The position numbers and the translations under genes were made by a program. A DNA stretch of 64,000 nucleotides from Cellulomonas wangleii. GTDB lineage: Bacteria > Actinomycetota > Actinomycetes > Actinomycetales > Cellulomonadaceae. Under the pieces are notes generated by a model. It did not search any database, was not told where the DNA came from, and worked only from the letters and a program-made list of their open reading frames with translations. Positions 1 to 64,000 of this stretch are shown here, in pieces (position 1 is the stretch's first letter; each line of letters opens with the position of its first letter). The stretch lies in contig NZ_CP074405.1 of the NCBI RefSeq assembly GCF_018388445.1, forward strand, positions 3,658,001 to 3,722,000. Reading direction: 5' to 3'.

Positions 1-247
1 CCGCGCGCCCGTCCGGGCCGGCACCGGCCGCGAACACCACGGCGTCGGCGCCGCTCAGCACGCCCGCGAAGTCGTCCGCGTCGGCCGACTCGATGTCCAG
101 CAGCGCGGGCTGCGCGCCCAGCGCGGCCAGCTCGTCCGCGTGCTCCGGACGGCGCACCAGGGGGACGACGTCGTCGCCGCGGGCGATCAGCAGCGGTGCC
201 AGCAGGCGTGCCACCTTGCCGTGGCCGCCCACGACGACGACGCGCAT
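1..247 (-). CDS. NAD(P)-binding (NmrA-like/atypical SDR) protein, 3' end outside window
   Basis: This is the N-terminal 82 residues of a protein that runs off the left edge. It opens with [20 protein letters not shown], a Rossmann beta-alpha-beta start with a GxxGxxxxxL dinucleotide-binding motif typical of atypical short-chain dehydrogenases (YwnB/NmrA-like sugar-epimerase relatives). A following VFAAGAG segment fits strand 4 of that fold. The ATG overlaps the stop of the SDR gene just upstream (TGATG), so the two are probably co-transcribed and translationally coupled. The substrate cannot be told from this fragment. Confidence 0.75.
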   Translation of the reverse strand, partial: MRVVVVGGHGKVARLLAPLLIARGDDVVPLVRRPEHADELAALGAQPALLDIESADADDFAGVLSGADAVVFAAGAGPDGRA

Positions 248-1134
248 CAGGACCGCCCGCCGGTCACCAGGATGCGGTCGCCGGTGACGTACGACGACTC
301 CTGCGACGCGAGGAACACGTAGGCGGGCGCCAGCTCGGCCGGCTGCCCGGCGCGGCCCAGCGGGGTGTCGGACCCGAAGCTCTCCACCTTCTCCGCGTTC
401 ATCGTCGCGGGGATCAGCGGGGTCCAGATGGGGCCGGGGCACACGGCGTTGACGCGGATGCCGTCCTCCGCGAGCTGCTGGGCCAGGCCCATCGTGAAGT
501 TGTAGATCGCGGCCTTGGTGGACGCGTAGTCCAGCAGGCCGGGGCTGGGGTCGAACGCCTGGATCGACGAGGTGTTGATGATCGACGCCCCGGCGCCCAG
601 GTGCGGCAGCGCGGCCTGGGTGATCCAGAACATCGCGTAGATGTTCGTCTTCAGCACGCGGTCCAGCTGCTCGGTGGTGATGTCCGCCAGCCCGGACTGC
701 GCCATCTGGTAGGCGGCGTTGTTGACGAGCACGTCCAGCCCGCCGAGCTCCTGCGCGGCGCGGTCCGGCAGGGAGCGCGCGAGCGCCTCGTCACGGATGT
801 CGCCGGGCAGCAGCAGGCCCTTGCGGCCGGCCTTCTCGATCCAGGAGAGCGTCACGCGGGCGTCCTCCTCCTCCTCGGGGAGGTAGGAGATCGCGACGTC
901 GGCGCCCTCGCGGGCGAAGGCGATGGCCACGGCACGGCCGATGCCGGAGTCACCGCCGGTGATGAGCGCGCGACGCCCCTCCAGGCGTCCGGAGCCGCGG
1001 TACGACTCCTCGCCGTGGTCGGGCTCCTTGCGCATGTCCTCGGTCCGACCCGGGTGCTCGATCTGCTCGGCCGTCTGCGTGTCCGGGTCGGGGTGCTGGG
1101 TGGTCGGGTCCTGGGGTGTGGTCTGGTCAGCCAT
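247..1134 (-). CDS. SDR family oxidoreductase (YdaD/YhdF-like general stress type)
   Basis: A 295-aa NAD(P)-dependent short-chain dehydrogenase. About 50 hydrophilic N-terminal residues precede the Rossmann core; this extension is typical of the YdaD/YhdF/YhxC group, often linked to general stress. Visible are the cofactor loop [10 protein letters not shown], the NNAA motif, the catalytic Ser in the NTSS strand and the YASTK active-site motif (YxxxK). The C-terminus ends in [10 protein letters not shown], the usual SDR end. The natural substrate is unknown for most of this group. It overlaps the next gene downstream by one base. Confidence 0.9.
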
Positions 1135-1270
1135 GCGTCCATGGTGGGGTGGACGGGCGGGACCGGCATCCGGAACGGCGGATGCGCTCGCGGGTCGGTG
1201 GGCGCGCCGACGGCGGCCGCCCGTGGAGGGGGTCGGCCGCCGTCGTGACCGGCGCGGACGCCGGGTGCGC

Positions 1271-1687
1271 TCAGTCGTTCGCCGGCGCCTCGGAGATGTC
1301 CGCGAGCGCCGAGGTGGGGTCGAGCTCGGCGGCGAGGTCGCCGATGCTGAGGACCCCGACGGCCAGCCCGCCCTCGACCACCGGGACGCGCCGGACCGCC
1401 TGCTCGCGCATGATGCGCACGACGTCGCGCAGGTCGTCGTCCGGGGCGACGGTCAGCGGGTCGCCCGTCGCGATGCTGCCGACGGGGGCGTCGAGGCCGA
1501 GGCCCTCCGCCAGGCCGCGCACGACGAGGTCGCGGTCGGTGACGATGCCGACGACCGCGCCGTCCTGCGCCACCACGAGGGAGCCGATGTCCTGCGTGGC
1601 CATGGTCTGCGCGACCGCGTGCAGCGTGTCGGTGACCTCGACGACCGTGGGGTGGGGCGTCATGAGCTCGGAGACCGTGCGGGTCAT
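1271..1687 (-). CDS. CBS-domain pair protein
   Basis: A 138-aa protein made almost entirely of two tandem CBS domains (about residues 8-60 and 72-125), with the repeated [10 protein letters not shown] / [10 protein letters not shown] strands. It resembles stand-alone CBS proteins such as actinobacterial hypoxic response protein 1, which bind adenosyl ligands. The ATG has a strong Shine-Dalgarno, AGGAGG, 6 nt upstream. No catalytic domain is attached, so a regulatory or ligand-sensing role is inferred. It is divergent from the nuclease-helicase gene that follows. Confidence 0.9.
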
Positions 1688-1874
1688 GTGCGTCCTCCTG
1701 TGCTGGGGTGCGGCGACGCGAGGGCGACGCCGGGACACCACCGTCGGGGACGGTCCGCCCGTCCGCATCTCGAACGACCCGCTGCCGGGCCGCGCCGAGC
1801 GCCGGCGCAGGGCGGGGCGCGAACCGCGGGCGCAGGTCGGCCGGGGTGTCGGAGGTCGGCCGTAGCCTGCCGGT

Positions 1875-4800
1875 GTGATCCTGCTCGACGACGGCACCCT
1901 GACGTACTCCGCGGGCGACCTGACGGCGGCCGCGGCCTGCGAGTACGCGGTGCTCCGGTCGCTCGACGCCCACCTGGGCCGCGCTGCCGCGGTCACCCCC
2001 GACGCGGACGTCGTGCTCGCGCGCGTCGCGCACCTGGGTGACGAGCACGAGCAGCGCGTGCTGCGCTCGCTGGTGCGGCGGTACGGCGTGTGGCGGCCCG
2101 GGGCACGGGGTGGTCTGGCCCAGGTGCCGGGCACGGGTGACCCGCGGTCGCGGGCGCACCTCGAGGCGGCGCAGGCCGCGACGCTGGACCTGCTGGGCAC
2201 CGCGGACGTCGTGCACCAGGCCGCGTTCTTCGACGGCCGGTTCGTGGGGCGCGCGGACTTCGTCGTGCGGGACGAGGCCGGCGCCTGGTCCGTGCGCGAC
2301 GCCAAGCTCGCCCGCAACGCGCAGCCGACCGCGCTGCTGCAGGTGGCGGCGTACGCGGACCAGCTGACCCGGGCGGGCCTGCCGGTGGCGCGCGAGGTCG
2401 AGCTGGCGCTGGGCGACGGTGCCGTCACGCGGCACGCGGTGGCCGACCTGGTGCCCGTGTACCTGGACCGGCGCACCCGCCTGCAGGACGTGCTGGACAC
2501 GCACCGCGCCGAGCAGGGTCCGGTGGTGTGGGGCGACGGGCGCTGGTCCGCGTGCGGCCGGTGCTCGCTGTGCACGCACGAGCTCGAGGTGCGTCGGGAC
2601 GTGACCCTGGTCGCCGGGGTGTACGAGCGGCAGCGGGCGGCGCTGGCCACGGTCGGCATCACGACCGTCGAGGCGCTGGCCGCGGCGCCCGACGGCCTGG
2701 AGGTCGAAGGGCTGAACCCGGCCGTCGTCGCACGGGCCCGCCTGCAGGCGCGGCTGCAGCTCGACCTCGAGGCGCGCAACCCCGACCCGGCGCACCCCAC
2801 GGACGTCCCGTACGAGGTGACCGACGCGCAGGCGGTGGCGGCGCTGCTGCCGCCGCCGGACCCGGGCGACATCTTCTTCGACTTCGAGGGCGACCCCCTG
2901 TGGTACGACGCCGCGATGGCCGGCGAGCCGGACGCGTGGGGGCTGGAGTACCTGTTCGGCGTGGTGGAGAACCCGCCGGAGCCGGGTGCGGAGGCGCCCT
3001 TCGTGGCGTTCTGGGCGCACGACCGCGCGGCCGAGCGTGTGGCCCTTCGGGAGTTCCTCGCGTACCTGGCCGACCGCCGGGCGCGCTTCCCCGGCATGCA
3101 CGTCTACCACTACGCGGCGTACGAGAAGTCGACGCTGCGTCGCCTCGCCGCACGCCACGGCGAGGGCGAGGCGCAGGTGGACGCGCTGCTGCGCGAGGGG
3201 CTGCTGGTCGACCTGTACGCCGCGGTCAAGGCGGGCGTGCGGACGGGGCAGCGGTCGTACTCGCTGAAGAAGCTCGAGCCGCTGTACATGGCGACGGGCC
3301 GGGGGGACGGCGTCACCACCGCGGCGGACTCGATCGTCGAGTACGCCGAGGCGGTCGCCGCGCGCGACGCCGGCCGCCTGGACGACTGGACCGACCGCAT
3401 CAAGGCCATCGAGGTCTACAACCACTACGACTGCGACTCCACGCGAGGGCTGCGCGACTGGCTGCTGGCGCGGTTGGCCGAGGCCGGGGTCGCGCCGTCG
3501 CGTGCCGTCGTCCTCGACCCGACGGCCGAGGCCCGCGCGGCCGAGCTCGCCACGCCCGACCCGCTGGAGGACGCGCTGCTCGCGGTCGCCGGGCCCGGCC
3601 CGGGCGAGGGTGTCGTCCGCTCCCCCGCACGCCAGGCCGTCGCGCTCGTCGGCGCGGCCCTGCGGTACCACCAGCGCGAGGACAAGCCGTACTGGTGGGG
3701 GCACTTCGACCGGCTCGGAGCGCACCCCTCGGACTGGACGGAGCGGCGCAACGTGCTGCTCGCGGACCGGCCCGGCGCCGTCGAGGTCGTCACCGACTGG
3801 CACCTGCCCGCCGGCAAGAAGGTCGAGCGTCGCGTGCTGCGCATGACCGGCCGGCTGGAGCCCGGCAGCGACCTGCGTCCCGGTGCGCAGGCCGTCGGCC
3901 TGTACGAGCCGCCGCTGCCGGAGTGCGTCAAGCGGTCGGTCGACGCGCCGCGCGGCTGGTGCGAGCGCATGACGGTGCTCGACGTGACGGCCACCGGCGA
4001 GGGGTCGGCCGTGCGCGACGTCCTGCTCGTCGAGGAGACGCGCCCGAAGGGGACGGAGGCCTTCGCCGAGCTGCCCATGGCGCTGGCCCCGTCCGGTCCG
4101 ATCGGCACGGGCCCGCTGCGTGAGGCGATCCGCGGCCTGGCGCAGCAGGTGCTCGACGCCGTGCACGACGTGCCCGCCGACTCCGACGTGCCGCTGCCGC
4201 GCTCCGCCGTGCTCGACCTTGCCCGGCGCACGCCGCCGCGCACCCGCTCGGGCCGGCCACTGCCGTCGGTGGGCGACGGGGTGGGCCTGGTCGACGTGCT
4301 GACGCACGCCGTCGAGGAGCTGGACGACTCGTACCTCGCGGTCCAGGGTCCGCCCGGGACCGGCAAGACGTACACCGGCGCACGCGTGATCGCGGCGCTG
4401 GTGGCCCGGGGGTGGCGCGTCGGCGTCGTCGCGCAGTCGCACGCGGTGGTCGAGAACATGCTGCGCGGGGTCGCGGCCGCCGGCGTCGCGCGCGACGCGA
4501 TCGCCAAGAAGGCGCCGGGCTCCTCCGACGCCCGCACCGCCGACCCGGACGCGCCGTGGACGTGGGTCCCGGACGCGGGGTTCGGTGCGTTCTGGGCCAC
4601 GCACCCGGGCGGCCGCCCGGGTGCCGGTGCGGTGCTCGGCGGCACCGCCTGGGACCTGGTCAACGCCAGGCGTCTGCCGGGTGAGCCGCTCGACCTGCTG
4701 GTGGTCGACGAGGCCGGGCAGTTCGCGCTCGCCACCACGTTCGCCGTGGCCGGTGCCGCCCGCAACCTGCTGCTGCTGGGCGACCCGCAGCAGCTGCCGC

Positions 4801-5528
4801 AGGTCAGCCAGGGCACCCACCCCGAGCCGGTGGACCGCAGCGCGCTGGGCTGGCTCACCGACGGCCACGACACCCTGCCGGCAGACCTCGGGTACTTCCT
4901 GCCCGTGACGTACCGGATGCACCCGGAGCTGTGCGCGGCGGTGTCGACGCTCGCGTACGAGGGGCGCCTGGCGTCGGCGCCGCGTGCGGCCCGGCGGTCG
5001 CTCGACGGGGTGCCACCGGGCGTGCACGGCGTGCTGGTGGACCACGAGGGCAACGCGGTCGCGTCCCCGCAGGAGGCCGACGTGGTCGTCAGGTTCGTCG
5101 CCGACCTCGTCGGACGCACCTGGCACGACCCCGACGCCGCCGAGCCGTCCCGGCCGCTGACGGCCGCCGACGTCCTGGTCGTCGCCGCCTACAACGCGCA
5201 GGTGTGGACGGTGCGGCAGAAGCTCGACGCGGCCGGATTCACGGACACGCGCGTCGGCACGGTCGACCGGTTCCAGGGGCAGGAGGCGCCCGTCGTGATC
5301 GTGACGACCGCGGCGTCGTCGCCGGCGCAGGTGCCGCGAGGACTGGACTTCCTGCTCGACCGCAACCGCCTCAACGTCGCGGTGTCGCGGGGTCAGTGGG
5401 CGGCGTTCGTGGTCCGCTCGACGCACCTCACGCGCACCCTGCCGCAGCGTCCCGAGTCGCTCGAACGGCTGGGCGCGTTCGTGGGACTGACCACCCGATC
5501 GGTCGTGGAGCCGCCGCCGGGCACGTAG
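1875..5528 (+). CDS. TM0106-family RecB-like nuclease fused to SF1 DNA helicase
   Basis: A 1217-aa fusion. The N-terminal half matches the TM0106 RecB-like nuclease family: a PD-(D/E)XK-like segment (RADFVVRDE...VRDAK, about residues 126-143) followed by an RNase H/DEDD-like exonuclease segment starting DIFFDFEGD (about 332) and ending YNHYDCDS (about 516). The C-terminal third is a DNA2/UPF1-type helicase: Walker A GPPGTGKT near 826, Walker B VVDEAGQ near 942, GDPQQLPQ, then VDRFQGQEA and NVAVSRG. It starts at GTG 1875. A DNA end-processing or repair role is inferred; such fusions also occur near defence genes. It appears intact. Confidence 0.88.
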   Translation: MILLDDGTLTYSAGDLTAAAACEYAVLRSLDAHLGRAAAVTPDADVVLARVAHLGDEHEQRVLRSLVRRYGVWRPGARGGLAQVPGTGDPRSRAHLEAAQAATLDLLGTADVVHQAAFFDGRFVGRADFVVRDEAGAWSVRDAKLARNAQPTALLQVAAYADQLTRAGLPVAREVELALGDGAVTRHAVADLVPVYLDRRTRLQDVLDTHRAEQGPVVWGDGRWSACGRCSLCTHELEVRRDVTLVAGVYERQRAALATVGITTVEALAAAPDGLEVEGLNPAVVARARLQARLQLDLEARNPDPAHPTDVPYEVTDAQAVAALLPPPDPGDIFFDFEGDPLWYDAAMAGEPDAWGLEYLFGVVENPPEPGAEAPFVAFWAHDRAAERVALREFLAYLADRRARFPGMHVYHYAAYEKSTLRRLAARHGEGEAQVDALLREGLLVDLYAAVKAGVRTGQRSYSLKKLEPLYMATGRGDGVTTAADSIVEYAEAVAARDAGRLDDWTDRIKAIEVYNHYDCDSTRGLRDWLLARLAEAGVAPSRAVVLDPTAEARAAELATPDPLEDALLAVAGPGPGEGVVRSPARQAVALVGAALRYHQREDKPYWWGHFDRLGAHPSDWTERRNVLLADRPGAVEVVTDWHLPAGKKVERRVLRMTGRLEPGSDLRPGAQAVGLYEPPLPECVKRSVDAPRGWCERMTVLDVTATGEGSAVRDVLLVEETRPKGTEAFAELPMALAPSGPIGTGPLREAIRGLAQQVLDAVHDVPADSDVPLPRSAVLDLARRTPPRTRSGRPLPSVGDGVGLVDVLTHAVEELDDSYLAVQGPPGTGKTYTGARVIAALVARGWRVGVVAQSHAVVENMLRGVAAAGVARDAIAKKAPGSSDARTADPDAPWTWVPDAGFGAFWATHPGGRPGAGAVLGGTAWDLVNARRLPGEPLDLLVVDEAGQFALATTFAVAGAARNLLLLGDPQQLPQVSQGTHPEPVDRSALGWLTDGHDTLPADLGYFLPVTYRMHPELCAAVSTLAYEGRLASAPRAARRSLDGVPPGVHGVLVDHEGNAVASPQEADVVVRFVADLVGRTWHDPDAAEPSRPLTAADVLVVAAYNAQVWTVRQKLDAAGFTDTRVGTVDRFQGQEAPVVIVTTAASSPAQVPRGLDFLLDRNRLNVAVSRGQWAAFVVRSTHLTRTLPQRPESLERLGAFVGLTTRSVVEPPPGT

Positions 5529-5603
5529 CGTCGGCTCCGGGACGGGCGCGCGACGCCCGGTGCGGCGCCGCCGCACGTGAGGACCGACGAGCCGGAGGCA
5601 GTC

Positions 5604-6308
5604 ATGGGCGTGGACGAGGAGTTCGAGCGGGTGCGCACGGCGCTGCGCACCGAGGAGCAGGCGCTCGCGCAGGAGTTCGAGCGGATCGACGCGGAGGCGC
5701 GGGCCACGATCGCCGCGAGCGTCGAGCACGTGCGCACCGAGCTGGCCACGCAGGCCGACCGCATCCGCGAGGCGATCGCGCAGCAGCGTGCCGAGGTCGA
5801 GGCCCGCACCGAGGAGCTGAGCGAGGAGATCGCGGAGCCGGCTGGTGGCGCCCCGGACGGCGGGTCCGAGGGCGGCGACGTGACGGCAGCGGACGACGTG
5901 AGCGTGGCCGACGAGACCGTGGCGGACGACGTGATTGCCGACGCGACGACCAGCGACGAGGCCGTGGCCGACGAGGCCGTGGCCGACGAGACCGTGGTCG
6001 ACGAGACCGTGGTCGACGACGAGCGCTTCACGGACGAGGCCACGGCCGAGGACCCCTCGGGTGCCGCGGCGCGCGCGGACGGCACCGCCGACACCGCCGT
6101 CCTCGACCTGGACGACCCGGCCGGTGACGGGGCGGCGCCCGCCGCACGCCCGACGGACTACCCGGACGACATCGAGTGGGACGAGGAGGCGACGGGTGAC
6201 GCGACCCGGGTCGAGCAGTCCGACGGCACCGACGTCGACCGCATGACGAGCGGGGGCGACGACGTGGCTCCCGCCGGGACGGTCGACGGGGTCGAGCGCG
6301 GCGACTGA
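5604..6308 (+). CDS. Acidic coiled-coil repeat protein of unknown function
   Basis: A 234-aa, very acidic protein. The ATG at 5604 is preferred to an in-frame GTG at 5577 because GGAGG lies just upstream of it. Residues 1-80 are predicted alpha-helical and coiled-coil-like (EEFERVRTALRTEEQALAQ). Residues 95-140 are a low-complexity D/E/A/V/T tract encoded by 15-bp tandem repeats, and the rest is disordered and acidic. No signal peptide or membrane segment is seen. No family is recognised. It sits just upstream of the MT0933-like gene. Confidence 0.7.
   Translation: MGVDEEFERVRTALRTEEQALAQEFERIDAEARATIAASVEHVRTELATQADRIREAIAQQRAEVEARTEELSEEIAEPAGGAPDGGSEGGDVTAADDVSVADETVADDVIADATTSDEAVADEAVADETVVDETVVDDERFTDEATAEDPSGAAARADGTADTAVLDLDDPAGDGAAPAARPTDYPDDIEWDEEATGDATRVEQSDGTDVDRMTSGGDDVAPAGTVDGVERGD
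5955..6014 (+). repeat. Four tandem 15-bp repeats in the acidic protein gene
   Basis: Two copies of GACGAGGCCGTGGCC are followed by two of GACGAGACCGTGGTC, encoding DEAVA/DETVV. The unit is a multiple of three, so copy-number change would alter length without breaking the frame. Confidence 0.9.
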
Positions 6309-6446
6309 CCCGCCGGGGTCTGCGCTGCGGCGGGCGCGCCGGAGGGGCGGCCGCCGCCCGCTCGAGCGGCCGACCGCCGCGCGCGGACGCACACTGGAGG
6401 CAGGGTGCCGACCTGTCGGCGCCGGGACGCACGGACGGAGACCCTC

Positions 6447-6635
6447 ATGGGCATCGACGACCTGGTGAACAAGGCGCGCGGAGCGGTGTCGGGCCGCGAG
6501 GAGCAGGCCAAGCAGGCGCTCGACAAGGCGGCCGACGCGCTGAAGTCGCGCACGGGCGACGGCACGGACGCGAAGGTCGACAAGGTCGTCGACGCGGCCA
6601 AGGACCAGCTGGACAAGCAGAAGCGCCGCCCCTGA
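6447..6635 (+). CDS. MT0933-like small helical protein (annotated as antitoxin family)
   Basis: A 62-aa protein starting MGIDDLVNKARGAVSG and continuing with lysine- and aspartate-rich amphipathic helices. This is the pattern of the MT0933/Rv0909 antitoxin-like family common in Actinobacteria. The ATG at 6447 has GGAG 8 nt upstream. No partner toxin gene lies beside it, so an antitoxin role is doubtful; stress-linked CsbD-like roles are possible. A decapitated relative of this start appears at about 29160. Confidence 0.75.
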   Translation: MGIDDLVNKARGAVSGREEQAKQALDKAADALKSRTGDGTDAKVDKVVDAAKDQLDKQKRRP

Positions 6636-6650
6636 GCGGTGCCCCAGCCA

Positions 6651-6700
6651 CCCGGGGCGCCGGCGGAGGGGCGCCGGCGACGGCGTGCCGACGCCCCGGG
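6651..6700. terminator. Possible bidirectional terminator between convergent genes
   Basis: CCCGGGGCG (6651-6659) and CGCCCCGGG (6692-6700) form a 9-bp inverted repeat with a GC-rich 32-nt loop that can itself pair. It fills the space between the convergent MT0933-like and MFS genes. There is no U tract, as is usual in this kind of genome. Confidence 0.4.
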
Positions 6701-6711
6701 CGCGGCAGCCG

Positions 6712-8286
6712 CTACGTCAGGCTCTCGCCGGTGCGCTCCGGCAGCGCGAGCGCCCCGAGGGCCGCGACGACGAACACGGCCGCGAAGACGGCGAACAGCA
6801 GCCCGGTGCCGCCCAGCTCCCGCAGCTGCGGGACGGCCAGCGGTGCGAGCACGGACGCGGTGCGCCCGATGCCCGCGGCCCAGCCGGCGCCGGTGCTGCG
6901 CACGCGGGTCGGGTACAGCTCGGGCGTGACGGCGTACAGCGCGCCCCACGCGCCGAGGTTGAAGAACGAGAGCAGCAGCCCCGCGCCGACGATCTGCACG
7001 TCACCCGACGCGACCGCGAACAGGCCCGCGGCGACGGCGGACCCGGCCAGGAACGCCGCCAGGGTCCGGCGCCGGCCCCACGTCTCGACCAGCACCGCGG
7101 CGGCCGCGTACCCGGGCAGCTGGCCCAGCGTGATGATCAGCGTGTACTCGAACGACCGCACCAGGGTGTGCCCGTCGGCCGCCAGCAGGGACGGCAGCCA
7201 GATGAACGCGCCGTAGTAGGAGAAGTTCACGGCGAACCACACCACCCACAGTGCCGTCGTGCGGCGTCGCAGCCCCGGCGCCCACAGCGCCGCGAGCCGG
7301 GGCGGTCCCTCGGGTGCTGCGGGCTCGTCGGCAGGTGCGGCGGGCCCGTCGGCGGGGGCGGCGACGGGCGGCCCGGCCGCGACGGTCCCGGCAGCGGTGG
7401 ACCCGGCGGCGACGGTCCCGGCGGGCGCCCCACCGTCGGCCGCGGCCCGGTCGCGCACCTGGGCGCCCGTCAGCCCGCGGTGGCCGACGGCGGGTGACGC
7501 CTCCAGGTCGGCGACCACGCGGTCGGCCTCCTCGTGCCGGCCGCGCGCCAGCAGGAACCGCACGGACTCCGGCAGACCGCGACGCACCACCACGGCGTAC
7601 ACCGCGGGCAGTGCGCCGAGCGCGAGCGCCCACCGCCACCCGTCGTCACCCAGGGGCACCACGAGGTACCCGACGACGGCCGCGAGCATCCAGCCCACCG
7701 CCCAGAACGACTCCAGGACGACGACGGCCCGCCCGCGGATGCGCGGCGGCGCGAACTCGCTGACCAGCGTGGACGCGACGGGCAGCTCCGCGCCCAGCCC
7801 GAGCCCGACCACGAACCGCAGCGCCATGAGCACCGCGACGCCGCCCGCGAGCGCGGACGCGCCCGTGGCCAGCCCGTAGACCAGCAGCGTCAGCGCGAAG
7901 ACCTGCCGGCGTCCGATGCGGTCGGCCAGCAGCCCGCCCAGGGCGGCGCCCACCGCCATCCCGACGAACCCGGCGGACGCGATCCACCCGAGCGCGGTCG
8001 CGTCGGTGCCCCACACCACCGCGAGCTGGGCGATGACGAACGAGATGAGGCCGACGTCCATCGCGTCGAACGTCCACCCGACGCCGGACCCGAGCAGCAG
8101 CCGCACGTGCCGGCGGGTGACGGGCAGCCCGTCGAGGCGCGTCGCCGGGTCGCCGGCGGACCCCGCACCGACGGGCACCGTCGACGGGGCGCCTGCACGC
8201 TCGGCCGGGTGCGCCGCGCGCCCCCGCGGTCCGGAGGGCACGCCGTCGGCCTCGGGCGTGTCGAAGGGGACGTCCTGTCCGGTCAC
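6712..8286 (-). CDS. MFS transporter (sugar/metabolite:H+ symporter-like)
   Basis: A 524-aa major facilitator with about 60 disordered N-terminal residues. The start GTG 8286 is chosen for the CAGGAGG Shine-Dalgarno just upstream. Twelve hydrophobic segments are visible. The first loop carries GGLLADRIGRRQVF, a classic MFS A-motif, repeated in the second half as VLVETWGRRRT. The cytoplasmic central loop (about residues 310-350) is a long low-complexity Ala/Pro/Gly insert. It resembles the sugar-porter/NiaP/aromatic-acid transporter group; the substrate is not deducible. Confidence 0.85.
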   Translation of the reverse strand: MTGQDVPFDTPEADGVPSGPRGRAAHPAERAGAPSTVPVGAGSAGDPATRLDGLPVTRRHVRLLLGSGVGWTFDAMDVGLISFVIAQLAVVWGTDATALGWIASAGFVGMAVGAALGGLLADRIGRRQVFALTLLVYGLATGASALAGGVAVLMALRFVVGLGLGAELPVASTLVSEFAPPRIRGRAVVVLESFWAVGWMLAAVVGYLVVPLGDDGWRWALALGALPAVYAVVVRRGLPESVRFLLARGRHEEADRVVADLEASPAVGHRGLTGAQVRDRAAADGGAPAGTVAAGSTAAGTVAAGPPVAAPADGPAAPADEPAAPEGPPRLAALWAPGLRRRTTALWVVWFAVNFSYYGAFIWLPSLLAADGHTLVRSFEYTLIITLGQLPGYAAAAVLVETWGRRRTLAAFLAGSAVAAGLFAVASGDVQIVGAGLLLSFFNLGAWGALYAVTPELYPTRVRSTGAGWAAGIGRTASVLAPLAVPQLRELGGTGLLFAVFAAVFVVAALGALALPERTGESLT

Positions 8287-8468
8287 GGTGCCTCCTGGTC
8301 TGCCCGCCCGCGGTCTGTCGGGCGCGGGCGGTCGGGCGCGGTCGGTCGGCCGCGCGGCGACGTCGTCGGCACCGCTGCGCATCGTCACCCAGGACGCGGG
8401 CGGACGCCAGTGCCCTCGGACCCGTGTCGTGGCGCACCCTCTGGCTCCGGTCGGGTGGTGACGCGCGT

Positions 8469-8969
8469 CTACCCCGCGGCGGCCGGCTCGACGCGGAAGA
8501 CGGGGTGGTCGGCCGCGACGGCCTCGAAGGCGGCGACCGGCTCGCGGCGGTCGACGCGCACGTGCGGGCGCCCGCCGGGTGCCACCTGGACGAACCGGCG
8601 GATGACGGCGGCCCGCTCCTCGACGGGGACCTCGACGAGCCGCACGGCCCGGCGTCGCCCGTGGTGCAGCACGGCGTGCCCGTCGGCGGCGCGCACGTTC
8701 CACACCCAGGCGCACTCCCCCAGCATCGACACGAGGTACCAGCGCCCGTCGACGTCGGCCATGGCCAGGGGGAACCGGGTGGTCCGCCCGGTGCGTCGGC
8801 CGGGCACCTCGAGGGTGACCCACCGCCGGGGCGTCAGCCCGGTGCGGCCGAGCGCCGCGTAGGCCCGCGACGAGTAGCGGGCGAACGCGTCACCCCGACC
8901 GCCGCGGTAGTGGCCGCGCAGCCACGCCGCCCACCGCCGCTCGAACCAGCCCCCTGCCGTGTCCGTCAT
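8469..8969 (-). CDS. Deazaflavin (F420)-dependent nitroreductase family protein (Ddn-like)
   Basis: A 166-aa protein with the Ddn/F420H2-dependent quinone reductase layout: an amphipathic N-terminal helix, then VTLEVPGRRTGRTTRFPL, which carries the conserved GRxTG(R) cofactor-phosphate motif, then WYLVSMLGE and WVWNVRA. Members use reduced F420 to reduce quinones or nitro compounds, usually at the membrane face. The length is normal. It lies between the MFS gene and the TetR gene on the same strand, but no functional link is evident. Confidence 0.85.
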   Translation of the reverse strand: MTDTAGGWFERRWAAWLRGHYRGGRGDAFARYSSRAYAALGRTGLTPRRWVTLEVPGRRTGRTTRFPLAMADVDGRWYLVSMLGECAWVWNVRAADGHAVLHHGRRRAVRLVEVPVEERAAVIRRFVQVAPGGRPHVRVDRREPVAAFEAVAADHPVFRVEPAAAG

Positions 8970-9020
8970 CCGCCCGAGCGTGGCAGGCGGGGCGGCGCAG
9001 CGTCCAGGGGCCGGGTCGGG

Positions 9021-9824
9021 TCAGCCCAGCAGGCGGGCGATCACGCGCGCCCCGGCGGCGGGCGTGATGTGCTCCGGCCCGAGCAGCCGGGCGCCGAGCG
9101 GCGCGACGTTGAGCAGGGCCACGACGCCGAGGGTCGTGTCCCGGTCGTCCTGCGTGGTGCCGGGGTCCGAGGGCCGGCCGTCCCGGGCGTCGCGGGCGCG
9201 ACGCAGGTCCGCGACGTGCTCGACGAGCGCGTCGAAGGCGAGGGCGTAGGAGCCCGCCAGCTCGTCGGCGTCCTCGGGGTGACGCAGGGCGTAGGCGAGG
9301 ATCTCGACGGTCAGCAGCAGGCGTGGGTCGTCGGAGCTGCGTGCGAGCCCGTCCGCGAGCGCCTCGACGTCGACGCCGTCGGCTCCGACGCCGGGCAGCG
9401 CGTGCTGCGACGGGTCGCCCGCCTCGCCGAGCCGTGCGCGCGCGACCGCGAGGAACAGCTCGCGCTTGGAGCCGAAGTGCGCGTAGACCGCGCCCTTGGT
9501 GTACCCCGCCTCGGCGGCGACGTCGTCGACGGACGCCCCCTCGAACCCGCGGGCGGCGAAGACGCGGGCGGCGGCGTCCAGCAGGTCCGCGCGGGTGCGG
9601 TCGACCTTGCGGCGGCGCCGCTGGTCGCTCGTGCGCACGTCGTCCGCGAGGGAGCCGGTGACGTCCGCGAGCTCCCGGGCCGCCTCGCGCAGCCCCTGGG
9701 CCACGGCGTCCGAGACCTCGGGGACCACGCGCTCGGCCTGGGCGCCGAGGGCACGCGTGAGCTGGGCGGCCGCGTCGGCGAGGGCGCGGCTGGCGGCGGA
9801 GAGGCGGTCGCGGTCGTCGGCCAT
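9021..9824 (-). CDS. TetR family transcriptional regulator
   Basis: A 267-aa regulator. Unusually, about 90 residues of Ala-rich, helical sequence precede the TetR DNA-binding domain. That domain (about residues 93-140) reads ADLLDAAARVFAARGFEG...VDDVAAEAGYTKGAVYAHFGSKRELF, a textbook TetR helix-turn-helix. The C-terminal half is a helical ligand-binding domain. The start ATG at 9824 is the first in frame after the operator region. It is divergent from the ABC genes at 9927, with repeated palindromes between, so it most likely represses the exporter and itself. The N-terminal extension could be an extra sensing or dimerisation segment. Confidence 0.9.
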   Translation of the reverse strand: MADDRDRLSAASRALADAAAQLTRALGAQAERVVPEVSDAVAQGLREAARELADVTGSLADDVRTSDQRRRRKVDRTRADLLDAAARVFAARGFEGASVDDVAAEAGYTKGAVYAHFGSKRELFLAVARARLGEAGDPSQHALPGVGADGVDVEALADGLARSSDDPRLLLTVEILAYALRHPEDADELAGSYALAFDALVEHVADLRRARDARDGRPSDPGTTQDDRDTTLGVVALLNVAPLGARLLGPEHITPAAGARVIARLLG

Positions 9825-9847
9825 GCACCCAGCGTACGACGGGTTCA

Positions 9848-9908
9848 TACCGAGGGGTTGATACCGATGGGTATTTCGTCGTACCGTCATGCACATACCG
9901 ATCGGTAT
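9848..9908. promoter_or_regulatory. Triple TetR-type operator in divergent promoter region
   Basis: The perfect 14-bp palindrome ATACCGATCGGTAT lies at 9895-9908, a one-mismatch copy (ATACCGATGGGTAT) at 9861-9874, and a degenerate half-conserved copy (ATACCGAGGGGTTG) at 9848-9861. They lie between the TetR start (9824) and the ABC start (9927). ATACC(G)...GGTAT is a common TetR operator form. Autoregulation plus control of the exporter is inferred. Confidence 0.8.
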
Positions 9909-9926
9909 CAGAGAGGCGGGGAGACC

Positions 9927-10883
9927 ATGGGTGAGGACGTGCTGACCGTCCGAGGGCTGCGCAAGCGGTACCGCGGACGACGCGGCGTGCAGGCGAACGA
10001 CGGGATCGACCTCGACGTGGCCGCCGGCCAGGTGGTCGGGCTGCTCGGGCACAACGGCGCGGGCAAGACGACGCTCGTGCACCAGGTCGTGGGGATCGTC
10101 CGCCCCGACGCGGGCACCATCACCGTGGCCGGCGCCGACGCCGTCGCGCACCCGGACCAGGCACGGCGCCTGGTGTCCATCCAGGCGCAGGCCAACGTGC
10201 CCATCAGCGGGCTGACCCCGCGGCGGGCCATCGAGCTCGTCGGGCGCATCCGCGGCGCGTCGCCCACCGACGTGCGGCGCCGCGCGGACGACCTGCTCGA
10301 CGCCCTGGACCTGGGCCCGTGGGCCGACACCCCCGCCGAGAAGGTGTCCGGGGGCGTCGCGCGGCTCACCGCGTTCGCCATGACGACGGTCGTGCCCGGC
10401 AGGCTCGTGGTGCTCGACGAGCCCACCAACGACGTCGACCCGGTGCGCCGGCGCCTGCTCTGGGAGCAGATCCGCGGGCTGGCCGACGCCGGGCACGGTG
10501 TTCTGCTGGTGACGCACAACGTCCGCGAGGCCGAGCGCGTCGTGGACCACCTCGCGGTGCTCGACCGCGGCGTCGTCCTCGCGGCCGACACCCCCGCGGG
10601 CCTCACCGCCCACCGGCGCGGCAGCCTCACCCTCGAGGTCGACACGGTGCCCGGCGTCGACGTCCGCTGGCACCCCGCAGCCGCCGACCGCACGGCCGGT
10701 CACCTGCGCGCGACGGCCACCGTGCCGTCCGACGCCGCCGCCGACGTCGTGCGCTGGGCACAGGCCGAGGTCGAGGCCGGGCGGCTCGAGCGCTACGCCC
10801 TGACGCCCGCGTCCCTGGAGGACGTGTACGTGCAGCTCGTCGGCGAGCCCGCCGGCACCACCGAGGAGGTCCCGGCAGCATGA
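9927..10883 (+). CDS. ABC transporter ATP-binding protein (ABC-2 type exporter)
   Basis: A 318-aa ATPase: Walker A GHNGAGKTT (about residues 42-50), signature VSGGVARL (a variant of LSGGQ, with the usual Gln replaced), Walker B LVVLDEPTN and the switch His in VTHN. A roughly 90-residue C-terminal extension follows, typical of drug or antibiotic exporter ATPases (DrrA-like). The ATG at 9927 lies just after the operator, with GGCGGGGAG upstream. Its stop overlaps the permease start (ATGA). The substrate is unknown; TetR control suggests a toxic compound. Confidence 0.9.
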   Translation: MGEDVLTVRGLRKRYRGRRGVQANDGIDLDVAAGQVVGLLGHNGAGKTTLVHQVVGIVRPDAGTITVAGADAVAHPDQARRLVSIQAQANVPISGLTPRRAIELVGRIRGASPTDVRRRADDLLDALDLGPWADTPAEKVSGGVARLTAFAMTTVVPGRLVVLDEPTNDVDPVRRRLLWEQIRGLADAGHGVLLVTHNVREAERVVDHLAVLDRGVVLAADTPAGLTAHRRGSLTLEVDTVPGVDVRWHPAAADRTAGHLRATATVPSDAAADVVRWAQAEVEAGRLERYALTPASLEDVYVQLVGEPAGTTEEVPAA

Positions 10884-11662
10884 CGACGCTCACCGCCCCC
10901 GTCCCCACCACCGCCGCACCGGCGCGCATGGACGGTGTGCGCCAGACCCTGCTGCTCGCGCAGTGGCAGCTGCGCCGCCAGTCGCAGTTCCTGCCGCTGA
11001 TGGTCGTCGTGCAGGTGTTCATGGCCGTGGCCACCGTCGTCGGTTACGGGCTGCTCGTCGGCGACCCCGACCCCGTCACCGCGCTCTTCCTGGCGACCGG
11101 CGCGCCGACCATCACGCTCATCACCGTGGGCCTCGTGATGGTCCCGCAGATGGTCGGGCAGTCCCGCATGGAGGGCTCGCTCGACTGGATGCGCACCCTG
11201 CCCGTCCCGCGCATCTCGTTCCTGCTGTCCGACCTGCTGGTGTGGACGCTCATCGCGCTGCCCGGCATGGCCCTGGGCGTCGTCGCCGGGGTGCTGCGCT
11301 TCGACGTCGACCTGTCGCTCGCGCCGTGGCTGCTGCCCGCCACCGTGCTCGTCTCGCTGACGGCCGCCGCCGTCGGGTACGCCATGGCGACGCTGCTGCC
11401 CCCGCAGCTCGCGATGCTCGTCACGCAGGCGCTGGTGTTCGTCGTGCTGCTGTTCTCCCCCGTCTCCTACCCCGCCGAGCGCATGCCGGCGTGGCTGCAG
11501 ACGGCGCACGAGTGGCTGCCCATCGAGCCGATGGCCCAGCTGGTGCGCGCGGGGCTCGCGCAGGACACGTTCACGATGCCGGGCCGGTCACTCGTCGTGC
11601 TGCTCGCGTGGGCGGCGGCGTCGCTGGTGGGGGCGGCGCTGGCGCTGCGGCGCCGCGCCTGA
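10880..11662 (+). CDS. ABC-2 type transporter permease
   Basis: A 260-aa membrane protein with about six hydrophobic segments (around residues 35-55, 70-90, 115-140, 155-175, 185-205 and 235-255). It belongs to the ABC-2 permease superfamily and contains the periplasmic-loop-like stretch PVSYPAERMP before the last helices, as in DrrB-type exporters. It is coupled to the ATPase gene by a 4-bp overlap, and together they form a complete exporter. A strong hairpin terminator follows. Confidence 0.88.
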   Translation: MTTLTAPVPTTAAPARMDGVRQTLLLAQWQLRRQSQFLPLMVVVQVFMAVATVVGYGLLVGDPDPVTALFLATGAPTITLITVGLVMVPQMVGQSRMEGSLDWMRTLPVPRISFLLSDLLVWTLIALPGMALGVVAGVLRFDVDLSLAPWLLPATVLVSLTAAAVGYAMATLLPPQLAMLVTQALVFVVLLFSPVSYPAERMPAWLQTAHEWLPIEPMAQLVRAGLAQDTFTMPGRSLVVLLAWAAASLVGAALALRRRA

Positions 11663-11714
11663 CGGCACCGGGAGCGGCCGCGGACAGGACCGCGGACACG
11701 GACACGGCCCGGAC

Positions 11715-11750
11715 ACGACGGTGGCGCCCCACCCGGGGCGCCACCGTCGT
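11715..11750. terminator. Strong bidirectional hairpin terminator
   Basis: A perfect 16-bp stem (ACGACGGTGGCGCCCC, 11715-11730, pairing with 11735-11750) encloses a 4-nt loop, ACCC. It sits between the convergent permease gene and the small minus-strand gene, so it can terminate both. Confidence 0.85.
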
Positions 11751-11764
11751 CGTGCCAGGGCCTG

Positions 11765-11938
11765 CTACGCCACGCCGTTGCCGCCGCGGTTGCCCGGGAC
11801 GGGCAGGATCGTGCCCTCCTCGTCGGGCTGCCCGGTCAGGTCCTCGTCCGGGGGCGGGTCGGCGCGCGGGGCGGTCGCCTCCACGGGGTCGGGGACCTCG
11901 TCGGGCGTCGGGGTGACGGCGTCGTCGGGGACGGACAT
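11765..11938 (-). CDS. Small acidic proline-rich protein, paralogue of 16486-16689
   Basis: A 57-aa protein beginning MSVPDD and ending LPVPGNRGGNGVA, rich in Pro, Asp and Glu. It has no signal peptide or membrane segment. The second copy at 16486-16689 shares MSVPDD, the (V/I)PDPV segment, the internal (I/V)LP and a C-terminal Asn/Gly/Pro motif. GGGAGG precedes the ATG, and about 35 bases upstream are shared with the paralogue. I do not recognise the family. The conserved short ends might be a processed peptide or a binding motif. Confidence 0.65.
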   Translation of the reverse strand: MSVPDDAVTPTPDEVPDPVEATAPRADPPPDEDLTGQPDEEGTILPVPGNRGGNGVA

Positions 11939-12241
11939 GGTGGCCTCCCTCTCGTCGGTGAGCACACGATCGTGACACGCGGGCACGCCGCTGTCGCCCG
12001 CAACGGGCCCGCCGACCTTCTCCGCCGACCACAGGCCACCTGGGGGCACTCCGACCGGCCGCAGGCGCCCCCACCTGACCAGTGGTCACCCGGCCGGCCA
12101 GGGCGCGCCCACGTGGCGCCCGGGGGGACGGGCGTCATCCTTCCGGCGTATGCCCGCCACCTGCGCAGATGGTCCTCGTGGGCGTCCCGCCGGTGGCACC
12201 TGCGTCCGTACGTTCGAGTCACACCCGAACGAGGAGGACGC
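11939..12241. other. Intergenic region between divergent genes
   Basis: There is no convincing gene. It holds the upstream region of the small protein (CACGATCG and CACCGACGA elements at about 11950-11980), GC-rich self-complementary stretches around 12030-12080, and near the right end the inverted repeat CGTTCG/CGAACG (12211-12216, 12226-12231) directly before the GAGGAGG ribosome-binding site of the ABC gene. The last is a possible operator. Confidence 0.5.
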
Positions 12242-13189
12242 ATGATCGAGGCCCACGGTCTGACGAAGAGGTACGGCGACAAGACCGTCGTCGACGGCAT
12301 GACCTTCACGGTCCAGCCGGGCAAGGTGACGGGGTTCCTGGGACCCAACGGCGCCGGCAAGTCGACGACGATGCGCATGATCGTGGGGCTCGACCACCCC
12401 ACCGCGGGCAGCGTCACGGTCAACGGCCGTCCGTACGCCCAGCACCGCGCGCCGCTCGGCGAGGTGGGGGTGCTGCTGGAGGCCAAGGCCGTGCACGGCG
12501 GCCGGTCCGCCCGCGACCACCTGCTGGCGCAGGCCACCACCCACGGCATCGGCGCGCGCCGCGTCGACGAGGTCATCGAGCTCACCGGGCTCGGGTCCGT
12601 CGCCCGCCGCCGTGCCGGCACGTTCTCGCTCGGCATGGGGCAGCGCCTCGGCATCGCGGCGGCCCTGCTGGGTGACCCGCAGACGCTGATCCTCGACGAG
12701 CCGGTCAACGGCCTGGACCCCGAGGGCGTGCTGTGGGTGCGCACGCTGCTGCGCGGGCTCGCCGCCGAGGGCCGCACGGTCTTCCTGTCGTCGCACCTCA
12801 TGTCGGAGATGGCCCTGACGGCGGACCACCTCGTGGTCATCGGCCGCGGGCGGATCGTCGCCGACGCCCCCGTCGCGGACGTCATCGCGCTGGCCGGCCC
12901 GCCCACCGTGCGGGTCCGCACGCCCGAGGTACGCGCGCTGGCCGCGCTGCTGTCCCGCGAGCCCGGCGTCGAGCTCGCGTCCACCGGCCCCGACGTGCTC
13001 GACGTCGCGGGCGCCACCACGGCGCACGTCGCCGCGGTCGCCGCCTCCGCCGGGATCCCGCTGCACGAGCTCGCGAGCGTCCAGGTGTCCCTCGAGGAGG
13101 CCTACCTGCAGCTCACCGGCGGCGAGGTGGAGTACCGCTCCTCCGCCGCCCCCACCACGCCCCGTCCCACCGCTGGAGCCCACCGATGA
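12242..13189 (+). CDS. ABC transporter ATP-binding protein
   Basis: A 315-aa ATPase with Walker A GPNGAGKST (about residues 36-44), a signature FSLGMGQRLG (the SLGMxQR variant typical of lantibiotic- or bacitracin-type exporters), Walker B LILDEPVNGLDP and the H-loop SSH. The start ATG 12242 has an excellent GAGGAGG site 5 nt upstream. Its stop overlaps the following permease ATG by 4 bp. The next two genes encode a LuxR-type two-component system on the same strand, which suggests envelope-stress or antibiotic-responsive export. Substrate unknown. Confidence 0.9.
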   Translation: MIEAHGLTKRYGDKTVVDGMTFTVQPGKVTGFLGPNGAGKSTTMRMIVGLDHPTAGSVTVNGRPYAQHRAPLGEVGVLLEAKAVHGGRSARDHLLAQATTHGIGARRVDEVIELTGLGSVARRRAGTFSLGMGQRLGIAAALLGDPQTLILDEPVNGLDPEGVLWVRTLLRGLAAEGRTVFLSSHLMSEMALTADHLVVIGRGRIVADAPVADVIALAGPPTVRVRTPEVRALAALLSREPGVELASTGPDVLDVAGATTAHVAAVAASAGIPLHELASVQVSLEEAYLQLTGGEVEYRSSAAPTTPRPTAGAHR

Positions 13190-14061
13190 CCACCTCCGCC
13201 CGCCACGCCGTGCCCGCCCCGGCCACGTCGGCCCCCGTCGGCCGCGCCCCGGGCCGCACCCCCGTGCGCCCCGTCACCTTCCCCCGGCTCGTCGCCGCCG
13301 AGTGGGTCAAGATCCGCTCGCTGCGCTCGACGTGGTGGGCCCTCGCCCTGGCCTTCGCGCTGTTCCCGCTGCTCGCCGCCATGCGCAGCGCGAGCATCGC
13401 GACCATCGCGGACGAGGCCCCGCCCGGGTTCTTCGTCGGGCCGGCGTACGTCACGTCCGGCGTCTCCCTCGCACTGCTCGTCCTGTGCGGCCTGGGCGTG
13501 GTCGCCGTGACCGGCGAGTACCGCACCGGGCAGATCCGCTCCACGCTCGCCGCCGCCCCGACCCGGCTGCCGGCGCTGTGGGCCAAGCTCACCGTCGTGG
13601 TCGGGCTGGCGTTCGCCACCGCGTTCGTCGGCACGCTCGCCGGCTGGGCGGCCGCCGCCCCCTGGTTCGACGTCATCGGCATGAACGTCGACCTCACCGA
13701 CGCCGAGCACGTGCGCCTCATGATCGGTGTGCCGCTGTACCTGGCCGCGATGACGGCGCTGGCGTACGCGATCGGCGCCATGATCCGCAGCTCCGCCGCC
13801 GGCATCACCGCCGTCCTGGGCCTGGTGTTCGTCGTCGAGCCCGCGTTCGCGTACATCCCCTGGGAGCCGCTGCAGCAGCTCGCGGCGTACCTGCCGACCG
13901 CCGCCGGCGCGCGACTGGTCACGTCCGACTCGATCGGCTCGATCGTCACCGGCTCGGGCGTCACCGCGCTCAGCCCGTGGGAGGGCTACCTGGTGCTGCT
14001 CGGCTGGGTCGCCGCCGCGCTGGTCGCGGCCGCCGTGCTGCTGCGCCGTCGGGACGCCTGA
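13186..14061 (+). CDS. ABC transporter permease (ABC-2 family)
   Basis: A 291-aa protein with a disordered Pro/Ala-rich N-terminus (about 40 residues), then AAEWVKIRSLRSTWWALALA, a hallmark of actinobacterial ABC-2 permeases that pair with this ATPase type. Six hydrophobic segments follow; TGEYRTGQIRSTLAA lies in the first cytoplasmic loop. It ends LLRRRDA. It forms the exporter with 12242-13189. Confidence 0.88.
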   Translation: MTTSARHAVPAPATSAPVGRAPGRTPVRPVTFPRLVAAEWVKIRSLRSTWWALALAFALFPLLAAMRSASIATIADEAPPGFFVGPAYVTSGVSLALLVLCGLGVVAVTGEYRTGQIRSTLAAAPTRLPALWAKLTVVVGLAFATAFVGTLAGWAAAAPWFDVIGMNVDLTDAEHVRLMIGVPLYLAAMTALAYAIGAMIRSSAAGITAVLGLVFVVEPAFAYIPWEPLQQLAAYLPTAAGARLVTSDSIGSIVTGSGVTALSPWEGYLVLLGWVAAALVAAAVLLRRRDA

Positions 14062-14085
14062 GCCGTGACCTGGGAAGATGCACCG

Positions 14086-15741
14086 ATGACGGAGACGACG
14101 CACCGTGAGGGTCAGGCCACCGGGCCTGGCCCTCACGGGCCGACCGGGAACCCGGACGGGCGGGGCACGGCCCCGCAGGGCTCGGTGAGCGGTGGGCACG
14201 AGCCGGCCCCGGCGGACCGCGACGGATCGTCACCCCGCTTCCTGCGCCGCACGCGCGCCCGCCTGCGGACCCTCACCGGAGCACCCGCCCGCACGTGGCT
14301 GCGTGCGCTCGCGACGATCGCACTGGTCATGGCGTTCGTCGTGTGGGGCGTGACGATGGCCGTCGGCGCGGAGTCGATGTACCTCGTCAGCCGGCACGTC
14401 GGGCAGGAGCAGGCCGACACCATGGCGTTCGCGTCGGCGCTGCTGACGCTCGTCGGCGCGGGTGTGCTGCTCGCGCGGCACCGCTCGCCCCTGCCGGTCG
14501 CCGCGGCCGTCGGGGCGCTGGCCGTCACGACGCTGGTGGTCGCCGGCGCCACCAACGGGTACGAGCTCGCGATCGCGGCCGCGCTGTTCACCGTCGCGGC
14601 CGCCCGGCCGCCGCGCACCGCGTGGACCGTGGCCGCCGCCGTCCTGGTGCCCGTGCTGCTCGTCGCACGGTTCGCACCGCGCGTGGCGCTCGTCGGGTCC
14701 CTCGCCGCGGGCGACGAACCCGACACGGCCGGGCAGGCCTCCCGGTTCCGGCTGCCCGGCGTCCTCGCCGAGCTGCTGCCCCCGTCGTGGGTCATCACCG
14801 CGCTGCCCGTCGTCGTGCTCGCGCTGTTCGGCATCGCGTTCGGGACGCTGGTCCGCACCGCCCGCCTGCGGGCGGCGGCGCTCGCGGAGGCCGCGGCAGC
14901 GCGCGCCGCGGAGGAGGAGCACCGCGCCCGCGTCACGCAGGCGGACGAACGCGCCCGGGTCGCACGTGAGATGCACGACGTCATCGCGCACTCCATCACC
15001 GTGATGATCGCGCTGGGCGGCGGTGCCGCCGCCGCGCTCGACCGGTCCCCCGACCAGGCGCGACGCGCGCTCGACGAGCTGGTGGACACCGGGCGCGGCG
15101 CACTGGACGACGTACGGCGGATCCTCGGGGTGCTGCACGCTCCGCAGGAGGCGGGCGCCGGGGCACCGGGAGCCGGCGGCAACCCGGGTGCCGGCGCGAC
15201 GTCGGGGACGGGCGGCACGCCGGGCGCCACGGAAGCCGCAGCCCCGGACCGCGGCCGCGGCGAGGTCGGCTCCGACCGGTCCACGGGCGACGTGCCGATG
15301 GCTCCGCAGCCGGGCGTCGAGGACCTCGGGCGGCTGGTCGAGCGGTTCCGGACCGCAGGGCTGCCGGTGCGCACCGCGGGGCTGGCTGTCGCCGGCCTGG
15401 AGGACCTGGACGCGACCGTGCAGCTCGCGGTCTACCGGATCGTCCAGGAGTCGCTGACCAACACCCTGCGGCACGCACCCGGGACGGCCGCCGTGGACGT
15501 CGCCGTGCGCCGCGTGCCGGACGGGACAGAGGTCGTCGTCACCGACCGCGGACCCGGCGCCGAGGTGGCGCCGACCCCCGGGTCGGGCCGTGGCGTCGCC
15601 GGCATGACGGGCCGGGCCGCCGCGTTCGGTGGCACCCTCGAGGCCGGGCCGCACGGCCCCGGGTGGCGCGTGCGCGCCCTGCTGCCCGGGACGTCCCGTG
15701 ACGTGTCGACCACCGCAGCACCCACCGAAGGAGAGGCATGA
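14086..15741 (+). CDS. Sensor histidine kinase (NarL-type, HisKA_3)
   Basis: A 551-aa membrane sensor kinase. The ATG at 14086 is preferred to a GTG at 14065, which lacks a ribosome-binding site. About 65 low-complexity residues precede five or six membrane helices (about 80-265), then a coiled linker and the HisKA_3 box REMHDVIAHSITVM with phospho-acceptor His near residue 297. A low-complexity Gly/Ala/Pro insert (about 360-405) separates it from the ATP-binding domain, with N box QESLTNTLRHAP and G box DRGPGAE. Its stop overlaps the response-regulator start (ATGA). A hairpin lies in its first codons (see 14105-14136), so the true start might be further downstream. Confidence 0.9.
   Translation: MTETTHREGQATGPGPHGPTGNPDGRGTAPQGSVSGGHEPAPADRDGSSPRFLRRTRARLRTLTGAPARTWLRALATIALVMAFVVWGVTMAVGAESMYLVSRHVGQEQADTMAFASALLTLVGAGVLLARHRSPLPVAAAVGALAVTTLVVAGATNGYELAIAAALFTVAAARPPRTAWTVAAAVLVPVLLVARFAPRVALVGSLAAGDEPDTAGQASRFRLPGVLAELLPPSWVITALPVVVLALFGIAFGTLVRTARLRAAALAEAAAARAAEEEHRARVTQADERARVAREMHDVIAHSITVMIALGGGAAAALDRSPDQARRALDELVDTGRGALDDVRRILGVLHAPQEAGAGAPGAGGNPGAGATSGTGGTPGATEAAAPDRGRGEVGSDRSTGDVPMAPQPGVEDLGRLVERFRTAGLPVRTAGLAVAGLEDLDATVQLAVYRIVQESLTNTLRHAPGTAAVDVAVRRVPDGTEVVVTDRGPGAEVAPTPGSGRGVAGMTGRAAAFGGTLEAGPHGPGWRVRALLPGTSRDVSTTAAPTEGEA
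14105..14136 (+). terminator. Hairpin inside the first codons of the kinase gene
   Basis: GTGAGGGTCAGGCC (14105-14118) pairs with GGCCTGGCCCTCAC (14123-14136), 14 bp with one G-U pair and a 4-nt loop. It begins 19 nt after the chosen kinase start. It may terminate or attenuate the upstream ABC operon, or hide the kinase start region. Confidence 0.5.
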
Positions 15742-16412
15742 TCCGCGTCCTGCTGGTCGACGACCAGGCGCTCATCCGCATGGGCTTCCGCATGCTCATC
15801 GACAGCAGCGACGACCTCGAGGTCGTCGGTGAGGCCCAGGACGGGCAGTCGGCCATCGAGCAGGTCACCGCGCTGCGCCCCGACGTCGTGCTGATGGACG
15901 TGCGCATGCCCGGCGTCGACGGCATCGCCGCCACCGAGCGGATCGTCGCCGCGCACCCGGACACCCGCGTGCTGGTGCTCACCACGTTCGACCTGGACGA
16001 GTACGCGTTCGCGGCCCTGCGCGCCGGCGCCAGCGGGTTCCTGCTGAAGGACGCCGCACCGGCCGAGCTCGCCACCGCCGTGCGGACCGTCGCGTCGGGG
16101 GAGGCTGTCGTGTCCGCCCGCATCACCCGCCGGATGCTCGAGCTGTTCGCCGGCCACCTGCCCGCCGGTGCCGCGGCAGCCGACCCCGAGGCACCCCACC
16201 CGCGCCTCGCCGACCTCACCCCTCGCGAGGTCGAGGTGCTGCGGGAGGTCTCCGACGGGCTGTCGAACGCGGAGATCGCCGAGCGGCTGTTCCTGTCCGA
16301 GGCGACCGTGAAGACGCACGTCGGCCGGATCCTCGCCAAGCTCGGCGTGCGGGACCGCGTGCAGGCCGTCGTCGTGGCGTACGAGACGGGACTGGTGCGC
16401 GCGGGCCGGTAG
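15738..16412 (+). CDS. NarL/FixJ (LuxR-type) response regulator
   Basis: A 224-aa regulator. The receiver domain (residues 1-120) has the acidic pair D8-D9, phospho-acceptor Asp54 in VVLMDVRMPG, and Thr and Lys in VLTTF and LLKDAAP. The C-terminal LuxR helix-turn-helix (about 158-215) reads LTPREVEVLREVSDGLSNAE...ATVKTHVGRILAKL. It partners the kinase just upstream. The likely target is the adjoining ABC exporter operon, an inference from context. A hairpin terminator follows. Confidence 0.93.
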   Translation: MIRVLLVDDQALIRMGFRMLIDSSDDLEVVGEAQDGQSAIEQVTALRPDVVLMDVRMPGVDGIAATERIVAAHPDTRVLVLTTFDLDEYAFAALRAGASGFLLKDAAPAELATAVRTVASGEAVVSARITRRMLELFAGHLPAGAAAADPEAPHPRLADLTPREVEVLREVSDGLSNAEIAERLFLSEATVKTHVGRILAKLGVRDRVQAVVVAYETGLVRAGR

Positions 16413-16430
16413 CGGCCGGGCAGACGTGCG

Positions 16431-16465
16431 GACGGCGCCCACCCCTCAAGAGGGCGGACGCCGTC
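16431..16465. terminator. Hairpin terminator between convergent genes
   Basis: GACGGCGCCCACCCCT and AGGGCGGACGCCGTC form an imperfect 13-14 bp stem around a CAAG loop. It lies between the response regulator and the convergent small protein gene. Confidence 0.7.
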
Positions 16466-16485
16466 AGCGTGCCGTGCGCCGACCC

Positions 16486-16689
16486 TCAGGCGTAGCCCGG
16501 CAGGCCCGGGTTCCGGGAGCCGTCCTTCGGCAGGACGGTCTCCTCGATCACGGGCAGCCCGCTGCCGTCGGCGACCCGGTCGTCCGCGGACTCGGCCTGC
16601 GGGACGGTCGCGACCACGGGGTCGGGGACCCCGTCCGGGATCGGGGTGTCGGTCGGGGTGTCGGTCGTGGTGTCGTCAGGAACGGACAT
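16486..16689 (-). CDS. Small acidic proline-rich protein, paralogue of 11765-11938
   Basis: A 67-aa protein starting MSVPDD, with DTPTDTPIPD repeats and ending in SRNPGLPGYA. It is soluble and acidic with no targeting signal. It matches the 57-aa protein at 11765-11938 at both ends and in the central VPDPV segment, and like it follows a GGGAGG site with the shared upstream elements CACGATCG and CACCGACGA. Each copy sits just past the end of an exporter or regulatory operon. Function unknown. Confidence 0.65.
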   Translation of the reverse strand: MSVPDDTTTDTPTDTPIPDGVPDPVVATVPQAESADDRVADGSGLPVIEETVLPKDGSRNPGLPGYA

Positions 16690-16858
16690 CGTCGGCCTCC
16701 CATCGTCGGTGGGCCCCGATCGTGGCACGTGACGTGCAGGTCCGCCTGGCGAGAAGGAGCGCGGGTGGGCCGGACGGGTGCGGCGCCGAGCGTGGGCCGT
16801 CGTCCACAGGACGGTCGCCGGGAGCCCGCCGAGGCGGGCGAACCGGTACGTTCCCGGC

Positions 16859-17446
16859 ATGGTGGTGGGGAGACGACAGGGCAGGTACGCCGGAACCGTG
16901 CTGGCTGCTGCGCTTCTGGTCGCTGGATGCACGGGGCAGCAGCCACCGATTGCGACGAGTACCCCAGCCCTGGTGACGCCGTATCCGAGCACGACCACAC
17001 CCGCCCCGGACACGGGGACGGTTCTGCCGCCAGAGCGGCCGGAGGCAATGTCCACCCCCAGCCCCGACGGAGCGGCAGCAGCAGCGACATACTTCGTCTC
17101 GTTGTACCCGTACGTCTTCGCCACGGGGGACCTGACGGAATGGGCTGCGCTCTCGGCAGACGACTGCAGTTACTGCCTCAATACGCAGGCGAGTGTCGAA
17201 GATCAGATCGCGCGAGGGGTGAAGGGCGAGGGCTCGGAGATCGAGGTCCGCGACGCGACCGGCACCGAGCTCTCGCCAGGCGATACCTACTCGGCAGATC
17301 TGGAGATCACGCAGGCTCCGTCGTTCGAGGTATCTCACGACGGGAGCCGAGTCTCGGACGGCGACGGCGGGACATTCACCATCCACGTCGCGCTGTTGTG
17401 GCGGGACGGTTGGCTTGTCCGCGCCGTCGACGCGACCCGGACGTGA
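16859..17446 (+). CDS. DUF6318-type secreted lipoprotein
   Basis: A 195-aa protein. The start ATG 16859 gives a lipoprotein signal peptide: MVVGRRQGRYAG, a hydrophobic core, then lipobox LLVAGC (Cys about residue 24). A Thr/Pro-rich linker (about 30-65) precedes a globular domain containing YFVSLYPYVFATGDLTEW and the CSYC pair. That pattern is typical of the DUF6318 family of actinobacterial lipoproteins, which have no known function. No clear Shine-Dalgarno is present. The stop overlaps the next gene (GTGA), so the two are coupled. Confidence 0.8.
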   Translation: MVVGRRQGRYAGTVLAAALLVAGCTGQQPPIATSTPALVTPYPSTTTPAPDTGTVLPPERPEAMSTPSPDGAAAAATYFVSLYPYVFATGDLTEWAALSADDCSYCLNTQASVEDQIARGVKGEGSEIEVRDATGTELSPGDTYSADLEITQAPSFEVSHDGSRVSDGDGGTFTIHVALLWRDGWLVRAVDATRT

Positions 17447-18333
17447 GCATGTCTGCCCAGCGCCTCGTGGTCGCGCTCACGGTGGCGGCGGCGCTGATGA
17501 CCGTCGGAGCCGGGACAGCAGTCGCCGACGACTTCGATACGGGCGTCTCGGAGGACCAGAGTGCCTACGTGCTGACCGCCCGGGAGGCCGAGAGGCTGTC
17601 GCAGCAGAACCGCGCCGCACCGTCAGAGGAACGGCTCTTCGAGTACGAACGGGCACCCTTCTGCCGTGAGGCCGCCGGGATGTGGGTCATGGGCATGGAG
17701 GACGGGACCTGCGCCACGGGTGCGGATCTCGCGCGCGCGTCCGTGCAGTGCGAGGAGGGTGACACGCTCGTCATGCCGATGTGGCGACGGGAGCGCGCCA
17801 CCACCGCCTCCCCCTGGGGCGAGTGGACCGACATCGACGCCGGCGGATGCGGTGTCGACCTCCTGCCCGTCCTGACGGCCGAGGACTTCCGTCGTCTGCC
17901 GCTGCCGGCACCGCCGCTGACCCTGCAGCCGGACCGTGGGTGGGTGCTGGTCAACATCGAGACCATCGTCTACACCGACCCCGCGCCCGTGACGCTGCGC
18001 ACCGACCTGCTGGGGTACGGCGTCACCGTCGAGGCCACGCCGCGCTCCTGGACATACGACTTCGGGGACGGCCACACGCTGCGCACCACCTCCCCCGGCC
18101 GACCGCACCCCCACCACGACGTGTTCCACGAGTACGAGCACCCCGGCACCACCGCGATCACGTCGACGGCCGAGTGGACGGGCCGCTACCAGGTCGACGG
18201 CAGCGCCGTCTGGCGGGACGTCGACGGCACGGCCACGACCACCGCGACCACCGCCCCCTTCACCGTGGAGGAGCGGACCAGCCGGCTGGTCGGTGACCTG
18301 TGCACCGATCGACCCACCCCACCCGACTGTTGA
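17443..18333 (+). CDS. Secreted PKD-like domain protein
   Basis: A 296-aa protein, reading from GTG 17443, which overlaps the lipoprotein stop; ATG 17449 is an equally possible start. It has a Sec signal peptide with likely cleavage after GTAVA (about residue 27). Residues 190-270 carry YDFGDGH and a later HEYEHPG segment, the PKD-fold signature seen in secreted actinobacterial proteins. Several Cys pairs suggest an oxidised extracellular fold. It is probably surface-located and works with the lipoprotein upstream. The role is unknown. Confidence 0.75.
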   Translation: MSMSAQRLVVALTVAAALMTVGAGTAVADDFDTGVSEDQSAYVLTAREAERLSQQNRAAPSEERLFEYERAPFCREAAGMWVMGMEDGTCATGADLARASVQCEEGDTLVMPMWRRERATTASPWGEWTDIDAGGCGVDLLPVLTAEDFRRLPLPAPPLTLQPDRGWVLVNIETIVYTDPAPVTLRTDLLGYGVTVEATPRSWTYDFGDGHTLRTTSPGRPHPHHDVFHEYEHPGTTAITSTAEWTGRYQVDGSAVWRDVDGTATTTATTAPFTVEERTSRLVGDLCTDRPTPPDC

Positions 18334-18380
18334 CATGCCTGCAAAGAACCCACCCCGACTCGGTCGCGTCCCATCCAGAG

Positions 18381-18407
18381 AGTTGTTCACTGGTACAGTG
18401 AACAACT
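18381..18407. promoter_or_regulatory. Perfect inverted repeat ending at the AbiEi-like start codon
   Basis: The arm AGTTGTTCACTG (18381-18392) is repeated inverted at 18396-18407 around a 3-nt spacer. The next base is the G of the GTG start. TACAGT (18394-18399) inside it makes a good -10 hexamer for a leaderless transcript starting at the GTG. It is likely an autorepression operator covering the promoter. Confidence 0.8.
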
Positions 18408-19493
18408 GTGACGACGGTCGCCGCACGCGCCTCAGCTGCGCTCGCCCGCTCCCTGCGCGCCGCGAGTCGTGACCGCCTGGAGGTCGCGGTCCGTCCGGGT
18501 GGTGGCGGTCCAGCCGGTGGTGGTCCACGCGTGACGGTCGGTCGGGGCGGGACCGAGCAGACCCTGGCACCGTTCTGGGCAGGCGAGGGGTTCCCCGCCG
18601 ACGTGCGCGCGGTTCTGCGCGTCATGAGGGACTCCCCCCTGGATGACGGCGCCACTCCCGTGGTCGTCGCGCGGCGACTCTCCCCGGGAGCTCGGGCGCT
18701 CCTCACGGACCTCGACACCAGCTGGGCCGACGAGAGCGGCGCGCTCGACGTGACCAGCGGGCCGATCCTCGTCCACACGCCTGGCGCACCACCCCTGCGG
18801 CAGCCGCGGCCGCTGCGCTTCACGCCGGCTGCCGGTGCGCTCGCTGAGCTCCTGCTCACGCGCGCGACCGCCGGGGAGCACCTCTTCCCGACGATCACGG
18901 ACCTGGCCGCCAGGACCGGCATCTCCCGGGGAGCGACCTCGCGAGCACTGACGTTCTTCGATGCGCAGGGGTGGACGTCGAGCCGAGGGCCCCAGCGTGG
19001 ACCGGCGGCGCGCCGTGAGCTCCTCGAACGCGGGGCGATGCTCGAGGCGTGGGCCCGGTGGTACGCGGACGGCCGGGACGAGACGGTCGAGACCCACGCC
19101 GTGATCCGCGACCCGAGCACCTGGCTCCGGGACGTCGTCGCCCGGCGCTGGCGTGCAGGGACCTGGGCGGTGACAGGACTGGCAGCCCTCGACCAGCGCG
19201 CTCCGTTCGCCACGGCGGTCAACCCGATCGACCTGTACCTGCACCGCGCCGAGTTCGACTCCGATCTCGACGCACACCTCCGGGCCGTCGGGCTGGTTCG
19301 CGTGGACACCGGGGTCCGGGTGCGCGTGCTCCGCGCCGACCGGCACCTTCACCTGCCCGACCCGGAAACGCCCACGGAGACCGGCCCCCCCGTCGTCGAC
19401 GACGTCAGGCTCTACGGTGACCTCCTGCGTCGTGGAGGCGTCCGGGCCGAGGACTACGCGACGCACCTGCGCGAGCACCGGATCGGCTTCTGA
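18408..19493 (+). CDS. AbiEi-like antitoxin / winged-helix protein of a type IV toxin-antitoxin pair
   Basis: A 361-aa protein. A winged-helix segment at about residues 160-195 (FPTITDLAARTGISRGATSR) would bind DNA. It is followed by a region resembling the AbiEi antitoxin C-terminal domain (ITGL-type AVTGLAALDQ, then VNPIDLYLHRAEFD). The GTG at 18408 directly follows a perfect inverted repeat, and no Shine-Dalgarno exists, so the mRNA is probably leaderless. The stop overlaps the next ATG (TGATG). AbiEi proteins repress their own operon and neutralise the AbiEii nucleotidyltransferase; that role is inferred from fold and context. The N-terminal 110 residues are unassigned. Confidence 0.65.
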   Translation: MTTVAARASAALARSLRAASRDRLEVAVRPGGGGPAGGGPRVTVGRGGTEQTLAPFWAGEGFPADVRAVLRVMRDSPLDDGATPVVVARRLSPGARALLTDLDTSWADESGALDVTSGPILVHTPGAPPLRQPRPLRFTPAAGALAELLLTRATAGEHLFPTITDLAARTGISRGATSRALTFFDAQGWTSSRGPQRGPAARRELLERGAMLEAWARWYADGRDETVETHAVIRDPSTWLRDVVARRWRAGTWAVTGLAALDQRAPFATAVNPIDLYLHRAEFDSDLDAHLRAVGLVRVDTGVRVRVLRADRHLHLPDPETPTETGPPVVDDVRLYGDLLRRGGVRAEDYATHLREHRIGF

Positions 19494-20389
19494 TGCGCAG
19501 CCGCAGTGCTCGCTCCTTCGCTGAGCAGGCGCTCGCCCGGCTCGCTGTCCACCTCGGCGAGGAGGAGCGCAGCGCGATCGTCGTCGTGGGCGGCCTGAAC
19601 CCCGAGCTCCTCGCCCCCGTCACGGAGGCGCCGCACCAAGGAACCGCGGACGTCGACCTCGTCGTGCAGGTGGGCATGGTGTACGACCGGGGCGACATGG
19701 ACTTCGGGTGGCTCGAGCGCGCGCTCACCGCGGCGGAGTTCGCACCGGTCGGTGAGGGCCGCGGCTGGCAGTGGGTGACCGCCGTGGGTGGCAGCGCCGT
19801 GCGGGTCGACCTGCTGACCGACGTGCTGGACCATCGCGGCCAGCAGCTCGCCCTTCCCGGGTGCACCCGCGCAACCGTCATGAACGTCGCCGGCCCGTCG
19901 CCGGCCTTGCGCGCACCGGTAGTCCGGCGACTTCCCGTCGACCTCCCCGAGGAGGTGACACCCTCCGAGGTGGACGTGCAGTTCGCCAACCTCGGCGCGT
20001 ACCTCCTGGCCAAGTCCGCCGCGGTGATCGGCCGACGAGAGGACCGTGACCCTTACGACCTCGGGTTCGTCGTCGTCCACAACCACGCAGGTGGCGCCCT
20101 CGCCGCGGCACGCGCCGCCTATGCGGAACTGCCTGCCGGGCGCGAGCTGGAGTTCGCGGCAGGCTTCCGAGCAGCCCTGCGCCAGCTGACCGAGCCGGGC
20201 GGGTCGGCGGCACGGATCTACGCCGAGCAGCGCTCTCTCGATGGCGACGCACTGCCCCTGGAGGTGCTGGCGGCTGACGCGGCCTCCGCCGCGGCGCAGT
20301 GCCTGGCGGAGTTCGACCGCCTCGTGCACGACCCGGCCGGCCGGCCGGCCCAGCCACTCAATCCATTCGTCCGGTCTGCCGATCTGTGA
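19493..20389 (+). CDS. AbiEii-like nucleotidyltransferase toxin
   Basis: A 298-aa protein with a nucleotidyltransferase-like N-terminal core: VVVGGLNPELL (GG motif, about residues 30-40) then GTADVDLVVQ (paired Asp, about 52-60), and a further acidic strand VRVDLLTDV. AbiEii/AbiGii family toxins use this fold to modify tRNA or other targets with nucleotides. It overlaps the upstream gene by one base, as expected for an antitoxin-toxin operon. The C-terminal half is helical and Ala-rich. The call rests on motif and gene order. Confidence 0.68.
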   Translation: MRSRSARSFAEQALARLAVHLGEEERSAIVVVGGLNPELLAPVTEAPHQGTADVDLVVQVGMVYDRGDMDFGWLERALTAAEFAPVGEGRGWQWVTAVGGSAVRVDLLTDVLDHRGQQLALPGCTRATVMNVAGPSPALRAPVVRRLPVDLPEEVTPSEVDVQFANLGAYLLAKSAAVIGRREDRDPYDLGFVVVHNHAGGALAAARAAYAELPAGRELEFAAGFRAALRQLTEPGGSAARIYAEQRSLDGDALPLEVLAADAASAAAQCLAEFDRLVHDPAGRPAQPLNPFVRSADL

Positions 20390-20393
20390 ACCT

Positions 20394-21635
20394 GTGACCG
20401 TGTCCCCCGACGACCTGCCGCGCTCGCCGACCGGCCGTGTCCCGCAGTGGGTCGTCGACGAGGCGGCCGGGTTCGCCGTCGCCCCGCCTGCGTGGCGCCC
20501 GGACGACGTCCCCCTGCCTCCGCCGCCGCGGCGGCGGAGCCTGACGGGCCGGCTCGCGGTGGTCGTCGCGCTCGCGCTCGGCGGGTGGTGGGTCGTCACG
20601 GCCGTCCTGCCGGGGTTACTGCGGGAGGTGGACGCGCCGTTCCTCGACGGCATCGTGGCGGGCCGGGTGCCGGAGCCGACCGCCGAGGTCGCCGCTCTGG
20701 CGGCGGAGATGTTCCTCACCGAGGAGGGGCGCGACCTGCTGTACCGGTCGGAGCCGGAGCTGCTGGGTGCGGCGGAGTTCGCGGGGCGGTGCGACCGCGG
20801 CGACGCCCCCGCCGGGCAGAGCGGCGGCGCGGTGGGCTGCTACCACACGGCCGCCGGCGGCCTGGAGACCGGCGGACGCATCGTCGTCTACGAGCCGGCG
20901 GACCCCCGCCTGCGCGGGTTCGTCGTCGAGACCGCCGCGCACGAGCTGCTGCACGCCGCGTGGAACGAGCTCACGGCGGATGAGCAGGCGACGGCGGTGG
21001 CGGCGCTGGAGCCGGTCGTCGCCGGCATCGACCCGGCCGACGACCTGCACGAGCAGCTCGCCGGATCCGTCGGCGCCGCACCGGCCAACCGCGCCACCGA
21101 GCTGTTCGCGTACCTCGGCACGCAGGTGTGGCAGCCGGGTGGGCTCGACCCGGCGCTCGAGGCGCTGTACGGGCGGTTCATCGCCGACAGGGAGTCGTTG
21201 GTGGGGGTGCACACCGCGTTCGAGCAGCAGCTGGACCAGCTCACCACCGAGTACGAGTCCGCACTGGCGACGTTCGAGGGCCGTCAGATGGAGCAGGTCA
21301 GGGCCACGATGGAGCTCGACGCGGACACCGACGAGCTCGCGCAGTACCGCGCGACGATCGAGGAGGAGGAGGCGCGCCTCGCGTCGTTGCCCGCCTCCCA
21401 GCGCGCGCGGTCGCTCCTGTCGTGGACGTGGCGCGACGGCACCGCCCTGCCGCAGGCGCCCGCCGACGAGCTCCTGGCCGATGCGCGCGCCCTGCTCGCC
21501 CGGGACGAGGCGGAGCTCGTCGCCCGCACGGAGGCGCTGCGGGCCACCGGTGAGGAGATCCTCGCGGAGCAGACGCGGATCACGACGGTGCGGGTCGAGC
21601 TCGAGGCGCTGCTCGGGCAGCTCGTCCCGGGGTGA
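20394..21635 (+). CDS. Membrane-anchored protein with HExxH motif
   Basis: A 413-aa protein reading from GTG 20394 (GTG 20400 also possible). It has about 40 cytoplasmic residues, one membrane helix (RLAVVVALALGGWWVVTAVL, about 43-62), an extracellular domain with AAHELLHAAWNEL (HExxH, about 182-194), and a C-terminal coiled-coil stretch (about 270-413). A downstream Glu (ATELFAYL, about 40 residues on) could be the third zinc ligand of a gluzincin-like metalloprotease. The domain around HExxH is not recognised, so peptidase activity is a hypothesis. It follows the AbiE-like pair by 4 bp and may be co-transcribed. Confidence 0.7.
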   Translation: MTVSPDDLPRSPTGRVPQWVVDEAAGFAVAPPAWRPDDVPLPPPPRRRSLTGRLAVVVALALGGWWVVTAVLPGLLREVDAPFLDGIVAGRVPEPTAEVAALAAEMFLTEEGRDLLYRSEPELLGAAEFAGRCDRGDAPAGQSGGAVGCYHTAAGGLETGGRIVVYEPADPRLRGFVVETAAHELLHAAWNELTADEQATAVAALEPVVAGIDPADDLHEQLAGSVGAAPANRATELFAYLGTQVWQPGGLDPALEALYGRFIADRESLVGVHTAFEQQLDQLTTEYESALATFEGRQMEQVRATMELDADTDELAQYRATIEEEEARLASLPASQRARSLLSWTWRDGTALPQAPADELLADARALLARDEAELVARTEALRATGEEILAEQTRITTVRVELEALLGQLVPG

Positions 21636-21713
21636 TCGTCGGCCGGGACGTCCCCGGCACCACCGGACGACGCCGCCCCGGGGCCAGGGGCGCGGCGCCG
21701 TCCGGCGACCACC

Positions 21714-22390
21714 TCAGGCCTCGAGACCCGGAGGCAGCGCGATCTCGTACCCCATGCCGCTCAGCGCCGTGGCGTCGTCCGCGGCGTCGATGGTGCTGCC
21801 GGGCAGCAGCACGTCGGACAGGACCCGCCCGGTCGCGTCTGCGTGGTGGATCGCCGTGACCCCCCGCCCCGGTACTGGTAGGCCAGCACGAGCACCCAGT
21901 CGACCGGCGCGGCGTCGGGCCGGCGCCCGTGCCGCAGCGGCGGGTCCAGGTGGTAGAGCGTCGCCGTGTGCGGCGGGATCGGCCGCCCGTCGCCGGCGCC
22001 CTCCTCGGGCTGCAGCGAGGCCACCCGCCATGCCACCGTGCGCCCGGGACGTCGCTGCAGCGTCCGCAGGCACGGTGTCCGCTTCTCGCGTGACGCCACG
22101 GCGACGTACCGGTCCCCCACGCGTACCACCCCGAGGTCGTCGTGCACCCACACGGTCGGGTCGTCGGTGCGCAGGTGGGCGACGAACGGTGCGTGGTCGT
22201 GCAGCCACCAGGTCGCGGTGGCACCGGAGGCGTGCTCGAGGCCGATGCGGTGCGGCCCCACGACCGCGAGCCGCCAGGGCGTCCCGGAGGCGGCGACGGC
22301 GCGGGCGACGAGCTCCGGCTGGACGACGTGGCCCGGTGAGATGGACACGCACACCACGTGGGTGGGGGGATCGAGAGCGAGGTCGGACAC
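21714..22390 (-). pseudogene. Hypothetical protein gene with a frameshift at a C-run
   Basis: It starts at GTG 22390 (GGGAG upstream), beginning MSDLALDPPTHVVCVSI, and reads without stops to the homopolymer at 21860-21870 (C6 G C4), where the coherent frame changes. The continuation GVTAIHHADATG...ALPPGLEA ends at 21714. One extra C in the run would restore a single protein of about 225 residues. No family is recognised. This is either a recent mutation or an undercalled homopolymer. Confidence 0.65.
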
Positions 22391-22602
22391 GGGTTCTCCC
22401 GGAGGTCGAGCGTCTTCCCGTGCCGGCGGCGCGGGCGGATCTTCCTCCGGGGGCACCGTGCGCTCTGCGCGGTTGCCAGTCGGCCTGCCGGAGGGCTTGT
22501 GGCCGAGCTTCGTGATCGGGGCCCACGGTAGCGGCAAGGGCTGACATCACCGGCCCGTCGGGGAGATCCAGACCGTCGTCACCAGCTGACGGCCCGGCTC
22601 CC

Positions 22603-23556
22603 TCAGGCTGCGCCCGGGCCACCGCCCACCGCGCGCACGGCCAGGTCGGCCAGGCCGTCGGCGTCGAGGCCAGGCCACCCGTGCAGCTTCTGCCGCCACT
22701 CGGCGGGCACAGCCGCGGCGCCGTGCGCGGCTCCGGCGAGCGCGCCGGCGATCGCCGCGACCGTGTCGGTGTCGCGTCCCCCGCGCACGGCGCGCTCCAG
22801 GACGTCGACGAGGTCCGCGCCGTGGTGCAGGGCCGACCAGGCACCCTGCAGCGCCTGCACCACCCACCCGTTCTTGGCGAAGTCCGCCGGCTGCGACTCC
22901 TCCGCCTCGGCGATGACGGCCGCCCACCGCGCACGCCGGTCGGCCGGGAGCCACGCGAGCTGCGCGGTCAGGTCGACGACGCCCTCGCGCACCGCGTGCC
23001 GCACGGCCAGCGACCACAGCACGCACGCGTCCCCGGCGTCGGGGTCACCGTGCGTGAGGTCGGAGACGGCGCGCGCGGCGGCCGCGAGCGCGTCCTCCCG
23101 ACCGTCACCGAGGTACCCGAGCGCGACGGGGCCGGTGCGCATGAGCGTGCCGTTGCCGCCCGCGTGGCGGGGATTGGCGGCGTAGTGCTCCGCGGCCTGC
23201 CGACGGGCCGCTGCGGCGGTGGGCTCCGGCAGGGCGTCGAGCAGGGTGCTGGTCTGCACCCCGATGTCCGTGGCGGTCAGCGCCCACTGCGACCACGCCG
23301 CGACGATGCGGTCGAGGCACGCCTCGTCGTCGAGCGAGCCGCCGTCGGCCAGCACCTGCGCGATCGGCACAGCCATGGACGTGTCGTCGGTCCACTCCCC
23401 CGGCTCCCAGTCGAAGCTGCCGCCCCCGGCCATGTGGACAGGCTGGTCGTCGGGCAGCGGCGGACCGAACTCGTAGCCGGCGCCCAGGGCGTCGCCCGCG
23501 GCGGAGCCGAGCAGGGCGCCGATGGCGCGGTCGGTCTGGGCAGGGGTGAGGGGCAT
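22603..23556 (-). CDS. ADP-ribosylglycohydrolase (DraG-like), copy 1
   Basis: A 317-aa macro-independent ADP-ribosylhydrolase. The family's Mg-binding residues are visible: GDALGAGYEFG near residues 20-30, EWTDDTSMA near 54-62, and GRDTDTVAAIAGALAG near 260-275. It removes ADP-ribose from proteins or small molecules. The length is normal. It is closely similar to 34829-35806. The toxin cassette array lies between the two copies, which raises the idea of protection from ADP-ribosylating toxins. The final residues (GGGPGAA) are low complexity. Confidence 0.92.
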   Translation of the reverse strand: MPLTPAQTDRAIGALLGSAAGDALGAGYEFGPPLPDDQPVHMAGGGSFDWEPGEWTDDTSMAVPIAQVLADGGSLDDEACLDRIVAAWSQWALTATDIGVQTSTLLDALPEPTAAAARRQAAEHYAANPRHAGGNGTLMRTGPVALGYLGDGREDALAAAARAVSDLTHGDPDAGDACVLWSLAVRHAVREGVVDLTAQLAWLPADRRARWAAVIAEAEESQPADFAKNGWVVQALQGAWSALHHGADLVDVLERAVRGGRDTDTVAAIAGALAGAAHGAAAVPAEWRQKLHGWPGLDADGLADLAVRAVGGGPGAA

Positions 23557-23634
23557 GGGACCTCCGGGGGCGGGGACAGCGGGTGCCCGAGGGTGCCACG
23601 AGGCACCGACATCGCTGGTCGGAGGGCCTGCGCG

Positions 23635-24099
23635 TCACCCGTCGGCGGTTGCCCCGGCGGGTGGGCCGGCGAGCAGCTGCCGGACGCGCGCGTACTTCGC
23701 CACCAGGCGCGCACGGGTCGCCTCGTCCAGCGCCGCCAGCCGCGCGGGGTCGGTGTTGTCCGCCAGGTCGGCGGTCTTGACGGCCACGGCGAGCGGGTCA
23801 CGCTTCACGCGTGCGACGTAGTCCTCCATGGCCTCGCCGGCGACCTTGCTGACGGCGACGACGGCCGCGACGACGTCGTCCGGGATGCCGGCGGCGCGCA
23901 GGTCGTCGGGGGTGACGTCGGTGTCCTCGACCACGTCGTGCAGCCACGCGGCGGCGACCACCCGCTCGTCGCCGCCAGCGGCCGCCGCGTGCGCGGCCAC
24001 GCGCGCCGGGTGCCCGATGTAGGGCGCACCGGCCTTGTCGGTCTGGCCACGGTGGGCGTCGGTCGCGATCCGGCGGGCCGTGGCGATGAGGTCGGTCAC
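23635..24099 (-). CDS. HD-domain small alarmone hydrolase-like protein
   Basis: A 154-aa protein: HRGQTDKAGAPYIGHPARVA, AAWLHDVVEDTDVT and AVKTADLADN. These are the three conserved blocks of RelA/SpoT-type HD hydrolases, with the His/His-Asp/Asp metal ligands. At this size it matches the stand-alone (MESH1-like) class, which removes the 3'-pyrophosphate from ppGpp-type alarmones or NADPH. GTG 24099 overlaps the stop of the upstream gene. It lies 1.1 kb from a RelA-fold toxin gene. Confidence 0.8.
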   Translation of the reverse strand: MTDLIATARRIATDAHRGQTDKAGAPYIGHPARVAAHAAAAGGDERVVAAAWLHDVVEDTDVTPDDLRAAGIPDDVVAAVVAVSKVAGEAMEDYVARVKRDPLAVAVKTADLADNTDPARLAALDEATRARLVAKYARVRQLLAGPPAGATADG

Positions 24100-24770
24100 G
24101 GCGCGCCGTCCGGGGCGGGGTCGGGGGCGGGATCCGGCGCGGGATCCGGACCAGGTGCGCCCGCGGCGGGACGGTCGACGGTGAGGCTCGTCGCCAGCGC
24201 GCGGACGGCCTGCTCCAACGCGGCCACGTGCGGCTCGCCCGTGGTGGTGCCGGTGAGCACCGCCAGCCAGATCGAGTCCGGGACGGGTGCGGCCACCTGG
24301 ACGGTGTGCTGCTCGCCGCCGGTGACGGTCTGCTCGGAGCGCGTCGCCAGGAGCCCGGGACCCAGGCCCGTGGCGACGGGCTCCCCCGCCCGCAGCACGA
24401 GCCGCGCGAGGTCGAGGTCGGCCCGGACCGGCGCGGTGCGCAGCCAGGTCAGGCTCATGGTCGAGACGTCGGGCTCGTCGTGCTGCTCCGGGGTGACGTC
24501 CGTCGGCAGGTGCAGGAACGTCGCGAGCGCACCGCTGGCGGCGCTCGCCCGCGCGACGCCGTGCAGCAGGTACCCCAGGCCGCCGCGGCGGCGGTCGTCC
24601 AGCGCCGCCCACAGCGGGGTCCGCGCGACGAGCGCGAGCAGGTCGTCGCCGAGCGAGGCCGAGTCCCCGCGCAGCGTCTGCCAGCCGGCGGGCGCCTGCA
24701 GCGTGAAGGCGAACGGCGGGCGCGCAGGCGTCCCGGCGCGACGTCCCGGGGGTGCGGCTGCGGTGCTCAC
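24096..24770 (-). CDS. Hypothetical protein
   Basis: A 224-aa protein of alternating hydrophobic and charged sequence with no signal peptide or membrane helix, ending in a (PDPA)n low-complexity tail. No family is recognised. The start GTG 24770 is divergent from the WXG100-like gene at 24898, and its stop overlaps the HD hydrolase start, so the two minus-strand genes form a pair. Its position suggests a tie to the toxin export locus, but nothing in the sequence shows this. Confidence 0.65.
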   Translation of the reverse strand: MSTAAAPPGRRAGTPARPPFAFTLQAPAGWQTLRGDSASLGDDLLALVARTPLWAALDDRRRGGLGYLLHGVARASAASGALATFLHLPTDVTPEQHDEPDVSTMSLTWLRTAPVRADLDLARLVLRAGEPVATGLGPGLLATRSEQTVTGGEQHTVQVAAPVPDSIWLAVLTGTTTGEPHVAALEQAVRALATSLTVDRPAAGAPGPDPAPDPAPDPAPDGAP

Positions 24771-24897
24771 AAGCCGCGAGCCTAGCGAGGGACGGCGGCG
24801 CGAACGGGGCGAAACACCTCACCCTCGGGACGACGCCCACGACACGGGTCGAACCAGTATGTTTCGGGCAGCCACCGACGACCCGGAGGGACGCCCG

Positions 24898-25206
24898 ATG
24901 ACCGCCGTCGACGCGGCCGAGCAGCGCGTGCAGGAGCTGCAGGCCCTGCTCGCCGCCGTGCGTGCCGCCCGCGCGCGCGTGCCCTCGCTGCGGCGCGCGA
25001 CCGGGACGGTCGGCGCACCCGGGAGCTGGACGGGCACCGCCGCGCACCGGCTGCACCACGACGAGCTGGTGCCCCTGACCGACCAGCTGACTCATGGCCT
25101 GGACCGGGCTGAGCAGGCCGTGCTGGACGACCTGCAGCAGGCCCGGCGCGCGCTCACCCGCGCGGAGGACGAGCAGGAGGCCGCCGAGCGGAGGCCCGCG
25201 TCGTGA
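24898..25206 (+). CDS. Small helical WXG100/ESX-like partner protein
   Basis: A 102-aa, all-helical protein: two long amphipathic helices around a turn containing GAPGSWTGTAAHRL (SWTG in place of WxG, about residues 41-50). That is the usual WXG100 layout for ESX/type VII secretion partners. The ATG 24898 is preceded by GGAGGG. The stop overlaps the toxin gene start (GTGA), so it is probably a co-secreted partner or chaperone of the toxin. Confidence 0.7.
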   Translation: MTAVDAAEQRVQELQALLAAVRAARARVPSLRRATGTVGAPGSWTGTAAHRLHHDELVPLTDQLTHGLDRAEQAVLDDLQQARRALTRAEDEQEAAERRPAS

Positions 25207-26906
25207 CCCGGGTGGTGGAGGTCAGCGCGGACGCGGTCGCGGGTGTGCGCTCGGACGTCGCGGCGGTGCGGGAGTCGCTGGACGCGGACTGGGGATCGCT
25301 GCGGTCGCGGGCGCTGGCGCTCGGGGTGCGCACCTCGGGGTTCGACGACGTGCTGGGCGCCCGTGACCGGCTGGGCACCCACGTGCTGCCCGTGGTCGAC
25401 CGGCACCTGGACCGGGCCCGGGCGCTGGAGCAGCTGCGGTACGGGTCGATGGGCGGACCGCTGCCCGTGCTCGACGTCGACCCCGCACCCCTCGCGGTGC
25501 CGTTCACCTCCTCCCCGATCGGCGACGGCGGCACGACCCTGACCTGGGCGGCGACCTCCCAGGCCGAGGTCGAGGCCGACGAGCAGCAGGCCCAGGAGTC
25601 CCGCGGGATCGGCGACTGGTTCGCCGACCGGTGGGACGACGCCTCCGACGCCGCGGCCGACGGCACCCAGTGGGTCGCCGACAAGGCCGGGCAGGCCTGG
25701 GAGGCCGTCACCGACGCCGGGGCGGCCATCGGCGACTGGTGGGAGCGCACCACCGCCGACCTCGGCACGTGGATCGACACCCACCTGGACGGGGTCCGCG
25801 AGTTCATCGGCCGACACGTGGCGGTCTTCCGGTTCCTGGCCGACGCCCTGCGGATCGTCGGGTGGATCCTGGTGGCCGTCGGGGTCGTGCTGTCCGTCGC
25901 GCTGGCGATCATCGGCGCCATGGGCGGCACCGCCGCCGGCGCGGTCTTCGGGTTCGGCGTCGGCGCTGTGCCCGGCGGAGCGGCCGGCGCCGTGGCCGGG
26001 CTGTCCCTCGGCCTGAAGGTCCTCGGCGTGGGGTTCACCCTGGTGTCGGTCGGGGACTTCCTCGACGTGGCCGCCGACTGGGGCGAAGGAAAGATCGACG
26101 GGCAGGAGCTGGTCAAGCGCGGGTCCATCGAGCTCGGCCTCGCCGTCACGTCGCTGATCGGCGTGGGGGTCGTCGGCAAGGTCCTGCAGAAGGCCCTCGC
26201 GCACCTGCCCGCGTCGTGGCGGCGGCGGATCGACGACTGGCTGACCCCCGCTGACGGTCGCACTCCGGCCGGCAAGCCCTCCGCATGGGTCGGCCCGGAC
26301 GGGCTTCGCCTCTCGGCCGACGAGGTGGCCGCGGTCGACGACCTCATGCGCAAGGCCGCGCGCGCGGAGCCGGACATCACCGACCCGCTCCAGCGCATGG
26401 TCGGGCAGGTCGACGGCGCGACCATGCCTGGGTTGGAGTACCGCCTGAAGGGCTCGGACTCGCTGTACCGCAAGATCGCGACGGACCTCATGGACGACGC
26501 GCCGCCCCGGGACGTCGCAGGCGCCCTCGCCCGGATCAAGGACGCGGTCCGCTACACCGCCCAGATCCCTGATGCCGACTTCGCCAGCGGGGTCGAGCGT
26601 GTGACGAGGGACCTGCGCGCGGAAGGGTTCACGCCCGTGTCGTGGAAGAACACCTTCGGTCAGCCGGGCTACCAGGGCATCAACAGCGCGTGGCGGTCCC
26701 CCGACGGACAGGTCTTCGAGCTCCAGTTCCACACCCCGACGAGCTTCGATGTGAAGATGCGGAGCCACGAGCTCTACGAACAGATTCGACTGCCCAACAT
26801 CAGCCCGCAGGAACGGGCCCGGCTCGAGGCGGAGTCGCAACGCGTGTTCGCCACCGTACCGACGCCACCCGGCGCACCCTCGATCCCAGCACCGGAGATC
26901 CGATGA
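25203..26906 (+). CDS. Polymorphic toxin with C-terminal RelA/SpoT-fold synthetase-like domain
   Basis: A 567-aa toxin. Residues 1-95 are helical (an ESX/LXG-like targeting head). A Trp-rich linker (135-205) and two or three hydrophobic segments (about 215-262 and 268-310) follow. The C-terminal domain (about 395-545) has RelA/SpoT features: RLKGSDSLYRKI (about 414-425), which matches the R-x-K-x-x-S...K substrate motif; then a DAVRYT strand, where the family has the catalytic Asp; GYQGINSAW; and FELQFHT, with the second acidic residue in E-x-Q-x-H-T. Such folds make (p)ppGpp or (p)ppApp, or pyrophosphorylate tRNA (toxSAS). Secreted versions are rare. Its stop overlaps the immunity gene (ATGA). 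Confidence 0.75.
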   Translation: MTRVVEVSADAVAGVRSDVAAVRESLDADWGSLRSRALALGVRTSGFDDVLGARDRLGTHVLPVVDRHLDRARALEQLRYGSMGGPLPVLDVDPAPLAVPFTSSPIGDGGTTLTWAATSQAEVEADEQQAQESRGIGDWFADRWDDASDAAADGTQWVADKAGQAWEAVTDAGAAIGDWWERTTADLGTWIDTHLDGVREFIGRHVAVFRFLADALRIVGWILVAVGVVLSVALAIIGAMGGTAAGAVFGFGVGAVPGGAAGAVAGLSLGLKVLGVGFTLVSVGDFLDVAADWGEGKIDGQELVKRGSIELGLAVTSLIGVGVVGKVLQKALAHLPASWRRRIDDWLTPADGRTPAGKPSAWVGPDGLRLSADEVAAVDDLMRKAARAEPDITDPLQRMVGQVDGATMPGLEYRLKGSDSLYRKIATDLMDDAPPRDVAGALARIKDAVRYTAQIPDADFASGVERVTRDLRAEGFTPVSWKNTFGQPGYQGINSAWRSPDGQVFELQFHTPTSFDVKMRSHELYEQIRLPNISPQERARLEAESQRVFATVPTPPGAPSIPAPEIR

Positions 26907-27160
26907 CACCCCAGACCGAGTACTTCGCCCTCCTGTGGGACGGCGACGACATCGCCCACCCACGCGCCGTCCTCCGACGGCGGCCCGCACCCGAGCAACC
27001 GTTCGAGGAGATCCTGCGCGCGGACGGCACCTGGGAGAACACCGGGATCCTCGCCCTGGTGCGCCTGAACATGTACGAGCACGACGTGCAGCCGATCAGC
27101 GCCGATGCTGCTCTCGAATTCGAGCGCCGGCTGCTGTCGGGAGGACTAAGCAAGGGCTGA
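26903..27160 (+). CDS. Predicted immunity protein for RelA-fold toxin, copy 1
   Basis: An 85-aa soluble protein, MTPQTEYFALLWDGDD...LNMYEHDVQPIS. It overlaps the toxin stop by 4 bp. A close homologue (30129-30395) follows the second toxin copy with the same overlap, so toxin tip and this gene move as one module. That makes cognate immunity the best reading. No named immunity family is recognised. Confidence 0.75.
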   Translation: MTPQTEYFALLWDGDDIAHPRAVLRRRPAPEQPFEEILRADGTWENTGILALVRLNMYEHDVQPISADAALEFERRLLSGGLSKG

Positions 27161-27435
27161 GGTCCGGGCGGAGGACCGCGCGCGGCGGCGACCGCCGGCG
27201 CCCCAGATCGATCGAGACCTCTCTGCCGCCCGGCCACCTCGCGCGAGAGCTGCACAACTACGAGTTCACCGGGCGCCTGCCGCACGGGCTGACGATCGAG
27301 GTCTCCGAGATCGAGCCGGCCTTCGGGCGTCCGGGAGGCGGCGTCCAGGTTCGCTTCATGAAAGGCACGAAGCCTGTTCCGATCGCCGACCTGCTGCCCG
27401 GCAGCGGCTCGCGCTACGAAGGAGTCCTCAAGTGA
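27161..27435 (+). pseudogene. Orphan TNT-like toxin tip
   Basis: No start codon with a ribosome-binding site exists, yet from about 27200 the frame ending at 27435 reads ETSLPPGHLAREL, then a Tyr-rich strand, then EIEPAFGRPGGGVQVRF and a final ADLLP segment. This matches the C-terminal half of TNT (tuberculosis necrotising toxin, NAD+ glycohydrolase) domains, which end in LPP...Y...G-x-I-x-PxFGxPGGGxQ. It is a displaced tip cassette whose stop overlaps the next immunity gene (GTGA). Confidence 0.7.
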
Positions 27436-27917
27436 CAGACCTCGGGCTGAACCCGGCACTGGCCGCACTCGCTCAGGACGCCCGGCTGCAGTGGGAGGCC
27501 GGACCGGACGGCGGGCTCGTCGTGGGCGAGTCGGAGGTGAAGCTCGTCGTCACCCGCGACGGCGAAGACTTCGTCATCGACCGCATCAGCCGGGGCGCGC
27601 CTGCCGGCACCCAGCTGCGCACCCGGGAGCGCTCTGCGGTCGAGCGGTACCTCGTCTCCTGGATCGGCGACGCTTGGCGCGAGAGTCACCGCCTGCCACG
27701 CGCCGTGCCCGACTCCTCCATCGCTGTCGCCGACATCATCGAGGGCGAGAACTGGGACGCGACCCTCACGTGGACCGAGGACGGGCGGCGGTCCACCGCC
27801 ACCGAGCTCAACGTCGGCGCAGCGCGCCGCCTGGCCGCCCTGCTCGCGCACGACCTCGACGCGCTCGTCGCCTCGTATCAGGCCCCGGAAGGGCGGCCTG
27901 CACTCGTGATCGTCTGA
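27432..27917 (+). CDS. Imm61-like immunity protein
   Basis: A 161-aa protein starting at GTG 27432, overlapping the TNT-like tip. The central segment SAVERYLVSWIGDAWRESHRLP matches the core of the Imm61 family, the usual neighbour of TNT toxins. A gene at 30497-30976 shares this core (LDRFLVL...SWRSRNRL). It likely blocks a TNT-type NADase, inferred from position and similarity. Confidence 0.65.
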   Translation: MTDLGLNPALAALAQDARLQWEAGPDGGLVVGESEVKLVVTRDGEDFVIDRISRGAPAGTQLRTRERSAVERYLVSWIGDAWRESHRLPRAVPDSSIAVADIIEGENWDATLTWTEDGRRSTATELNVGAARRLAALLAHDLDALVASYQAPEGRPALVIV

Positions 27918-27935
27918 CTCGACGGCCGCCCGGCC

Positions 27936-28235
27936 AGCACGACGATGGTCCGCTCGAAGCCGGCGTCGCCGAAGGGAGCGACCTGGCCACCACATCCCGT
28001 CACGCACTCGACCGCTTCCTGGTCCTGCCCGCCCGACAGAGCTGGCGTTCCAGGAATCGCCTTCGACCGCTGCGGGCACCTTCCGGTGACGGCCCCCTCG
28101 AACGTGACCGCGCGCGCCGACGGGCCGGGCTGGTCGGTGGACTGGACCGACCTCAAGGGCCCACAGCGCGCGACGCTCTGGTCGCAGTTCGACGCCCACG
28201 AGCTAGCCCTGGGTGACGGCGACCTCGTCCGGCGA
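27936..28235 (+). pseudogene. Decayed copy of the Imm61-like gene at 30497-30976
   Basis: The segment TTSRHALDRFLVLPA...SWRSRNRLRPLRAPSG occurs in one frame. After about 28085 the match continues in another frame as RADGPGWSVDWTDLKGPQ and WSQFDAHELA. Both align with the intact gene at 30497-30976. The 5' end is missing and a frameshift is present. Confidence 0.8.
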
Positions 28236-28284
28236 CCCTGCGAGAGCTCGGGCCACGGTTCGCGCATCCCTCACCCCCGAGGCG

Positions 28285-28914
28285 TCAGCACCCGACCGTG
28301 AACTCCGCCTCCTCGACACGCCAGGTCGCTCCGCCGTCAGGGCTCGCCAACGTCATCGCCGAGCCCACGAACTGGGCGTACTCGGCTTGCTCGAGAGTCA
28401 GCGGGGCCGCGGCGTCCGGCATCGTGAACCTGACGTCGGCGTAGTCCTCGCACACCGACGCCGTGGCGGTCGCGCCGTCGACCACGACGTCGGAGATGGT
28501 GACGCGCAAGGCCCCCTCGTACCCCCATCCGGCCTCGCGATCCCTCTGCACCAGGGACTCGACCCAGGTGAGCTGGCTCGGCGAGACCGTCGACGCGAGG
28601 CCAGGGCTGATCGCGCCCTCCTTCTGGGACCGCCAGGTCTCCACCTCGGTCCTCGCGACCGCGTCGTGCGCTGCGGCGGCCGGACCCCTCAGGTCAGGGA
28701 TGTCGACGAAGACGATCCCCGCACCGTCCGGGTCCGACAGGTCGGACGCCGTGACCTCGGCGGGCGTCGGGGACGGCGTCGGCGAGGGCGTCGGCGACGG
28801 CGTGGGTGACGCCGACGCCGACGCCGTCGGCTCCGCCGTCGCGGCCTGCTCGACCGCGCACCCCGCGAGCCCCGTCACGACCACCCCGACGACCAGCACC
28901 GTCGTACGACGCAC
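28285..28914 (-). CDS. Lipoprotein with Pro-Thr-Ser repeat linker
   Basis: A 209-aa lipoprotein. GTG 28914 has GGAGG 6 nt upstream. The signal peptide VRRTTVLVVGVVVTG is followed by the lipobox LAGC (Cys about residue 19). A (SPTP)n linker (about 40-52) precedes a globular domain of about 150 residues ending EEAEFTVGC, with Cys residues possibly bridged. Its middle resembles general actinobacterial lipoproteins with NTF2-like folds; a firm family is not recognised. It interrupts the toxin/immunity array on the opposite strand. Confidence 0.75.
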   Translation of the reverse strand: MRRTTVLVVGVVVTGLAGCAVEQAATAEPTASASASPTPSPTPSPTPSPTPAEVTASDLSDPDGAGIVFVDIPDLRGPAAAAHDAVARTEVETWRSQKEGAISPGLASTVSPSQLTWVESLVQRDREAGWGYEGALRVTISDVVVDGATATASVCEDYADVRFTMPDAAAPLTLEQAEYAQFVGSAMTLASPDGGATWRVEEAEFTVGC

Positions 28915-29159
28915 CACACACCTCCACGCCACCGCGCACCGTGCGCCGCAGACCGCGCGAATGGTAGCAAAGCGGACGCTCGGGTGGGCATCAGCGTGCA
29001 GGACATGGTCGAGCCCGGAGCTGCACGGCACGACGTCCTCGAGCGGCGCGAGGGTGTCCGTCAGTGGCGCCGGCAGCGGCGGGCGCGGGCGCGAGGAAGC
29101 GCGCCGTGACGCAGCATCGAGATGGCGCCGGGAACGCCCGGCGCGATCGTCCGCACGAC

Positions 29160-29215
29160 GAGCAAGGAGAGCACGCACGGGTATCGACGACCTCCGGGGC
29201 AAGGCCTCCGACGCG
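29160..29215 (+). pseudogene. Remnant MT0933-like start with lost initiation codon
   Basis: An AAGGAGA site is followed by ACG then codons for GIDDLRGKASDA, matching the N-terminus MGIDDL...KA of MT0933-family proteins (compare 6447). The start has become ACG, and the sequence breaks into toxin-copy DNA at about 29216. It marks a recombination junction. Confidence 0.55.
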
Positions 29216-29216
29216 T

Positions 29217-30132
29217 GGCCGGGCTGTCCCTCGGCCTGAAGGTCCTCGGCGTCGGATTCACCCTGGTCTCCGTCGGGGACTTCCTCGACGTGGCTGCCGA
29301 CTGGGGCGAGGGCAAGATCGACGGGCAGGACCTCGTCAAGCTCGGCTCCCTGGAGCTCGGACTGGCCCTCACGTCCCTCATCGGCGTCGGGGTCGTCGGG
29401 AAGATCCTGCAGAAGGCCGTGAAGCACATGCCCGCGTCGTGGCGGCGGCGGATCGACGACTGGCTGGCTCCACCCAACGACCGCCACCGTCCACCCGGCT
29501 CGGCAACTGAGTGGGTAGGACCGAACGGGCTGCGGCTCTCCGGCGACGAGGTCGCCGAGGTCGACGCGCTCCTGCTCGCGGCGTCCCGTTCCGAGCCGGC
29601 CATCACAACTGGGCTTCAGCGCACATTGGGCCGGATCGACGGGGCGACGATGCCGGGGCTCGAGTTCCGACTGAAATCTCCGGACTCGCTCTACCGCAAG
29701 ATCGCGACCGACCTCGAGGGCAACGAACCACCGCGAGACGTCAGACGTGCCGTGTCAAGGATCAAGGACGCGGTCCGCTACACCGCGCAAGTCCCGGACG
29801 CCGACTTCGCGCGCGGAGTCGAACTCGTCACAAGCGACCTCTCGGCGCGGGGCTTCACACCTGTGTCGTGGAAGAACACCTTCGGTCAACCCGGGTACCA
29901 AGGCATCAACAGCGCCTGGCGGTCACCCGACGGGCAAGTTTTCGAGCTCCAGTTCCACACTCCAACGAGCTTCGATGTGAAGATGCGTAGCCACGACGTC
30001 TACGAGCGGTTGAGGCTGCCCAACCTGAGCCGGCAGGAACGAACTCGACTCCTCGCCGAGACGGTGCGGATCTTCGAGACCGTGCCCATGCCACCCGGGG
30101 CCACTGCCCTCAGAGGACCGGAGATCAGATGA
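29217..30132 (+). pseudogene. Second, 5'-truncated copy of the RelA-fold toxin
   Basis: From about 29217 the sequence matches the toxin at 25203-26906 from AGLSLGLKVLGVGFTLVSVG (its residue about 266) to the end. The catalytic-domain motifs are kept: RLKSPDSLYRKI, DAVRYT, GYQGINSAW, FELQFHT. The targeting head and linker are missing. The open frame starts at ATG 29122 without a clear ribosome-binding site. It is best seen as a silent donor cassette that could recombine with the full toxin. Its stop overlaps its own immunity gene (ATGA). Confidence 0.75.
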
Positions 30133-30395
30133 CAGCCCACACCGAGTACTTCGGGATCCTGTGGGACGGCGACAGCGCCTCCCGACCTCGAGCCATTCTG
30201 CGGCGGCGGCCTGTCGGCGACGAATGGGAAGAGGAGCTCCTCCGCAGTGACGGGACGTGGGAGGGCACCGGCATCCTGGCGCTGGTGAGCCTCAACATGT
30301 ACGAGCACGACGTGCAGCCGATCAGCGCTGCCACAGCCCGTGACTTCGAGCGACGCCTCCTGTCCCGACGCCCTGCGGAGCATGACGAGAGCTGA
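30129..30395 (+). CDS. Predicted immunity protein for RelA-fold toxin, copy 2
   Basis: An 88-aa homologue of 26903-27160: MTAHTEYFGILWDGD at the start, LNMYEHDVQPIS near the end. The sequence has diverged enough to suggest it protects against a slightly different toxin tip. It overlaps the truncated toxin copy by 4 bp. Most of the middle is charged with no targeting signal. Confidence 0.75.
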   Translation: MTAHTEYFGILWDGDSASRPRAILRRRPVGDEWEEELLRSDGTWEGTGILALVSLNMYEHDVQPISAATARDFERRLLSRRPAEHDES

Positions 30396-30500
30396 GCACC
30401 GATCGGGGATCGCGGGTTCCGATGGAGCGACGTCATCGCCGAGCTCACACGAGAGACCGTCGCCCGTCCGTTCCACATCAAGGAAGGTGGCCTCGAGTGA
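30396..30500 (+). pseudogene. Orphan toxin tip remnant
   Basis: A frame open right after the immunity stop reads RGFRWSDVIAELTRET... and ends HIKEGGLE at a TGA that overlaps the next GTG. About 33 codons of a toxin C-terminus are kept, with no start. The toxin family is not recognised. The arrangement repeats the tip-immunity junction seen three times upstream. Confidence 0.6.
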
Positions 30501-30976
30501 CGCTCACGCAGCCCGAGCTCCTGCTCTCATTCGTCGTCGAGGCGGGTGGTGTCGCCGAGCAGCGCGGTGACGTGCTGCACCTCCGCCTCGACGACGTGAC
30601 GCTCCTCGTCCGTGCCGACGAGGGCCGTTACGTCGTCGAGCACATGGAGCGCGGCGTCGTCGAAGGGACCGACCTCGACACCACGTCCCGTCACGCTCTC
30701 GACCGCTTCCTGGTCCTGTCCGCCGGCCAGAGCTGGCGTTCCAGGAATCGTCTTCGCCCACTGCGGGCACCTTCCGGGGGCATCTCGGAGGTGACCGTGC
30801 GCGCCGACGGTCCGGGATGGTCGGTGGACTGGGCCGACCTCGAAGGCCCGCAGCATGCGACTCTCTGGTCGAAGTTCGACGCCCACGAACTGGCCCGGGC
30901 ACTCCCCCACACGCTGCAGGACGTCGCCGCGTCGATCCGAGACGTCGACGGGCGCCCGTTGTACGAGGTGGTGTGA
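30497..30976 (+). CDS. Imm61-like immunity protein
   Basis: A 159-aa protein from GTG 30497, with AAGGAAGGTGG upstream and overlapping the tip remnant. It contains SRHALDRFLVL...SWRSRNRLRP, which aligns with the core of the protein at 27432-27917, so both belong to one immunity family. An inactivated copy lies at 27936-28235. The C-terminal half (DGPGWSVDW, WSKFDAHELARALP) has alternating strands and a helix. Confidence 0.65.
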   Translation: MTLTQPELLLSFVVEAGGVAEQRGDVLHLRLDDVTLLVRADEGRYVVEHMERGVVEGTDLDTTSRHALDRFLVLSAGQSWRSRNRLRPLRAPSGGISEVTVRADGPGWSVDWADLEGPQHATLWSKFDAHELARALPHTLQDVAASIRDVDGRPLYEVV

Positions 30977-30996
30977 CGGATGCGGGAGCAACTCCC

Positions 30997-31377
30997 ATGA
31001 AGTCCGCGTTCCTCGTGTCCGCCGCCGAGTCGTTCGAGGACGACGTCTGGCGTGCCGCGCGCAGCCTCGGGGGGGACGTCTCCGAGGCGTCCACGCGGGT
31101 CCAGGACGAGCAGGGACGCGTGCTGCTGATCACCGGCGGTCTCGGTCTCGACGGCGCGGGCGCGTGGCAGGACGACCTGGTCTCGTCCCCGGGCCTGGAC
31201 GCCCTGCCCGATCTCAGCACAGCCGCAGCGGTCCTCGTCGAGTGCCGGTGGGAGGACCTGTTCGCCTCCTGGATCGCAAGGCTCGCCGCGCTCCTGCCTG
31301 GGGCTGCGTGGGTCGTGGACGACGACGGCGTCGTGTGGCCGGCGACGCGCGTCGATCCGGAGGGCGTGCGGTTGTGA
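30997..31377 (+). CDS. Hypothetical protein, possible immunity gene
   Basis: A 126-aa soluble protein, MKSAFLVSAAESFEDD...TRVDPEGVRL. The ATG has GGGAG 8 nt upstream; a GTG at 30973 overlapping the previous stop by 4 bp would add eight residues and fit the array's pattern. No family is recognised. Its position at the end of the immunity array and its size suggest, but do not prove, an immunity role. Confidence 0.6.
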   Translation: MKSAFLVSAAESFEDDVWRAARSLGGDVSEASTRVQDEQGRVLLITGGLGLDGAGAWQDDLVSSPGLDALPDLSTAAAVLVECRWEDLFASWIARLAALLPGAAWVVDDDGVVWPATRVDPEGVRL

Positions 31378-31454
31378 TGGTTGGGGTCGCCGTCGCTCGG
31401 ATAGCGGCACCCGCGGTCCACAAGCGCCCGTCCCAGGCTTTCGGGGCCCCACTT

Positions 31455-31468
31455 CTTGCAGCTGCAAG
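31455..31468. promoter_or_regulatory. Perfect 14-bp palindrome upstream of hypothetical gene
   Basis: CTTGCAGCTGCAAG lies 17 bp before the likely GTG start at 31486. It could be an operator for a dimeric regulator. No clear -35/-10 pair is seen. Confidence 0.5.
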
Positions 31469-31485
31469 GCGCATATCGTGGATGC

Positions 31486-31875
31486 GTGACGAGGAAGTCG
31501 GACCGCCGAAGCACCTTCGCAGACCTGGTGCGAGAAGTCCGTGAGCATCCGATGGTCAGCGAGCCGGAGCCCGGGGGCGTCACTGACCCGGAAGGGACGC
31601 GCTGGCGGCCGAGCACGAGCAGCATCAGTGAAGGGCAGGCGCTCGCTCTTCTGAAGGATGGCGCGCGTGTGGCCTGGGACCCGTGCGGCTGTGGTGGCTA
31701 CTGCGGGTTCACCTGGTTCGGGCCGGAGGAGACGACCCGCTTGGTCGCCTCTGGAATGCCCACGGTACGGAACACGAAGCGACGGCACGGGAACATCAGC
31801 GCGTGGACGGACGGCGACGGTCGGGTCCTCGTCGTTGCGGAGGATGCAGTCCGCTGGGCAGACCTCATGGCGTAG
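31486..31875 (+). CDS. Hypothetical protein
   Basis: A 129-aa soluble protein from GTG 31486 (ATG 31553 is an alternative start). The middle contains a Cys/Gly-rich turn, WDPCGCGGYCGFTWF (about residues 64-78), whose three Cys could bind a metal. No family is recognised. It ends 24 bp before the convergent response regulator. Confidence 0.55.
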   Translation: MTRKSDRRSTFADLVREVREHPMVSEPEPGGVTDPEGTRWRPSTSSISEGQALALLKDGARVAWDPCGCGGYCGFTWFGPEETTRLVASGMPTVRNTKRRHGNISAWTDGDGRVLVVAEDAVRWADLMA

Positions 31876-31899
31876 CGGGCCGCTCCGAACCTGTCGGCG

Positions 31900-32562
31900 T
31901 CAGCCGTGATCCGGCACCGCGGAGCCGGCCAGCGCCACGAGCATGGCGACCTGCACCCTGCCCGCCACGCCGAGCTTCTCCATCGCCCGGGCCAGGTGCG
32001 TCTTGACGGTCGCCTCGGAGACGAACAGCTCCCGTGCGATCTCGCCGTTGGAACGGCCCGCGGCGACCGCCAGCGCCACGTCGTTCTCGCGCTCGGTGAG
32101 GACGCGCAGCCTCTCCTGCGCGTCACGGCTCGCCGCGGCGGCACGGTCCGTGCTGACCTGCTCCATGACCGTGCGGGCAGCGCGCGGGGAGAGGGCTCCC
32201 TCCCCCGCCGCCACGTCGCGGACCGCTGCGACGATCTGGTCCGGCGAGGAGTCCTTGGCGAGGAACCCGTCTGCGCCGGCGCGCACGGCGTCGAGGATCA
32301 CGGACTCGGTGTCGAACGACGTCATGGCGATGACCCCGGGCGGTGTCGGCAGCGCGCGGAGCAGCTCGGTGGCGCGGATGCCGTCGACCCGCGGCATGCG
32401 CAGGTCCATGAGCACGACGTCGGGGTGGTGGGCCTGCGTCTGCGTGACGGCCTCGTCGCCGTCGCCCGCCTCGGCCACGACCTCGATGTCGTCGGGGCGC
32501 AGGATCGTCCGCAGCAGCAGACGCACCATGGGGTCGTCGTCGACGACCAGGACTCGGATCAC
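31900..32562 (-). CDS. NarL/FixJ (LuxR-type) response regulator
   Basis: A 220-aa regulator starting at GTG 32562, judged by the IRVLVVDDDPMVR beginning. The acidic triad D8-D10, phospho-acceptor Asp53 in VVLMDLRMPR and FLAKDSSPDQI mark the receiver. LTERENDVALAVAAGRSNGE...ATVKTHLARAMEKLGV is the LuxR helix-turn-helix. It partners the kinase at 32619-33905, 56 bp upstream in the same operon, and is a distinct paralogue of the 15738 regulator. Confidence 0.92.
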   Translation of the reverse strand: MIRVLVVDDDPMVRLLLRTILRPDDIEVVAEAGDGDEAVTQTQAHHPDVVLMDLRMPRVDGIRATELLRALPTPPGVIAMTSFDTESVILDAVRAGADGFLAKDSSPDQIVAAVRDVAAGEGALSPRAARTVMEQVSTDRAAAASRDAQERLRVLTERENDVALAVAAGRSNGEIARELFVSEATVKTHLARAMEKLGVAGRVQVAMLVALAGSAVPDHG

Positions 32563-32618
32563 GTGCCCGACGGTACCCACGACCCCCGACACCGGTTGCA
32601 CCGTGCGGCGTGCTGCGC

Positions 32619-33905
32619 TCAGGGATGCGTTGCTGCCGGCCACGGCAGGTGCACGCGCACCACGAACCGTCCGTCGCGAGGCCCGGCCTCGAATCGACCG
32701 CCGAGCGCCACCGCCCGCTCGCGCATCCCGATGAGCCCGGCGCCGCCAGGGCCATCCGGCACGTCATTCACCAGCCCGTTGGCGACGGTCACGTCGACCC
32801 CGTCACCCGGCCGTGCCCGCAGGTCGACCTCGACGCGGGTTCCCGGTGCGTGCTTCACCGCGTTCGTCAGCGACTCCTGGACCACCCGGTACACGGCCCG
32901 CGTCAGGGCGGGCGGCGCGTCGTCCCCGCCGTCGACGAAGACCGTGGCCCCGATGTCCGCCCCGGCACTGCGGGCCTCGTCGATGAGCGCCACCAGGTCG
33001 ACCAGACGGGGGGCCGGGCCGGCGTAGCGGTCGGCGCTGTCGTCACCCGCGGTGCGCAGGCTCGCGATCAGGACGCGCATCTCCTCGAGCGCGCGGTGCG
33101 CGGACGAGCGCATGGAGCGTGCCGACCCCGTCACGTCCGTCCCGGGGTCGTCGGCCGTGACCTCGAGCGCCGCGGCGTGCAGCGACACGAGCGACAGGTG
33201 GTGGGCCACGGTGTCGTGCATCTCGCGTGCGATGAGCTCCCGCTCCTCCTGCCGCGTGAGCTCGGTCCGCAGCTCCGCCGCCTGCGTGCGCAGCGTCGCT
33301 GCCTGCTGCTCGCTCTCGGCGGCCGCGCGGCGCGCGGTGCGGGCGGCGTCCCCGAAGCGCCGGACCAGCCCGACGACCACGGCCACGGCGAGCACGGCGG
33401 CACCCATGGCGACGTACCCGCCGCCCGTCAGGTACATCCGCTCTCCTGTCGCCGCGTCGGTCGTCGCCCACATGACGGCGTCGCCCTCACGCCGCCAGTC
33501 CCGGACCAGCGACGCGGCCACCGCAGCGCCCACGGCGGCCGTGCACCATGCGGCGATGCGTAGCGTCGCGGTGGCGAGCACCCACGGCAGCGCGATCAGC
33601 GCGGCGAGCGCGCCCACCGGCATCAGGGCGCCGGCGACCGCCGTGCCGAGGCAGACCGCGACGGGATACCGGCGACGCCGGACCAGCGCGGCAGCCGCGG
33701 CGAGCGCCACGAGCATGAGGAGCAGACCGAGGAACGCGTAGCCGACGGAGAGGTCCGGACCCGACGGCACGGAGAACGCCACCTCGGTGAGCCCGAGAAA
33801 GCCGGCTGCCAGGACGGCCACCGCCGTGCCCGGCGTGTCCGCCCACCTGCGCCACCACGGCGCGGCGCGGCCCTCGGCGGGCGGGACCGGGGAGGACGTC
33901 GACAT
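32619..33905 (-). CDS. Sensor histidine kinase (NarL-type)
   Basis: A 428-aa kinase. The N-terminal part holds about five membrane helices (residues 30-185), then a coiled linker, the HisKA_3 box REMHDTVAHHLSLV with phospho-acceptor His near 229, and the HATPase domain (QESLTNAVKHAPG, ANGLVNDVPDGPGGAGLIGM). No extracellular sensor domain is present, as in intramembrane-sensing kinases. It is divergent from the DUF4352-type gene at 34076, a possible target. Confidence 0.92.
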   Translation of the reverse strand: MSTSSPVPPAEGRAAPWWRRWADTPGTAVAVLAAGFLGLTEVAFSVPSGPDLSVGYAFLGLLLMLVALAAAAALVRRRRYPVAVCLGTAVAGALMPVGALAALIALPWVLATATLRIAAWCTAAVGAAVAASLVRDWRREGDAVMWATTDAATGERMYLTGGGYVAMGAAVLAVAVVVGLVRRFGDAARTARRAAAESEQQAATLRTQAAELRTELTRQEERELIAREMHDTVAHHLSLVSLHAAALEVTADDPGTDVTGSARSMRSSAHRALEEMRVLIASLRTAGDDSADRYAGPAPRLVDLVALIDEARSAGADIGATVFVDGGDDAPPALTRAVYRVVQESLTNAVKHAPGTRVEVDLRARPGDGVDVTVANGLVNDVPDGPGGAGLIGMRERAVALGGRFEAGPRDGRFVVRVHLPWPAATHP

Positions 33906-34075
33906 GGCAGGAGCGTAGGTCGGACCACCGACGTCCCACGTCCACCGGACGGTCGGCCGACGCGGGTCGGGTGTCGTCCGACCGGCCAGCCGGCTCGAGC
34001 CGATCGGTCGACCCGGCGGGTGCGCCCGCCGTCGAAGGATCGGACCACACGCAGGACCCGACCACAGGAGCAGCG

Positions 34076-34756
34076 ATGAACCACCCCGCCCCCACCGATC
34101 CGTCCGGCACCACGACCCCGGCTGCAGCGCCGGCACCGAAGCGTTCGTGGTTCGCCCGCCACAAGGTCCTCACCACCCTCGGCGCGGTCGTCCTCGTGGT
34201 GGGCGTCGCCGGCGCGCTCGGCGGTGGCGACGACGACACGGCCGGCTCCGCGTCCTCAGGCAGCTCCTCGGCGGCCGACGTGGGCGCCGTCGCTCCCGCT
34301 GCGGGCGAGGCCGCTGCCGACGAGGCCCCCGCACCGGAGCCCGCCGCCGAGGAGCCCGCTGCCGCCGGCATCGGGACCCCCGTGCGCGACGGCAAGTTCG
34401 AGTTCACCGTGACGGCGATCGAGCCCGGCGTCGCCCGCATCGGCAGCGACGTGCTCGGCAAGGACGCGCAGGGCCAGTTCACGCTGGTCCACGTCACCGT
34501 CACGAACATCGGCGACGAGGCCCAGTACTTCGACGGGTCCAGCCAGAAGCTCGTCGACGCGCAGGGCCGGACCCACTCGGCCGACACGTCCGCGGCCATC
34601 TACCTGGGTGACGCCGAGTCGTTCCTCAACCAGATCAACCCCGGCAACAGCGTGCAGGGCACGGTCGTGTTCGACCTCCCGGCCGACGCGACGCCCGCGA
34701 GCCTGGAGCTGCATGACTCGATGTTCTCCGGCGGGGTGACGGTCACCGTCGGCTGA
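34076..34756 (+). CDS. DUF4352-type membrane-anchored extracellular protein
   Basis: A 226-aa protein from ATG 34076 (AGGAG upstream). It has a short cytoplasmic Pro/Ala segment, one membrane helix (VLTTLGAVVLVVGVAGALGG, about 30-49), an Ala/Glu/Pro linker, and an immunoglobulin-like domain (about 100-226) with FTLVHVTVTNIGDEAQYF, the hallmark of DUF4352/telobox-like extracellular domains. It is divergent from the two-component operon, so the kinase pair may control it. Confidence 0.85.
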   Translation: MNHPAPTDPSGTTTPAAAPAPKRSWFARHKVLTTLGAVVLVVGVAGALGGGDDDTAGSASSGSSSAADVGAVAPAAGEAAADEAPAPEPAAEEPAAAGIGTPVRDGKFEFTVTAIEPGVARIGSDVLGKDAQGQFTLVHVTVTNIGDEAQYFDGSSQKLVDAQGRTHSADTSAAIYLGDAESFLNQINPGNSVQGTVVFDLPADATPASLELHDSMFSGGVTVTVG

Positions 34757-34828
34757 GCAGTCGCGGGTCGGTGACGACGCGCCCGGGGCAGGGGGCCGGG
34801 CGCGTCGACCGGCGCGTCCGGCGCGCTG

Positions 34829-35806
34829 TCAGCCGGCCGTGCCGGGCTGATCGGGACGGCCGGCCGCGCCGTGCCCCACCGCCCGCACCGCCAGGTCGGC
34901 CAGCCCGTCCGCGTCCAGGCCGGGCCACCCGTGGAGCTTCTCGCGCCACGCGTCCGGCACCGCGCCGGCGCCATGGGCCGCACCCGCGAGCGCTCCCGCG
35001 ATGGCGGCGACGGTGTCGGTGTCCCGCCCACCCCGCACCGCACGCTCGAGGACGTCGACCAGCCCGGTGCCGTGGTGGATCGCCGACCACGCGCCCTGCA
35101 GCGCCTGCACGACCCAGCCGTTCTTGTCGAAGTCGGCAGGCTGCGACGCCTCCGCCTCCGCGATGAGCGCCGCCCACCGGTCGCGCCGCTCCTCCGGCAA
35201 CCACACCAGCTGCGCCGTCAGGTCGATGTCGCTCTCACGGACCGCGTGCCGGATGGCCGTCGACCACAGGACGCAGGCGTCCCCCGCGTCCGGGTCGGCG
35301 TGGGTGATGTCCGAGACCGCACGCGCCGCCGACACCAGCGCCGCCTCCTGACCGTCGTCGAGATAGCCCAGCGCGACGGGCCCGGTCCGCATGAGGGTGC
35401 CGTTGCCGCCGGCGCCGCGCGGGTTCGCCGCGTAGAAGGCGGCCGCCGATGCGCGTGCCGCCGCGGCCGTGGGCGTCCGCAACGTCGTGAGCAACGTGCG
35501 GGTCTGCACGCCGACGTCCTTCGCCGTCCGCGCCCAACCGGCCCACGCCGCGACGACGCGGTCCAACGACGCCTCGTCGTCCAGCGAACCGCCGTCCGCG
35601 AGCACCTGGGCGATCGGCACGGCCATCGACGTGTCGTCGGTCCACTCCCCCGGCTCCCACCCGAAGCTGCCGCCGCCGGCCATGTGGACGGGCTGGTCGT
35701 CGGGCAGCGGTGGGCCGAACTCGTAGCCAGCGCCGAGGGCGTCGCCCGCGGCGGAGGCGAGGAGGGCGCCGATGGCGCGGTCGGCCTGGGTGGGGGTGAG
35801 GTTCAT
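34829..35806 (-). CDS. ADP-ribosylglycohydrolase (DraG-like), copy 2
   Basis: A 325-aa paralogue of 22603-23556 in the same orientation. The motifs are intact: GDALGAGYEFG, EWTDDTSMA and GRDTDTVAAIAGALAG. The two proteins are nearly collinear. Differences concentrate in residues 90-120 and at the C-terminus (here VGHGAAGRPDQPGTAG). The duplication brackets the toxin/immunity region. Confidence 0.92.
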   Translation of the reverse strand: MNLTPTQADRAIGALLASAAGDALGAGYEFGPPLPDDQPVHMAGGGSFGWEPGEWTDDTSMAVPIAQVLADGGSLDDEASLDRVVAAWAGWARTAKDVGVQTRTLLTTLRTPTAAAARASAAAFYAANPRGAGGNGTLMRTGPVALGYLDDGQEAALVSAARAVSDITHADPDAGDACVLWSTAIRHAVRESDIDLTAQLVWLPEERRDRWAALIAEAEASQPADFDKNGWVVQALQGAWSAIHHGTGLVDVLERAVRGGRDTDTVAAIAGALAGAAHGAGAVPDAWREKLHGWPGLDADGLADLAVRAVGHGAAGRPDQPGTAG

Positions 35807-36025
35807 GTGGAGCTCCGAGTGGCGGGGACTTCAGACTCCAGCGTGCCACTCCGGGCCGACATCAGATCCCGCGGGCGGACGAATGTACGGAAGCGCGAGT
35901 TCCGCACATCGACTCGGCGGCCGCCTAGCCGTTCACCCGTCCAGGCGGTCCCCTCACCGTCGACTCATCTGGCCGAGCGTTCATCCCGATGGCCTAACGA
36001 CAACCATCGATGTCGAGGGGGCCCC

Positions 36026-38398
36026 GTGTCGCTGACGATCCCGGCTGCGAGCGCGACGCTCGAGGACGAGCAACTCTTCTTCGAGGCGGTGCGCGACGTC
36101 CGCGAGTCCACGCGTGAGACACGCGCTCTCGCCTGGCAGAGCGCGGCGAACGGGAAGGACCGGGCGCGCCTGAAGGCGAACGCCGCGACCGACGCGACGT
36201 TGGGCGCGTCGGATGAGCCCGTCGCGTTCTTGCGCCTCGACCTGGACGACGGCGACACGTACTACGTCGGCGAACACGGAGTCTCCGACGCGGACAACGA
36301 GCGCGTCGTCCTCAGCTGGAAGGCTCCCGCGATCCTTCGCCTGCGAGGAGCCTCGCACCACGACCGCCGCGGCGTCGCGCGTCAGCGCAACTACCGCACG
36401 GAGCCGATCAACCGGATCCGCGACATCGACGACGTCGTCCTGGCCGAGCTCGCCCGTCAGGTTGCCGAACTGCGGACGTCGGACGCCCAGATCGTCTCGT
36501 CGGATACGTTCCTCCAGTCCGAGCTGGCGCGGACGCGATCGCCCGAGATGCAGACGATCGTCCGCACCATCCAAGCGGCGCAGGCCGACGTGATCGCCGC
36601 GCCGCACGACACCTTGCTCGTCGTGCAGGGCGGGCCCGGCACCGGCAAGACGGCGATCGCGCTGCATCGCGTCGCTGCACTGTTGTTCGGTCCTCTGCGC
36701 GACGTCACGAACAACGAGGTGCTCGTCGTCGGGCCCAACGCCACCTTCCTGAAGTACATCTCCCGCGTGCTGCCGGAGCTGGGCGAGGAGAACGTCGTTC
36801 AGCGTGACATCGGGCACCTGATGGCCACGACCGTGACGCCGGATGTCGTCGAACGGCCGGCAGCAGCCCGGCTCAAGGGCGACGCGCGCATGGTCGAGGT
36901 CCTGGCCAGGGCTCTGAGCGATCGCATCCGGCCGCTGCGGGAAAGTGTCGAGTTCACGTTCGACGACGTGTCGTGGCGCGTGACTCTGACACCACAGGAC
37001 GTTGCGGAGATCATCGACGAGGTCGACCGGACCCCGTACGCCGTGGGACGAGCACGGTTCCGCGAGCTTCTCGAGTCCGAAATCGCGACCGACGCGCGCC
37101 GGCGGCAGAAGGCGGACGGCCGATGGACCAACCGCAGCGCGACCCCGCGCCCTCGACCAACCGACGTCGAGTCGCTCGTCGAGCGCGTGTGGCCGCAGCT
37201 CACGCCTGCCGCGTTCCTCCGCGACCTCTTCGGTTCTGTCGAGCGACTCCTGTCGGCCGCAGGTTCCACGCTCGGCGCCGACGAGGTCGGGCTGCTCCGT
37301 CGTCAGGCGGCGCCCAAGCTGTCAGAGCAACAGTGGTCGAAGGAAGACCTGCCACTGCTCGACCACGTCGCGATCGAAATGACGGGTGAGGCCGAGACGT
37401 ACGCCCACATCGTCGTGGATGAGGTCCAGGACCTCTCCCCCATGCAGCTCCTGGCGCTGCGACGCCGGTCCCGCCACGGGGCGATGACGATCGTCGGCGA
37501 CATCGCGCAGTCCACCGGGCACTGGGCACGCGATTCGTGGACCGACATCGTCGACCTGCTGGCCTCGCCGCTGCCGACCCGGCGCGTCGACCTCGAGTAC
37601 GGCTACCGGGTCCCGCGGGCCGTCATGGAGCTGGCCGCACGCCTGCTGCCGGAGGCTGCGCCGGGAATCGTGGCGCCCACCATCGTTCGGGACGTCGAGA
37701 ATGCGACTCGCCTGCACCCTGTCGGGACCGCGGACGACCAGTTCGCGCGTGCCGTCGAGGTCGTGCGCGAGCACAGCAGCAAGGGACTCTTCGTCGGTGT
37801 CGTCTGCCCGGACGGGGGCCGTAACCGCCTCGAGGACGCCTTCCGTGACGCGCGGATCCAGTGGAACGACGCAGACAAGGGCGGGCTCGCGTCGGCTATC
37901 AACGTCGTCAGCCCTGGTGCGTCCAAGGGCCTGGAGTTCGACGCTGTCGTCGTGGTGGACCCCGAGACGATCGTGCAGGCGGGGCCGCACGGGCTGCGAA
38001 TGCTCTACATCGCGCTGACCAGGACGACCGGGTACCTCGACGTGGTGCACGTTGCGGGGAGCCTGCCGCGGTTGCTGGCCGAGGGCGGTGCTACTCAAGA
38101 GCCCGCCCGGGTCTCTCCGACTTCTGCGAGCGGCGCAGACGGGCCGACCGAGGCCGCCCCGGCGCTCCCTGACGTGCCCGTCCCTGCCAGGACGGAATCG
38201 CCCACGGCTCAGGACGAGGATCGGCCTGATGCGTCAGCCGCACGCGCGCGCCCCCGGAGCCGCGGCGGTTCGGTCCGCGAACGGACGGTCGCGCTGAACG
38301 CCGAGAACGTGCTGGAGCTCCTTGCCGAAGTCGCGCCGGCTCACCTGTGGCAGGAGATCCTCGAGGAGGTTGCGGCCCGCATCGCTGATGAGTCGTAA
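36026..38398 (+). CDS. HelD-like SF1 ATPase, copy 1
   Basis: A 790-aa protein. GTG 36026 follows a GAGGGG site. The N-terminus has the HelD-type coiled coil (DEQLFFEAVRDVRESTRETR), a module with FLRLDLDDGDTYYVGEHGVSD and LSWKAPA, then an SF1 ATPase core: Walker A QGGPGTGKTA (about 201-210), Walker B VVDEVQDLSP, GDIAQSTGHW, and a C-terminal ALTRT. HelD proteins strip and recycle RNA polymerase. A disordered tail precedes a conserved C-terminal helix block (NAENVLELLAEVAP). A paralogue is at 55254-57659. A defence role is possible because the two flank an island, but housekeeping HelD also fits. Confidence 0.82.
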   Translation: MSLTIPAASATLEDEQLFFEAVRDVRESTRETRALAWQSAANGKDRARLKANAATDATLGASDEPVAFLRLDLDDGDTYYVGEHGVSDADNERVVLSWKAPAILRLRGASHHDRRGVARQRNYRTEPINRIRDIDDVVLAELARQVAELRTSDAQIVSSDTFLQSELARTRSPEMQTIVRTIQAAQADVIAAPHDTLLVVQGGPGTGKTAIALHRVAALLFGPLRDVTNNEVLVVGPNATFLKYISRVLPELGEENVVQRDIGHLMATTVTPDVVERPAAARLKGDARMVEVLARALSDRIRPLRESVEFTFDDVSWRVTLTPQDVAEIIDEVDRTPYAVGRARFRELLESEIATDARRRQKADGRWTNRSATPRPRPTDVESLVERVWPQLTPAAFLRDLFGSVERLLSAAGSTLGADEVGLLRRQAAPKLSEQQWSKEDLPLLDHVAIEMTGEAETYAHIVVDEVQDLSPMQLLALRRRSRHGAMTIVGDIAQSTGHWARDSWTDIVDLLASPLPTRRVDLEYGYRVPRAVMELAARLLPEAAPGIVAPTIVRDVENATRLHPVGTADDQFARAVEVVREHSSKGLFVGVVCPDGGRNRLEDAFRDARIQWNDADKGGLASAINVVSPGASKGLEFDAVVVVDPETIVQAGPHGLRMLYIALTRTTGYLDVVHVAGSLPRLLAEGGATQEPARVSPTSASGADGPTEAAPALPDVPVPARTESPTAQDEDRPDASAARARPRSRGGSVRERTVALNAENVLELLAEVAPAHLWQEILEEVAARIADES

Positions 38399-38577
38399 CC
38401 ACTCTGGACACCGACTAGCGACAGGGAGGCGTCTTCGCGCGCACTCCCGCGAGCGCTCGTCGTCGCTCTGCCCGTCATGACGATCGTCCGACCCGCTAGT
38501 CCTCCCGCAGGATGATTCAGGGCACCGCCAGCGCGGCGGTCCCACGGACTCCACAGCTGCCGTGCTGAGCTCCGCCC

Positions 38578-39479
38578 GTGGACACCGCGATCGAGGCCGA
38601 GCTCAGGACGCAGATCATCGCCTGGGTGCTCCAGCGCGCCGAGGCGAACGGCGGGTTTCTGCACCGTCAGGAGCTGCTCGGCTACCGGACGGACGGACGG
38701 ACGGACGGAACCTGCCACTCATCGACTACTCCCGTGGCATCCGCAACCCGGCGGGCCTGTCCTCAACACTGGCAATCGTCCAGTCGGCGCACGGGCCATA
38801 CGACGACGCCGAGGACCCGGATGACGGGCTGCTGCACTACGCGTACCGCTCCGGTGATCCCGACGGCAGCGACAATCGCAAGCTCCGCAACGCGATCACC
38901 ACCGGCATGCCACTGATCCTCTTCCGCAAGGAGCAGCCGAACTACTACACGCCCGTGGCGCCGGTATACGTCGTCGACGACGTCCCGGAGGAGCGGGCCT
39001 TTCTCATTGCCCTGGACGAGTCGTTCCGGTACATGGGCGGCGTCCGACACCTCGGTGCGGACCAGCGGCGCTATGCCCTGCGCCTCGCCAAGCAGCGACT
39101 TCATCAGCCGGCGTTCCGCACGCGCGTCCTGCTCGCATACGGGACACAGTGCGCAATCTGCCAGCTCAGGCACGGGTCGCTGCTGGACGCAGCGCACATC
39201 GCACCGGACTCGTCCGAGCAGGGCATCCCCACGACTCCCAATGGCCTCGCCCTGTGCAAGATCCACCACGCGGCGTTCGACCAGAACATGCTCGGCATCT
39301 CACCGGACTACGAGGTGCACATCGACCGCGACCTCCTGCACGAGGTGGACGGGCCGATGCTCAAACACGGGCTGCAGGAGATGCACGGGCGGACGTTGAC
39401 CCTGCCGGTGCGACGGACAGATCACCCCGACCGGGACTTGCTGGCCGCTCGCTGGCGGGTGTTCGGCGCCTCAGCCTGA
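38578..39479 (+). pseudogene. HNH endonuclease gene out of frame at a (GGAC)n repeat
   Basis: GTG 38578 starts MDTAIEAELRTQIIAWVLQ and reads to a GGAC tract at 38687-38709. The rest of the protein continues in another frame: NLPLIDYSRGIRNP, DDGLLHYAYRSGDPDGSDN, then an HNH zinc-finger nuclease domain (CAICQLRHGSLLDAAHIAPD, CKIHHAAFDQ). This matches the COG3440-like restriction endonuclease layout. By codon count, six GGAC units (or three) restore one frame; the window has five. It may be a phase-variable gene in the OFF state, a real pseudogene, or a sequencing slip. Confidence 0.75.
38687..38709 (+). repeat. (GGAC)5 tetranucleotide repeat inside the HNH gene
   Basis: Five GGAC units plus GGA. 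The unit is not a multiple of three, so gain or loss shifts the frame. The upstream frame is joined to the downstream HNH frame only at 3, 6 or 9 units. Confidence 0.9.
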
Positions 39480-39952
39480 CGCGGCGCGCCTGGCCGAGGC
39501 CATCGACGGGCGCCGCGTCGCTGCGTTGGCATTCAGCGCTGAGCGACCGAGGCGACGTGTCAGAGGGCTTCCGCCCGCTGGGGCGACGAGGTCGGTGTCG
39601 CTCTCGGTGATACGCCTCAAGGCCAGCGACAAGCACAACAAGGCATACCGAGTCAGGTGCCTTCCAGGTGCTCCGGCCCTAGATCACGGGAGGGCGCCCC
39701 GTGAGGTCGAGGTAGTCGGACGGGGTATAGCGCATCCGGATCATGATTGGTCCTCGTCACCGGGGCGCGCGGCCTTGAGAGCACCTGCGGCACTCAGCCC
39801 TAGCCTCATCTCCAGCCCTTTTGCGTCACTCCCACCGCGTCTACCGAGCCGAGCCACCTCCTGGAGCAGGCACGGTGGCCGCTCCGACCTGACTGAACGA
39901 CCCGCTGACACGGCGCTGCACGCTCGAGGCTCCTCTGGACTTCGGCGCACGC
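39480..39952. other. Intergenic region, no convincing gene
   Basis: It lies between the HNH gene and the convergent 3' end of the ATPase operon and has a lower GC content than its neighbours. A 69-codon minus-strand frame (39741-39950, GTG start) and a 21-codon one (39679-39744, starting MIRMRYTPSDY) are open, but neither has a ribosome-binding site or recognisable product. No terminator hairpin is obvious. Confidence 0.4.
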
Positions 39953-42900
39953 TTACCTACTCATCTGAATCCTGCGCGCCTGTGGCGAGTCCGGGGTCGA
40001 GACGTAAGCCTGGCCGACTGCCAGCTTCTCGATCTCCATACTCAGGTCCTGACCCGACCTCCCCCTGAGAAAACCCGCCACCTGCTTGCTCGCTGGGAAG
40101 TTCGTGCGGAAAGCAATCTTGGTTCCCGCGTTGCCGACGACATCTCGGTGGAAGTCGGCCGCCCCCTGGCTGGCGACGACGACGACGACGCCGTACTTCC
40201 GCCCCTCCTTCATCAGCTTGGGAAGCGTCACGTCCTTCGCCAACCGATGCGCTTCATCGAGTACCACGGCCAGCTTCAGCGTTCCGTCCTGCGGCCACTG
40301 GAACATGTCGCGGTACACCTTGCGCAGCAAGAACGCACCTGCGGCGAGCTGCACCTGCTCCAGCGGGATAGCGCTGACGTCGACGACCATCCCTCCCTCT
40401 CGCGGCCGAAACGCGCCAGCACCATCACCGGCGAACAGCCCGAAGTCAGTGAGAGGACGGACTCTTTCTCGTGCGTGCTTTCCCTTTGCCGCGGCCTCGA
40501 CTGCCTCCAGCGCTTCGGCGAACTGCTCGACCGATGGCGCTCGGAGCTCCTGACCGTCGATCACACCGAGGTAAGCGTTCTGGATCGCCTTGTACACGTG
40601 CGACTGCTGGATCTCACCGAGGCCGGCGACGTAGGCGATGATCTCCGCGGTCTCGAACGCCAGTGCGTTCAGCAGGGGGCCCGTCGCGAGGGCACCCTCG
40701 AACGGGCTGAAGGGGAGCCCCTGACTCGCGTCGAGCACACTCGCCCCCGCCGGGGGGTCTGCCGCCATGTCACCGTGGAAGTCCAGCAGCAGCGACGGCA
40801 GACCAGCCTCCGAGAAGGCGCGGACGACGCGACGGGTCGTGACGGACTTGCCCTGACCCGGGATCCCGAGGATGAAGCAGTGCGGACTGCCCTTCGTGCT
40901 CACGGACCACACCAGATCCGCCCCCTGGACGTCGGTACCGAGAACAACGTCGATGCTCTGGGGCGGGCCGGACGGCTCTAGCTTTCGAAACTCAGCTTCT
41001 ACAGGCGAGTCGATGGGCTCTGCATCGCACTCCGTCGGCGCGACCGTCACGGCGACAGGTTGCTGTGGGACCCCGCCGCCACCTGCGTTCCCGGGGACGT
41101 CGACAGATGACTTTGCTGCCACGTCCGCTGATGGGCGCTCGGCACGCTTACCCTCATCTACGACCTTTGTCGAGAAGCCAGCCTGGCCAAGGTCCGCCGC
41201 GGTGAGCACCGAGATCGGGACTTGCCGATGCTGCGTCGGGACGCCCTCCGCGCCATTGAGGCTGATCACGTAGCCGTGCATCGAGATTTCCACAGGCGCC
41301 CACGCCTCTAGATGCCGATCGATCAGCTTGTGCGTGTCGGCCAACTTTTCCTTCGACAGGGTCCCGTTCACGACGGCCCGGTCGGCGTAGTAGTGCAGCA
41401 TGCCGGCCAGCCTCGCGCGCTGGAGTGCGGCATCGACACGCGGAGGATCGACAGCGAAGAAGCGCGCGACAAGGAGCCGCCTGGTCTCCTCGAGCTGATC
41501 GACGATGTCGTCCGCGAGCTGGAGCGGCAACGCAGCCGCCTTGCGCGACTTCACCTCCACGCACTCGATGCGCAGTCCGCCACGGTGGACGCGCACGAGC
41601 AGCAGGTCACACCGACGCGCGGGATGGTCGGCCTCCCGCGCCGACCTGCCGAAGATCTCCTCGTGGGAGTCGACAGGGACGATGATCGCGTCCTCCAGCT
41701 TCCGACGTGCGGAGAGGTGTGCGAACAGCGCCGCGAGGCTGACCGCCTCCCGCGCGAAGGACTCGCTGCCCTGGAGCCGCAGGACGAGCCGCCCCGAGAT
41801 CGCGAGCAGGCTCTCGATGATCAGCGTGACGGACTCACCGACCTGATCGAGGCCGAGGTCGTCCATCGCCCGCTTGAGGATGTGGACGACCTCGCCGCGT
41901 TGCTTGGTAGTCACCGTCAACCGGTGGCTCAGGCCCTCGATGAAGTCAGGCGCATAGTCGAGCATGTAGCTGGTTGTTCCCAGACCCATCGCGAGGGCGT
42001 CGTCGTAGAGGTCGAGCCCGACGAACCGGTCGAGGGTCATCACCCAATCCGCCACTTCGTGAAGCACGCGGATCGCCTGCAGACCATCGGGCTCGACGCA
42101 AATCCTCAGCGCAGGCGAGGAGCCCAGGCCGGTGTGCGCGCCGAGAGCTGCCTGGTAGGACTTGTGCGCCTCGACGGCGGCGCGACCGGGTGCGTCGGGG
42201 GTCGACAGCAAGGCCGGCGCGCTCACCCAGGCAGCCTTCCCCTCGTGGTCCCTCGTCGTGATGACGGGAGTGAGCAGGTCGTGGAAGGCCGCGAAACGGT
42301 CGGTCCCCGCCGTGAGCGTCCCGGTCATCCCCAGACCCGCGACGTCCTGAATGATCGCGATGTGACTGGCCCGGTCGTCTCGTACCAGTGCGTCCGGCGG
42401 GCGCACGGCGATGCCCAGCGGCGGGGCCAGGTGGCTCCGCGAGCCGGGCGCTTGAGCCAACTGAAGCGTCCGCTGCAGGTCGGTGAGGCGGGGAAGGGGA
42501 GACGCGAAGCCCGCGTCGCGCCCGTAAGCAACGACCTCGACGCGCGGAGCATCGGGCGTGACGTCCTCGGCCGTCGTCGCGGGAGCGAGCAGCGACTCGA
42601 CCGCAAGGCCGGCGATCTCCCCGTCACCGGGGTTCATCAGCGCGATGCGCAGGGCACGCGCTTCGGGGTGCGAACGGCGGAAGTCGTCCAGTCGGCTGGA
42701 CACCATGGCCGCGGCCGCGGTGAGCGCGGTGGACCGCCGCGGCACGTCGAGCGCGCCGTACACCGCCGACGCGACCGCCTCGGGCGCCGCGACGGACGGA
42801 GCCAGGAGCACCGCTGAACCGAATGCCACCTCGTCGAAGTACACGAGGACATCCCCGGTGGCCGCGAGGCCCGTGAACGGCAGGTTCGCCGGTTGCACGC

Positions 42901-44785
42901 GCGCGAACAGTTCCGCGTCGACGGCCGATCGGCGCACCTTCGCGCCGCCCACCGCGAGCAGTTCCTGGCACCAGGAATCGGCGACACCGAAATGCGTCGC
43001 GATCCAGGCGACTCTCAGGGGATGGATCGGGAGCACGACGACCGCGAGCTCCGGCCTCGCCGCGGTGCCGACCTCGAGCGACACTGTGTCCAGCCGGAGC
43101 AGCGCCTCGCGCTGGCTGTCGTCAGCAGCGTCGAGCGCTCGCTTGTAGCTCTGCGCGTACTCGATCGCGAGTTTCCTGGCGTCGGGGTCCCACGAGAAGA
43201 CCTCCGGCACGTCCTGCGGTGCGGACCGGGCGAGGAGCGCCAACAGGTCCTTGCGCTTCCTGGCGAGCGCGGCGGGCAGGTCCCAACGCTGTGCGAGAGC
43301 GGACTGCGAGACGATCGGCTCGCCGAAGTCCGACTTGGCCTCGAACGCGGTGATCGCGGGATCAGCGATGACCCGGCGCTGGAGGCCGACGATCGTTGGG
43401 GCGACCCGGAGCTGCACCCCGAGGTGCTTGCCGATCCGTGCCGAGAAGACCTTCCCCTCGAGATCCCACGCCTGCATATCGATGTCGGTGTTCGGTGCGC
43501 CCGCAAGCACGGCGTTGAGCTGAGCCTCCGCCAGCGAGGCGGCTGAGGAATGCCGCATCGGCCTCTCGGACAGAGAGTCCTCGATCACCACCTCGAACTG
43601 GTCGCTGTCTGCCGTTGCCGGGGTCTCGTCGGACAGCAGCAGAGGGACGCCGTTCGCGTCGAGCGCGGTGATGCGCACAACGAACAGCGCGCCGCCGACG
43701 AGGTCGTCCGGGCCGAGCTCCAACGAGAGGCTCGTGGACATCCGGGTTCCCTTGACCCGGCGGTCGATCACGGACGACGTGGCGTCGTCCCGGAGGTCAG
43801 CCGGCGGCAGAAGTTCCAGGAGCCAGCTGGCTACGTCGGTGGGCTTGGCGGGTTTCGTCTTCCATCGCAGGCCCACGGAGCTGGGGTTCTCCGGCGACGT
43901 GCGGATATACAGCGCGCCGCTGTCCGACGACTCCAGCTTGCTGAACTTCTCCACCGCCCCATCCGCCCTGGTGAAGCTCTCCATGTGGAGCTCGACGATC
44001 CCTGACGCGACCTCGCGGTCCCAGGGGATGTCGGACAGGGTGATCCCCTGCTGCGTGTAGAGGCGGTGCGTCCACTCGACGGTGTTCCGTAGGTCCCCGT
44101 GCGCGGAGTCGAGCACGGCGACGAGCTTCTCGTGGACCTCGCCCGGCGCGACCCGGACCTTGCGCAGTCGTTCCCGCACGGTGGTCGTGGCCGTAGACGG
44201 TCTCGCGACGGCGGCGACGAGCTCGGCGTTGAGCTCCAGGTTGGCGCGCAGGAGGGACGCCTCGGACGTGTCGACGAGGAGGCCCACACGCCATAGTTCC
44301 CGCCCGAAGGCTCGGTGGTCGTCCGACTCAAGCACAGCGGCCAGGTAGTCGAGTCGCGCCTCGATCGGCACACGGAGCTTGCGGAACAGTGCCGTCACGG
44401 GCAGCTCGGGCCACCTCCTGGCAACCTGATTCTTCAGGGTCGCAGCGACGGCCTCGAGTTCGTCGACGAGCGCGAGCCGCTCGAACGAGTTGTCCAACGA
44501 GCTCGCGGCGTGGGCCTGGCCGGGCGGGACCAGCAGCACGAAGACGCGAGCCTTGTCGTTGCGGATGCCGACCGCGGTCTCGACGTCGACGGCAAGTTCG
44601 CCGGTGACCGACGAGAGCACCGCCACGCGGACCCGCTCCTCGTCGACCTCGCTCGCGAGCAGGCGTGCGAGCTCGAACGCCTCGGTCTCGGCGATGTCGT
44701 CCACGCGGAGGCAGTGGCCCACCTCGGCGCCGCTCACGGATTCGAGCACGCGCGCGGCGAGCTGCTCGAGGACCAGGTTTCTCAT
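39953..44785 (-). CDS. Large HerA/FtsK-like ATPase with PD-(D/E)XK-like nuclease motif (MAD8/DptH-like)
   Basis: A 1610-aa protein. ATG 44785 overlaps the upstream stop (ATGA). The first about 1000 residues are unassigned and mostly helical. Near residues 1059-1079, CDLLLVRV...ECVEVKS gives the D...ExK pattern of PD-(D/E)XK nucleases. A Pro/Gly linker (about 1210-1245) leads to a HerA-like ATPase: GIPGQGKSVTT (about 1307-1317), LLLDFHGDM, VVLDEAHRLA (Walker B, about 1507). It resembles MAD8 of methylation-associated defence and DptH of phosphorothioate-dependent restriction. It likely translocates on and cuts DNA as the effector, by inference. It is the last gene of a four-gene operon. Confidence 0.72.
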   Translation of the reverse strand: MRNLVLEQLAARVLESVSGAEVGHCLRVDDIAETEAFELARLLASEVDEERVRVAVLSSVTGELAVDVETAVGIRNDKARVFVLLVPPGQAHAASSLDNSFERLALVDELEAVAATLKNQVARRWPELPVTALFRKLRVPIEARLDYLAAVLESDDHRAFGRELWRVGLLVDTSEASLLRANLELNAELVAAVARPSTATTTVRERLRKVRVAPGEVHEKLVAVLDSAHGDLRNTVEWTHRLYTQQGITLSDIPWDREVASGIVELHMESFTRADGAVEKFSKLESSDSGALYIRTSPENPSSVGLRWKTKPAKPTDVASWLLELLPPADLRDDATSSVIDRRVKGTRMSTSLSLELGPDDLVGGALFVVRITALDANGVPLLLSDETPATADSDQFEVVIEDSLSERPMRHSSAASLAEAQLNAVLAGAPNTDIDMQAWDLEGKVFSARIGKHLGVQLRVAPTIVGLQRRVIADPAITAFEAKSDFGEPIVSQSALAQRWDLPAALARKRKDLLALLARSAPQDVPEVFSWDPDARKLAIEYAQSYKRALDAADDSQREALLRLDTVSLEVGTAARPELAVVVLPIHPLRVAWIATHFGVADSWCQELLAVGGAKVRRSAVDAELFARVQPANLPFTGLAATGDVLVYFDEVAFGSAVLLAPSVAAPEAVASAVYGALDVPRRSTALTAAAAMVSSRLDDFRRSHPEARALRIALMNPGDGEIAGLAVESLLAPATTAEDVTPDAPRVEVVAYGRDAGFASPLPRLTDLQRTLQLAQAPGSRSHLAPPLGIAVRPPDALVRDDRASHIAIIQDVAGLGMTGTLTAGTDRFAAFHDLLTPVITTRDHEGKAAWVSAPALLSTPDAPGRAAVEAHKSYQAALGAHTGLGSSPALRICVEPDGLQAIRVLHEVADWVMTLDRFVGLDLYDDALAMGLGTTSYMLDYAPDFIEGLSHRLTVTTKQRGEVVHILKRAMDDLGLDQVGESVTLIIESLLAISGRLVLRLQGSESFAREAVSLAALFAHLSARRKLEDAIIVPVDSHEEIFGRSAREADHPARRCDLLLVRVHRGGLRIECVEVKSRKAAALPLQLADDIVDQLEETRRLLVARFFAVDPPRVDAALQRARLAGMLHYYADRAVVNGTLSKEKLADTHKLIDRHLEAWAPVEISMHGYVISLNGAEGVPTQHRQVPISVLTAADLGQAGFSTKVVDEGKRAERPSADVAAKSSVDVPGNAGGGGVPQQPVAVTVAPTECDAEPIDSPVEAEFRKLEPSGPPQSIDVVLGTDVQGADLVWSVSTKGSPHCFILGIPGQGKSVTTRRVVRAFSEAGLPSLLLDFHGDMAADPPAGASVLDASQGLPFSPFEGALATGPLLNALAFETAEIIAYVAGLGEIQQSHVYKAIQNAYLGVIDGQELRAPSVEQFAEALEAVEAAAKGKHARERVRPLTDFGLFAGDGAGAFRPREGGMVVDVSAIPLEQVQLAAGAFLLRKVYRDMFQWPQDGTLKLAVVLDEAHRLAKDVTLPKLMKEGRKYGVVVVVASQGAADFHRDVVGNAGTKIAFRTNFPASKQVAGFLRGRSGQDLSMEIEKLAVGQAYVSTPDSPQARRIQMSR

Positions 44786-46446
44786 GCGTTCTCCGAGAGG
44801 TTCACCAAGGGATTGCGCACCCGCTGCGCATCGAGGTCGTCGCTGAGTCCTTCGAAGACGCCGAGCAGCTGAAGCCGGTACTTGAACGCTTCGAGGTTCT
44901 CGGCCGCGGCGGCTCGGTTGGCAGCCGTCGCCATGGCGCACGGAGGTCGGTTCACGAGGAGGCCGAACCGCTCCTCCAGCTGCTTCAGGACCTCGCCGAT
45001 CGTCAGCTCCGCATGTGCCGCTCCGCCTCCTCGCCGGGCGAACGTCACGGCCAGTAGCGACGCCAGCAGCTTGTCCGACGGGGCATACGCCCACGAGCTC
45101 CGCACGTTCAGGGCGCCGGTCAGCACACCGATGTCGGTCTTGATGCCGCCCGCGGACCAGAACCACTTGACGGCGTTCTCGTAGCCACGCTTCTTCAGCG
45201 CCTCGACGAGGACGTCAGCGAGTCGGTCCGCCGCCGGGCGGGGGTCCGCCTCCATGGTGGCGAGAAAGTGGCGCGCGTCCTCGTCGTCGCTCTGCTCGTT
45301 GAGGTCGACGATCCGCGACAGGAGGTACTCGAGGTGCCCGACGACGCGCGGGATCTCCTTCGCGTCTGCGACCAGCGCGACCCTCTCGGCCGGGCTCAAG
45401 CTCTGGTCGGCGAGCTCGGCCTTGAGCGCGGGCGCTCCTCGGATCGACAGCAGGTACAGGCGGTCCCGAAAGAACTGCCGGGTGATCTCGAGATCGCGCT
45501 GCACACACTCGCGAGCCAGCAGGTCCGAGGGGGAACCCTTGCTACCTGTGAAGTCGACGTACTGCTCCAGCGGGTTGGAGGCGTCGTCGTCGACCATGTC
45601 GTGCGGGATCTGCCCTGTCTCGATGAGCTCGCGGGTCGCCCGCGCGATCCGCAGGGGGAGCTGGAACAGACGGAGACCGAGAATCGCGGCCATGTGCTGC
45701 GACATCACGAGCGACGGGGCTCGTTCGCCGTAAGCCTGGAGGTAGTCGAGGACGTCCGCACCGAGCGGCCTCGTCGCGCCCGGCACGGGCGACCTATACC
45801 GGGCAGTCTGCTCGGCATCCCTGTCCTTCGCAGCGGACTTGGCGTCGAACAGCTCGACAAAGTACAGCGTCAGCAGGGCGGTGATGTCGACGTCGGTCGT
45901 CCCGTCGTAAGTCGGCGCCCATTTGGGGGGATCGCTGAAGGTCACGCCCGGACCGAAGGCCCCTGTGAACTGCTCCCGGATCCAGGCAGCAGCCTTGTCT
46001 GTTGAACCCTCGGAAGGCCCCAGTCGAGCGGCCATCTCGCGCAGGAGCTCGCGGTAGACGACCATGTCGGCACCGCGGTGGCGCGACCGGGCAGGGAAGC
46101 CAGCCCGGAAGACAGCCACCGTCGTGGGCCGCAAGTACTGCATCTGCTCGCTCGCACGCGCGCGACCCGCGCGTCCCATCTCGACGACAGACGCGCGGAG
46201 CCAACCGTCCAGCACGGCACGGCCGCGCGTGTCGTTGAAGCCGGCCAGATGTCCGCTCTGCGCCAAGGCAGCCCGCTTCTCGTCGTACAGCTTCGCCGCG
46301 CTGACGTTGGTCGCGGTGCGCCCCTGCTTGATCGCCAGCTCGAAGATCTGCGTCAGCATGCGCTCGACGTCCGTGTCGTTCGGCTCGACCACCGTCAGCT
46401 CGCGGTAGGCGAAGGTGCGGAGCTCCTCAGGCAGCTCGATCTTCAT
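44782..46446 (-). CDS. Unknown 554-aa operon protein (MAD7/DptG-like by position)
   Basis: A 554-aa soluble protein, mostly helical (MKIELPEELRTFAYREL...), with no P-loop, nuclease or membrane motif that I recognise. It overlaps the kinase gene stop by 4 bp and the HerA-like gene start by 4 bp, so the three are translated as a unit. By size and place between the kinase-ATPase and the large HerA-like ATPase it corresponds to MAD7 or DptG, both adaptor-like proteins of unknown activity. The name is inferred from order, not from a motif. Confidence 0.6.
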   Translation of the reverse strand: MKIELPEELRTFAYRELTVVEPNDTDVERMLTQIFELAIKQGRTATNVSAAKLYDEKRAALAQSGHLAGFNDTRGRAVLDGWLRASVVEMGRAGRARASEQMQYLRPTTVAVFRAGFPARSRHRGADMVVYRELLREMAARLGPSEGSTDKAAAWIREQFTGAFGPGVTFSDPPKWAPTYDGTTDVDITALLTLYFVELFDAKSAAKDRDAEQTARYRSPVPGATRPLGADVLDYLQAYGERAPSLVMSQHMAAILGLRLFQLPLRIARATRELIETGQIPHDMVDDDASNPLEQYVDFTGSKGSPSDLLARECVQRDLEITRQFFRDRLYLLSIRGAPALKAELADQSLSPAERVALVADAKEIPRVVGHLEYLLSRIVDLNEQSDDEDARHFLATMEADPRPAADRLADVLVEALKKRGYENAVKWFWSAGGIKTDIGVLTGALNVRSSWAYAPSDKLLASLLAVTFARRGGGAAHAELTIGEVLKQLEERFGLLVNRPPCAMATAANRAAAAENLEAFKYRLQLLGVFEGLSDDLDAQRVRNPLVNLSENA

Positions 46447-49400
46447 GAGTCCGCCCCCTCCCGGGTGAGGACGCCGCCGACATTGCGCACCAGGTCGCTC
46501 CCGCCGGACGGATCGACGACGACGACCCGGTGTGCCGGCGTCGTCCGCAGCACGTTCCCGAACGACGCCAACTCGAGCTTGACGGCCTCTGCGCCCGAGT
46601 CGCCGAGGATCTCGCCGTCAGCCGCACGCCGGATCAGCTCGTACGAGTCGAGCGTGAGCACGATGGAGCCGAGCCTGTGCGAGAGGCGCAGTCCTTCGGG
46701 CTGCGACTCCACGAACCTCCCGTCGGGCTCGAGCGCGACGAGTGTGAACTCCTCCGCCGGGATCTCGCGGAGTACCGACCAGCCGTCGCTCTCACCATCC
46801 CGCAGCGCGAGTGCGCTTCCTTGGTAGCCGTGGGCGCCCAGGACGCGGCTGAGCCCGAGCAGGACGGTCTCCTTCACGGAGCCGTCGAGGTCGCCGTTGA
46901 GTGCGTCGACGAACTCGTCGAAGAAGCGATAGGCGCGCACCTCATCGCGGAGGGCTCGTGTGCTCGTGGAGCCGAAGAAGACCTGACGGGTCTCGAAGCC
47001 CGGGCGCCGCGGGGTGTAGAGCTCGAGCGTCTCACTGCGCATGGCTCGCTCCACGCCGGGCGCGGCGAGCGTCGCCGGATCGACGCTCGCCCACTCGGCG
47101 ACGAGATAGTCGGGGTTCCCGGCGGAGAACGCCAGGTCGAAGGCGAACGCGTCCGTGGCCAGTCGCAGGTCTCGGCCCTCCTCGATCGCTTTGTGGACGT
47201 CATCGCACGAGCGGTCTCCCGTGAGGGTCCATGCGATGGCCGAGCGGACGTCACGGAAGGTGGCGCGGCGCTTGCGGCGGAGGTGGGAGATAGCGACGAG
47301 CTCGAGCAGGGGCCCACGGCCGGAGCCCCGCAAGATGTCGCGGTTCGCGAAGATCGGGCAGATGCCGCGGGCCCGACAGGGCTGGCAGGCGAGCCAGAGC
47401 TCGTCCGCGACGAACGAGTCCAGCACCTTCCCGGCCAGTCCGGATCCGCCCCCGCCCGTCGGCGCGATCGACCGTCGCTTGAGGTCGACGACGGCCACCC
47501 GCGAGTTCTGGACGGGGCGCCCGCGTGCGTACTGGTCGACTGCGACGTAGAGGTCCTCGTAGACGTCGGCGTGGGCCTGGAAGAAGTTCAGGAGACGGCC
47601 GTCGTTGATCGCCACGAGCGCGGTGTGCTCGGCGCCTCCTTCGAGGGCCTCGACGAGGAGCTGATCAGAGGACTTCCCGTCGCGTGCCTCGCTCGCGTCG
47701 TACACCGCCGCGAAGGTGCGGTCTCCCAGCTTCATCCGCCATCCGGCCGCCGTGGGCTCGGTCACGTCTACAGCACCTTCGTCGGTGAGGCGGCGGCGCA
47801 GGGTGGAGAGGAATGAGGTCTTGCCGTCACCGGGGTTGCCGGTCAGGAGAACGACGTCGAGCTCGCCTCGGAGCACGCTCGGCGTGAGCTGGGTGTCCAG
47901 CAGCGTCCTGACGTACGTCTCCCGAGCGAAGCGATCGTCGAGACCACGGTTGCCGGCGTTGCCGACGGCGCTGCCCCGGTAGAGGCGACGGAGGCTGAGG
48001 ACGGTCGGATTCTGCGCCCTCTCGCCCGGCTCGACGTCGGTCGCGGCGACAGTCTTGAGATACCGGGCGAAGTCTGCGGCGGACGACGGTCGCACGCTGG
48101 TGTCGGCCTCCACCAGTCGGAAGAGCGCGTTGACGATGGCGGAGCCGTCCGCCCCCCACCTCTCCTGCTCCTCGCGGGAGAGCGGCACGAGTTCGGACTT
48201 GTCATGACTGCGATAGGGCTCGCGGCCGAGCATGGTGCGCAGGACGCTCACGCCCAGGGCGTAGAGGTCGGCGGCCGGCGACCATGGCCCCGCCGCCAGC
48301 ACCTCGGGCGCTACGAACGCCAGGGTGCCAGCGATCGTGACGGCCTCGCTCTTCGCCGTCGTCAGTCCGAAATCGATGAGGACAGCCCGACCCTCGTTGG
48401 TCACGACGATGTTGTTAGGGGAGATGTCCCGGTGCAGGTGGCCCTCGCTGTGCATATACGCGAGCCCGTCGAGGGCGTCGAGAACGATGCGGCGATACTC
48501 CTCCGCACCGGCACTCTGCTCCGCGCCGAGCTCCTTGAGGGTGCGACCGGGGACGTAGTCGGACACGATGTAGGCAGGGTCGGCCGAGTAGTCCCACACC
48601 CTGGCGCACCGAGGACTGACGAGCTTCTCCGCGGCCTCGAACTCGTGCATCGCCTGGGTGACCGCAGTCGAGTCGTGGAACTGCTTGATCACCCGCCACG
48701 CGTCTCGATCAACGACTCTCGCCAGCCACGAGGTCGCGAAGCCGCCCTGTCCGAGCTTGCGCTCTATCCGGTACCGACCGCCCACGATCCCGTCGGGTTC
48801 GAACACATCCTGCTTCGGCTCGTCGGCAGGGGCGTTCGGGGGCGGGGGCGGACGCAGCAGCGCGCTCAACCGTTCCACCACGTCGCCGGCCTCGGGCCTC
48901 CCGGCGGGGTCGTCAGCGACGCACGAGACCAGCACGGCGAGCACCGGGTCGGCAGGGTCGACCGCGGCGGGGAGTGCCTTGACGGCGCCTTCGTCTGTCA
49001 GGCGGATGTCCCCGTTGACCCACCAGAGCAGGCTCAGGGCGAGGGCGTACACGTCCGACCTGGTCGTTGCCGCGCCGATCGCGTACCCGAGCTCAGGAGC
49101 CCTGAAGGGGACCGAGCTGTCGACCGTGTCAGCAAGCGCCGGCGCCACGGTGAAATCGGTAGGCAGGTGTGCGAGGTAGAAGTCGCAGAACATGACGCGA
49201 TCGCCTCGAGCCGTGAGGACGCGATCAGGCGAGAGTCCTCGGTGCAGGACACCCGTCGCGTGCACCTCCGCAAGTGCCTCGAAGGCGTCCAGGACGATGC
49301 CGGCCGCGCGGTCGGTCACGCGGCCGCCCTCCGTGACCGCCAGATCACGGGCCGCGGCCCGTCGCTTGAGCGAAAGGCTGGCGACAGGGCGGATCGGCAG

Positions 49401-50195
49401 GACGACCCATCGTCTCGCCTCGTCGACGAAGGTGGCCTCGACGCCCCACGACCGCTGCATGTCCGCGATCTGCTTCGTCGCTTGGCGCTCGTTCTTCACC
49501 AGCTGCCCCGCGTCCACCCCGGGGCCCCAGCCGTCCATCGGGTAGGCGCGGAGCACCACCGGCTCCCGATCGCTGTCCTCGCCCCAGAAGACGCGCGACC
49601 GGCCGACACCGGCGACCTCGTGCAGGACTGTGAAGGGCCCGAGTGACTCGGGAGCCGACTTCCTCGTGGACAGCCCGGCAAGGAACTCGCAGACGGCGTT
49701 CCGCACGGCCGCGAAGTCCGTGCTCAATCTGTCCCATTCCATCAACGCGGCGGGGGCGTCGTGGAGCAACAGGATGTGATCGTCGTCAGGCGGGTAGCCG
49801 GTCGTGTCAAGCGTTACGCCGGGGTAGGAGAGCACGACTGATTCCTGAACGAGATGCTTCGACCTCGCTGCCACCGCGTACCCGGGGACCCTCGCCTTGA
49901 GAAGACCGGCCAGGATCCTCGCGACCTGGGAATTGCGTCCCACCGGACTCGGCCGCAGTGCGCCCTTGACGAGCCACCCGCCGTTCAGGACCTCGACCGT
50001 CGGCCCCCAGTGCTTCTCCTCGAGCACGAAGATGTGGTGCCGCCCGATGACCAGGAGGTCGACGTCGTCCTTCTGCGGCGTCGGAAGTTCTCTTCCGACG
50101 ACGATCAGCCAGTCGGCAGGCAGCTCCTTCGCCAGTGTCTCGGCGGCCACCTGCTCGCCAGGCCCGGCGTAGCTATACACCGCGAGCTCAGCCAT
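46443..50195 (-). CDS. NERD + pseudokinase + Ser/Thr kinase + P-loop ATPase (MAD6-like)
   Basis: A 1250-aa protein. Residues 1-80 are a NERD nuclease-like domain (DVDLLVIG at 44-51, EEK at 59-61). Residues 185-400 are a kinase fold with lost catalysis: HRG at 318-320 in place of HRD and DFY at 338-340 in place of DFG. Residues 470-720 are an intact kinase: GQGGF (482), Lys504, HRDISPNN (588-595), DFG (608-610), APE. Residues 750-1250 are a DptF-like ATPase: GNPGDGKTS (786), then a CxxCx5C cluster. The layout recalls PglW (NERD + kinase) joined to DptF. Phosphorylation as an activating switch is inferred. Confidence 0.78.
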   Translation of the reverse strand: MAELAVYSYAGPGEQVAAETLAKELPADWLIVVGRELPTPQKDDVDLLVIGRHHIFVLEEKHWGPTVEVLNGGWLVKGALRPSPVGRNSQVARILAGLLKARVPGYAVAARSKHLVQESVVLSYPGVTLDTTGYPPDDDHILLLHDAPAALMEWDRLSTDFAAVRNAVCEFLAGLSTRKSAPESLGPFTVLHEVAGVGRSRVFWGEDSDREPVVLRAYPMDGWGPGVDAGQLVKNERQATKQIADMQRSWGVEATFVDEARRWVVLPIRPVASLSLKRRAAARDLAVTEGGRVTDRAAGIVLDAFEALAEVHATGVLHRGLSPDRVLTARGDRVMFCDFYLAHLPTDFTVAPALADTVDSSVPFRAPELGYAIGAATTRSDVYALALSLLWWVNGDIRLTDEGAVKALPAAVDPADPVLAVLVSCVADDPAGRPEAGDVVERLSALLRPPPPPNAPADEPKQDVFEPDGIVGGRYRIERKLGQGGFATSWLARVVDRDAWRVIKQFHDSTAVTQAMHEFEAAEKLVSPRCARVWDYSADPAYIVSDYVPGRTLKELGAEQSAGAEEYRRIVLDALDGLAYMHSEGHLHRDISPNNIVVTNEGRAVLIDFGLTTAKSEAVTIAGTLAFVAPEVLAAGPWSPAADLYALGVSVLRTMLGREPYRSHDKSELVPLSREEQERWGADGSAIVNALFRLVEADTSVRPSSAADFARYLKTVAATDVEPGERAQNPTVLSLRRLYRGSAVGNAGNRGLDDRFARETYVRTLLDTQLTPSVLRGELDVVLLTGNPGDGKTSFLSTLRRRLTDEGAVDVTEPTAAGWRMKLGDRTFAAVYDASEARDGKSSDQLLVEALEGGAEHTALVAINDGRLLNFFQAHADVYEDLYVAVDQYARGRPVQNSRVAVVDLKRRSIAPTGGGGSGLAGKVLDSFVADELWLACQPCRARGICPIFANRDILRGSGRGPLLELVAISHLRRKRRATFRDVRSAIAWTLTGDRSCDDVHKAIEEGRDLRLATDAFAFDLAFSAGNPDYLVAEWASVDPATLAAPGVERAMRSETLELYTPRRPGFETRQVFFGSTSTRALRDEVRAYRFFDEFVDALNGDLDGSVKETVLLGLSRVLGAHGYQGSALALRDGESDGWSVLREIPAEEFTLVALEPDGRFVESQPEGLRLSHRLGSIVLTLDSYELIRRAADGEILGDSGAEAVKLELASFGNVLRTTPAHRVVVVDPSGGSDLVRNVGGVLTREGADS

Positions 50196-51819
50196 CGCTC
50201 ACCGCTCCCTCGTACTGATCGGGCCAGAGCCAGCGCCGCACGTATTTCTCGTCCTTGCTCAGAATCTCGAGATAGGCATTGTGTTTTGTGTAAGTGATGA
50301 CAAGTTGATCCTTGGCTCGCGTGGCGCCGACAAAACCCGCCCGGCCGCGCTGCACGGACTCGGGATCCGACGGGTCGAACGGCTTGACCGTGTCGAGGGC
50401 GAACAGGAACACCACCGGGAACTCGTGGCCCTTTGCCGAGTGGGGCGTGATGATCTTTACCGTGTTTGCCCCGCGGTCGAAGTTCTTCTTGTCATCCTTG
50501 CTGACGACGGCCGTGAAGGGGATGCCCATCGCCTCCAGGGCAGGGGCGATGTGCATGAGAGTGCCGCGGTAGCGCACGATGACGACGGCGATGTCGCCAG
50601 GATCACGATCCCCGCTCGACACCATCCGGTGGATCTCCCAGGCGATGGCCCTCGCCTGTTCGGCCGGAGTCTCGGCCCAGATCAGTTCGACCGGCTCACC
50701 AGGCGGAGCGGATTCGAGTTGTTCGACGGCAAACTGCGCATTGATCGCACCTATCGCGCCCAAGATGTTGCGAGTGCTGCGGTAGGGCCGCGTGAGATGG
50801 AGATGCTGGACGCCGAGTGACTCCAACCCCGCGAGAGCGTCGTCGGCGCCGTAGAGCGCTTGCGCCGGATCCCCCGCCATGACGAGCCCTCCACGTCCAG
50901 GCGTCAGGCCCGCCATGACGATCGCGATCCATGACGGGCGGAAGTCCTGGGCCTCGTCGAGGAGGATGGCGTCGGCAATCGGACGCACCCCCTTCGACTT
51001 CGCCACCTCCAGGGCACGGTGATTGGCGGCCTCATCGTCGAACGAGAACCGGACTCCGACCTCCTTCGCGTACGGCCACATGGTGGTGACGACGACATTG
51101 GGGTGGTCGGCGACGAGGCTCCTGAGGTACGGCACGAGCGCGTTGTTGAAGCAGAGAAATTGAATCCGCCAGTCAGGGTGAAGGCTCGCGAGCCATCGAG
51201 CGCGGGCGGCGAGGACGAGCGTCTTGCCGCTGCCCGGCGGGCCCTGGACCAGAGCGAGGTCGAGATCACGCCTCTGGGCGATCGCCGCCTGTTGGGCGTC
51301 GAGCGTGACACGGAGCTGGTCGCGCTCGGCGGCTCCCTGGTCATGTGAACCAGCCCGAAAGACGGTGGTGAAGGTGAAGGTGGGCTCCAGCAGGCCTCTG
51401 ATCCGCGCAACCAGTTGCTCGTCGAGCGGCCGCGCTCGCGCCTGGCTCAGCCAAGTGGAGTCAGACAATTGAGCTGGACTGATGCTGATTCGTCCGCCGA
51501 TACCGATTGCTGGCTCCGTCAACAGCTTCCGCGTGTGCAGAACCACCCGGCCGATCGGAGTCGTGGCGTCGAGCTCGAGGGTCTGACGCAACGAGTGCAC
51601 TCTCTCGTTGAGGCGCAGGAAGGGTATCTGGGTCTCGAACCCGGTGTCGGAGTCATCGATGTCGATGGCCAGGAGACCAATCTCTGGGTACAGCAATACC
51701 AAGCTCGGCTCGCTGTCGTTGGCGAGGCGGATGGCGCGGGCGCCACACCCATGAAGCTGCTCATTGAGGGCAGTCACGACATCGGCGACATCGACCGTGT
51801 CGGTAGACCGCGCCGCCAT
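50188..51819 (-). CDS. UvrD/Rep-like SF1 helicase, first gene of the operon
   Basis: A 543-aa protein. ATG 51819 is chosen because GAGGAGG lies 10 nt upstream; an in-frame ATG at 51843 lacks one. The N-terminal about 120 residues are unassigned (possibly NERD-like: LLAIDIDDSD). Then come Q-type residues, Walker A QGPPGSGKTLV (about 195), ILLDEAQDF, MAGDPAQALYG, PYRSTRN, ITPHSAKGHEFPVVFLF and GATRAKDQLVITYT: all SF1A helicase motifs in order. It overlaps the kinase gene by 8 bp. Such helicases unwind or remodel DNA for restriction effectors. I know of no helicase in this position in MADS. Confidence 0.82.
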   Translation of the reverse strand: MAARSTDTVDVADVVTALNEQLHGCGARAIRLANDSEPSLVLLYPEIGLLAIDIDDSDTGFETQIPFLRLNERVHSLRQTLELDATTPIGRVVLHTRKLLTEPAIGIGGRISISPAQLSDSTWLSQARARPLDEQLVARIRGLLEPTFTFTTVFRAGSHDQGAAERDQLRVTLDAQQAAIAQRRDLDLALVQGPPGSGKTLVLAARARWLASLHPDWRIQFLCFNNALVPYLRSLVADHPNVVVTTMWPYAKEVGVRFSFDDEAANHRALEVAKSKGVRPIADAILLDEAQDFRPSWIAIVMAGLTPGRGGLVMAGDPAQALYGADDALAGLESLGVQHLHLTRPYRSTRNILGAIGAINAQFAVEQLESAPPGEPVELIWAETPAEQARAIAWEIHRMVSSGDRDPGDIAVVIVRYRGTLMHIAPALEAMGIPFTAVVSKDDKKNFDRGANTVKIITPHSAKGHEFPVVFLFALDTVKPFDPSDPESVQRGRAGFVGATRAKDQLVITYTKHNAYLEILSKDEKYVRRWLWPDQYEGAVSDG

Positions 51820-51843
51820 CCCGATCCTGCCTCCTCGGCTCAT

Positions 51844-52436
51844 CTCTGGCTACGTCCGGCGCCCGATAACCGGCCCGCATTCCAATTTGCCCGACCTTGA
51901 CGGGAGGGCCCGACACGGATCGTCTGAGGCTCTATCGGCACCCGTATGGCGTAGCTTGAGTCAAGCTAGTCATCGGCCGCGCCCTTCATCTGGTCTAGAG
52001 GTCCTAACCAAGACCGTTGTCGACGTGACATGAGGCCGCCGGGGTGGAGTGGGACTGGCTGAAGGAAAGAACGACATCCTTGACTAGCCCGAGCCGCACT
52101 CGGGGGCGGAGCGTCGGCTCTTCGCCCCACCGCCGTCCCGGTGCACACCGAGGTGCAAGGACGGCGTGGAGGCGAGGAGCTCAACCTGACGTTGGACACT
52201 CTGTACACCCGCTCGACGTCGAGGTCGACGGGCGCACCACCAGGACGTCCGCTGTCGGTAACGCCTCCAGGACCTCGCACGCGACGCCGCGCGCCGGGCC
52301 CCGGGTTGCAGGTCGTCCCTGTGCCAGCCTGGCAGGCCTCAGTGGAGGCCGACGCTGTCGCGCGGGAACTCACGCACCATGCCCAGGGCAGGCAATCAAG
52401 GCGATAGCGCTGCCTCGCCGCTGAGAGCGTGCCTCG
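51844..52436. other. Upstream region of the defence operon, no convincing gene
   Basis: Only shadow frames occur. The palindrome at 51952-51968 and an AT-richer patch at about 51930-51990 probably hold the operon promoter and operator. The rest (52000-52436) shows no coding pattern that I can support and may be remnant DNA. Confidence 0.5.
51952..51968. promoter_or_regulatory. Palindrome upstream of the four-gene operon
   Basis: TAGCTTGA and its inverse TCAAGCTA flank a single G (17 bp in all), extended one base on each side. The minus-strand reading includes TTGACT, a fair -35 hexamer. It is a candidate operator about 130 bp from the operon start; no regulator gene is adjacent. Confidence 0.55.
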
Positions 52437-52916
52437 TCACCGCGGATCACGTGAGACCCGTGACCACCCTGCTGCCGCTGCCGGCCGTGACGCCACTTGA
52501 TCCTCGCCGGACGCACGCGCATCCCAGTCCCCCGGCACGGAGGTGTGCGGCAGCGCGACGAGCGCGACGAGATGCGCCGTCCGGGTCCGCGCCGCCGCGA
52601 GGCCGTGCCGGACCGGCAGCGCCAGCAGGATGCGCTTGGCGTCCTGCACCTGCCCGACGGGGTCGAGCGCGTGCCGCTCCGCACCCGACCCTTGCCACCA
52701 CTGCCCGTCGGCGCGGGCGGCGTGCCCGCCCTTCACCTCGATCGCCGCGACACCCAGCTCTGGCCACACGACGAGCAGGTCGATCTCCCGCTCCTTGGCC
52801 CCGTCCTGCAGCGAGGTTCCCACGAGGAGCACGGCGTCGTCCGGCAGGTTGTCGCGAGGTCTCACCGAGACTGCAGTGTCCGGCTCAGCGACTCCACGCG
52901 GCACGCAGCCGCCCAA
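52437..52916 (-). pseudogene. Truncated NERD-domain gene remnant
   Basis: The central part reads LPDDAVLLVGTS, KEREIDLLVVWPELGVAAIEVKGGH and DPVGQVQDAKRILLAL, a clear NERD nuclease-like domain with the D...ExK core. Upstream residues are scrambled, and downstream of VPGDWDAR the frame turns into non-coding-like sequence. NERD genes are normally followed by a helicase. Here only the domain survives, overlapping the next gene upstream. Confidence 0.7.
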
Positions 52917-53610
52917 GGAGCGAGGTACGCGGGTGGTAGCGGTACGGCAGCACCTCAGCCGTCACCGCCTCCAGGGTCGTCATGTCCACGTACGACAACT
53001 GGTCTGAGGCGATGAAGACGAGTGACCCCGTGCTGACGTCGACAGGGTCCAGCGCCTGCCACACCCGCGGCCCACGGAGCGAGTACGCGCGACGCAAGAT
53101 GAGGAACGTCGCGTCGTCCTCGACCCACTGGTCGACGACGATCCACGCGTCACCGTTGGTCTGACCGTAGGAGGCATCCCCGGACCGCCGGTCTGTTCGC
53201 ACGGCCAGCGCCAGTCGCTCCTGACCTTCGCCGATGGGGTAGAGCACCGGCTCGACCCGGGCGTGGCCGACGCGCGCCGACGGGGAGGCGCCCTGCTGCG
53301 TGCACGGGTGCTTCGGCCACGGTGGGCCCATCTCGTCGAAGTAGACCCTGCTGCCGTGCTCGTTCGAGTAGAAGTAGACGGCGGCGCCGCACACGGGACA
53401 CGCGGCGTTCGGGCGCGCCCATCGGGTCGACTTCGGGCCGCTAGGAGCGAGCCGACGAGGCGTCGAGCGCACGGTCGAGCGTTCGTAGGTTCGCCAGGTG
53501 TAGGACGTCCGCCCACGGCCACTGGCACGGGTCACTGTGTGCGACGACACCCAGTGCTTGCGCCCGTCGCGCCCTCGGCGGTAGTGCCCTCGCCGTCGGT
53601 ACGTCGTCAT
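52885..53610 (-). CDS. Hypothetical protein with zinc-ribbon-like motif
   Basis: A 241-aa protein. The basic N-terminus (MTTYRRRGHYRRGRDGR) is followed by RPNAACPVCGAAVYFY, then FDEMGPPWPKHPC, a conserved block seen in a widespread actinobacterial family of unknown function. Three Cys and a His could bind zinc. The C-terminal half is a globular strand-rich domain. ATG 53610. It appears intact, between two decayed genes. Confidence 0.7.
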   Translation of the reverse strand: MTTYRRRGHYRRGRDGRKHWVSSHTVTRASGRGRTSYTWRTYERSTVRSTPRRLAPSGPKSTRWARPNAACPVCGAAVYFYSNEHGSRVYFDEMGPPWPKHPCTQQGASPSARVGHARVEPVLYPIGEGQERLALAVRTDRRSGDASYGQTNGDAWIVVDQWVEDDATFLILRRAYSLRGPRVWQALDPVDVSTGSLVFIASDQLSYVDMTTLEAVTAEVLPYRYHPRTSLLGRLRAAWSR

Positions 53611-54029
53611 GAAACCATCCCCTCCGATGTCGGGGAGCGCTGCGGCCAGAACCCACCCCGCCGTCGACTACCAGGTTATCCCTCGTGACTTTCGACTACG
53701 GACCTGCACGGGGTTCACTGCCCCAAAGCGGGCATTCGACGCGAATTATTGGCATGGGCCCCGGCAATCACCTCACATGGGCGCACGCGAGAACGTTTGG
53801 TTTGTCGCGGAATCCTCGTCCATGCTCGTTTCCTGCGAATTAGTACGCGACGCCGGGGCGCACATCCGTCCACCCCGCCCGAGGCGTGTTTCGCGTTCCG
53901 GGGACGCGGCCGACGCCGTCGTCGCAGCTGGGAACCTCTGGGGCCAGCCGCCGTGGCGGCTCACGCGCAGACCGCGGCGCCACCGCGTGGTTGCTGAACA
54001 CTGGCGACGAAACAGACCGGACGACCGCT
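53611..54029. other. Intergenic, no gene seen
   Basis: The base composition is more AT-rich than average, with patches such as GAATTATTGG. The frames are shadows. It may hold the promoter of the minus-strand gene at 52885-53610. Confidence 0.4.
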
Positions 54030-54990
54030 CGTCCGCCACTGCGTCAGCGGCAAGCGGTTCACACAACGTCGTCAACAGGCGCGGCGATGCCGTGAGCGAA
54101 CCGGCGCCCGACAACCCCAGCGCCCTCTCCAGCTCCTCCTGCGTCACCTCCCGCGGCACCACCACCGCGTCCCTGAGTGCCACCTTCGAGCGCAGCAGCC
54201 GGTCGAGGTTGAGGTCGAACGACTCGACGTCGGGGTGCAGCGCGATCGGGTAGTGCACGTGCACCTCGCGGGTCTGCCCGACGCGGTAGATGCGGTCGGT
54301 GGCCTGCGCCTCCTTGGCGGGGTTCCAGTGGCGCTTGAGGTGGATGGCGTGGTTGGCGCCCACGACGGTCAGGCCCACACCGACGGCGAGCGGTGACATG
54401 ACGATGACGTTGAACCCGGGCGCTGCCTCGAAGGCGCGGATCTTGGCCAGGCGGGTGTCGCCGGTGCCGGTGGCGGGGGTGTCACGTTGACGATGTCGAC
54501 GCGCAGCCCGTAGATCTCCCGCAGCCACAGCGCGAGGGCCCGCTGGACGTCCTCGGTCTTGGCGACGACGATCGCCTTCTCTCCGTCGTCGCGGACCGTG
54601 TCGAGCACGCCGCGGACGCCCACCAGGGTGCGCGCGGAGTCGTCGACGCGACGCGGGTCACCGCCGAGCGTGCCGTTGAGCAGGCCCGGGTGCAGCGAGG
54701 CGGCGCTCAGCTCGTGGAGCGTCTTGAGCGCGGCGACCTTGGCCCCGGCCCTGGCGCGGTGGCCGGCGAGGACGTCGTCGTAGACCGCGATCTGAGCCGC
54801 CGGCGTCGGCTGGAGTGCTCGTGTATCCGCTTGGGAGGCAGGTTCTCAAGGTGGTCCTCCTTGATGCGGCGCAGCATGAGCGGGCCGACGGCCTCGCGCA
54901 GCTCAAGCCCGAGCTGCTCGTGCTCGGGCCGCTCGCCGCCTTCATCGGCTTGACCCAGTCGTCCTGGAAGTCGGCCCAGGCGTGACGTTC
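54030..54990 (-). pseudogene. Decayed SNF2-family helicase (C-terminal half)
   Basis: Read from right to left in three frames: AWADFQDDWVKPM, then LREAVGPLMLRRIKEDH and LENLPPKRI, then VRGVLDTVRDDGEKAIVVAKTEDVQ, then FNVIVMSPLAVGVGLTVV, HWNPAKEAQATDRIYRVGQT and LDRLLRSK. These are the C-terminal SNF2 motifs (IV-VI) of a RapA/SNF2 ATPase. At least three frameshifts occur and the Walker A half is absent. It is a remnant of an older defence or repair gene. Confidence 0.82.
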
Positions 54991-55253
54991 CGAGGCCTTC
55001 CCGGACGAGGCATGTCGTTGGGACCTCCGTCGTGGTCATCGGCGCGCGGCAAGTGCGAGCCTGGGTCGACCCTGTGGCTCGGTGGAGCTGAGGAGCCCGG
55101 CAGATCGTGGCGCGCCGGACATGCCGGCGCGTCAGTCCACGGGAGTGCCGACGACGGCGCGCCGCCGCGCAGGGCGCCTCGGCACGTCGTCCAGGGCCCC
55201 GTGTCCCGGCCGCCGCGTCCGATGCCGGTGGAAAGCGATGCCAAAGGGGACAC

Positions 55254-57659
55254 GTGTCACTCTCACTGCCGAGATGGGCCGCCACACGAGACGACGAGCA
55301 GACGTACTTCGACCGCGTCCGCGAGATCCGCGAGGCGGCCCGCGAGTCACGGGCGCTGGCTTACCAGAGCGCCGCGAACCCGAAGGACCGCGGCCGGCTC
55401 AAGGCCAACGCCGACGACGACGCCACGTTGGGTGCACCGGAGGAGGCCGTGGCCTTCCTCCGCATCGACCTGGAGGACGGCGAGACGTACTACGTCGGCG
55501 AGCACGGCATCTCCGACGAGCAGCGTGACCGACTCGTGTACAGCTGGAAGGCGCCGGCCATGCTGCGGTTGCGGGGCGCCTCGCACAGCGACCCGCGCGG
55601 GGTCGCACGACAGCGCACCTTCCGGACGGAGCCCGTCAACCAGATCCGTGACATCGACGACGTCGTCCTCGCCGAGCTCGCGCGACAGGTCGTCGAGCTC
55701 GGGACGTCCGAGTCGGCGCTCGTCTCGTCCGACGAGTTCCTGCAGGACGAGCTGGCGCGGACCCGTTCACCTGAGATGCAGACGATCGTCCGGACGATCC
55801 AGGCAGCGCAGGCCGATGTCATCGCGGCGCCGCACGACACACTGCTCGTCGTGCAGGGCGGACCGGGCACCGGCAAGACGGCGATCGCCCTGCACCGGGT
55901 GGCCGCGCTGCTGTTCGGCCCGCTGCGGGAGGTCGCGGACAACGAGGTCCTCGTCGTCGGGCCCAACCGCACGTTCCTCAAGTACATCTCCCGGGTGCTG
56001 CCGGAGCTGGGTGAGGAGCACGTCATCCAGCGCGACGTCGGGCGGCTCATGAGCACGTCCGTCACCCCCAACGTGGTCGAGGATCCTGCCGCGGCGCGGC
56101 TCAAGGGCGACGCGCGCATGGTCGAGGTGATCGCGCAGGCGCTGACGGACCGCGTCCGCCCGGTGCGGGAGGACATCTCGTTCGCCTTCGACGACGTGTC
56201 CTGGCGCGTCACGCTCAGCCCGCGGGACGTCGCCGACATCCTCGAGTCCGTCGACAGGACGCCGTACACGGTGGGCCGCGCACGGTTCCGCGAGCTGCTG
56301 GAGTCCGCGATCGCCACCGAGGCGCGCCGCCGACAGAAGGCCGACGGGCACTGGAGCCGCGGCAGCGCGACGCCCCGACCTCGCCCGGCAGAGGTCGAGG
56401 CCCTCGTCGAGCGTGTGTGGCCTCAGCTCACACCCGCGGCGTTCCTGCGGGACCTGTTCGGCTCGGTCGAGCGCCTGCTGTCCGCCGCCGGCTCCACGCT
56501 GGGCGCCGACGAGGTCCGCCTGCTGCGCCGGCAGGCCTCGCCGCGCATGTCCGAGCAGCGCTGGTCCAAGGAGGACCTGCCGCTGCTCGACCACGTGACG
56601 ATGGAGATGACGGGCGAGACCGAGACGTACGCCCACATCGTCGTCGACGAGGTGCAGGACCTGTCCCCCATGCAGCTCCTGGCACTGCGTCGGCGGTCAC
56701 GAGACGGGTCGATGACGCTCGTCGGCGATATCGCCCAGTCCACCGGGCACTGGGCTCGTGACTCGTGGGCCGACATCGTCGAGCTGCTCGCCTCGCCGCG
56801 GCCCAGGCAACATGTCGAGCTGGAGTACGGGTACCGCGTGCCGCGAGGGGTCATGGAGTTCGCCGCGCGGCTGCTGCCGGAGGCTGCGCCCGGCGTCTCC
56901 GCACCCACGATCGTGCGGGACGTCGAGGACTCCACCCACCTGCACGCCGTACCGACCGAGGATGACCAGTTCACCCGCGTCGTCGAGGTCGTGCGCGAGC
57001 ACAGCAGCAAAGGGTTGTTCGTCGGTGTCGTCTGCCCGGACGCCGGCCGCGAGCGACTGGAGGACGCGTTCCGGGCCGCACACATGCATTGGCAGGACGC
57101 CGACAAGGGAGGGTTGGCCTCGGCGATCAACGTCGTCAGCCCGGGCGCGTCGAAGGGCCTGGAGTTCGACGCCGTGGTCGTCGTCGACCCCGAGACCATC
57201 GTGGACGCGGGGCCGCAAGGGCTGCGGATGCTGTACATCGCGCTGACACGCACGACCGCGTACTTGGACGTCGTGCATGTGGCGGGGCGGTTGCCGCGGC
57301 TGCTGACGGACGCGGACGCACCCGCGGAATCCGGCGACGAACCCGAGACCGCGCCTCCGGCTCCCTCGCCGAACACCGGAGTCCTCGCCGGCGCCATCGA
57401 CCCGCAGGTGGCAGGTGCGGGAGCAGCGGCCACGGTCGAGGGCACAGAGCTCGACGCGCCCCGGCGGCTGAGTCGGCCGCGCAGCACCAGCGCCCGAGGG
57501 TCGGTCCGGCAGAGGACGGTCGCCATGAACGCCGAGCACGTCCTCGAGCTGCTCGCCGAGGTTGCGCCGCCGCACCTCTGGGAGGAGATCCTGGCCGAGG
57601 CGAGGGCGAGGGTTGCCGGGGAGGAGGTTGCCGGAGCCGAGGCACAAGACTCGAGGTGA
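55254..57659 (+). CDS. HelD-like SF1 ATPase, copy 2
   Basis: An 801-aa paralogue of 36026-38398, collinear over nearly all its length. GTG 55254 follows AAAGGGG. It has the same coiled coil (DEQTYFDRVREIREAARESR), DGETYYVGEHGISD, Walker A QGGPGTGKTA, VVDEVQDLSP, ALTRT and C-terminal NAEHVLELLAEVAP. The two copies differ mainly in the disordered stretch before the C-terminal block. The direct orientation and a 17-kb gap make them potential recombination partners. Confidence 0.82.
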   Translation: MSLSLPRWAATRDDEQTYFDRVREIREAARESRALAYQSAANPKDRGRLKANADDDATLGAPEEAVAFLRIDLEDGETYYVGEHGISDEQRDRLVYSWKAPAMLRLRGASHSDPRGVARQRTFRTEPVNQIRDIDDVVLAELARQVVELGTSESALVSSDEFLQDELARTRSPEMQTIVRTIQAAQADVIAAPHDTLLVVQGGPGTGKTAIALHRVAALLFGPLREVADNEVLVVGPNRTFLKYISRVLPELGEEHVIQRDVGRLMSTSVTPNVVEDPAAARLKGDARMVEVIAQALTDRVRPVREDISFAFDDVSWRVTLSPRDVADILESVDRTPYTVGRARFRELLESAIATEARRRQKADGHWSRGSATPRPRPAEVEALVERVWPQLTPAAFLRDLFGSVERLLSAAGSTLGADEVRLLRRQASPRMSEQRWSKEDLPLLDHVTMEMTGETETYAHIVVDEVQDLSPMQLLALRRRSRDGSMTLVGDIAQSTGHWARDSWADIVELLASPRPRQHVELEYGYRVPRGVMEFAARLLPEAAPGVSAPTIVRDVEDSTHLHAVPTEDDQFTRVVEVVREHSSKGLFVGVVCPDAGRERLEDAFRAAHMHWQDADKGGLASAINVVSPGASKGLEFDAVVVVDPETIVDAGPQGLRMLYIALTRTTAYLDVVHVAGRLPRLLTDADAPAESGDEPETAPPAPSPNTGVLAGAIDPQVAGAGAAATVEGTELDAPRRLSRPRSTSARGSVRQRTVAMNAEHVLELLAEVAPPHLWEEILAEARARVAGEEVAGAEAQDSR

Positions 57660-57820
57660 GCCCGGCCGGCGCATGACAAGCTCGTGCGATCGCGTGAGCG
57701 ACGAGACCGCTGCGGGTCGTGTCAGCCAGCGGCGCGCATCGTCGGCCATCGCTCGCGTCGCATGCCTCATCGTGATGCAGTTGATGTGGCCACGTCACCA
57801 CCTGACCAGCGACACGACTC

Positions 57821-58723
57821 ATGCACCGCACCCAGGACCCTGCCGACGTCCCGGAGCGCTGCCGATGCATCAGACGAGGAGCCTTCTTGCCTCTCATCAC
57901 CCGCGGTCAACAATGTCGCAGCCTGCACGAGCTCGCCGAGTTGCTCACCGTGTGGCGCGACACGACGAGCGAGCCCACGATCTCGGGTGGCACGGACAGC
58001 AGGAAGGGCTACCTAGGCGTCGCCATCGGTGGGGTGGAGTGCGGGCTCGCGGGAGACACCACACGAGCAGGGGTACAGAGGTTCCTGACGTCCGGTCAAG
58101 CTACAGCCAGGTCCGCCGTCGTACCGCGTGCGGGTGGTGCGATGCAGCGTGTGGCCTTCGGCCGTTCAGCGACCCCGATCCACGGATTCTATCTGTACAC
58201 GAATGAGCCTCATTGGCGTCCATTCGAGCTCGACGCTCCGTACGTGACCGCATGGCGGATTCTGGACGGCGTCGCGGCATTGCATCGTCGCGGATTTCAG
58301 ACTGTGCGAGCGTTGCCGGGCATGAGCCCTTCGGGAACGAGCTGGAGAGTCTCCGTTGCTCCGGCGGACAACATTCCCGAGCGCCGCATGTACCCCGATC
58401 TGCGAGACTGGGACCTGGGGATTCACTATTCGATCGGCGCAGGCTACGAGTTCGCGGCGAGGACTGTGACCGCGTCGAGTACCGGAGACGACGTCGCCGA
58501 CCTGATCATCGCTGCGGCGCCCTGGCGCGTGGTCAAGGCTCACGACTGGGCTTACGCCGGATGGTTCGGCGAGATGTTGGGGCTCGCTCACGAGCTCGAA
58601 GGACTACCCATTGCGTACGACTACGGGTATGAGCCGCTGACCGCCTGGACATTCGCGACGCTAGATGAGGTCCGGTCCTTCCCCGACCCTCCACGCCACC
58701 AAAGCTCGTCGAGCGACACTTGA
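57821..58723 (+). CDS. Unrecognised 300-aa protein next to BREX
   Basis: A frame of 300 residues; the start is uncertain (ATG 57821 has no ribosome-binding site, and the first about 80 residues look less like coding sequence). From about residue 100 it reads as a globular soluble protein: HGFYLYTNEPHWRPFELDAP, PDLRDWDLGIHYSIGAGYEF, WAYAGWFGEMLGLAHELEG. The base composition is clearly lower in GC than the flanking genes, a sign of recent transfer. It converges with brxHI. No function is suggested. Confidence 0.5.
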   Translation: MHRTQDPADVPERCRCIRRGAFLPLITRGQQCRSLHELAELLTVWRDTTSEPTISGGTDSRKGYLGVAIGGVECGLAGDTTRAGVQRFLTSGQATARSAVVPRAGGAMQRVAFGRSATPIHGFYLYTNEPHWRPFELDAPYVTAWRILDGVAALHRRGFQTVRALPGMSPSGTSWRVSVAPADNIPERRMYPDLRDWDLGIHYSIGAGYEFAARTVTASSTGDDVADLIIAAAPWRVVKAHDWAYAGWFGEMLGLAHELEGLPIAYDYGYEPLTAWTFATLDEVRSFPDPPRHQSSSSDT

Positions 58724-58822
58724 GCGCGCGGGCCCCTCTGGCACTTTCGCAACAACTCGTCGAAGAAAGCATTCGCCGCTCCAGCTACGGATATGGCTAG
58801 GGAGCAACTGCTGAGCCGGCTA

Positions 58823-60922
58823 TCAGCTCCACGACTCACTATCCTGTTCCGATGACCCCGCATTCAAACACTCGCGGGCAACCATGGCTGCGCCCTTCCG
58901 GTCTGCGTACCTCTCCGCGAGCGTCTTCACAGCGACAGGCAGAGGCAGCGCCGCCGAGAACTTGAGGCTCTCCACCATCTCGACCGGGACACTCGGTGCG
59001 ACGTCGTCTAACGCGACACCCTGCAGGCGGTCCAGTCGCCCCGCCCCTCGCACGATCATCACCTCGTTGAAAGACCGCCCCTCAGCTCCGCCAAGCGCGG
59101 TGCGGAGTGTCTCGTTGGCTCGCAGCCCCGCCCAGGTCCACAGCCGGAGATCTTGTCCCGATCCGTCCACGACAAGACCGCCTTCTGACACCTCATCCGC
59201 CCGTGTCTCGCGGATCAGGTCCAGCCGGTCGACAGCACGCCGAGACAGCGGCACGTCCGGCGTCTCCCCGAGGAGGACGTCGCGCTGGGCGCGCATGACC
59301 TCGAACGACAGGGCGACAGCGTCGCTGTGCCACCGGACGTCGCCCTTGTGCGCGACAGGGCTCACGAGGACCTCGAACCGCTCCCAGTTGATCTGCTCGA
59401 CGTGCCAGGCGCGGCCGTTCATGAGGATGGGCTTGGAGTCGAGCTGGGCGGATCCCTCACGAGGCAGTGCGAGGGGTGAGATGAAGCCGAGCTCCTTGTT
59501 GCCCGCGACGACTCGAAGTTCCTTCTCGGCGTTGAACGAGCTGAGCAGGTCCATGAAGTGGCGGCGCCCGAACGCCTTCTCGGCCGCGGGTCCGATCATG
59601 AGCAGCCCGCCGTCCTCGACGAGAAACCCTTCCTCGCGGAGGTACTGGAGAACCTCGTCGCCGTCGTCCATCAGCGCGAGGTCGCCCCACCACTCCCGCC
59701 AGGTGCTGGCGCCGTACGCGCCCTCCTGCAGGGCGAGCGCGAGCAGCTGTTGAGCGGTCAGGTGCCGGGGGTGGGGCGGCGGGTTGATTGGCTCGACAAA
59801 GCCACGTTGCCAGAGCAGCAGCAGGCCCGCCGCTTCGAGGAAGGCCTCCGAGCTGGTGGCGAGGAACAGCGTGTTGCGCCGCGTCCCCGGTCTGCGCCCG
59901 GTCCGTCCGAGTCGCTGGAGGAACGACGCGACGGTGCGGGGCGCGTCGATCTGGATGACGCGGTCGAGGTCGCCGATGTCGATGCCGAGCTCGAGGGTCG
60001 ACGTGGCGACGATGACGGTGTTCTGCGCTTCTGCGAAGGCCTGCTCGGATCGTCGCCTCTCCTCGGCTGAGAGTGAGGAGTGCGAGACGAAGGTCTGCAC
60101 GCCCAGTTCTCGCAGCTCGAAGGCCAGCTGCTCGCTGACGCGTCGCGACTCGCAGAAGACGAGGCGCTTCTCGCCGCGGTGCAGTGACGAGATGACCTTG
60201 GCGGCGTTCGGGACCGAGCCGACGTAGTCGAGCATGACCTCAGGTACGGCAGAAGCACCGGATGCCTCTTCCGACACCACGCGCAGCTCGCGGTTGGCGG
60301 TCCCGCCGCCCTGCAGCCACCGCCCGATCTCTTCGGGGTTGCCGACTGTCGCAGACAGTCCGACCCGCTGGATGGGTCGCTGCGCGAGTCGCTCCAGGCG
60401 GGCGAGCACTCCGAGCAGGTGCCACCCGCGGTCGGAAGCGGCGAAGGCGTGCAGCTCGTCGACGACGATCGCTCTCACTCCCGAGAAGAAACGGTCGTGG
60501 TCGACGCGCCGCGACACCAGCATCGCCTCGAGCGACTCGGGCGTCGTCAGCAGGATGTCAGGCGGCTCAGCGAGGATGCGCTTGCGTTCCGTGTCGCCGA
60601 CGTCGCCATGCCAGAGACCAACGCGCCGGCCGAGCCAGTCCGCGTACTTCGTGACCCGCGGGTAGAGGTTGTTGAGCAACGCACGCAGGGGCGTGACGTA
60701 GAGGACCGACAGCCCTGTCCACTCCTCCTGGACCATCGAGGACAGGAGAGGGAAGACCGCAGCCTCGGTCTTGCCACCGGCGGTCGGGGCGATCAGCACG
60801 CAGTCCGCTCCCGCGCGCACCGGCTCGACCGAGTCAGCCTGCAGCGGGCGCAGGCTCGCCCAGCCCAGCGAGTTCACCACGTGGTACTCGATGGCCTCGT
60901 CGAGCCCGGTGCCACCACTCAT
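58823..60922 (-). CDS. brxHI: BREX type 2 helicase BrxHI (Lhr-like)
   Basis: A 699-aa SF2 helicase: Walker A APTAGGKTEAA (Lys51), VVDELHAF, LSATVGNP, then SRRVSEQLAFEL, ATSTLELGIDIGDLD and QRLGRTGRRPG. The C-terminal region is of Lhr type. Placed directly after brxD and in the order pglZ-brxD-brxHI, it fits the helicase of type 2 BREX (Pgl). BREX blocks phage replication and marks host DNA by methylation; the helicase's exact step is not settled. The start ATG 60922 lies 3 bp from the brxD stop. Confidence 0.88.
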   Translation of the reverse strand: MSGGTGLDEAIEYHVVNSLGWASLRPLQADSVEPVRAGADCVLIAPTAGGKTEAAVFPLLSSMVQEEWTGLSVLYVTPLRALLNNLYPRVTKYADWLGRRVGLWHGDVGDTERKRILAEPPDILLTTPESLEAMLVSRRVDHDRFFSGVRAIVVDELHAFAASDRGWHLLGVLARLERLAQRPIQRVGLSATVGNPEEIGRWLQGGGTANRELRVVSEEASGASAVPEVMLDYVGSVPNAAKVISSLHRGEKRLVFCESRRVSEQLAFELRELGVQTFVSHSSLSAEERRRSEQAFAEAQNTVIVATSTLELGIDIGDLDRVIQIDAPRTVASFLQRLGRTGRRPGTRRNTLFLATSSEAFLEAAGLLLLWQRGFVEPINPPPHPRHLTAQQLLALALQEGAYGASTWREWWGDLALMDDGDEVLQYLREEGFLVEDGGLLMIGPAAEKAFGRRHFMDLLSSFNAEKELRVVAGNKELGFISPLALPREGSAQLDSKPILMNGRAWHVEQINWERFEVLVSPVAHKGDVRWHSDAVALSFEVMRAQRDVLLGETPDVPLSRRAVDRLDLIRETRADEVSEGGLVVDGSGQDLRLWTWAGLRANETLRTALGGAEGRSFNEVMIVRGAGRLDRLQGVALDDVAPSVPVEMVESLKFSAALPLPVAVKTLAERYADRKGAAMVARECLNAGSSEQDSESWS

Positions 60923-60925
60923 CTG

Positions 60926-62260
60926 TCAGAAGCCCAGGTCGACGTCGTCGACGCTGGACGCGGCACGCAGGTCCCCACGGGAGCGGGCCTCGCGTTCGAC
61001 GTCGGTCAGCTCCGTCGCGCTGACGGTCAGCTGGTAGTCGCGCCGCGGGTCGAAGTCGGGGAACTGGTCGACGCGGTCGAGCACGTCGGCGACGAGCTTC
61101 TTCAGGAAGATGCGGGGCGCGACGCCTGTCTTGCCCCCGAGCTCGCCACCCACGGCCGCGGCGAGATCGGCGATGTACCGGTCGTCGACGACGTCGTGGA
61201 TGCGCGGGCCGTTCGGCGTGCTGTCGGCGTAGATGTCGCGGACACGCGCGCCGAGCTCGACCAGCGACTCCGCGTTAAAGCCGGTCAGGCGGATCTGCGT
61301 CGCCCGCGGGTTGTCGAAGCGCGGGTCGGTCGTGAAGTCGGTCTGCAGCCGCTGCGCGAGTGGGGGCAGACGCTGGACGCCCTGCTGGCCGTCGTAGAAG
61401 GCAGGGGTCCCTGTCATGACGAGGTAGAGCCCGGGGAACCGGCCGGCGTCGACTTCGTCCATGAGCTGACGAAGGGCGTTGAGCGACTTCTCCCGCACGT
61501 CAGACCGCATGCGCTGCAGCGTCTCGACCTCGTCGAGCACGAGCACGAGGCCGGCGAAGTCCGAGTCGCGGAGCACCGTGAGCAGACCCTGGAGGAAGCC
61601 CAGGGCTCCGAAGTGGTCGAGCTCCCCGCGCACCCCGGCCGCGCGGCGCGCTGATGCGGCCACGTTCGGCTGGCCGCCCAGCCACGCGAGAAGTGCGGCA
61701 GCATCGGCGTGGTGCCCTTCGGCGGTCAGCCGCCGGTACGCCCGCAGGGCCATGGCGAACGACGGCGCCTCCTTGGACACAGCTGCCAGCCGCTTCTCGA
61801 GCAGCTCGTCCGTCCGCTGATCGAGGTCCCCCGAGGCGCCGGCGGCCAGCGCATCCTGTCCCAGGAAGTAGAACCACCCGTCCACGATGTCGCCGAACGC
61901 ACCCGCCGACCCTCCGGGAGCCGAGAGCGTCTCGATGACTCGGCGGTACACCTTCTCCAGCTTGTAGAGCGGAGTCTCCGTCTCCGAGATCTGCACCTCG
62001 GCGGTGGCGAAGTTCATCTTCTTCGCGCGCTCCGTCAACCAGCGGGAGAAGAAGGTCTTTCCCGATCCGTACTCTCCGCGGACGGCCTTGAACTGGGCGC
62101 CGCCGTGCTTCACCGACTCGAGCTCGTCCTCGATCGCGGACTCGAAACGTCCGAGGCCCACCGCCATGACATCCAGCCCTTGCTGGGGCACGGTGCCCCG
62201 CCGCAGCGCGTCGATGATCTCTCGACGACGCCGAGGACTGACCGAGGCGGTGCTGTTCAC
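60926..62260 (-). CDS. brxD: BREX ATP-binding protein BrxD
   Basis: A 444-aa protein with RRREIIDALRRGTVP, Walker A GEYGSGKTF (about 62-70), and a Walker B VLVLDEVETL (about 244-253). It is the DUF2791/BrxD P-loop ATPase family found in BREX types 2 and 6. GTG 62260 overlaps the upstream stop (GTGA). It probably works with PglZ and PglY in BREX complex assembly. Confidence 0.9.
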   Translation of the reverse strand: MNSTASVSPRRRREIIDALRRGTVPQQGLDVMAVGLGRFESAIEDELESVKHGGAQFKAVRGEYGSGKTFFSRWLTERAKKMNFATAEVQISETETPLYKLEKVYRRVIETLSAPGGSAGAFGDIVDGWFYFLGQDALAAGASGDLDQRTDELLEKRLAAVSKEAPSFAMALRAYRRLTAEGHHADAAALLAWLGGQPNVAASARRAAGVRGELDHFGALGFLQGLLTVLRDSDFAGLVLVLDEVETLQRMRSDVREKSLNALRQLMDEVDAGRFPGLYLVMTGTPAFYDGQQGVQRLPPLAQRLQTDFTTDPRFDNPRATQIRLTGFNAESLVELGARVRDIYADSTPNGPRIHDVVDDRYIADLAAAVGGELGGKTGVAPRIFLKKLVADVLDRVDQFPDFDPRRDYQLTVSATELTDVEREARSRGDLRAASSVDDVDLGF

Positions 62261-63309
62261 AGACGATCTCCTTCAGGCTGTGCAGGGCTCACGAGCCCGA
62301 ACTGCTGGCGGAGCAGGTTCTCGTCGATCGCGAGAACTCCCCCGTCGCGCAACGCAAGTGTTTCGTAGCCATCGACATTCAGCAGCCTCCGCATAAGGGG
62401 CAACATCGGCCTCAGTGCTCCAGGTGCCAGCCCTGCGTCTCGCTCAACCGTCGCGATCGACCCACTCCAGCCGGTGCGGACCAATGCGTTCACAACGTCC
62501 CGCACGACGGCGTCGTCGACAGTCGCGCGCCCTGCCCGTGCCTTCTGCGCGAGGTACACCTCGGACCGGAGCAGCTGCTCGGTTCCGTGGAACGTCGCGG
62601 GAATCTGTGGGGGTGCCACCAGTTCTCGGCTCGACACGTGCGACGTGCCCACTACCGCTTCGCTGACGAGCCCGCGCCGGTGACGCGTCGTGAGGCCCAG
62701 GTCGGCCAGGCGAATGACATCGGCATGTGCCCTGACGAGGAACTCCTGGAGGTCCTCGGAGACGTCGTTCACGATGACGGCCGCACGCTGGTAGGCAGGC
62801 GGTGCTGATCTGAGGTCGAGCTCGACGTCCGCGTACCGCAACGCCTGCAGGTTCGTGAAGTCGACGATGTACCAGTCGCCGCCGGCGTATGGACGGTCGT
62901 CCCGGGCGACCACCCGCCGCTGAGCCCTCGATCCTTCCGTGCTGAGGTCGTCGACCTTGTCTAGACCTGCCCGGTCGATGAAGCGGTCGATCGGGTCCTC
63001 GGGTTCCACGACAGACGGGGTCGGCGACGCCCCCCGCGGAGGTTCGGCGGGCTCCTCGCCGGGACCCGGTCGTATCCCGGGGAATGTCCGGTCCAGGATC
63101 TGCCGCAGCTCAGCCGCACCCTCGGCGCCGATCTGGAACGTCTGGCTGACCTTCGGCTGACTCTGCCGCTGGTCCGAGCCGAGGGTCGAGAGCTGCAGGA
63201 CCTGGGATCCCCCCGTGTCCAGGAAGTGGAAGTAGAGGCAGTCCACGTCCGTCGAGTGCCGCGTCCCGTGCCCCTTCACCTCGTGACGGAAGGCGCGGAT
63301 CACTGCCAC
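62257..63309 (-). CDS. BREX-associated protein sharing the PglZ C-terminal domain
   Basis: A 350-aa protein, GTG 63309 (GTG 63303 also possible). The N-terminus (about 1-95) holds DVDCLYFHFLD and VSQTFQIGAEGAAELRQIL, an unassigned domain seen in other restriction proteins. A linker and middle region (YIVDFTNLQ, QRAAVIVNDVSED) follow. Its C-terminal about 100 residues (EVYLAQKA...LLNVDGYETLALRDGGVLAIDENLLRQQFGL) align with the end of PglZ. It is encoded between pglZ and brxD, an extra component I do not know from standard type 2 BREX lists. Confidence 0.7.
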   Translation of the reverse strand: MAVIRAFRHEVKGHGTRHSTDVDCLYFHFLDTGGSQVLQLSTLGSDQRQSQPKVSQTFQIGAEGAAELRQILDRTFPGIRPGPGEEPAEPPRGASPTPSVVEPEDPIDRFIDRAGLDKVDDLSTEGSRAQRRVVARDDRPYAGGDWYIVDFTNLQALRYADVELDLRSAPPAYQRAAVIVNDVSEDLQEFLVRAHADVIRLADLGLTTRHRRGLVSEAVVGTSHVSSRELVAPPQIPATFHGTEQLLRSEVYLAQKARAGRATVDDAVVRDVVNALVRTGWSGSIATVERDAGLAPGALRPMLPLMRRLLNVDGYETLALRDGGVLAIDENLLRQQFGLVSPAQPEGDRL

Positions 63310-63328
63310 TGCACGGCCCCCCGGTCGC

Positions 63329-64000
63329 TCATGTGGTCAGCCCGAACTGGTCCTTGAGCAGGTCGACGTCGAGCCGCAGGGTCACGCCGTCGCTGTCCAC
63401 GGAGAGGATGTCGTACCCCTCGACGTTGAGGACCCGCTTGACGACGGCCAGTCCCTGACCGAACAGGGTGACCGGCATGCCGGCGGCCGCTGCAACGGTG
63501 TCCTGGTGCGCTCGCCCACCGTGGGCCACCAGGGTGCGCAGCACCGTCTCGATCAGCGCTGCCGACGCGGCACGTCCGCCGAGCCGGGACTGGGCGGCGT
63601 ACACGCTCGACGCCAGCACACGCCCCACGAGGTCGTCCGACGGCGCAGGCGACGCCACCGCGGCCACCTCGAGCTCGAACAACGCGGGCTCCGACTTGTC
63701 GACCGCCGGCCTCTTACGCGCCTTCTTCGCCGGGCCCGGATGCGTAGACGTGTTGACCTTCGCCTCGACGACCGGGTCGTTCCACCACGCCGGCGCCTGC
63801 GGCGGCGCCGGTTCCCATTCGTCAGGGGCCGCCTGTGCGAGCGACCGCTGGTACACGAGCACCGGCACAGTGAGCTCCGCGAGGGACGCACCCCCGTGGT
63901 AGCCCGCACGCGCGGCGCCGTACCGGGCGTCGTCCCGCCACAGCACGACGACCTGGCCGGCGTCGAGCGCCACACGCGGGCCGGTGACCAGCACCTCGCC
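63329..64000 (-). CDS. pglZ: BREX type 2 alkaline-phosphatase-like PglZ, 3' end
   Basis: The C-terminal 223 residues of PglZ; the 5' part is outside the window. GPRVALDAGQVVVLW, ARYGAARAGYHGGASLAELTVPVLV is the end of the PglZ phosphatase domain. Then a Pro/Lys linker and a C-terminal domain of about 95 residues ending LNVEGYDILSVDSDGVTLRLDVDLLKDQFGL. In Pgl/BREX, PglZ is essential and binds PglX. It stands first of the visible BREX genes, 19 bp before the 350-aa gene. Confidence 0.88.
   Translation of the reverse strand, partial: GEVLVTGPRVALDAGQVVVLWRDDARYGAARAGYHGGASLAELTVPVLVYQRSLAQAAPDEWEPAPPQAPAWWNDPVVEAKVNTSTHPGPAKKARKRPAVDKSEPALFELEVAAVASPAPSDDLVGRVLASSVYAAQSRLGGRAASAALIETVLRTLVAHGGRAHQDTVAAAAGMPVTLFGQGLAVVKRVLNVEGYDILSVDSDGVTLRLDVDLLKDQFGLTT

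What the first reader, a model, noticed from the sequence alone, without database searches (positions are those of the whole stretch)
39953..51819. Four-gene kinase/HerA/nuclease operon without methyltransferase
SF1 helicase, NERD-pseudokinase-kinase-DptF-like ATPase, a 554-aa unknown, and a PD-(D/E)XK + HerA-like ATPase are coupled by 4-8 bp overlaps. The last three match the MAD6-7-8 set in size and order and, distantly, DptFGH. But no modification gene (MAD2, Dnd, Ssp) is in the window, and a helicase leads the operon. It may be a self-contained, modification-independent defence system or a new MADS subtype.
Basis: partly seen in the sequence, partly recalled or inferred. Interest (0 to 1): 0.85.

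Follow-up and report, generated by a model that had tools for sequence, protein, structure and literature searches.

The report
Methylase-less DndFGH-like operon led by helicase
This is a four-gene bacterial operon (helicase, kinase-ATPase, DndG-like protein, nuclease-translocase) with no recognisable active methylase gene of its own; it is likely an anti-phage restriction machine, and how it would tell its own DNA from foreign DNA is an open and testable question.

Summary
The operon is real and as described: four same-strand genes coupled by 8, 4 and 4 bp overlaps. The last three are homologues of MAD6-7-8 and of DndF-G-H: C = NERD + pseudokinase + kinase + DndF-type P-loop domain; B has the DndG fold; A = methyltransferase fold without the catalytic motif + PD-(D/E)XK + HerA. 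The missing methylase is partly a window-edge effect: a type 2 BREX gene set straddles the window end, and its PglX, the only DNA methyltransferase that five family searches found in this genome, lies 5.9 kb outside. But the cassette itself is methylase-free: of 20 related actinobacterial loci, all carry C-B-A, 11 carry the helicase directly upstream, none carries MAD2/MAD5 inside; the family is a clade far from methylase-linked MADS. So it is not a MADS. Standalone DndFGH, and the NERD-pseudokinase-kinase DndF, are already in print; the dedicated SF1 helicase is the new element. Modification-independence is not shown: 12 of 21 cassettes lie within 25 kb of some DNA methyltransferase, of about six kinds, against 0.8 expected by random placing. 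Verdict: new, helicase-led variant of a known kind.

The parts
50188..51819 (-). Gene D: UvrD-like SF1 helicase, 543 aa (551 aa from the in-frame ATG at 51843)
   Evidence: Walker A, Walker B and motif VI kept in 12 of 12 cassette-linked copies; N-terminal ~130 aa has no Pfam match and lacks an ExK
46443..50195 (-). Gene C: MAD6/DndF-like protein, predicted sensor, 1250 aa
   Evidence: NCBIfam MAD6 445.4 bits (cut-off 460)
49878..50159 (-). C residues 13-106: NERD nuclease domain, D46...(E/D)59xK61 kept in 21 of 21
48846..49628 (-). C residues ~190-450: pseudokinase (HRD Asp replaced by Gly or Ala in 21 of 21)
   Evidence: borders approximate
48012..48788 (-). C residues ~470-728: Ser/Thr kinase with K504, D590 and D608 kept in 21 of 21
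47166..47927 (-). C residues ~757-1010: DndF-type P-loop domain (GNPGDGKT, ND motif, Zn-like CxxC...C), 21 of 21
   Evidence: compared with the DndF description in PMC10853773
44782..46446 (-). Gene B: MAD7/DndG-like subunit, predicted to bind DNA, 554 aa
39953..44785 (-). Gene A: MAD8/DndH-like protein, predicted nuclease-translocase, 1610 aa
41900..42796 (-). A residues ~664-962: methyltransferase Rossmann fold without [DNS]PP[YFWH]
41516..41698 (-). A residues ~1030-1090: PD-(D/E)XK nuclease, D1060...E1077xK1079; D...(E/D)xK kept in 20 of 20 rows that cover it
39986..40972 (-). A residues ~1272-1600: HerA/FtsK ATPase, Walker A, Walker B and sensor Q kept in 20 of 20 rows that cover it

Best explanation
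The operon encodes a DndFGH/MAD6-7-8-type protein set plus an SF1 helicase, and it is predicted to work as a standalone complex that restricts invading DNA without a cognate modification enzyme. Shown here: gene order and coupling, homology, the DndG fold of B (predicted model), kept and lost catalytic motifs, absence of MAD2/MAD5 from the cassette, matching divergence of the helicase and the other three genes. Inferred: B (DndG is described as three winged-helix domains) and the methyltransferase-fold part of A would bind and scan DNA; the HerA motor of A would translocate it and the PD-(D/E)XK domain would cut it; C would be the trigger, its DndF-type P-loop domain sensing an invader nucleotide or state and its active kinase, with the pseudokinase, switching the complex, the NERD domain being a second nuclease; D would load at ends, nicks or forks and unwind or open the target, much as GajB is thought to serve GajA. 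Self would be spared because the complex fires only on an infection signal or DNA state, not because of an own methyl mark.
For: C-B-A in 20 of 20 loci and D directly upstream in 11 of 20; D-C spacing -14 to +8 bp in 12 of 12 including the window, and D divergence tracks C, B and A (r 0.975, 0.958, 0.972; 0 of 2000 shuffles each). Apart from the cassette no neighbour family is shared by more than 3 of 21 places. MAD2/MAD5 in none of 20 cassette loci within 10 kb except the edge of a separate MADS at L011, against 6 of 6 MADS loci with MAD2 and MAD5 homologues. In G399 cassette and MADS lie side by side. Tree split at SH-aLRT 100. B = DndG fold. Motifs conserved. A's methyltransferase-fold domain without catalytic motif in 19 of 19 copies checked. 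Published model of standalone DndFGH (PMC10853773, section 25).
Against: No functional data. 12 of 21 cassettes lie within 25 kb of a DNA methyltransferase against 0.76 expected at random, so a borrowed mark is possible. The window's own neighbour is a BREX-2 gene set with PglX. Nine of 20 relatives lack the helicase, so it is not essential in all lineages. Helicase homologues outnumber B homologues in the protein database (223 at E<=1e-30 against 53, the query included, at E<=1e-5; both searches scored a capped set of about 8000 candidates), so D may have other partners. Whether the DndF P-loop domain is catalytic is unknown. B is mostly helical and the rmsd to DndG is large (6.8), though the match stands far above the rest.
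Confidence: 0.6

Rival explanations
1. Borrowed-mark restriction: the complex would read the methylation laid down by whichever modification system sits next door, and cut DNA that lacks it.
For: A DNA methyltransferase place within 25 kb in 12 of 21 genomes (0.76 expected, P 6e-13 under random placing), of unlike kinds: BREX-2 PglX, MAD2, type I, type IIG, a C5 enzyme and a PF01555 enzyme beside a type III-like Res. Wadjet JetA over cut-off in the same genomes: 0 of 5 within 25 kb (Fisher P 0.04).
Against: Defence islands cluster anyway and the control has only 5 loci (one of them 34 kb from a methyltransferase; two matches below the cut-off were dropped, neither near one). Five genomes with enough contig have none within 25 kb. 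No methyltransferase family is shared by all (PF07669 14, PF02384 19, PF00145 10, PF01555 12 of 21), and the target sites of these enzymes would differ while the cassette is conserved.
Confidence: 0.2
2. It is an accessory module of the adjacent type 2 BREX system in this genome, using PglX marks.
For: Same strand, BREX-2 gene set starting 7 kb upstream of the operon; PglX 18 kb away is the only DNA methyltransferase found in the genome. C and PglW share the NERD-pseudokinase-kinase front.
Against: BREX-2 PglX occurs in only 4 of 21 cassette genomes, this one included, and none of five BREX-2 proteins searched (PglX, PglY, PglZ, BrxD, BrxHI) has a match within 10 kb of the 20 other cassettes.
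Confidence: 0.08
3. A decayed MADS that has lost its methylase genes.
For: MAD6-7-8 homology and order.
Against: Motifs intact across 21 loci, a helicase in place in 12, a separate deep clade.
Confidence: 0.04
4. The helicase is only a neighbour and the functional unit is C-B-A.
For: Nine of 20 relatives, eight of them one Pseudonocardiaceae subclade, lack it.
Against: Tight coupling in 12 of 12 and matching divergence, though vertical descent alone would also give the latter.
Confidence: 0.08

Closest known systems
DndFGH (DptFGH) standalone restriction module, as redefined in PMC10853773
   Same: Three-gene order; DndF with NERD + inactive + active kinase; DndG fold; DndH with inactive methyltransferase, REase and HerA; no in-built modification
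   Different: An SF1 helicase leads the operon in 12 of 21 loci; B and C fall to the MAD7/MAD6 models; glycine-rich loop NxGxG kept in A's methyltransferase fold, whereas the paper calls that motif eroded in DndH
MADS (MAD1-8), recalled from Maestri et al. 2024, not held in the library; gene names from NCBIfam
   Same: MAD6-7-8 homologues in the same order
   Different: No MAD2 methylase and no MAD5 specificity subunit; about 23-28% identity to the MADS proteins; separate clade
Type 2 BREX PglW
   Same: NERD-pseudokinase-kinase N-terminal half
   Different: C ends in a DndF-type P-loop domain and is in an operon without PglX/Y/Z
Gabija GajB / PADLOC C3a187 (NERD+UvrD)
   Same: UvrD-like SF1 helicase of defence type; best PADLOC match of D is C3a187 (113 bits)
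   Different: No GajA-like partner among the four genes; partner is a DndFGH-like set

Membership tests
DndFGH | DndG fold | tested here: met
DndFGH | DndF P-loop domain with Walker A and ND motif | tested here: met
   21 of 21 against the description
DndFGH | DndF C-terminal alpha+beta domain | not tested
   C's C-terminus was not modelled
DndFGH | DndH: catalytically inactive methyltransferase domain before the REase | tested here: met
DndFGH | DndH REase and HerA/FtsK domains | tested here: met
DndFGH | N-terminal inactive SF2 domain, HTH and beta-sandwiches of DndH | not tested
   A residues 1-559 were not modelled
MADS | MAD2 DNA methyltransferase in the system | tested here: not met
   No match in the window's genome; none within the cassette at 20 relatives
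MADS | MAD5 specificity subunit | tested here: not met
   No tblastn hit in the window plus 40 kb or in 20 loci; not searched genome-wide
MADS | MAD7 family membership by NCBIfam cut-off | tested here: met
   438.5 vs 410 bits
BREX type 2 | PglX/PglY/PglZ within the same operon | tested here: not met
   They form their own gene set 7-26 kb away
Gabija | GajA (OLD-TOPRIM) partner in the operon | tested here: not met
   No such domain in the four genes
Antiphage activity | Protection against phage or plasmid | not testable with these tools
   Needs a bench test

The most novel reading that the evidence does not exclude
The cassette is a mark-agnostic, plug-in restriction engine: a DndFGH-type machine with its own helicase and no methylase that settles beside whatever modification system an actinobacterium has (BREX, MADS, type I, IIG, III, C5) and uses that neighbour's mark as its licence, so that one effector serves many unrelated epigenetic codes.
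Probability: 0.15. Interest if true: 0.85.

Novelty: new variant of a known kind. Interest (0 to 1): 0.52.

Why it matters
It shows a DndFGH/MAD6-7-8-type engine that has become a stable, methylase-free unit with a dedicated helicase, so the question of how such engines spare self DNA can be tested on four genes. It also warns that the NCBIfam MAD7 model labels proteins as 'methylation-associated' where no MADS methylase exists.

Tried and rejected
Search for cognate MAD genes in trans: MAD2 has no match in G000 and is over cut-off in 1 of 20 relatives, where it belongs to a neighbouring MADS. DndC (phosphorothioation) in 1 of 21, so PT is not the general mark. Plasmid searches: B found only a 21% Hymenobacter hit, D none at E<=1e-20, C one distant MADS kinase at E<=1e-40. 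First genome-contig scan with one protein found nothing; the alignment found 20 loci. The idea that D is a Gabija helicase was dropped for want of GajA. The UvrD gene of the Hymenobacter MADS locus is not a D orthologue (E 0.05). A phylum-wide look for D found it only in the window's genome (1 of 396 at E<=1e-40, 3 candidates scored per genome), which says it is rare but not what it partners with. Solved-structure search with B's profile: no match; the fold search did find DndG. In the VIA lists, families not shown are not excluded. Papers: Maestri et al. not held. Searches for a helicase-led DndFGH or MAD6-8 operon in print (titles and abstract starts seen) showed none; 'UvrD' has 0 occurrences in the main texts of PMC10853773 and PMC12839542. 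Seen of the papers: PMC10853773 abstract, passages and sections 19, 21, 25; PMC12839542 abstract and passages; PMC12458937 and PMC10952713 passages only; supplements not read.

Weak points of the counts: the methyltransferase table was typed by hand (MAD2 over cut-off only; 81 places, other matches at E<=1e-3, some of only 20-27 bits), and four draft loci with short contigs were counted as 'no'. Random placing ignores that defence genes cluster. The D-divergence correlation would also arise from plain vertical descent. L014, L017, L019 and L023 had split or run-on frames as I called them: A motifs n = 20 (L014 lacks the region), catalytic-motif check n = 19 (without L014 and L023), A2 alignment 17 rows (without all four). 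Gene starts were chosen by alignment to the window's proteins. The tree used the quick method.
Full report
OBSERVATION. The window (72% GC) is part of a single 4.08 Mb contig. On the - strand lie D 50188-51843 (a start at 51819 fits the length of the closest relatives), C 46443-50195, B 44782-46446 and A 39953-44785, with overlaps of 8, 4 and 4 bp. Family scans: D is UvrD-like (Pfam UvrD_C 64 bits; best PADLOC model C3a187 'NERD+UvrD', 113 bits); C has NERD, Pkinase and a P-loop; B has no match in the Pfam scan (the protein database lists PF26611 for it) but passes NCBIfam MAD7; A has HerA-type matches and weak MAD8/DndH matches.

WINDOW EDGE. The genes from 58823 to beyond the window end are BrxHI, BrxD, a 350-aa PglZ-C-terminus-like gene, PglZ, PglY, PglX and PglW. 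PglX passes the NCBIfam BREX-2 model (1403 vs 400 bits), PglW (1110 vs 990) and BrxD (643 vs 350) too; PglY matches below its cut-off (887 vs 1700); PglZ was recognised from its C-terminal 221 aa (PADLOC). Five families (MAD2, Eco57I, N6_Mtase, DNA_methylase, N6_N4_Mtase) find only this PglX in the genome. So 'no modification gene in the window' holds only because PglX, at extended coordinates 69921-73547, lies 5.9 kb beyond the end.

RELATIVES. The protein database gave 53 B homologues at E<=1e-5, the query included; an alignment of 31 of them found 20 loci in Actinobacteria (Nocardioides, Kineosporia, Micromonospora, Actinomadura, Pseudonocardia, Cellulomonas and others). C-B-A is present in 20 of 20 and D directly upstream in 11 of 20. 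Apart from the cassette, no neighbour family is shared by more than 3 of the 21 places. In an even draw of 396 genomes of the phylum, MAD7 matched in 3: this genome, and two (G107, G193) whose loci are canonical MADS with MAD2 and MAD5. All 6 MADS loci examined (two genomes, four plasmids) hold MAD2 and MAD5 homologues and no D-like helicase at E<=1e-3. None of the 20 cassette loci holds them within 10 kb except the edge of L011, where a separate MADS (MAD2, MAD5, AIPR, its own MAD6; the fetched stretch ends inside it) lies about 5 kb downstream. The MAD7/B tree of 48 rows puts all 21 context-known cassette rows on one side and all 5 context-known MADS rows on the other, SH-aLRT 100, with long branches; the helicase-less rows are eight Pseudonocardiaceae plus L018 (quick method; P0056 is a long row of unsure place).

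THE HELICASE BELONGS. D-C spacing is -14 to +8 bp in 12 of 12; pairwise divergence of D correlates with C, B and A (r 0.975, 0.958, 0.972; 0 of 2000 shuffles each). D homologues are, however, more numerous than B homologues in the protein database (223 at E<=1e-30 against 53 at E<=1e-5, capped candidate sets), so D may have other partners too; their contexts were not seen.

SELF AND NON-SELF. BREX-2 PglX occurs in 4 of 21 cassette genomes, DndC in 1 of 21, MAD2 over cut-off in 1 of 21. Eco57I-type matches occur in 14, N6_Mtase in 19, C5 in 10 and N6_N4 in 12 of 21: no family is universal, but no genome lacks all. Random placing expects 0.76; Wadjet JetA over cut-off in the same genomes is near one in 0 of 5 (the closest 34 kb). 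The neighbours are different systems: BREX-2, MADS, type I (G404), type IIG with an SNF2-like gene (G400, G405, homologous to each other), a type IIG/DrmMI-like enzyme (G410; its relative at G412 is 68% identical over the stretch held), an N6_N4 enzyme beside a type III-like Res (G413), a C5 enzyme (G407). The match at G408 is weak (27 bits) and unclassified. This is what defence islands give, but it is also what a module that uses its neighbour's mark would give, so modification-independence cannot be claimed.

MECHANISM. My choice is a standalone restriction complex: B and A would scan DNA, A's HerA would translocate and its PD-(D/E)XK cut, C would sense infection and switch by its kinase, D would open or enter the target at ends or forks. 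Gene content, predicted folds and motifs are shown; complex formation, activities, trigger and target are inferred, following the published DndFGH model (PMC10853773 section 25) and, for D, the GajB precedent (passage in PMC10952713).

VERDICT. New variant of a known kind; interest 0.52.

Noticed in passing
window 58823-64000 and L003:1-13722: Type 2 BREX gene set (BrxHI, BrxD, PglZ, PglY, PglX, PglW) straddling the window end
   Followed up: yes
window 62257-63309: 350-aa gene between BrxD and PglZ that matches only the PglZ C-terminus (53 bits): partial duplicate or a separate small component
   Followed up: no
window 36008-38077 and 55236-57305: Two UvrD-like helicase genes, 80% identical in DNA and both on the + strand, flank the operon; homologues also sit upstream of the cassette on its strand in L009 (1605-4109) and L025 (2236-4635)
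   Followed up: partly
window 52437-52916 and 53773-54528: Short NERD gene and a ZorD C-terminal fragment between the operon and the BREX side: look like gene remnants
   Followed up: no
window 38562-39479: HNH_2 endonuclease gene convergent with the operon's end
   Followed up: no
window about 36000-64000: GC is 64-71% per 2-kb bin here against mostly 72-78% before (69-71% at 26-32 kb), as an acquired defence island might show
   Followed up: no
L011 and L032 (Actinomadura xylanilytica): Helicase-led cassette and a MADS side by side in one genome
   Followed up: yes
L033:124-7631 and L075:3-6874: Homologous SNF2-like + type IIG methyltransferase pairs under 20 kb from the cassette in two Pseudonocardia genomes, each near a ~2000-2300-aa open frame that is also homologous
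   Followed up: partly
A residues ~718-722 (alignment A2 positions 159-163): NxGxG loop conserved in the inactive-looking methyltransferase fold of the cassette's A protein but worn in MAD8: it may still bind SAM or a nucleotide
   Followed up: partly
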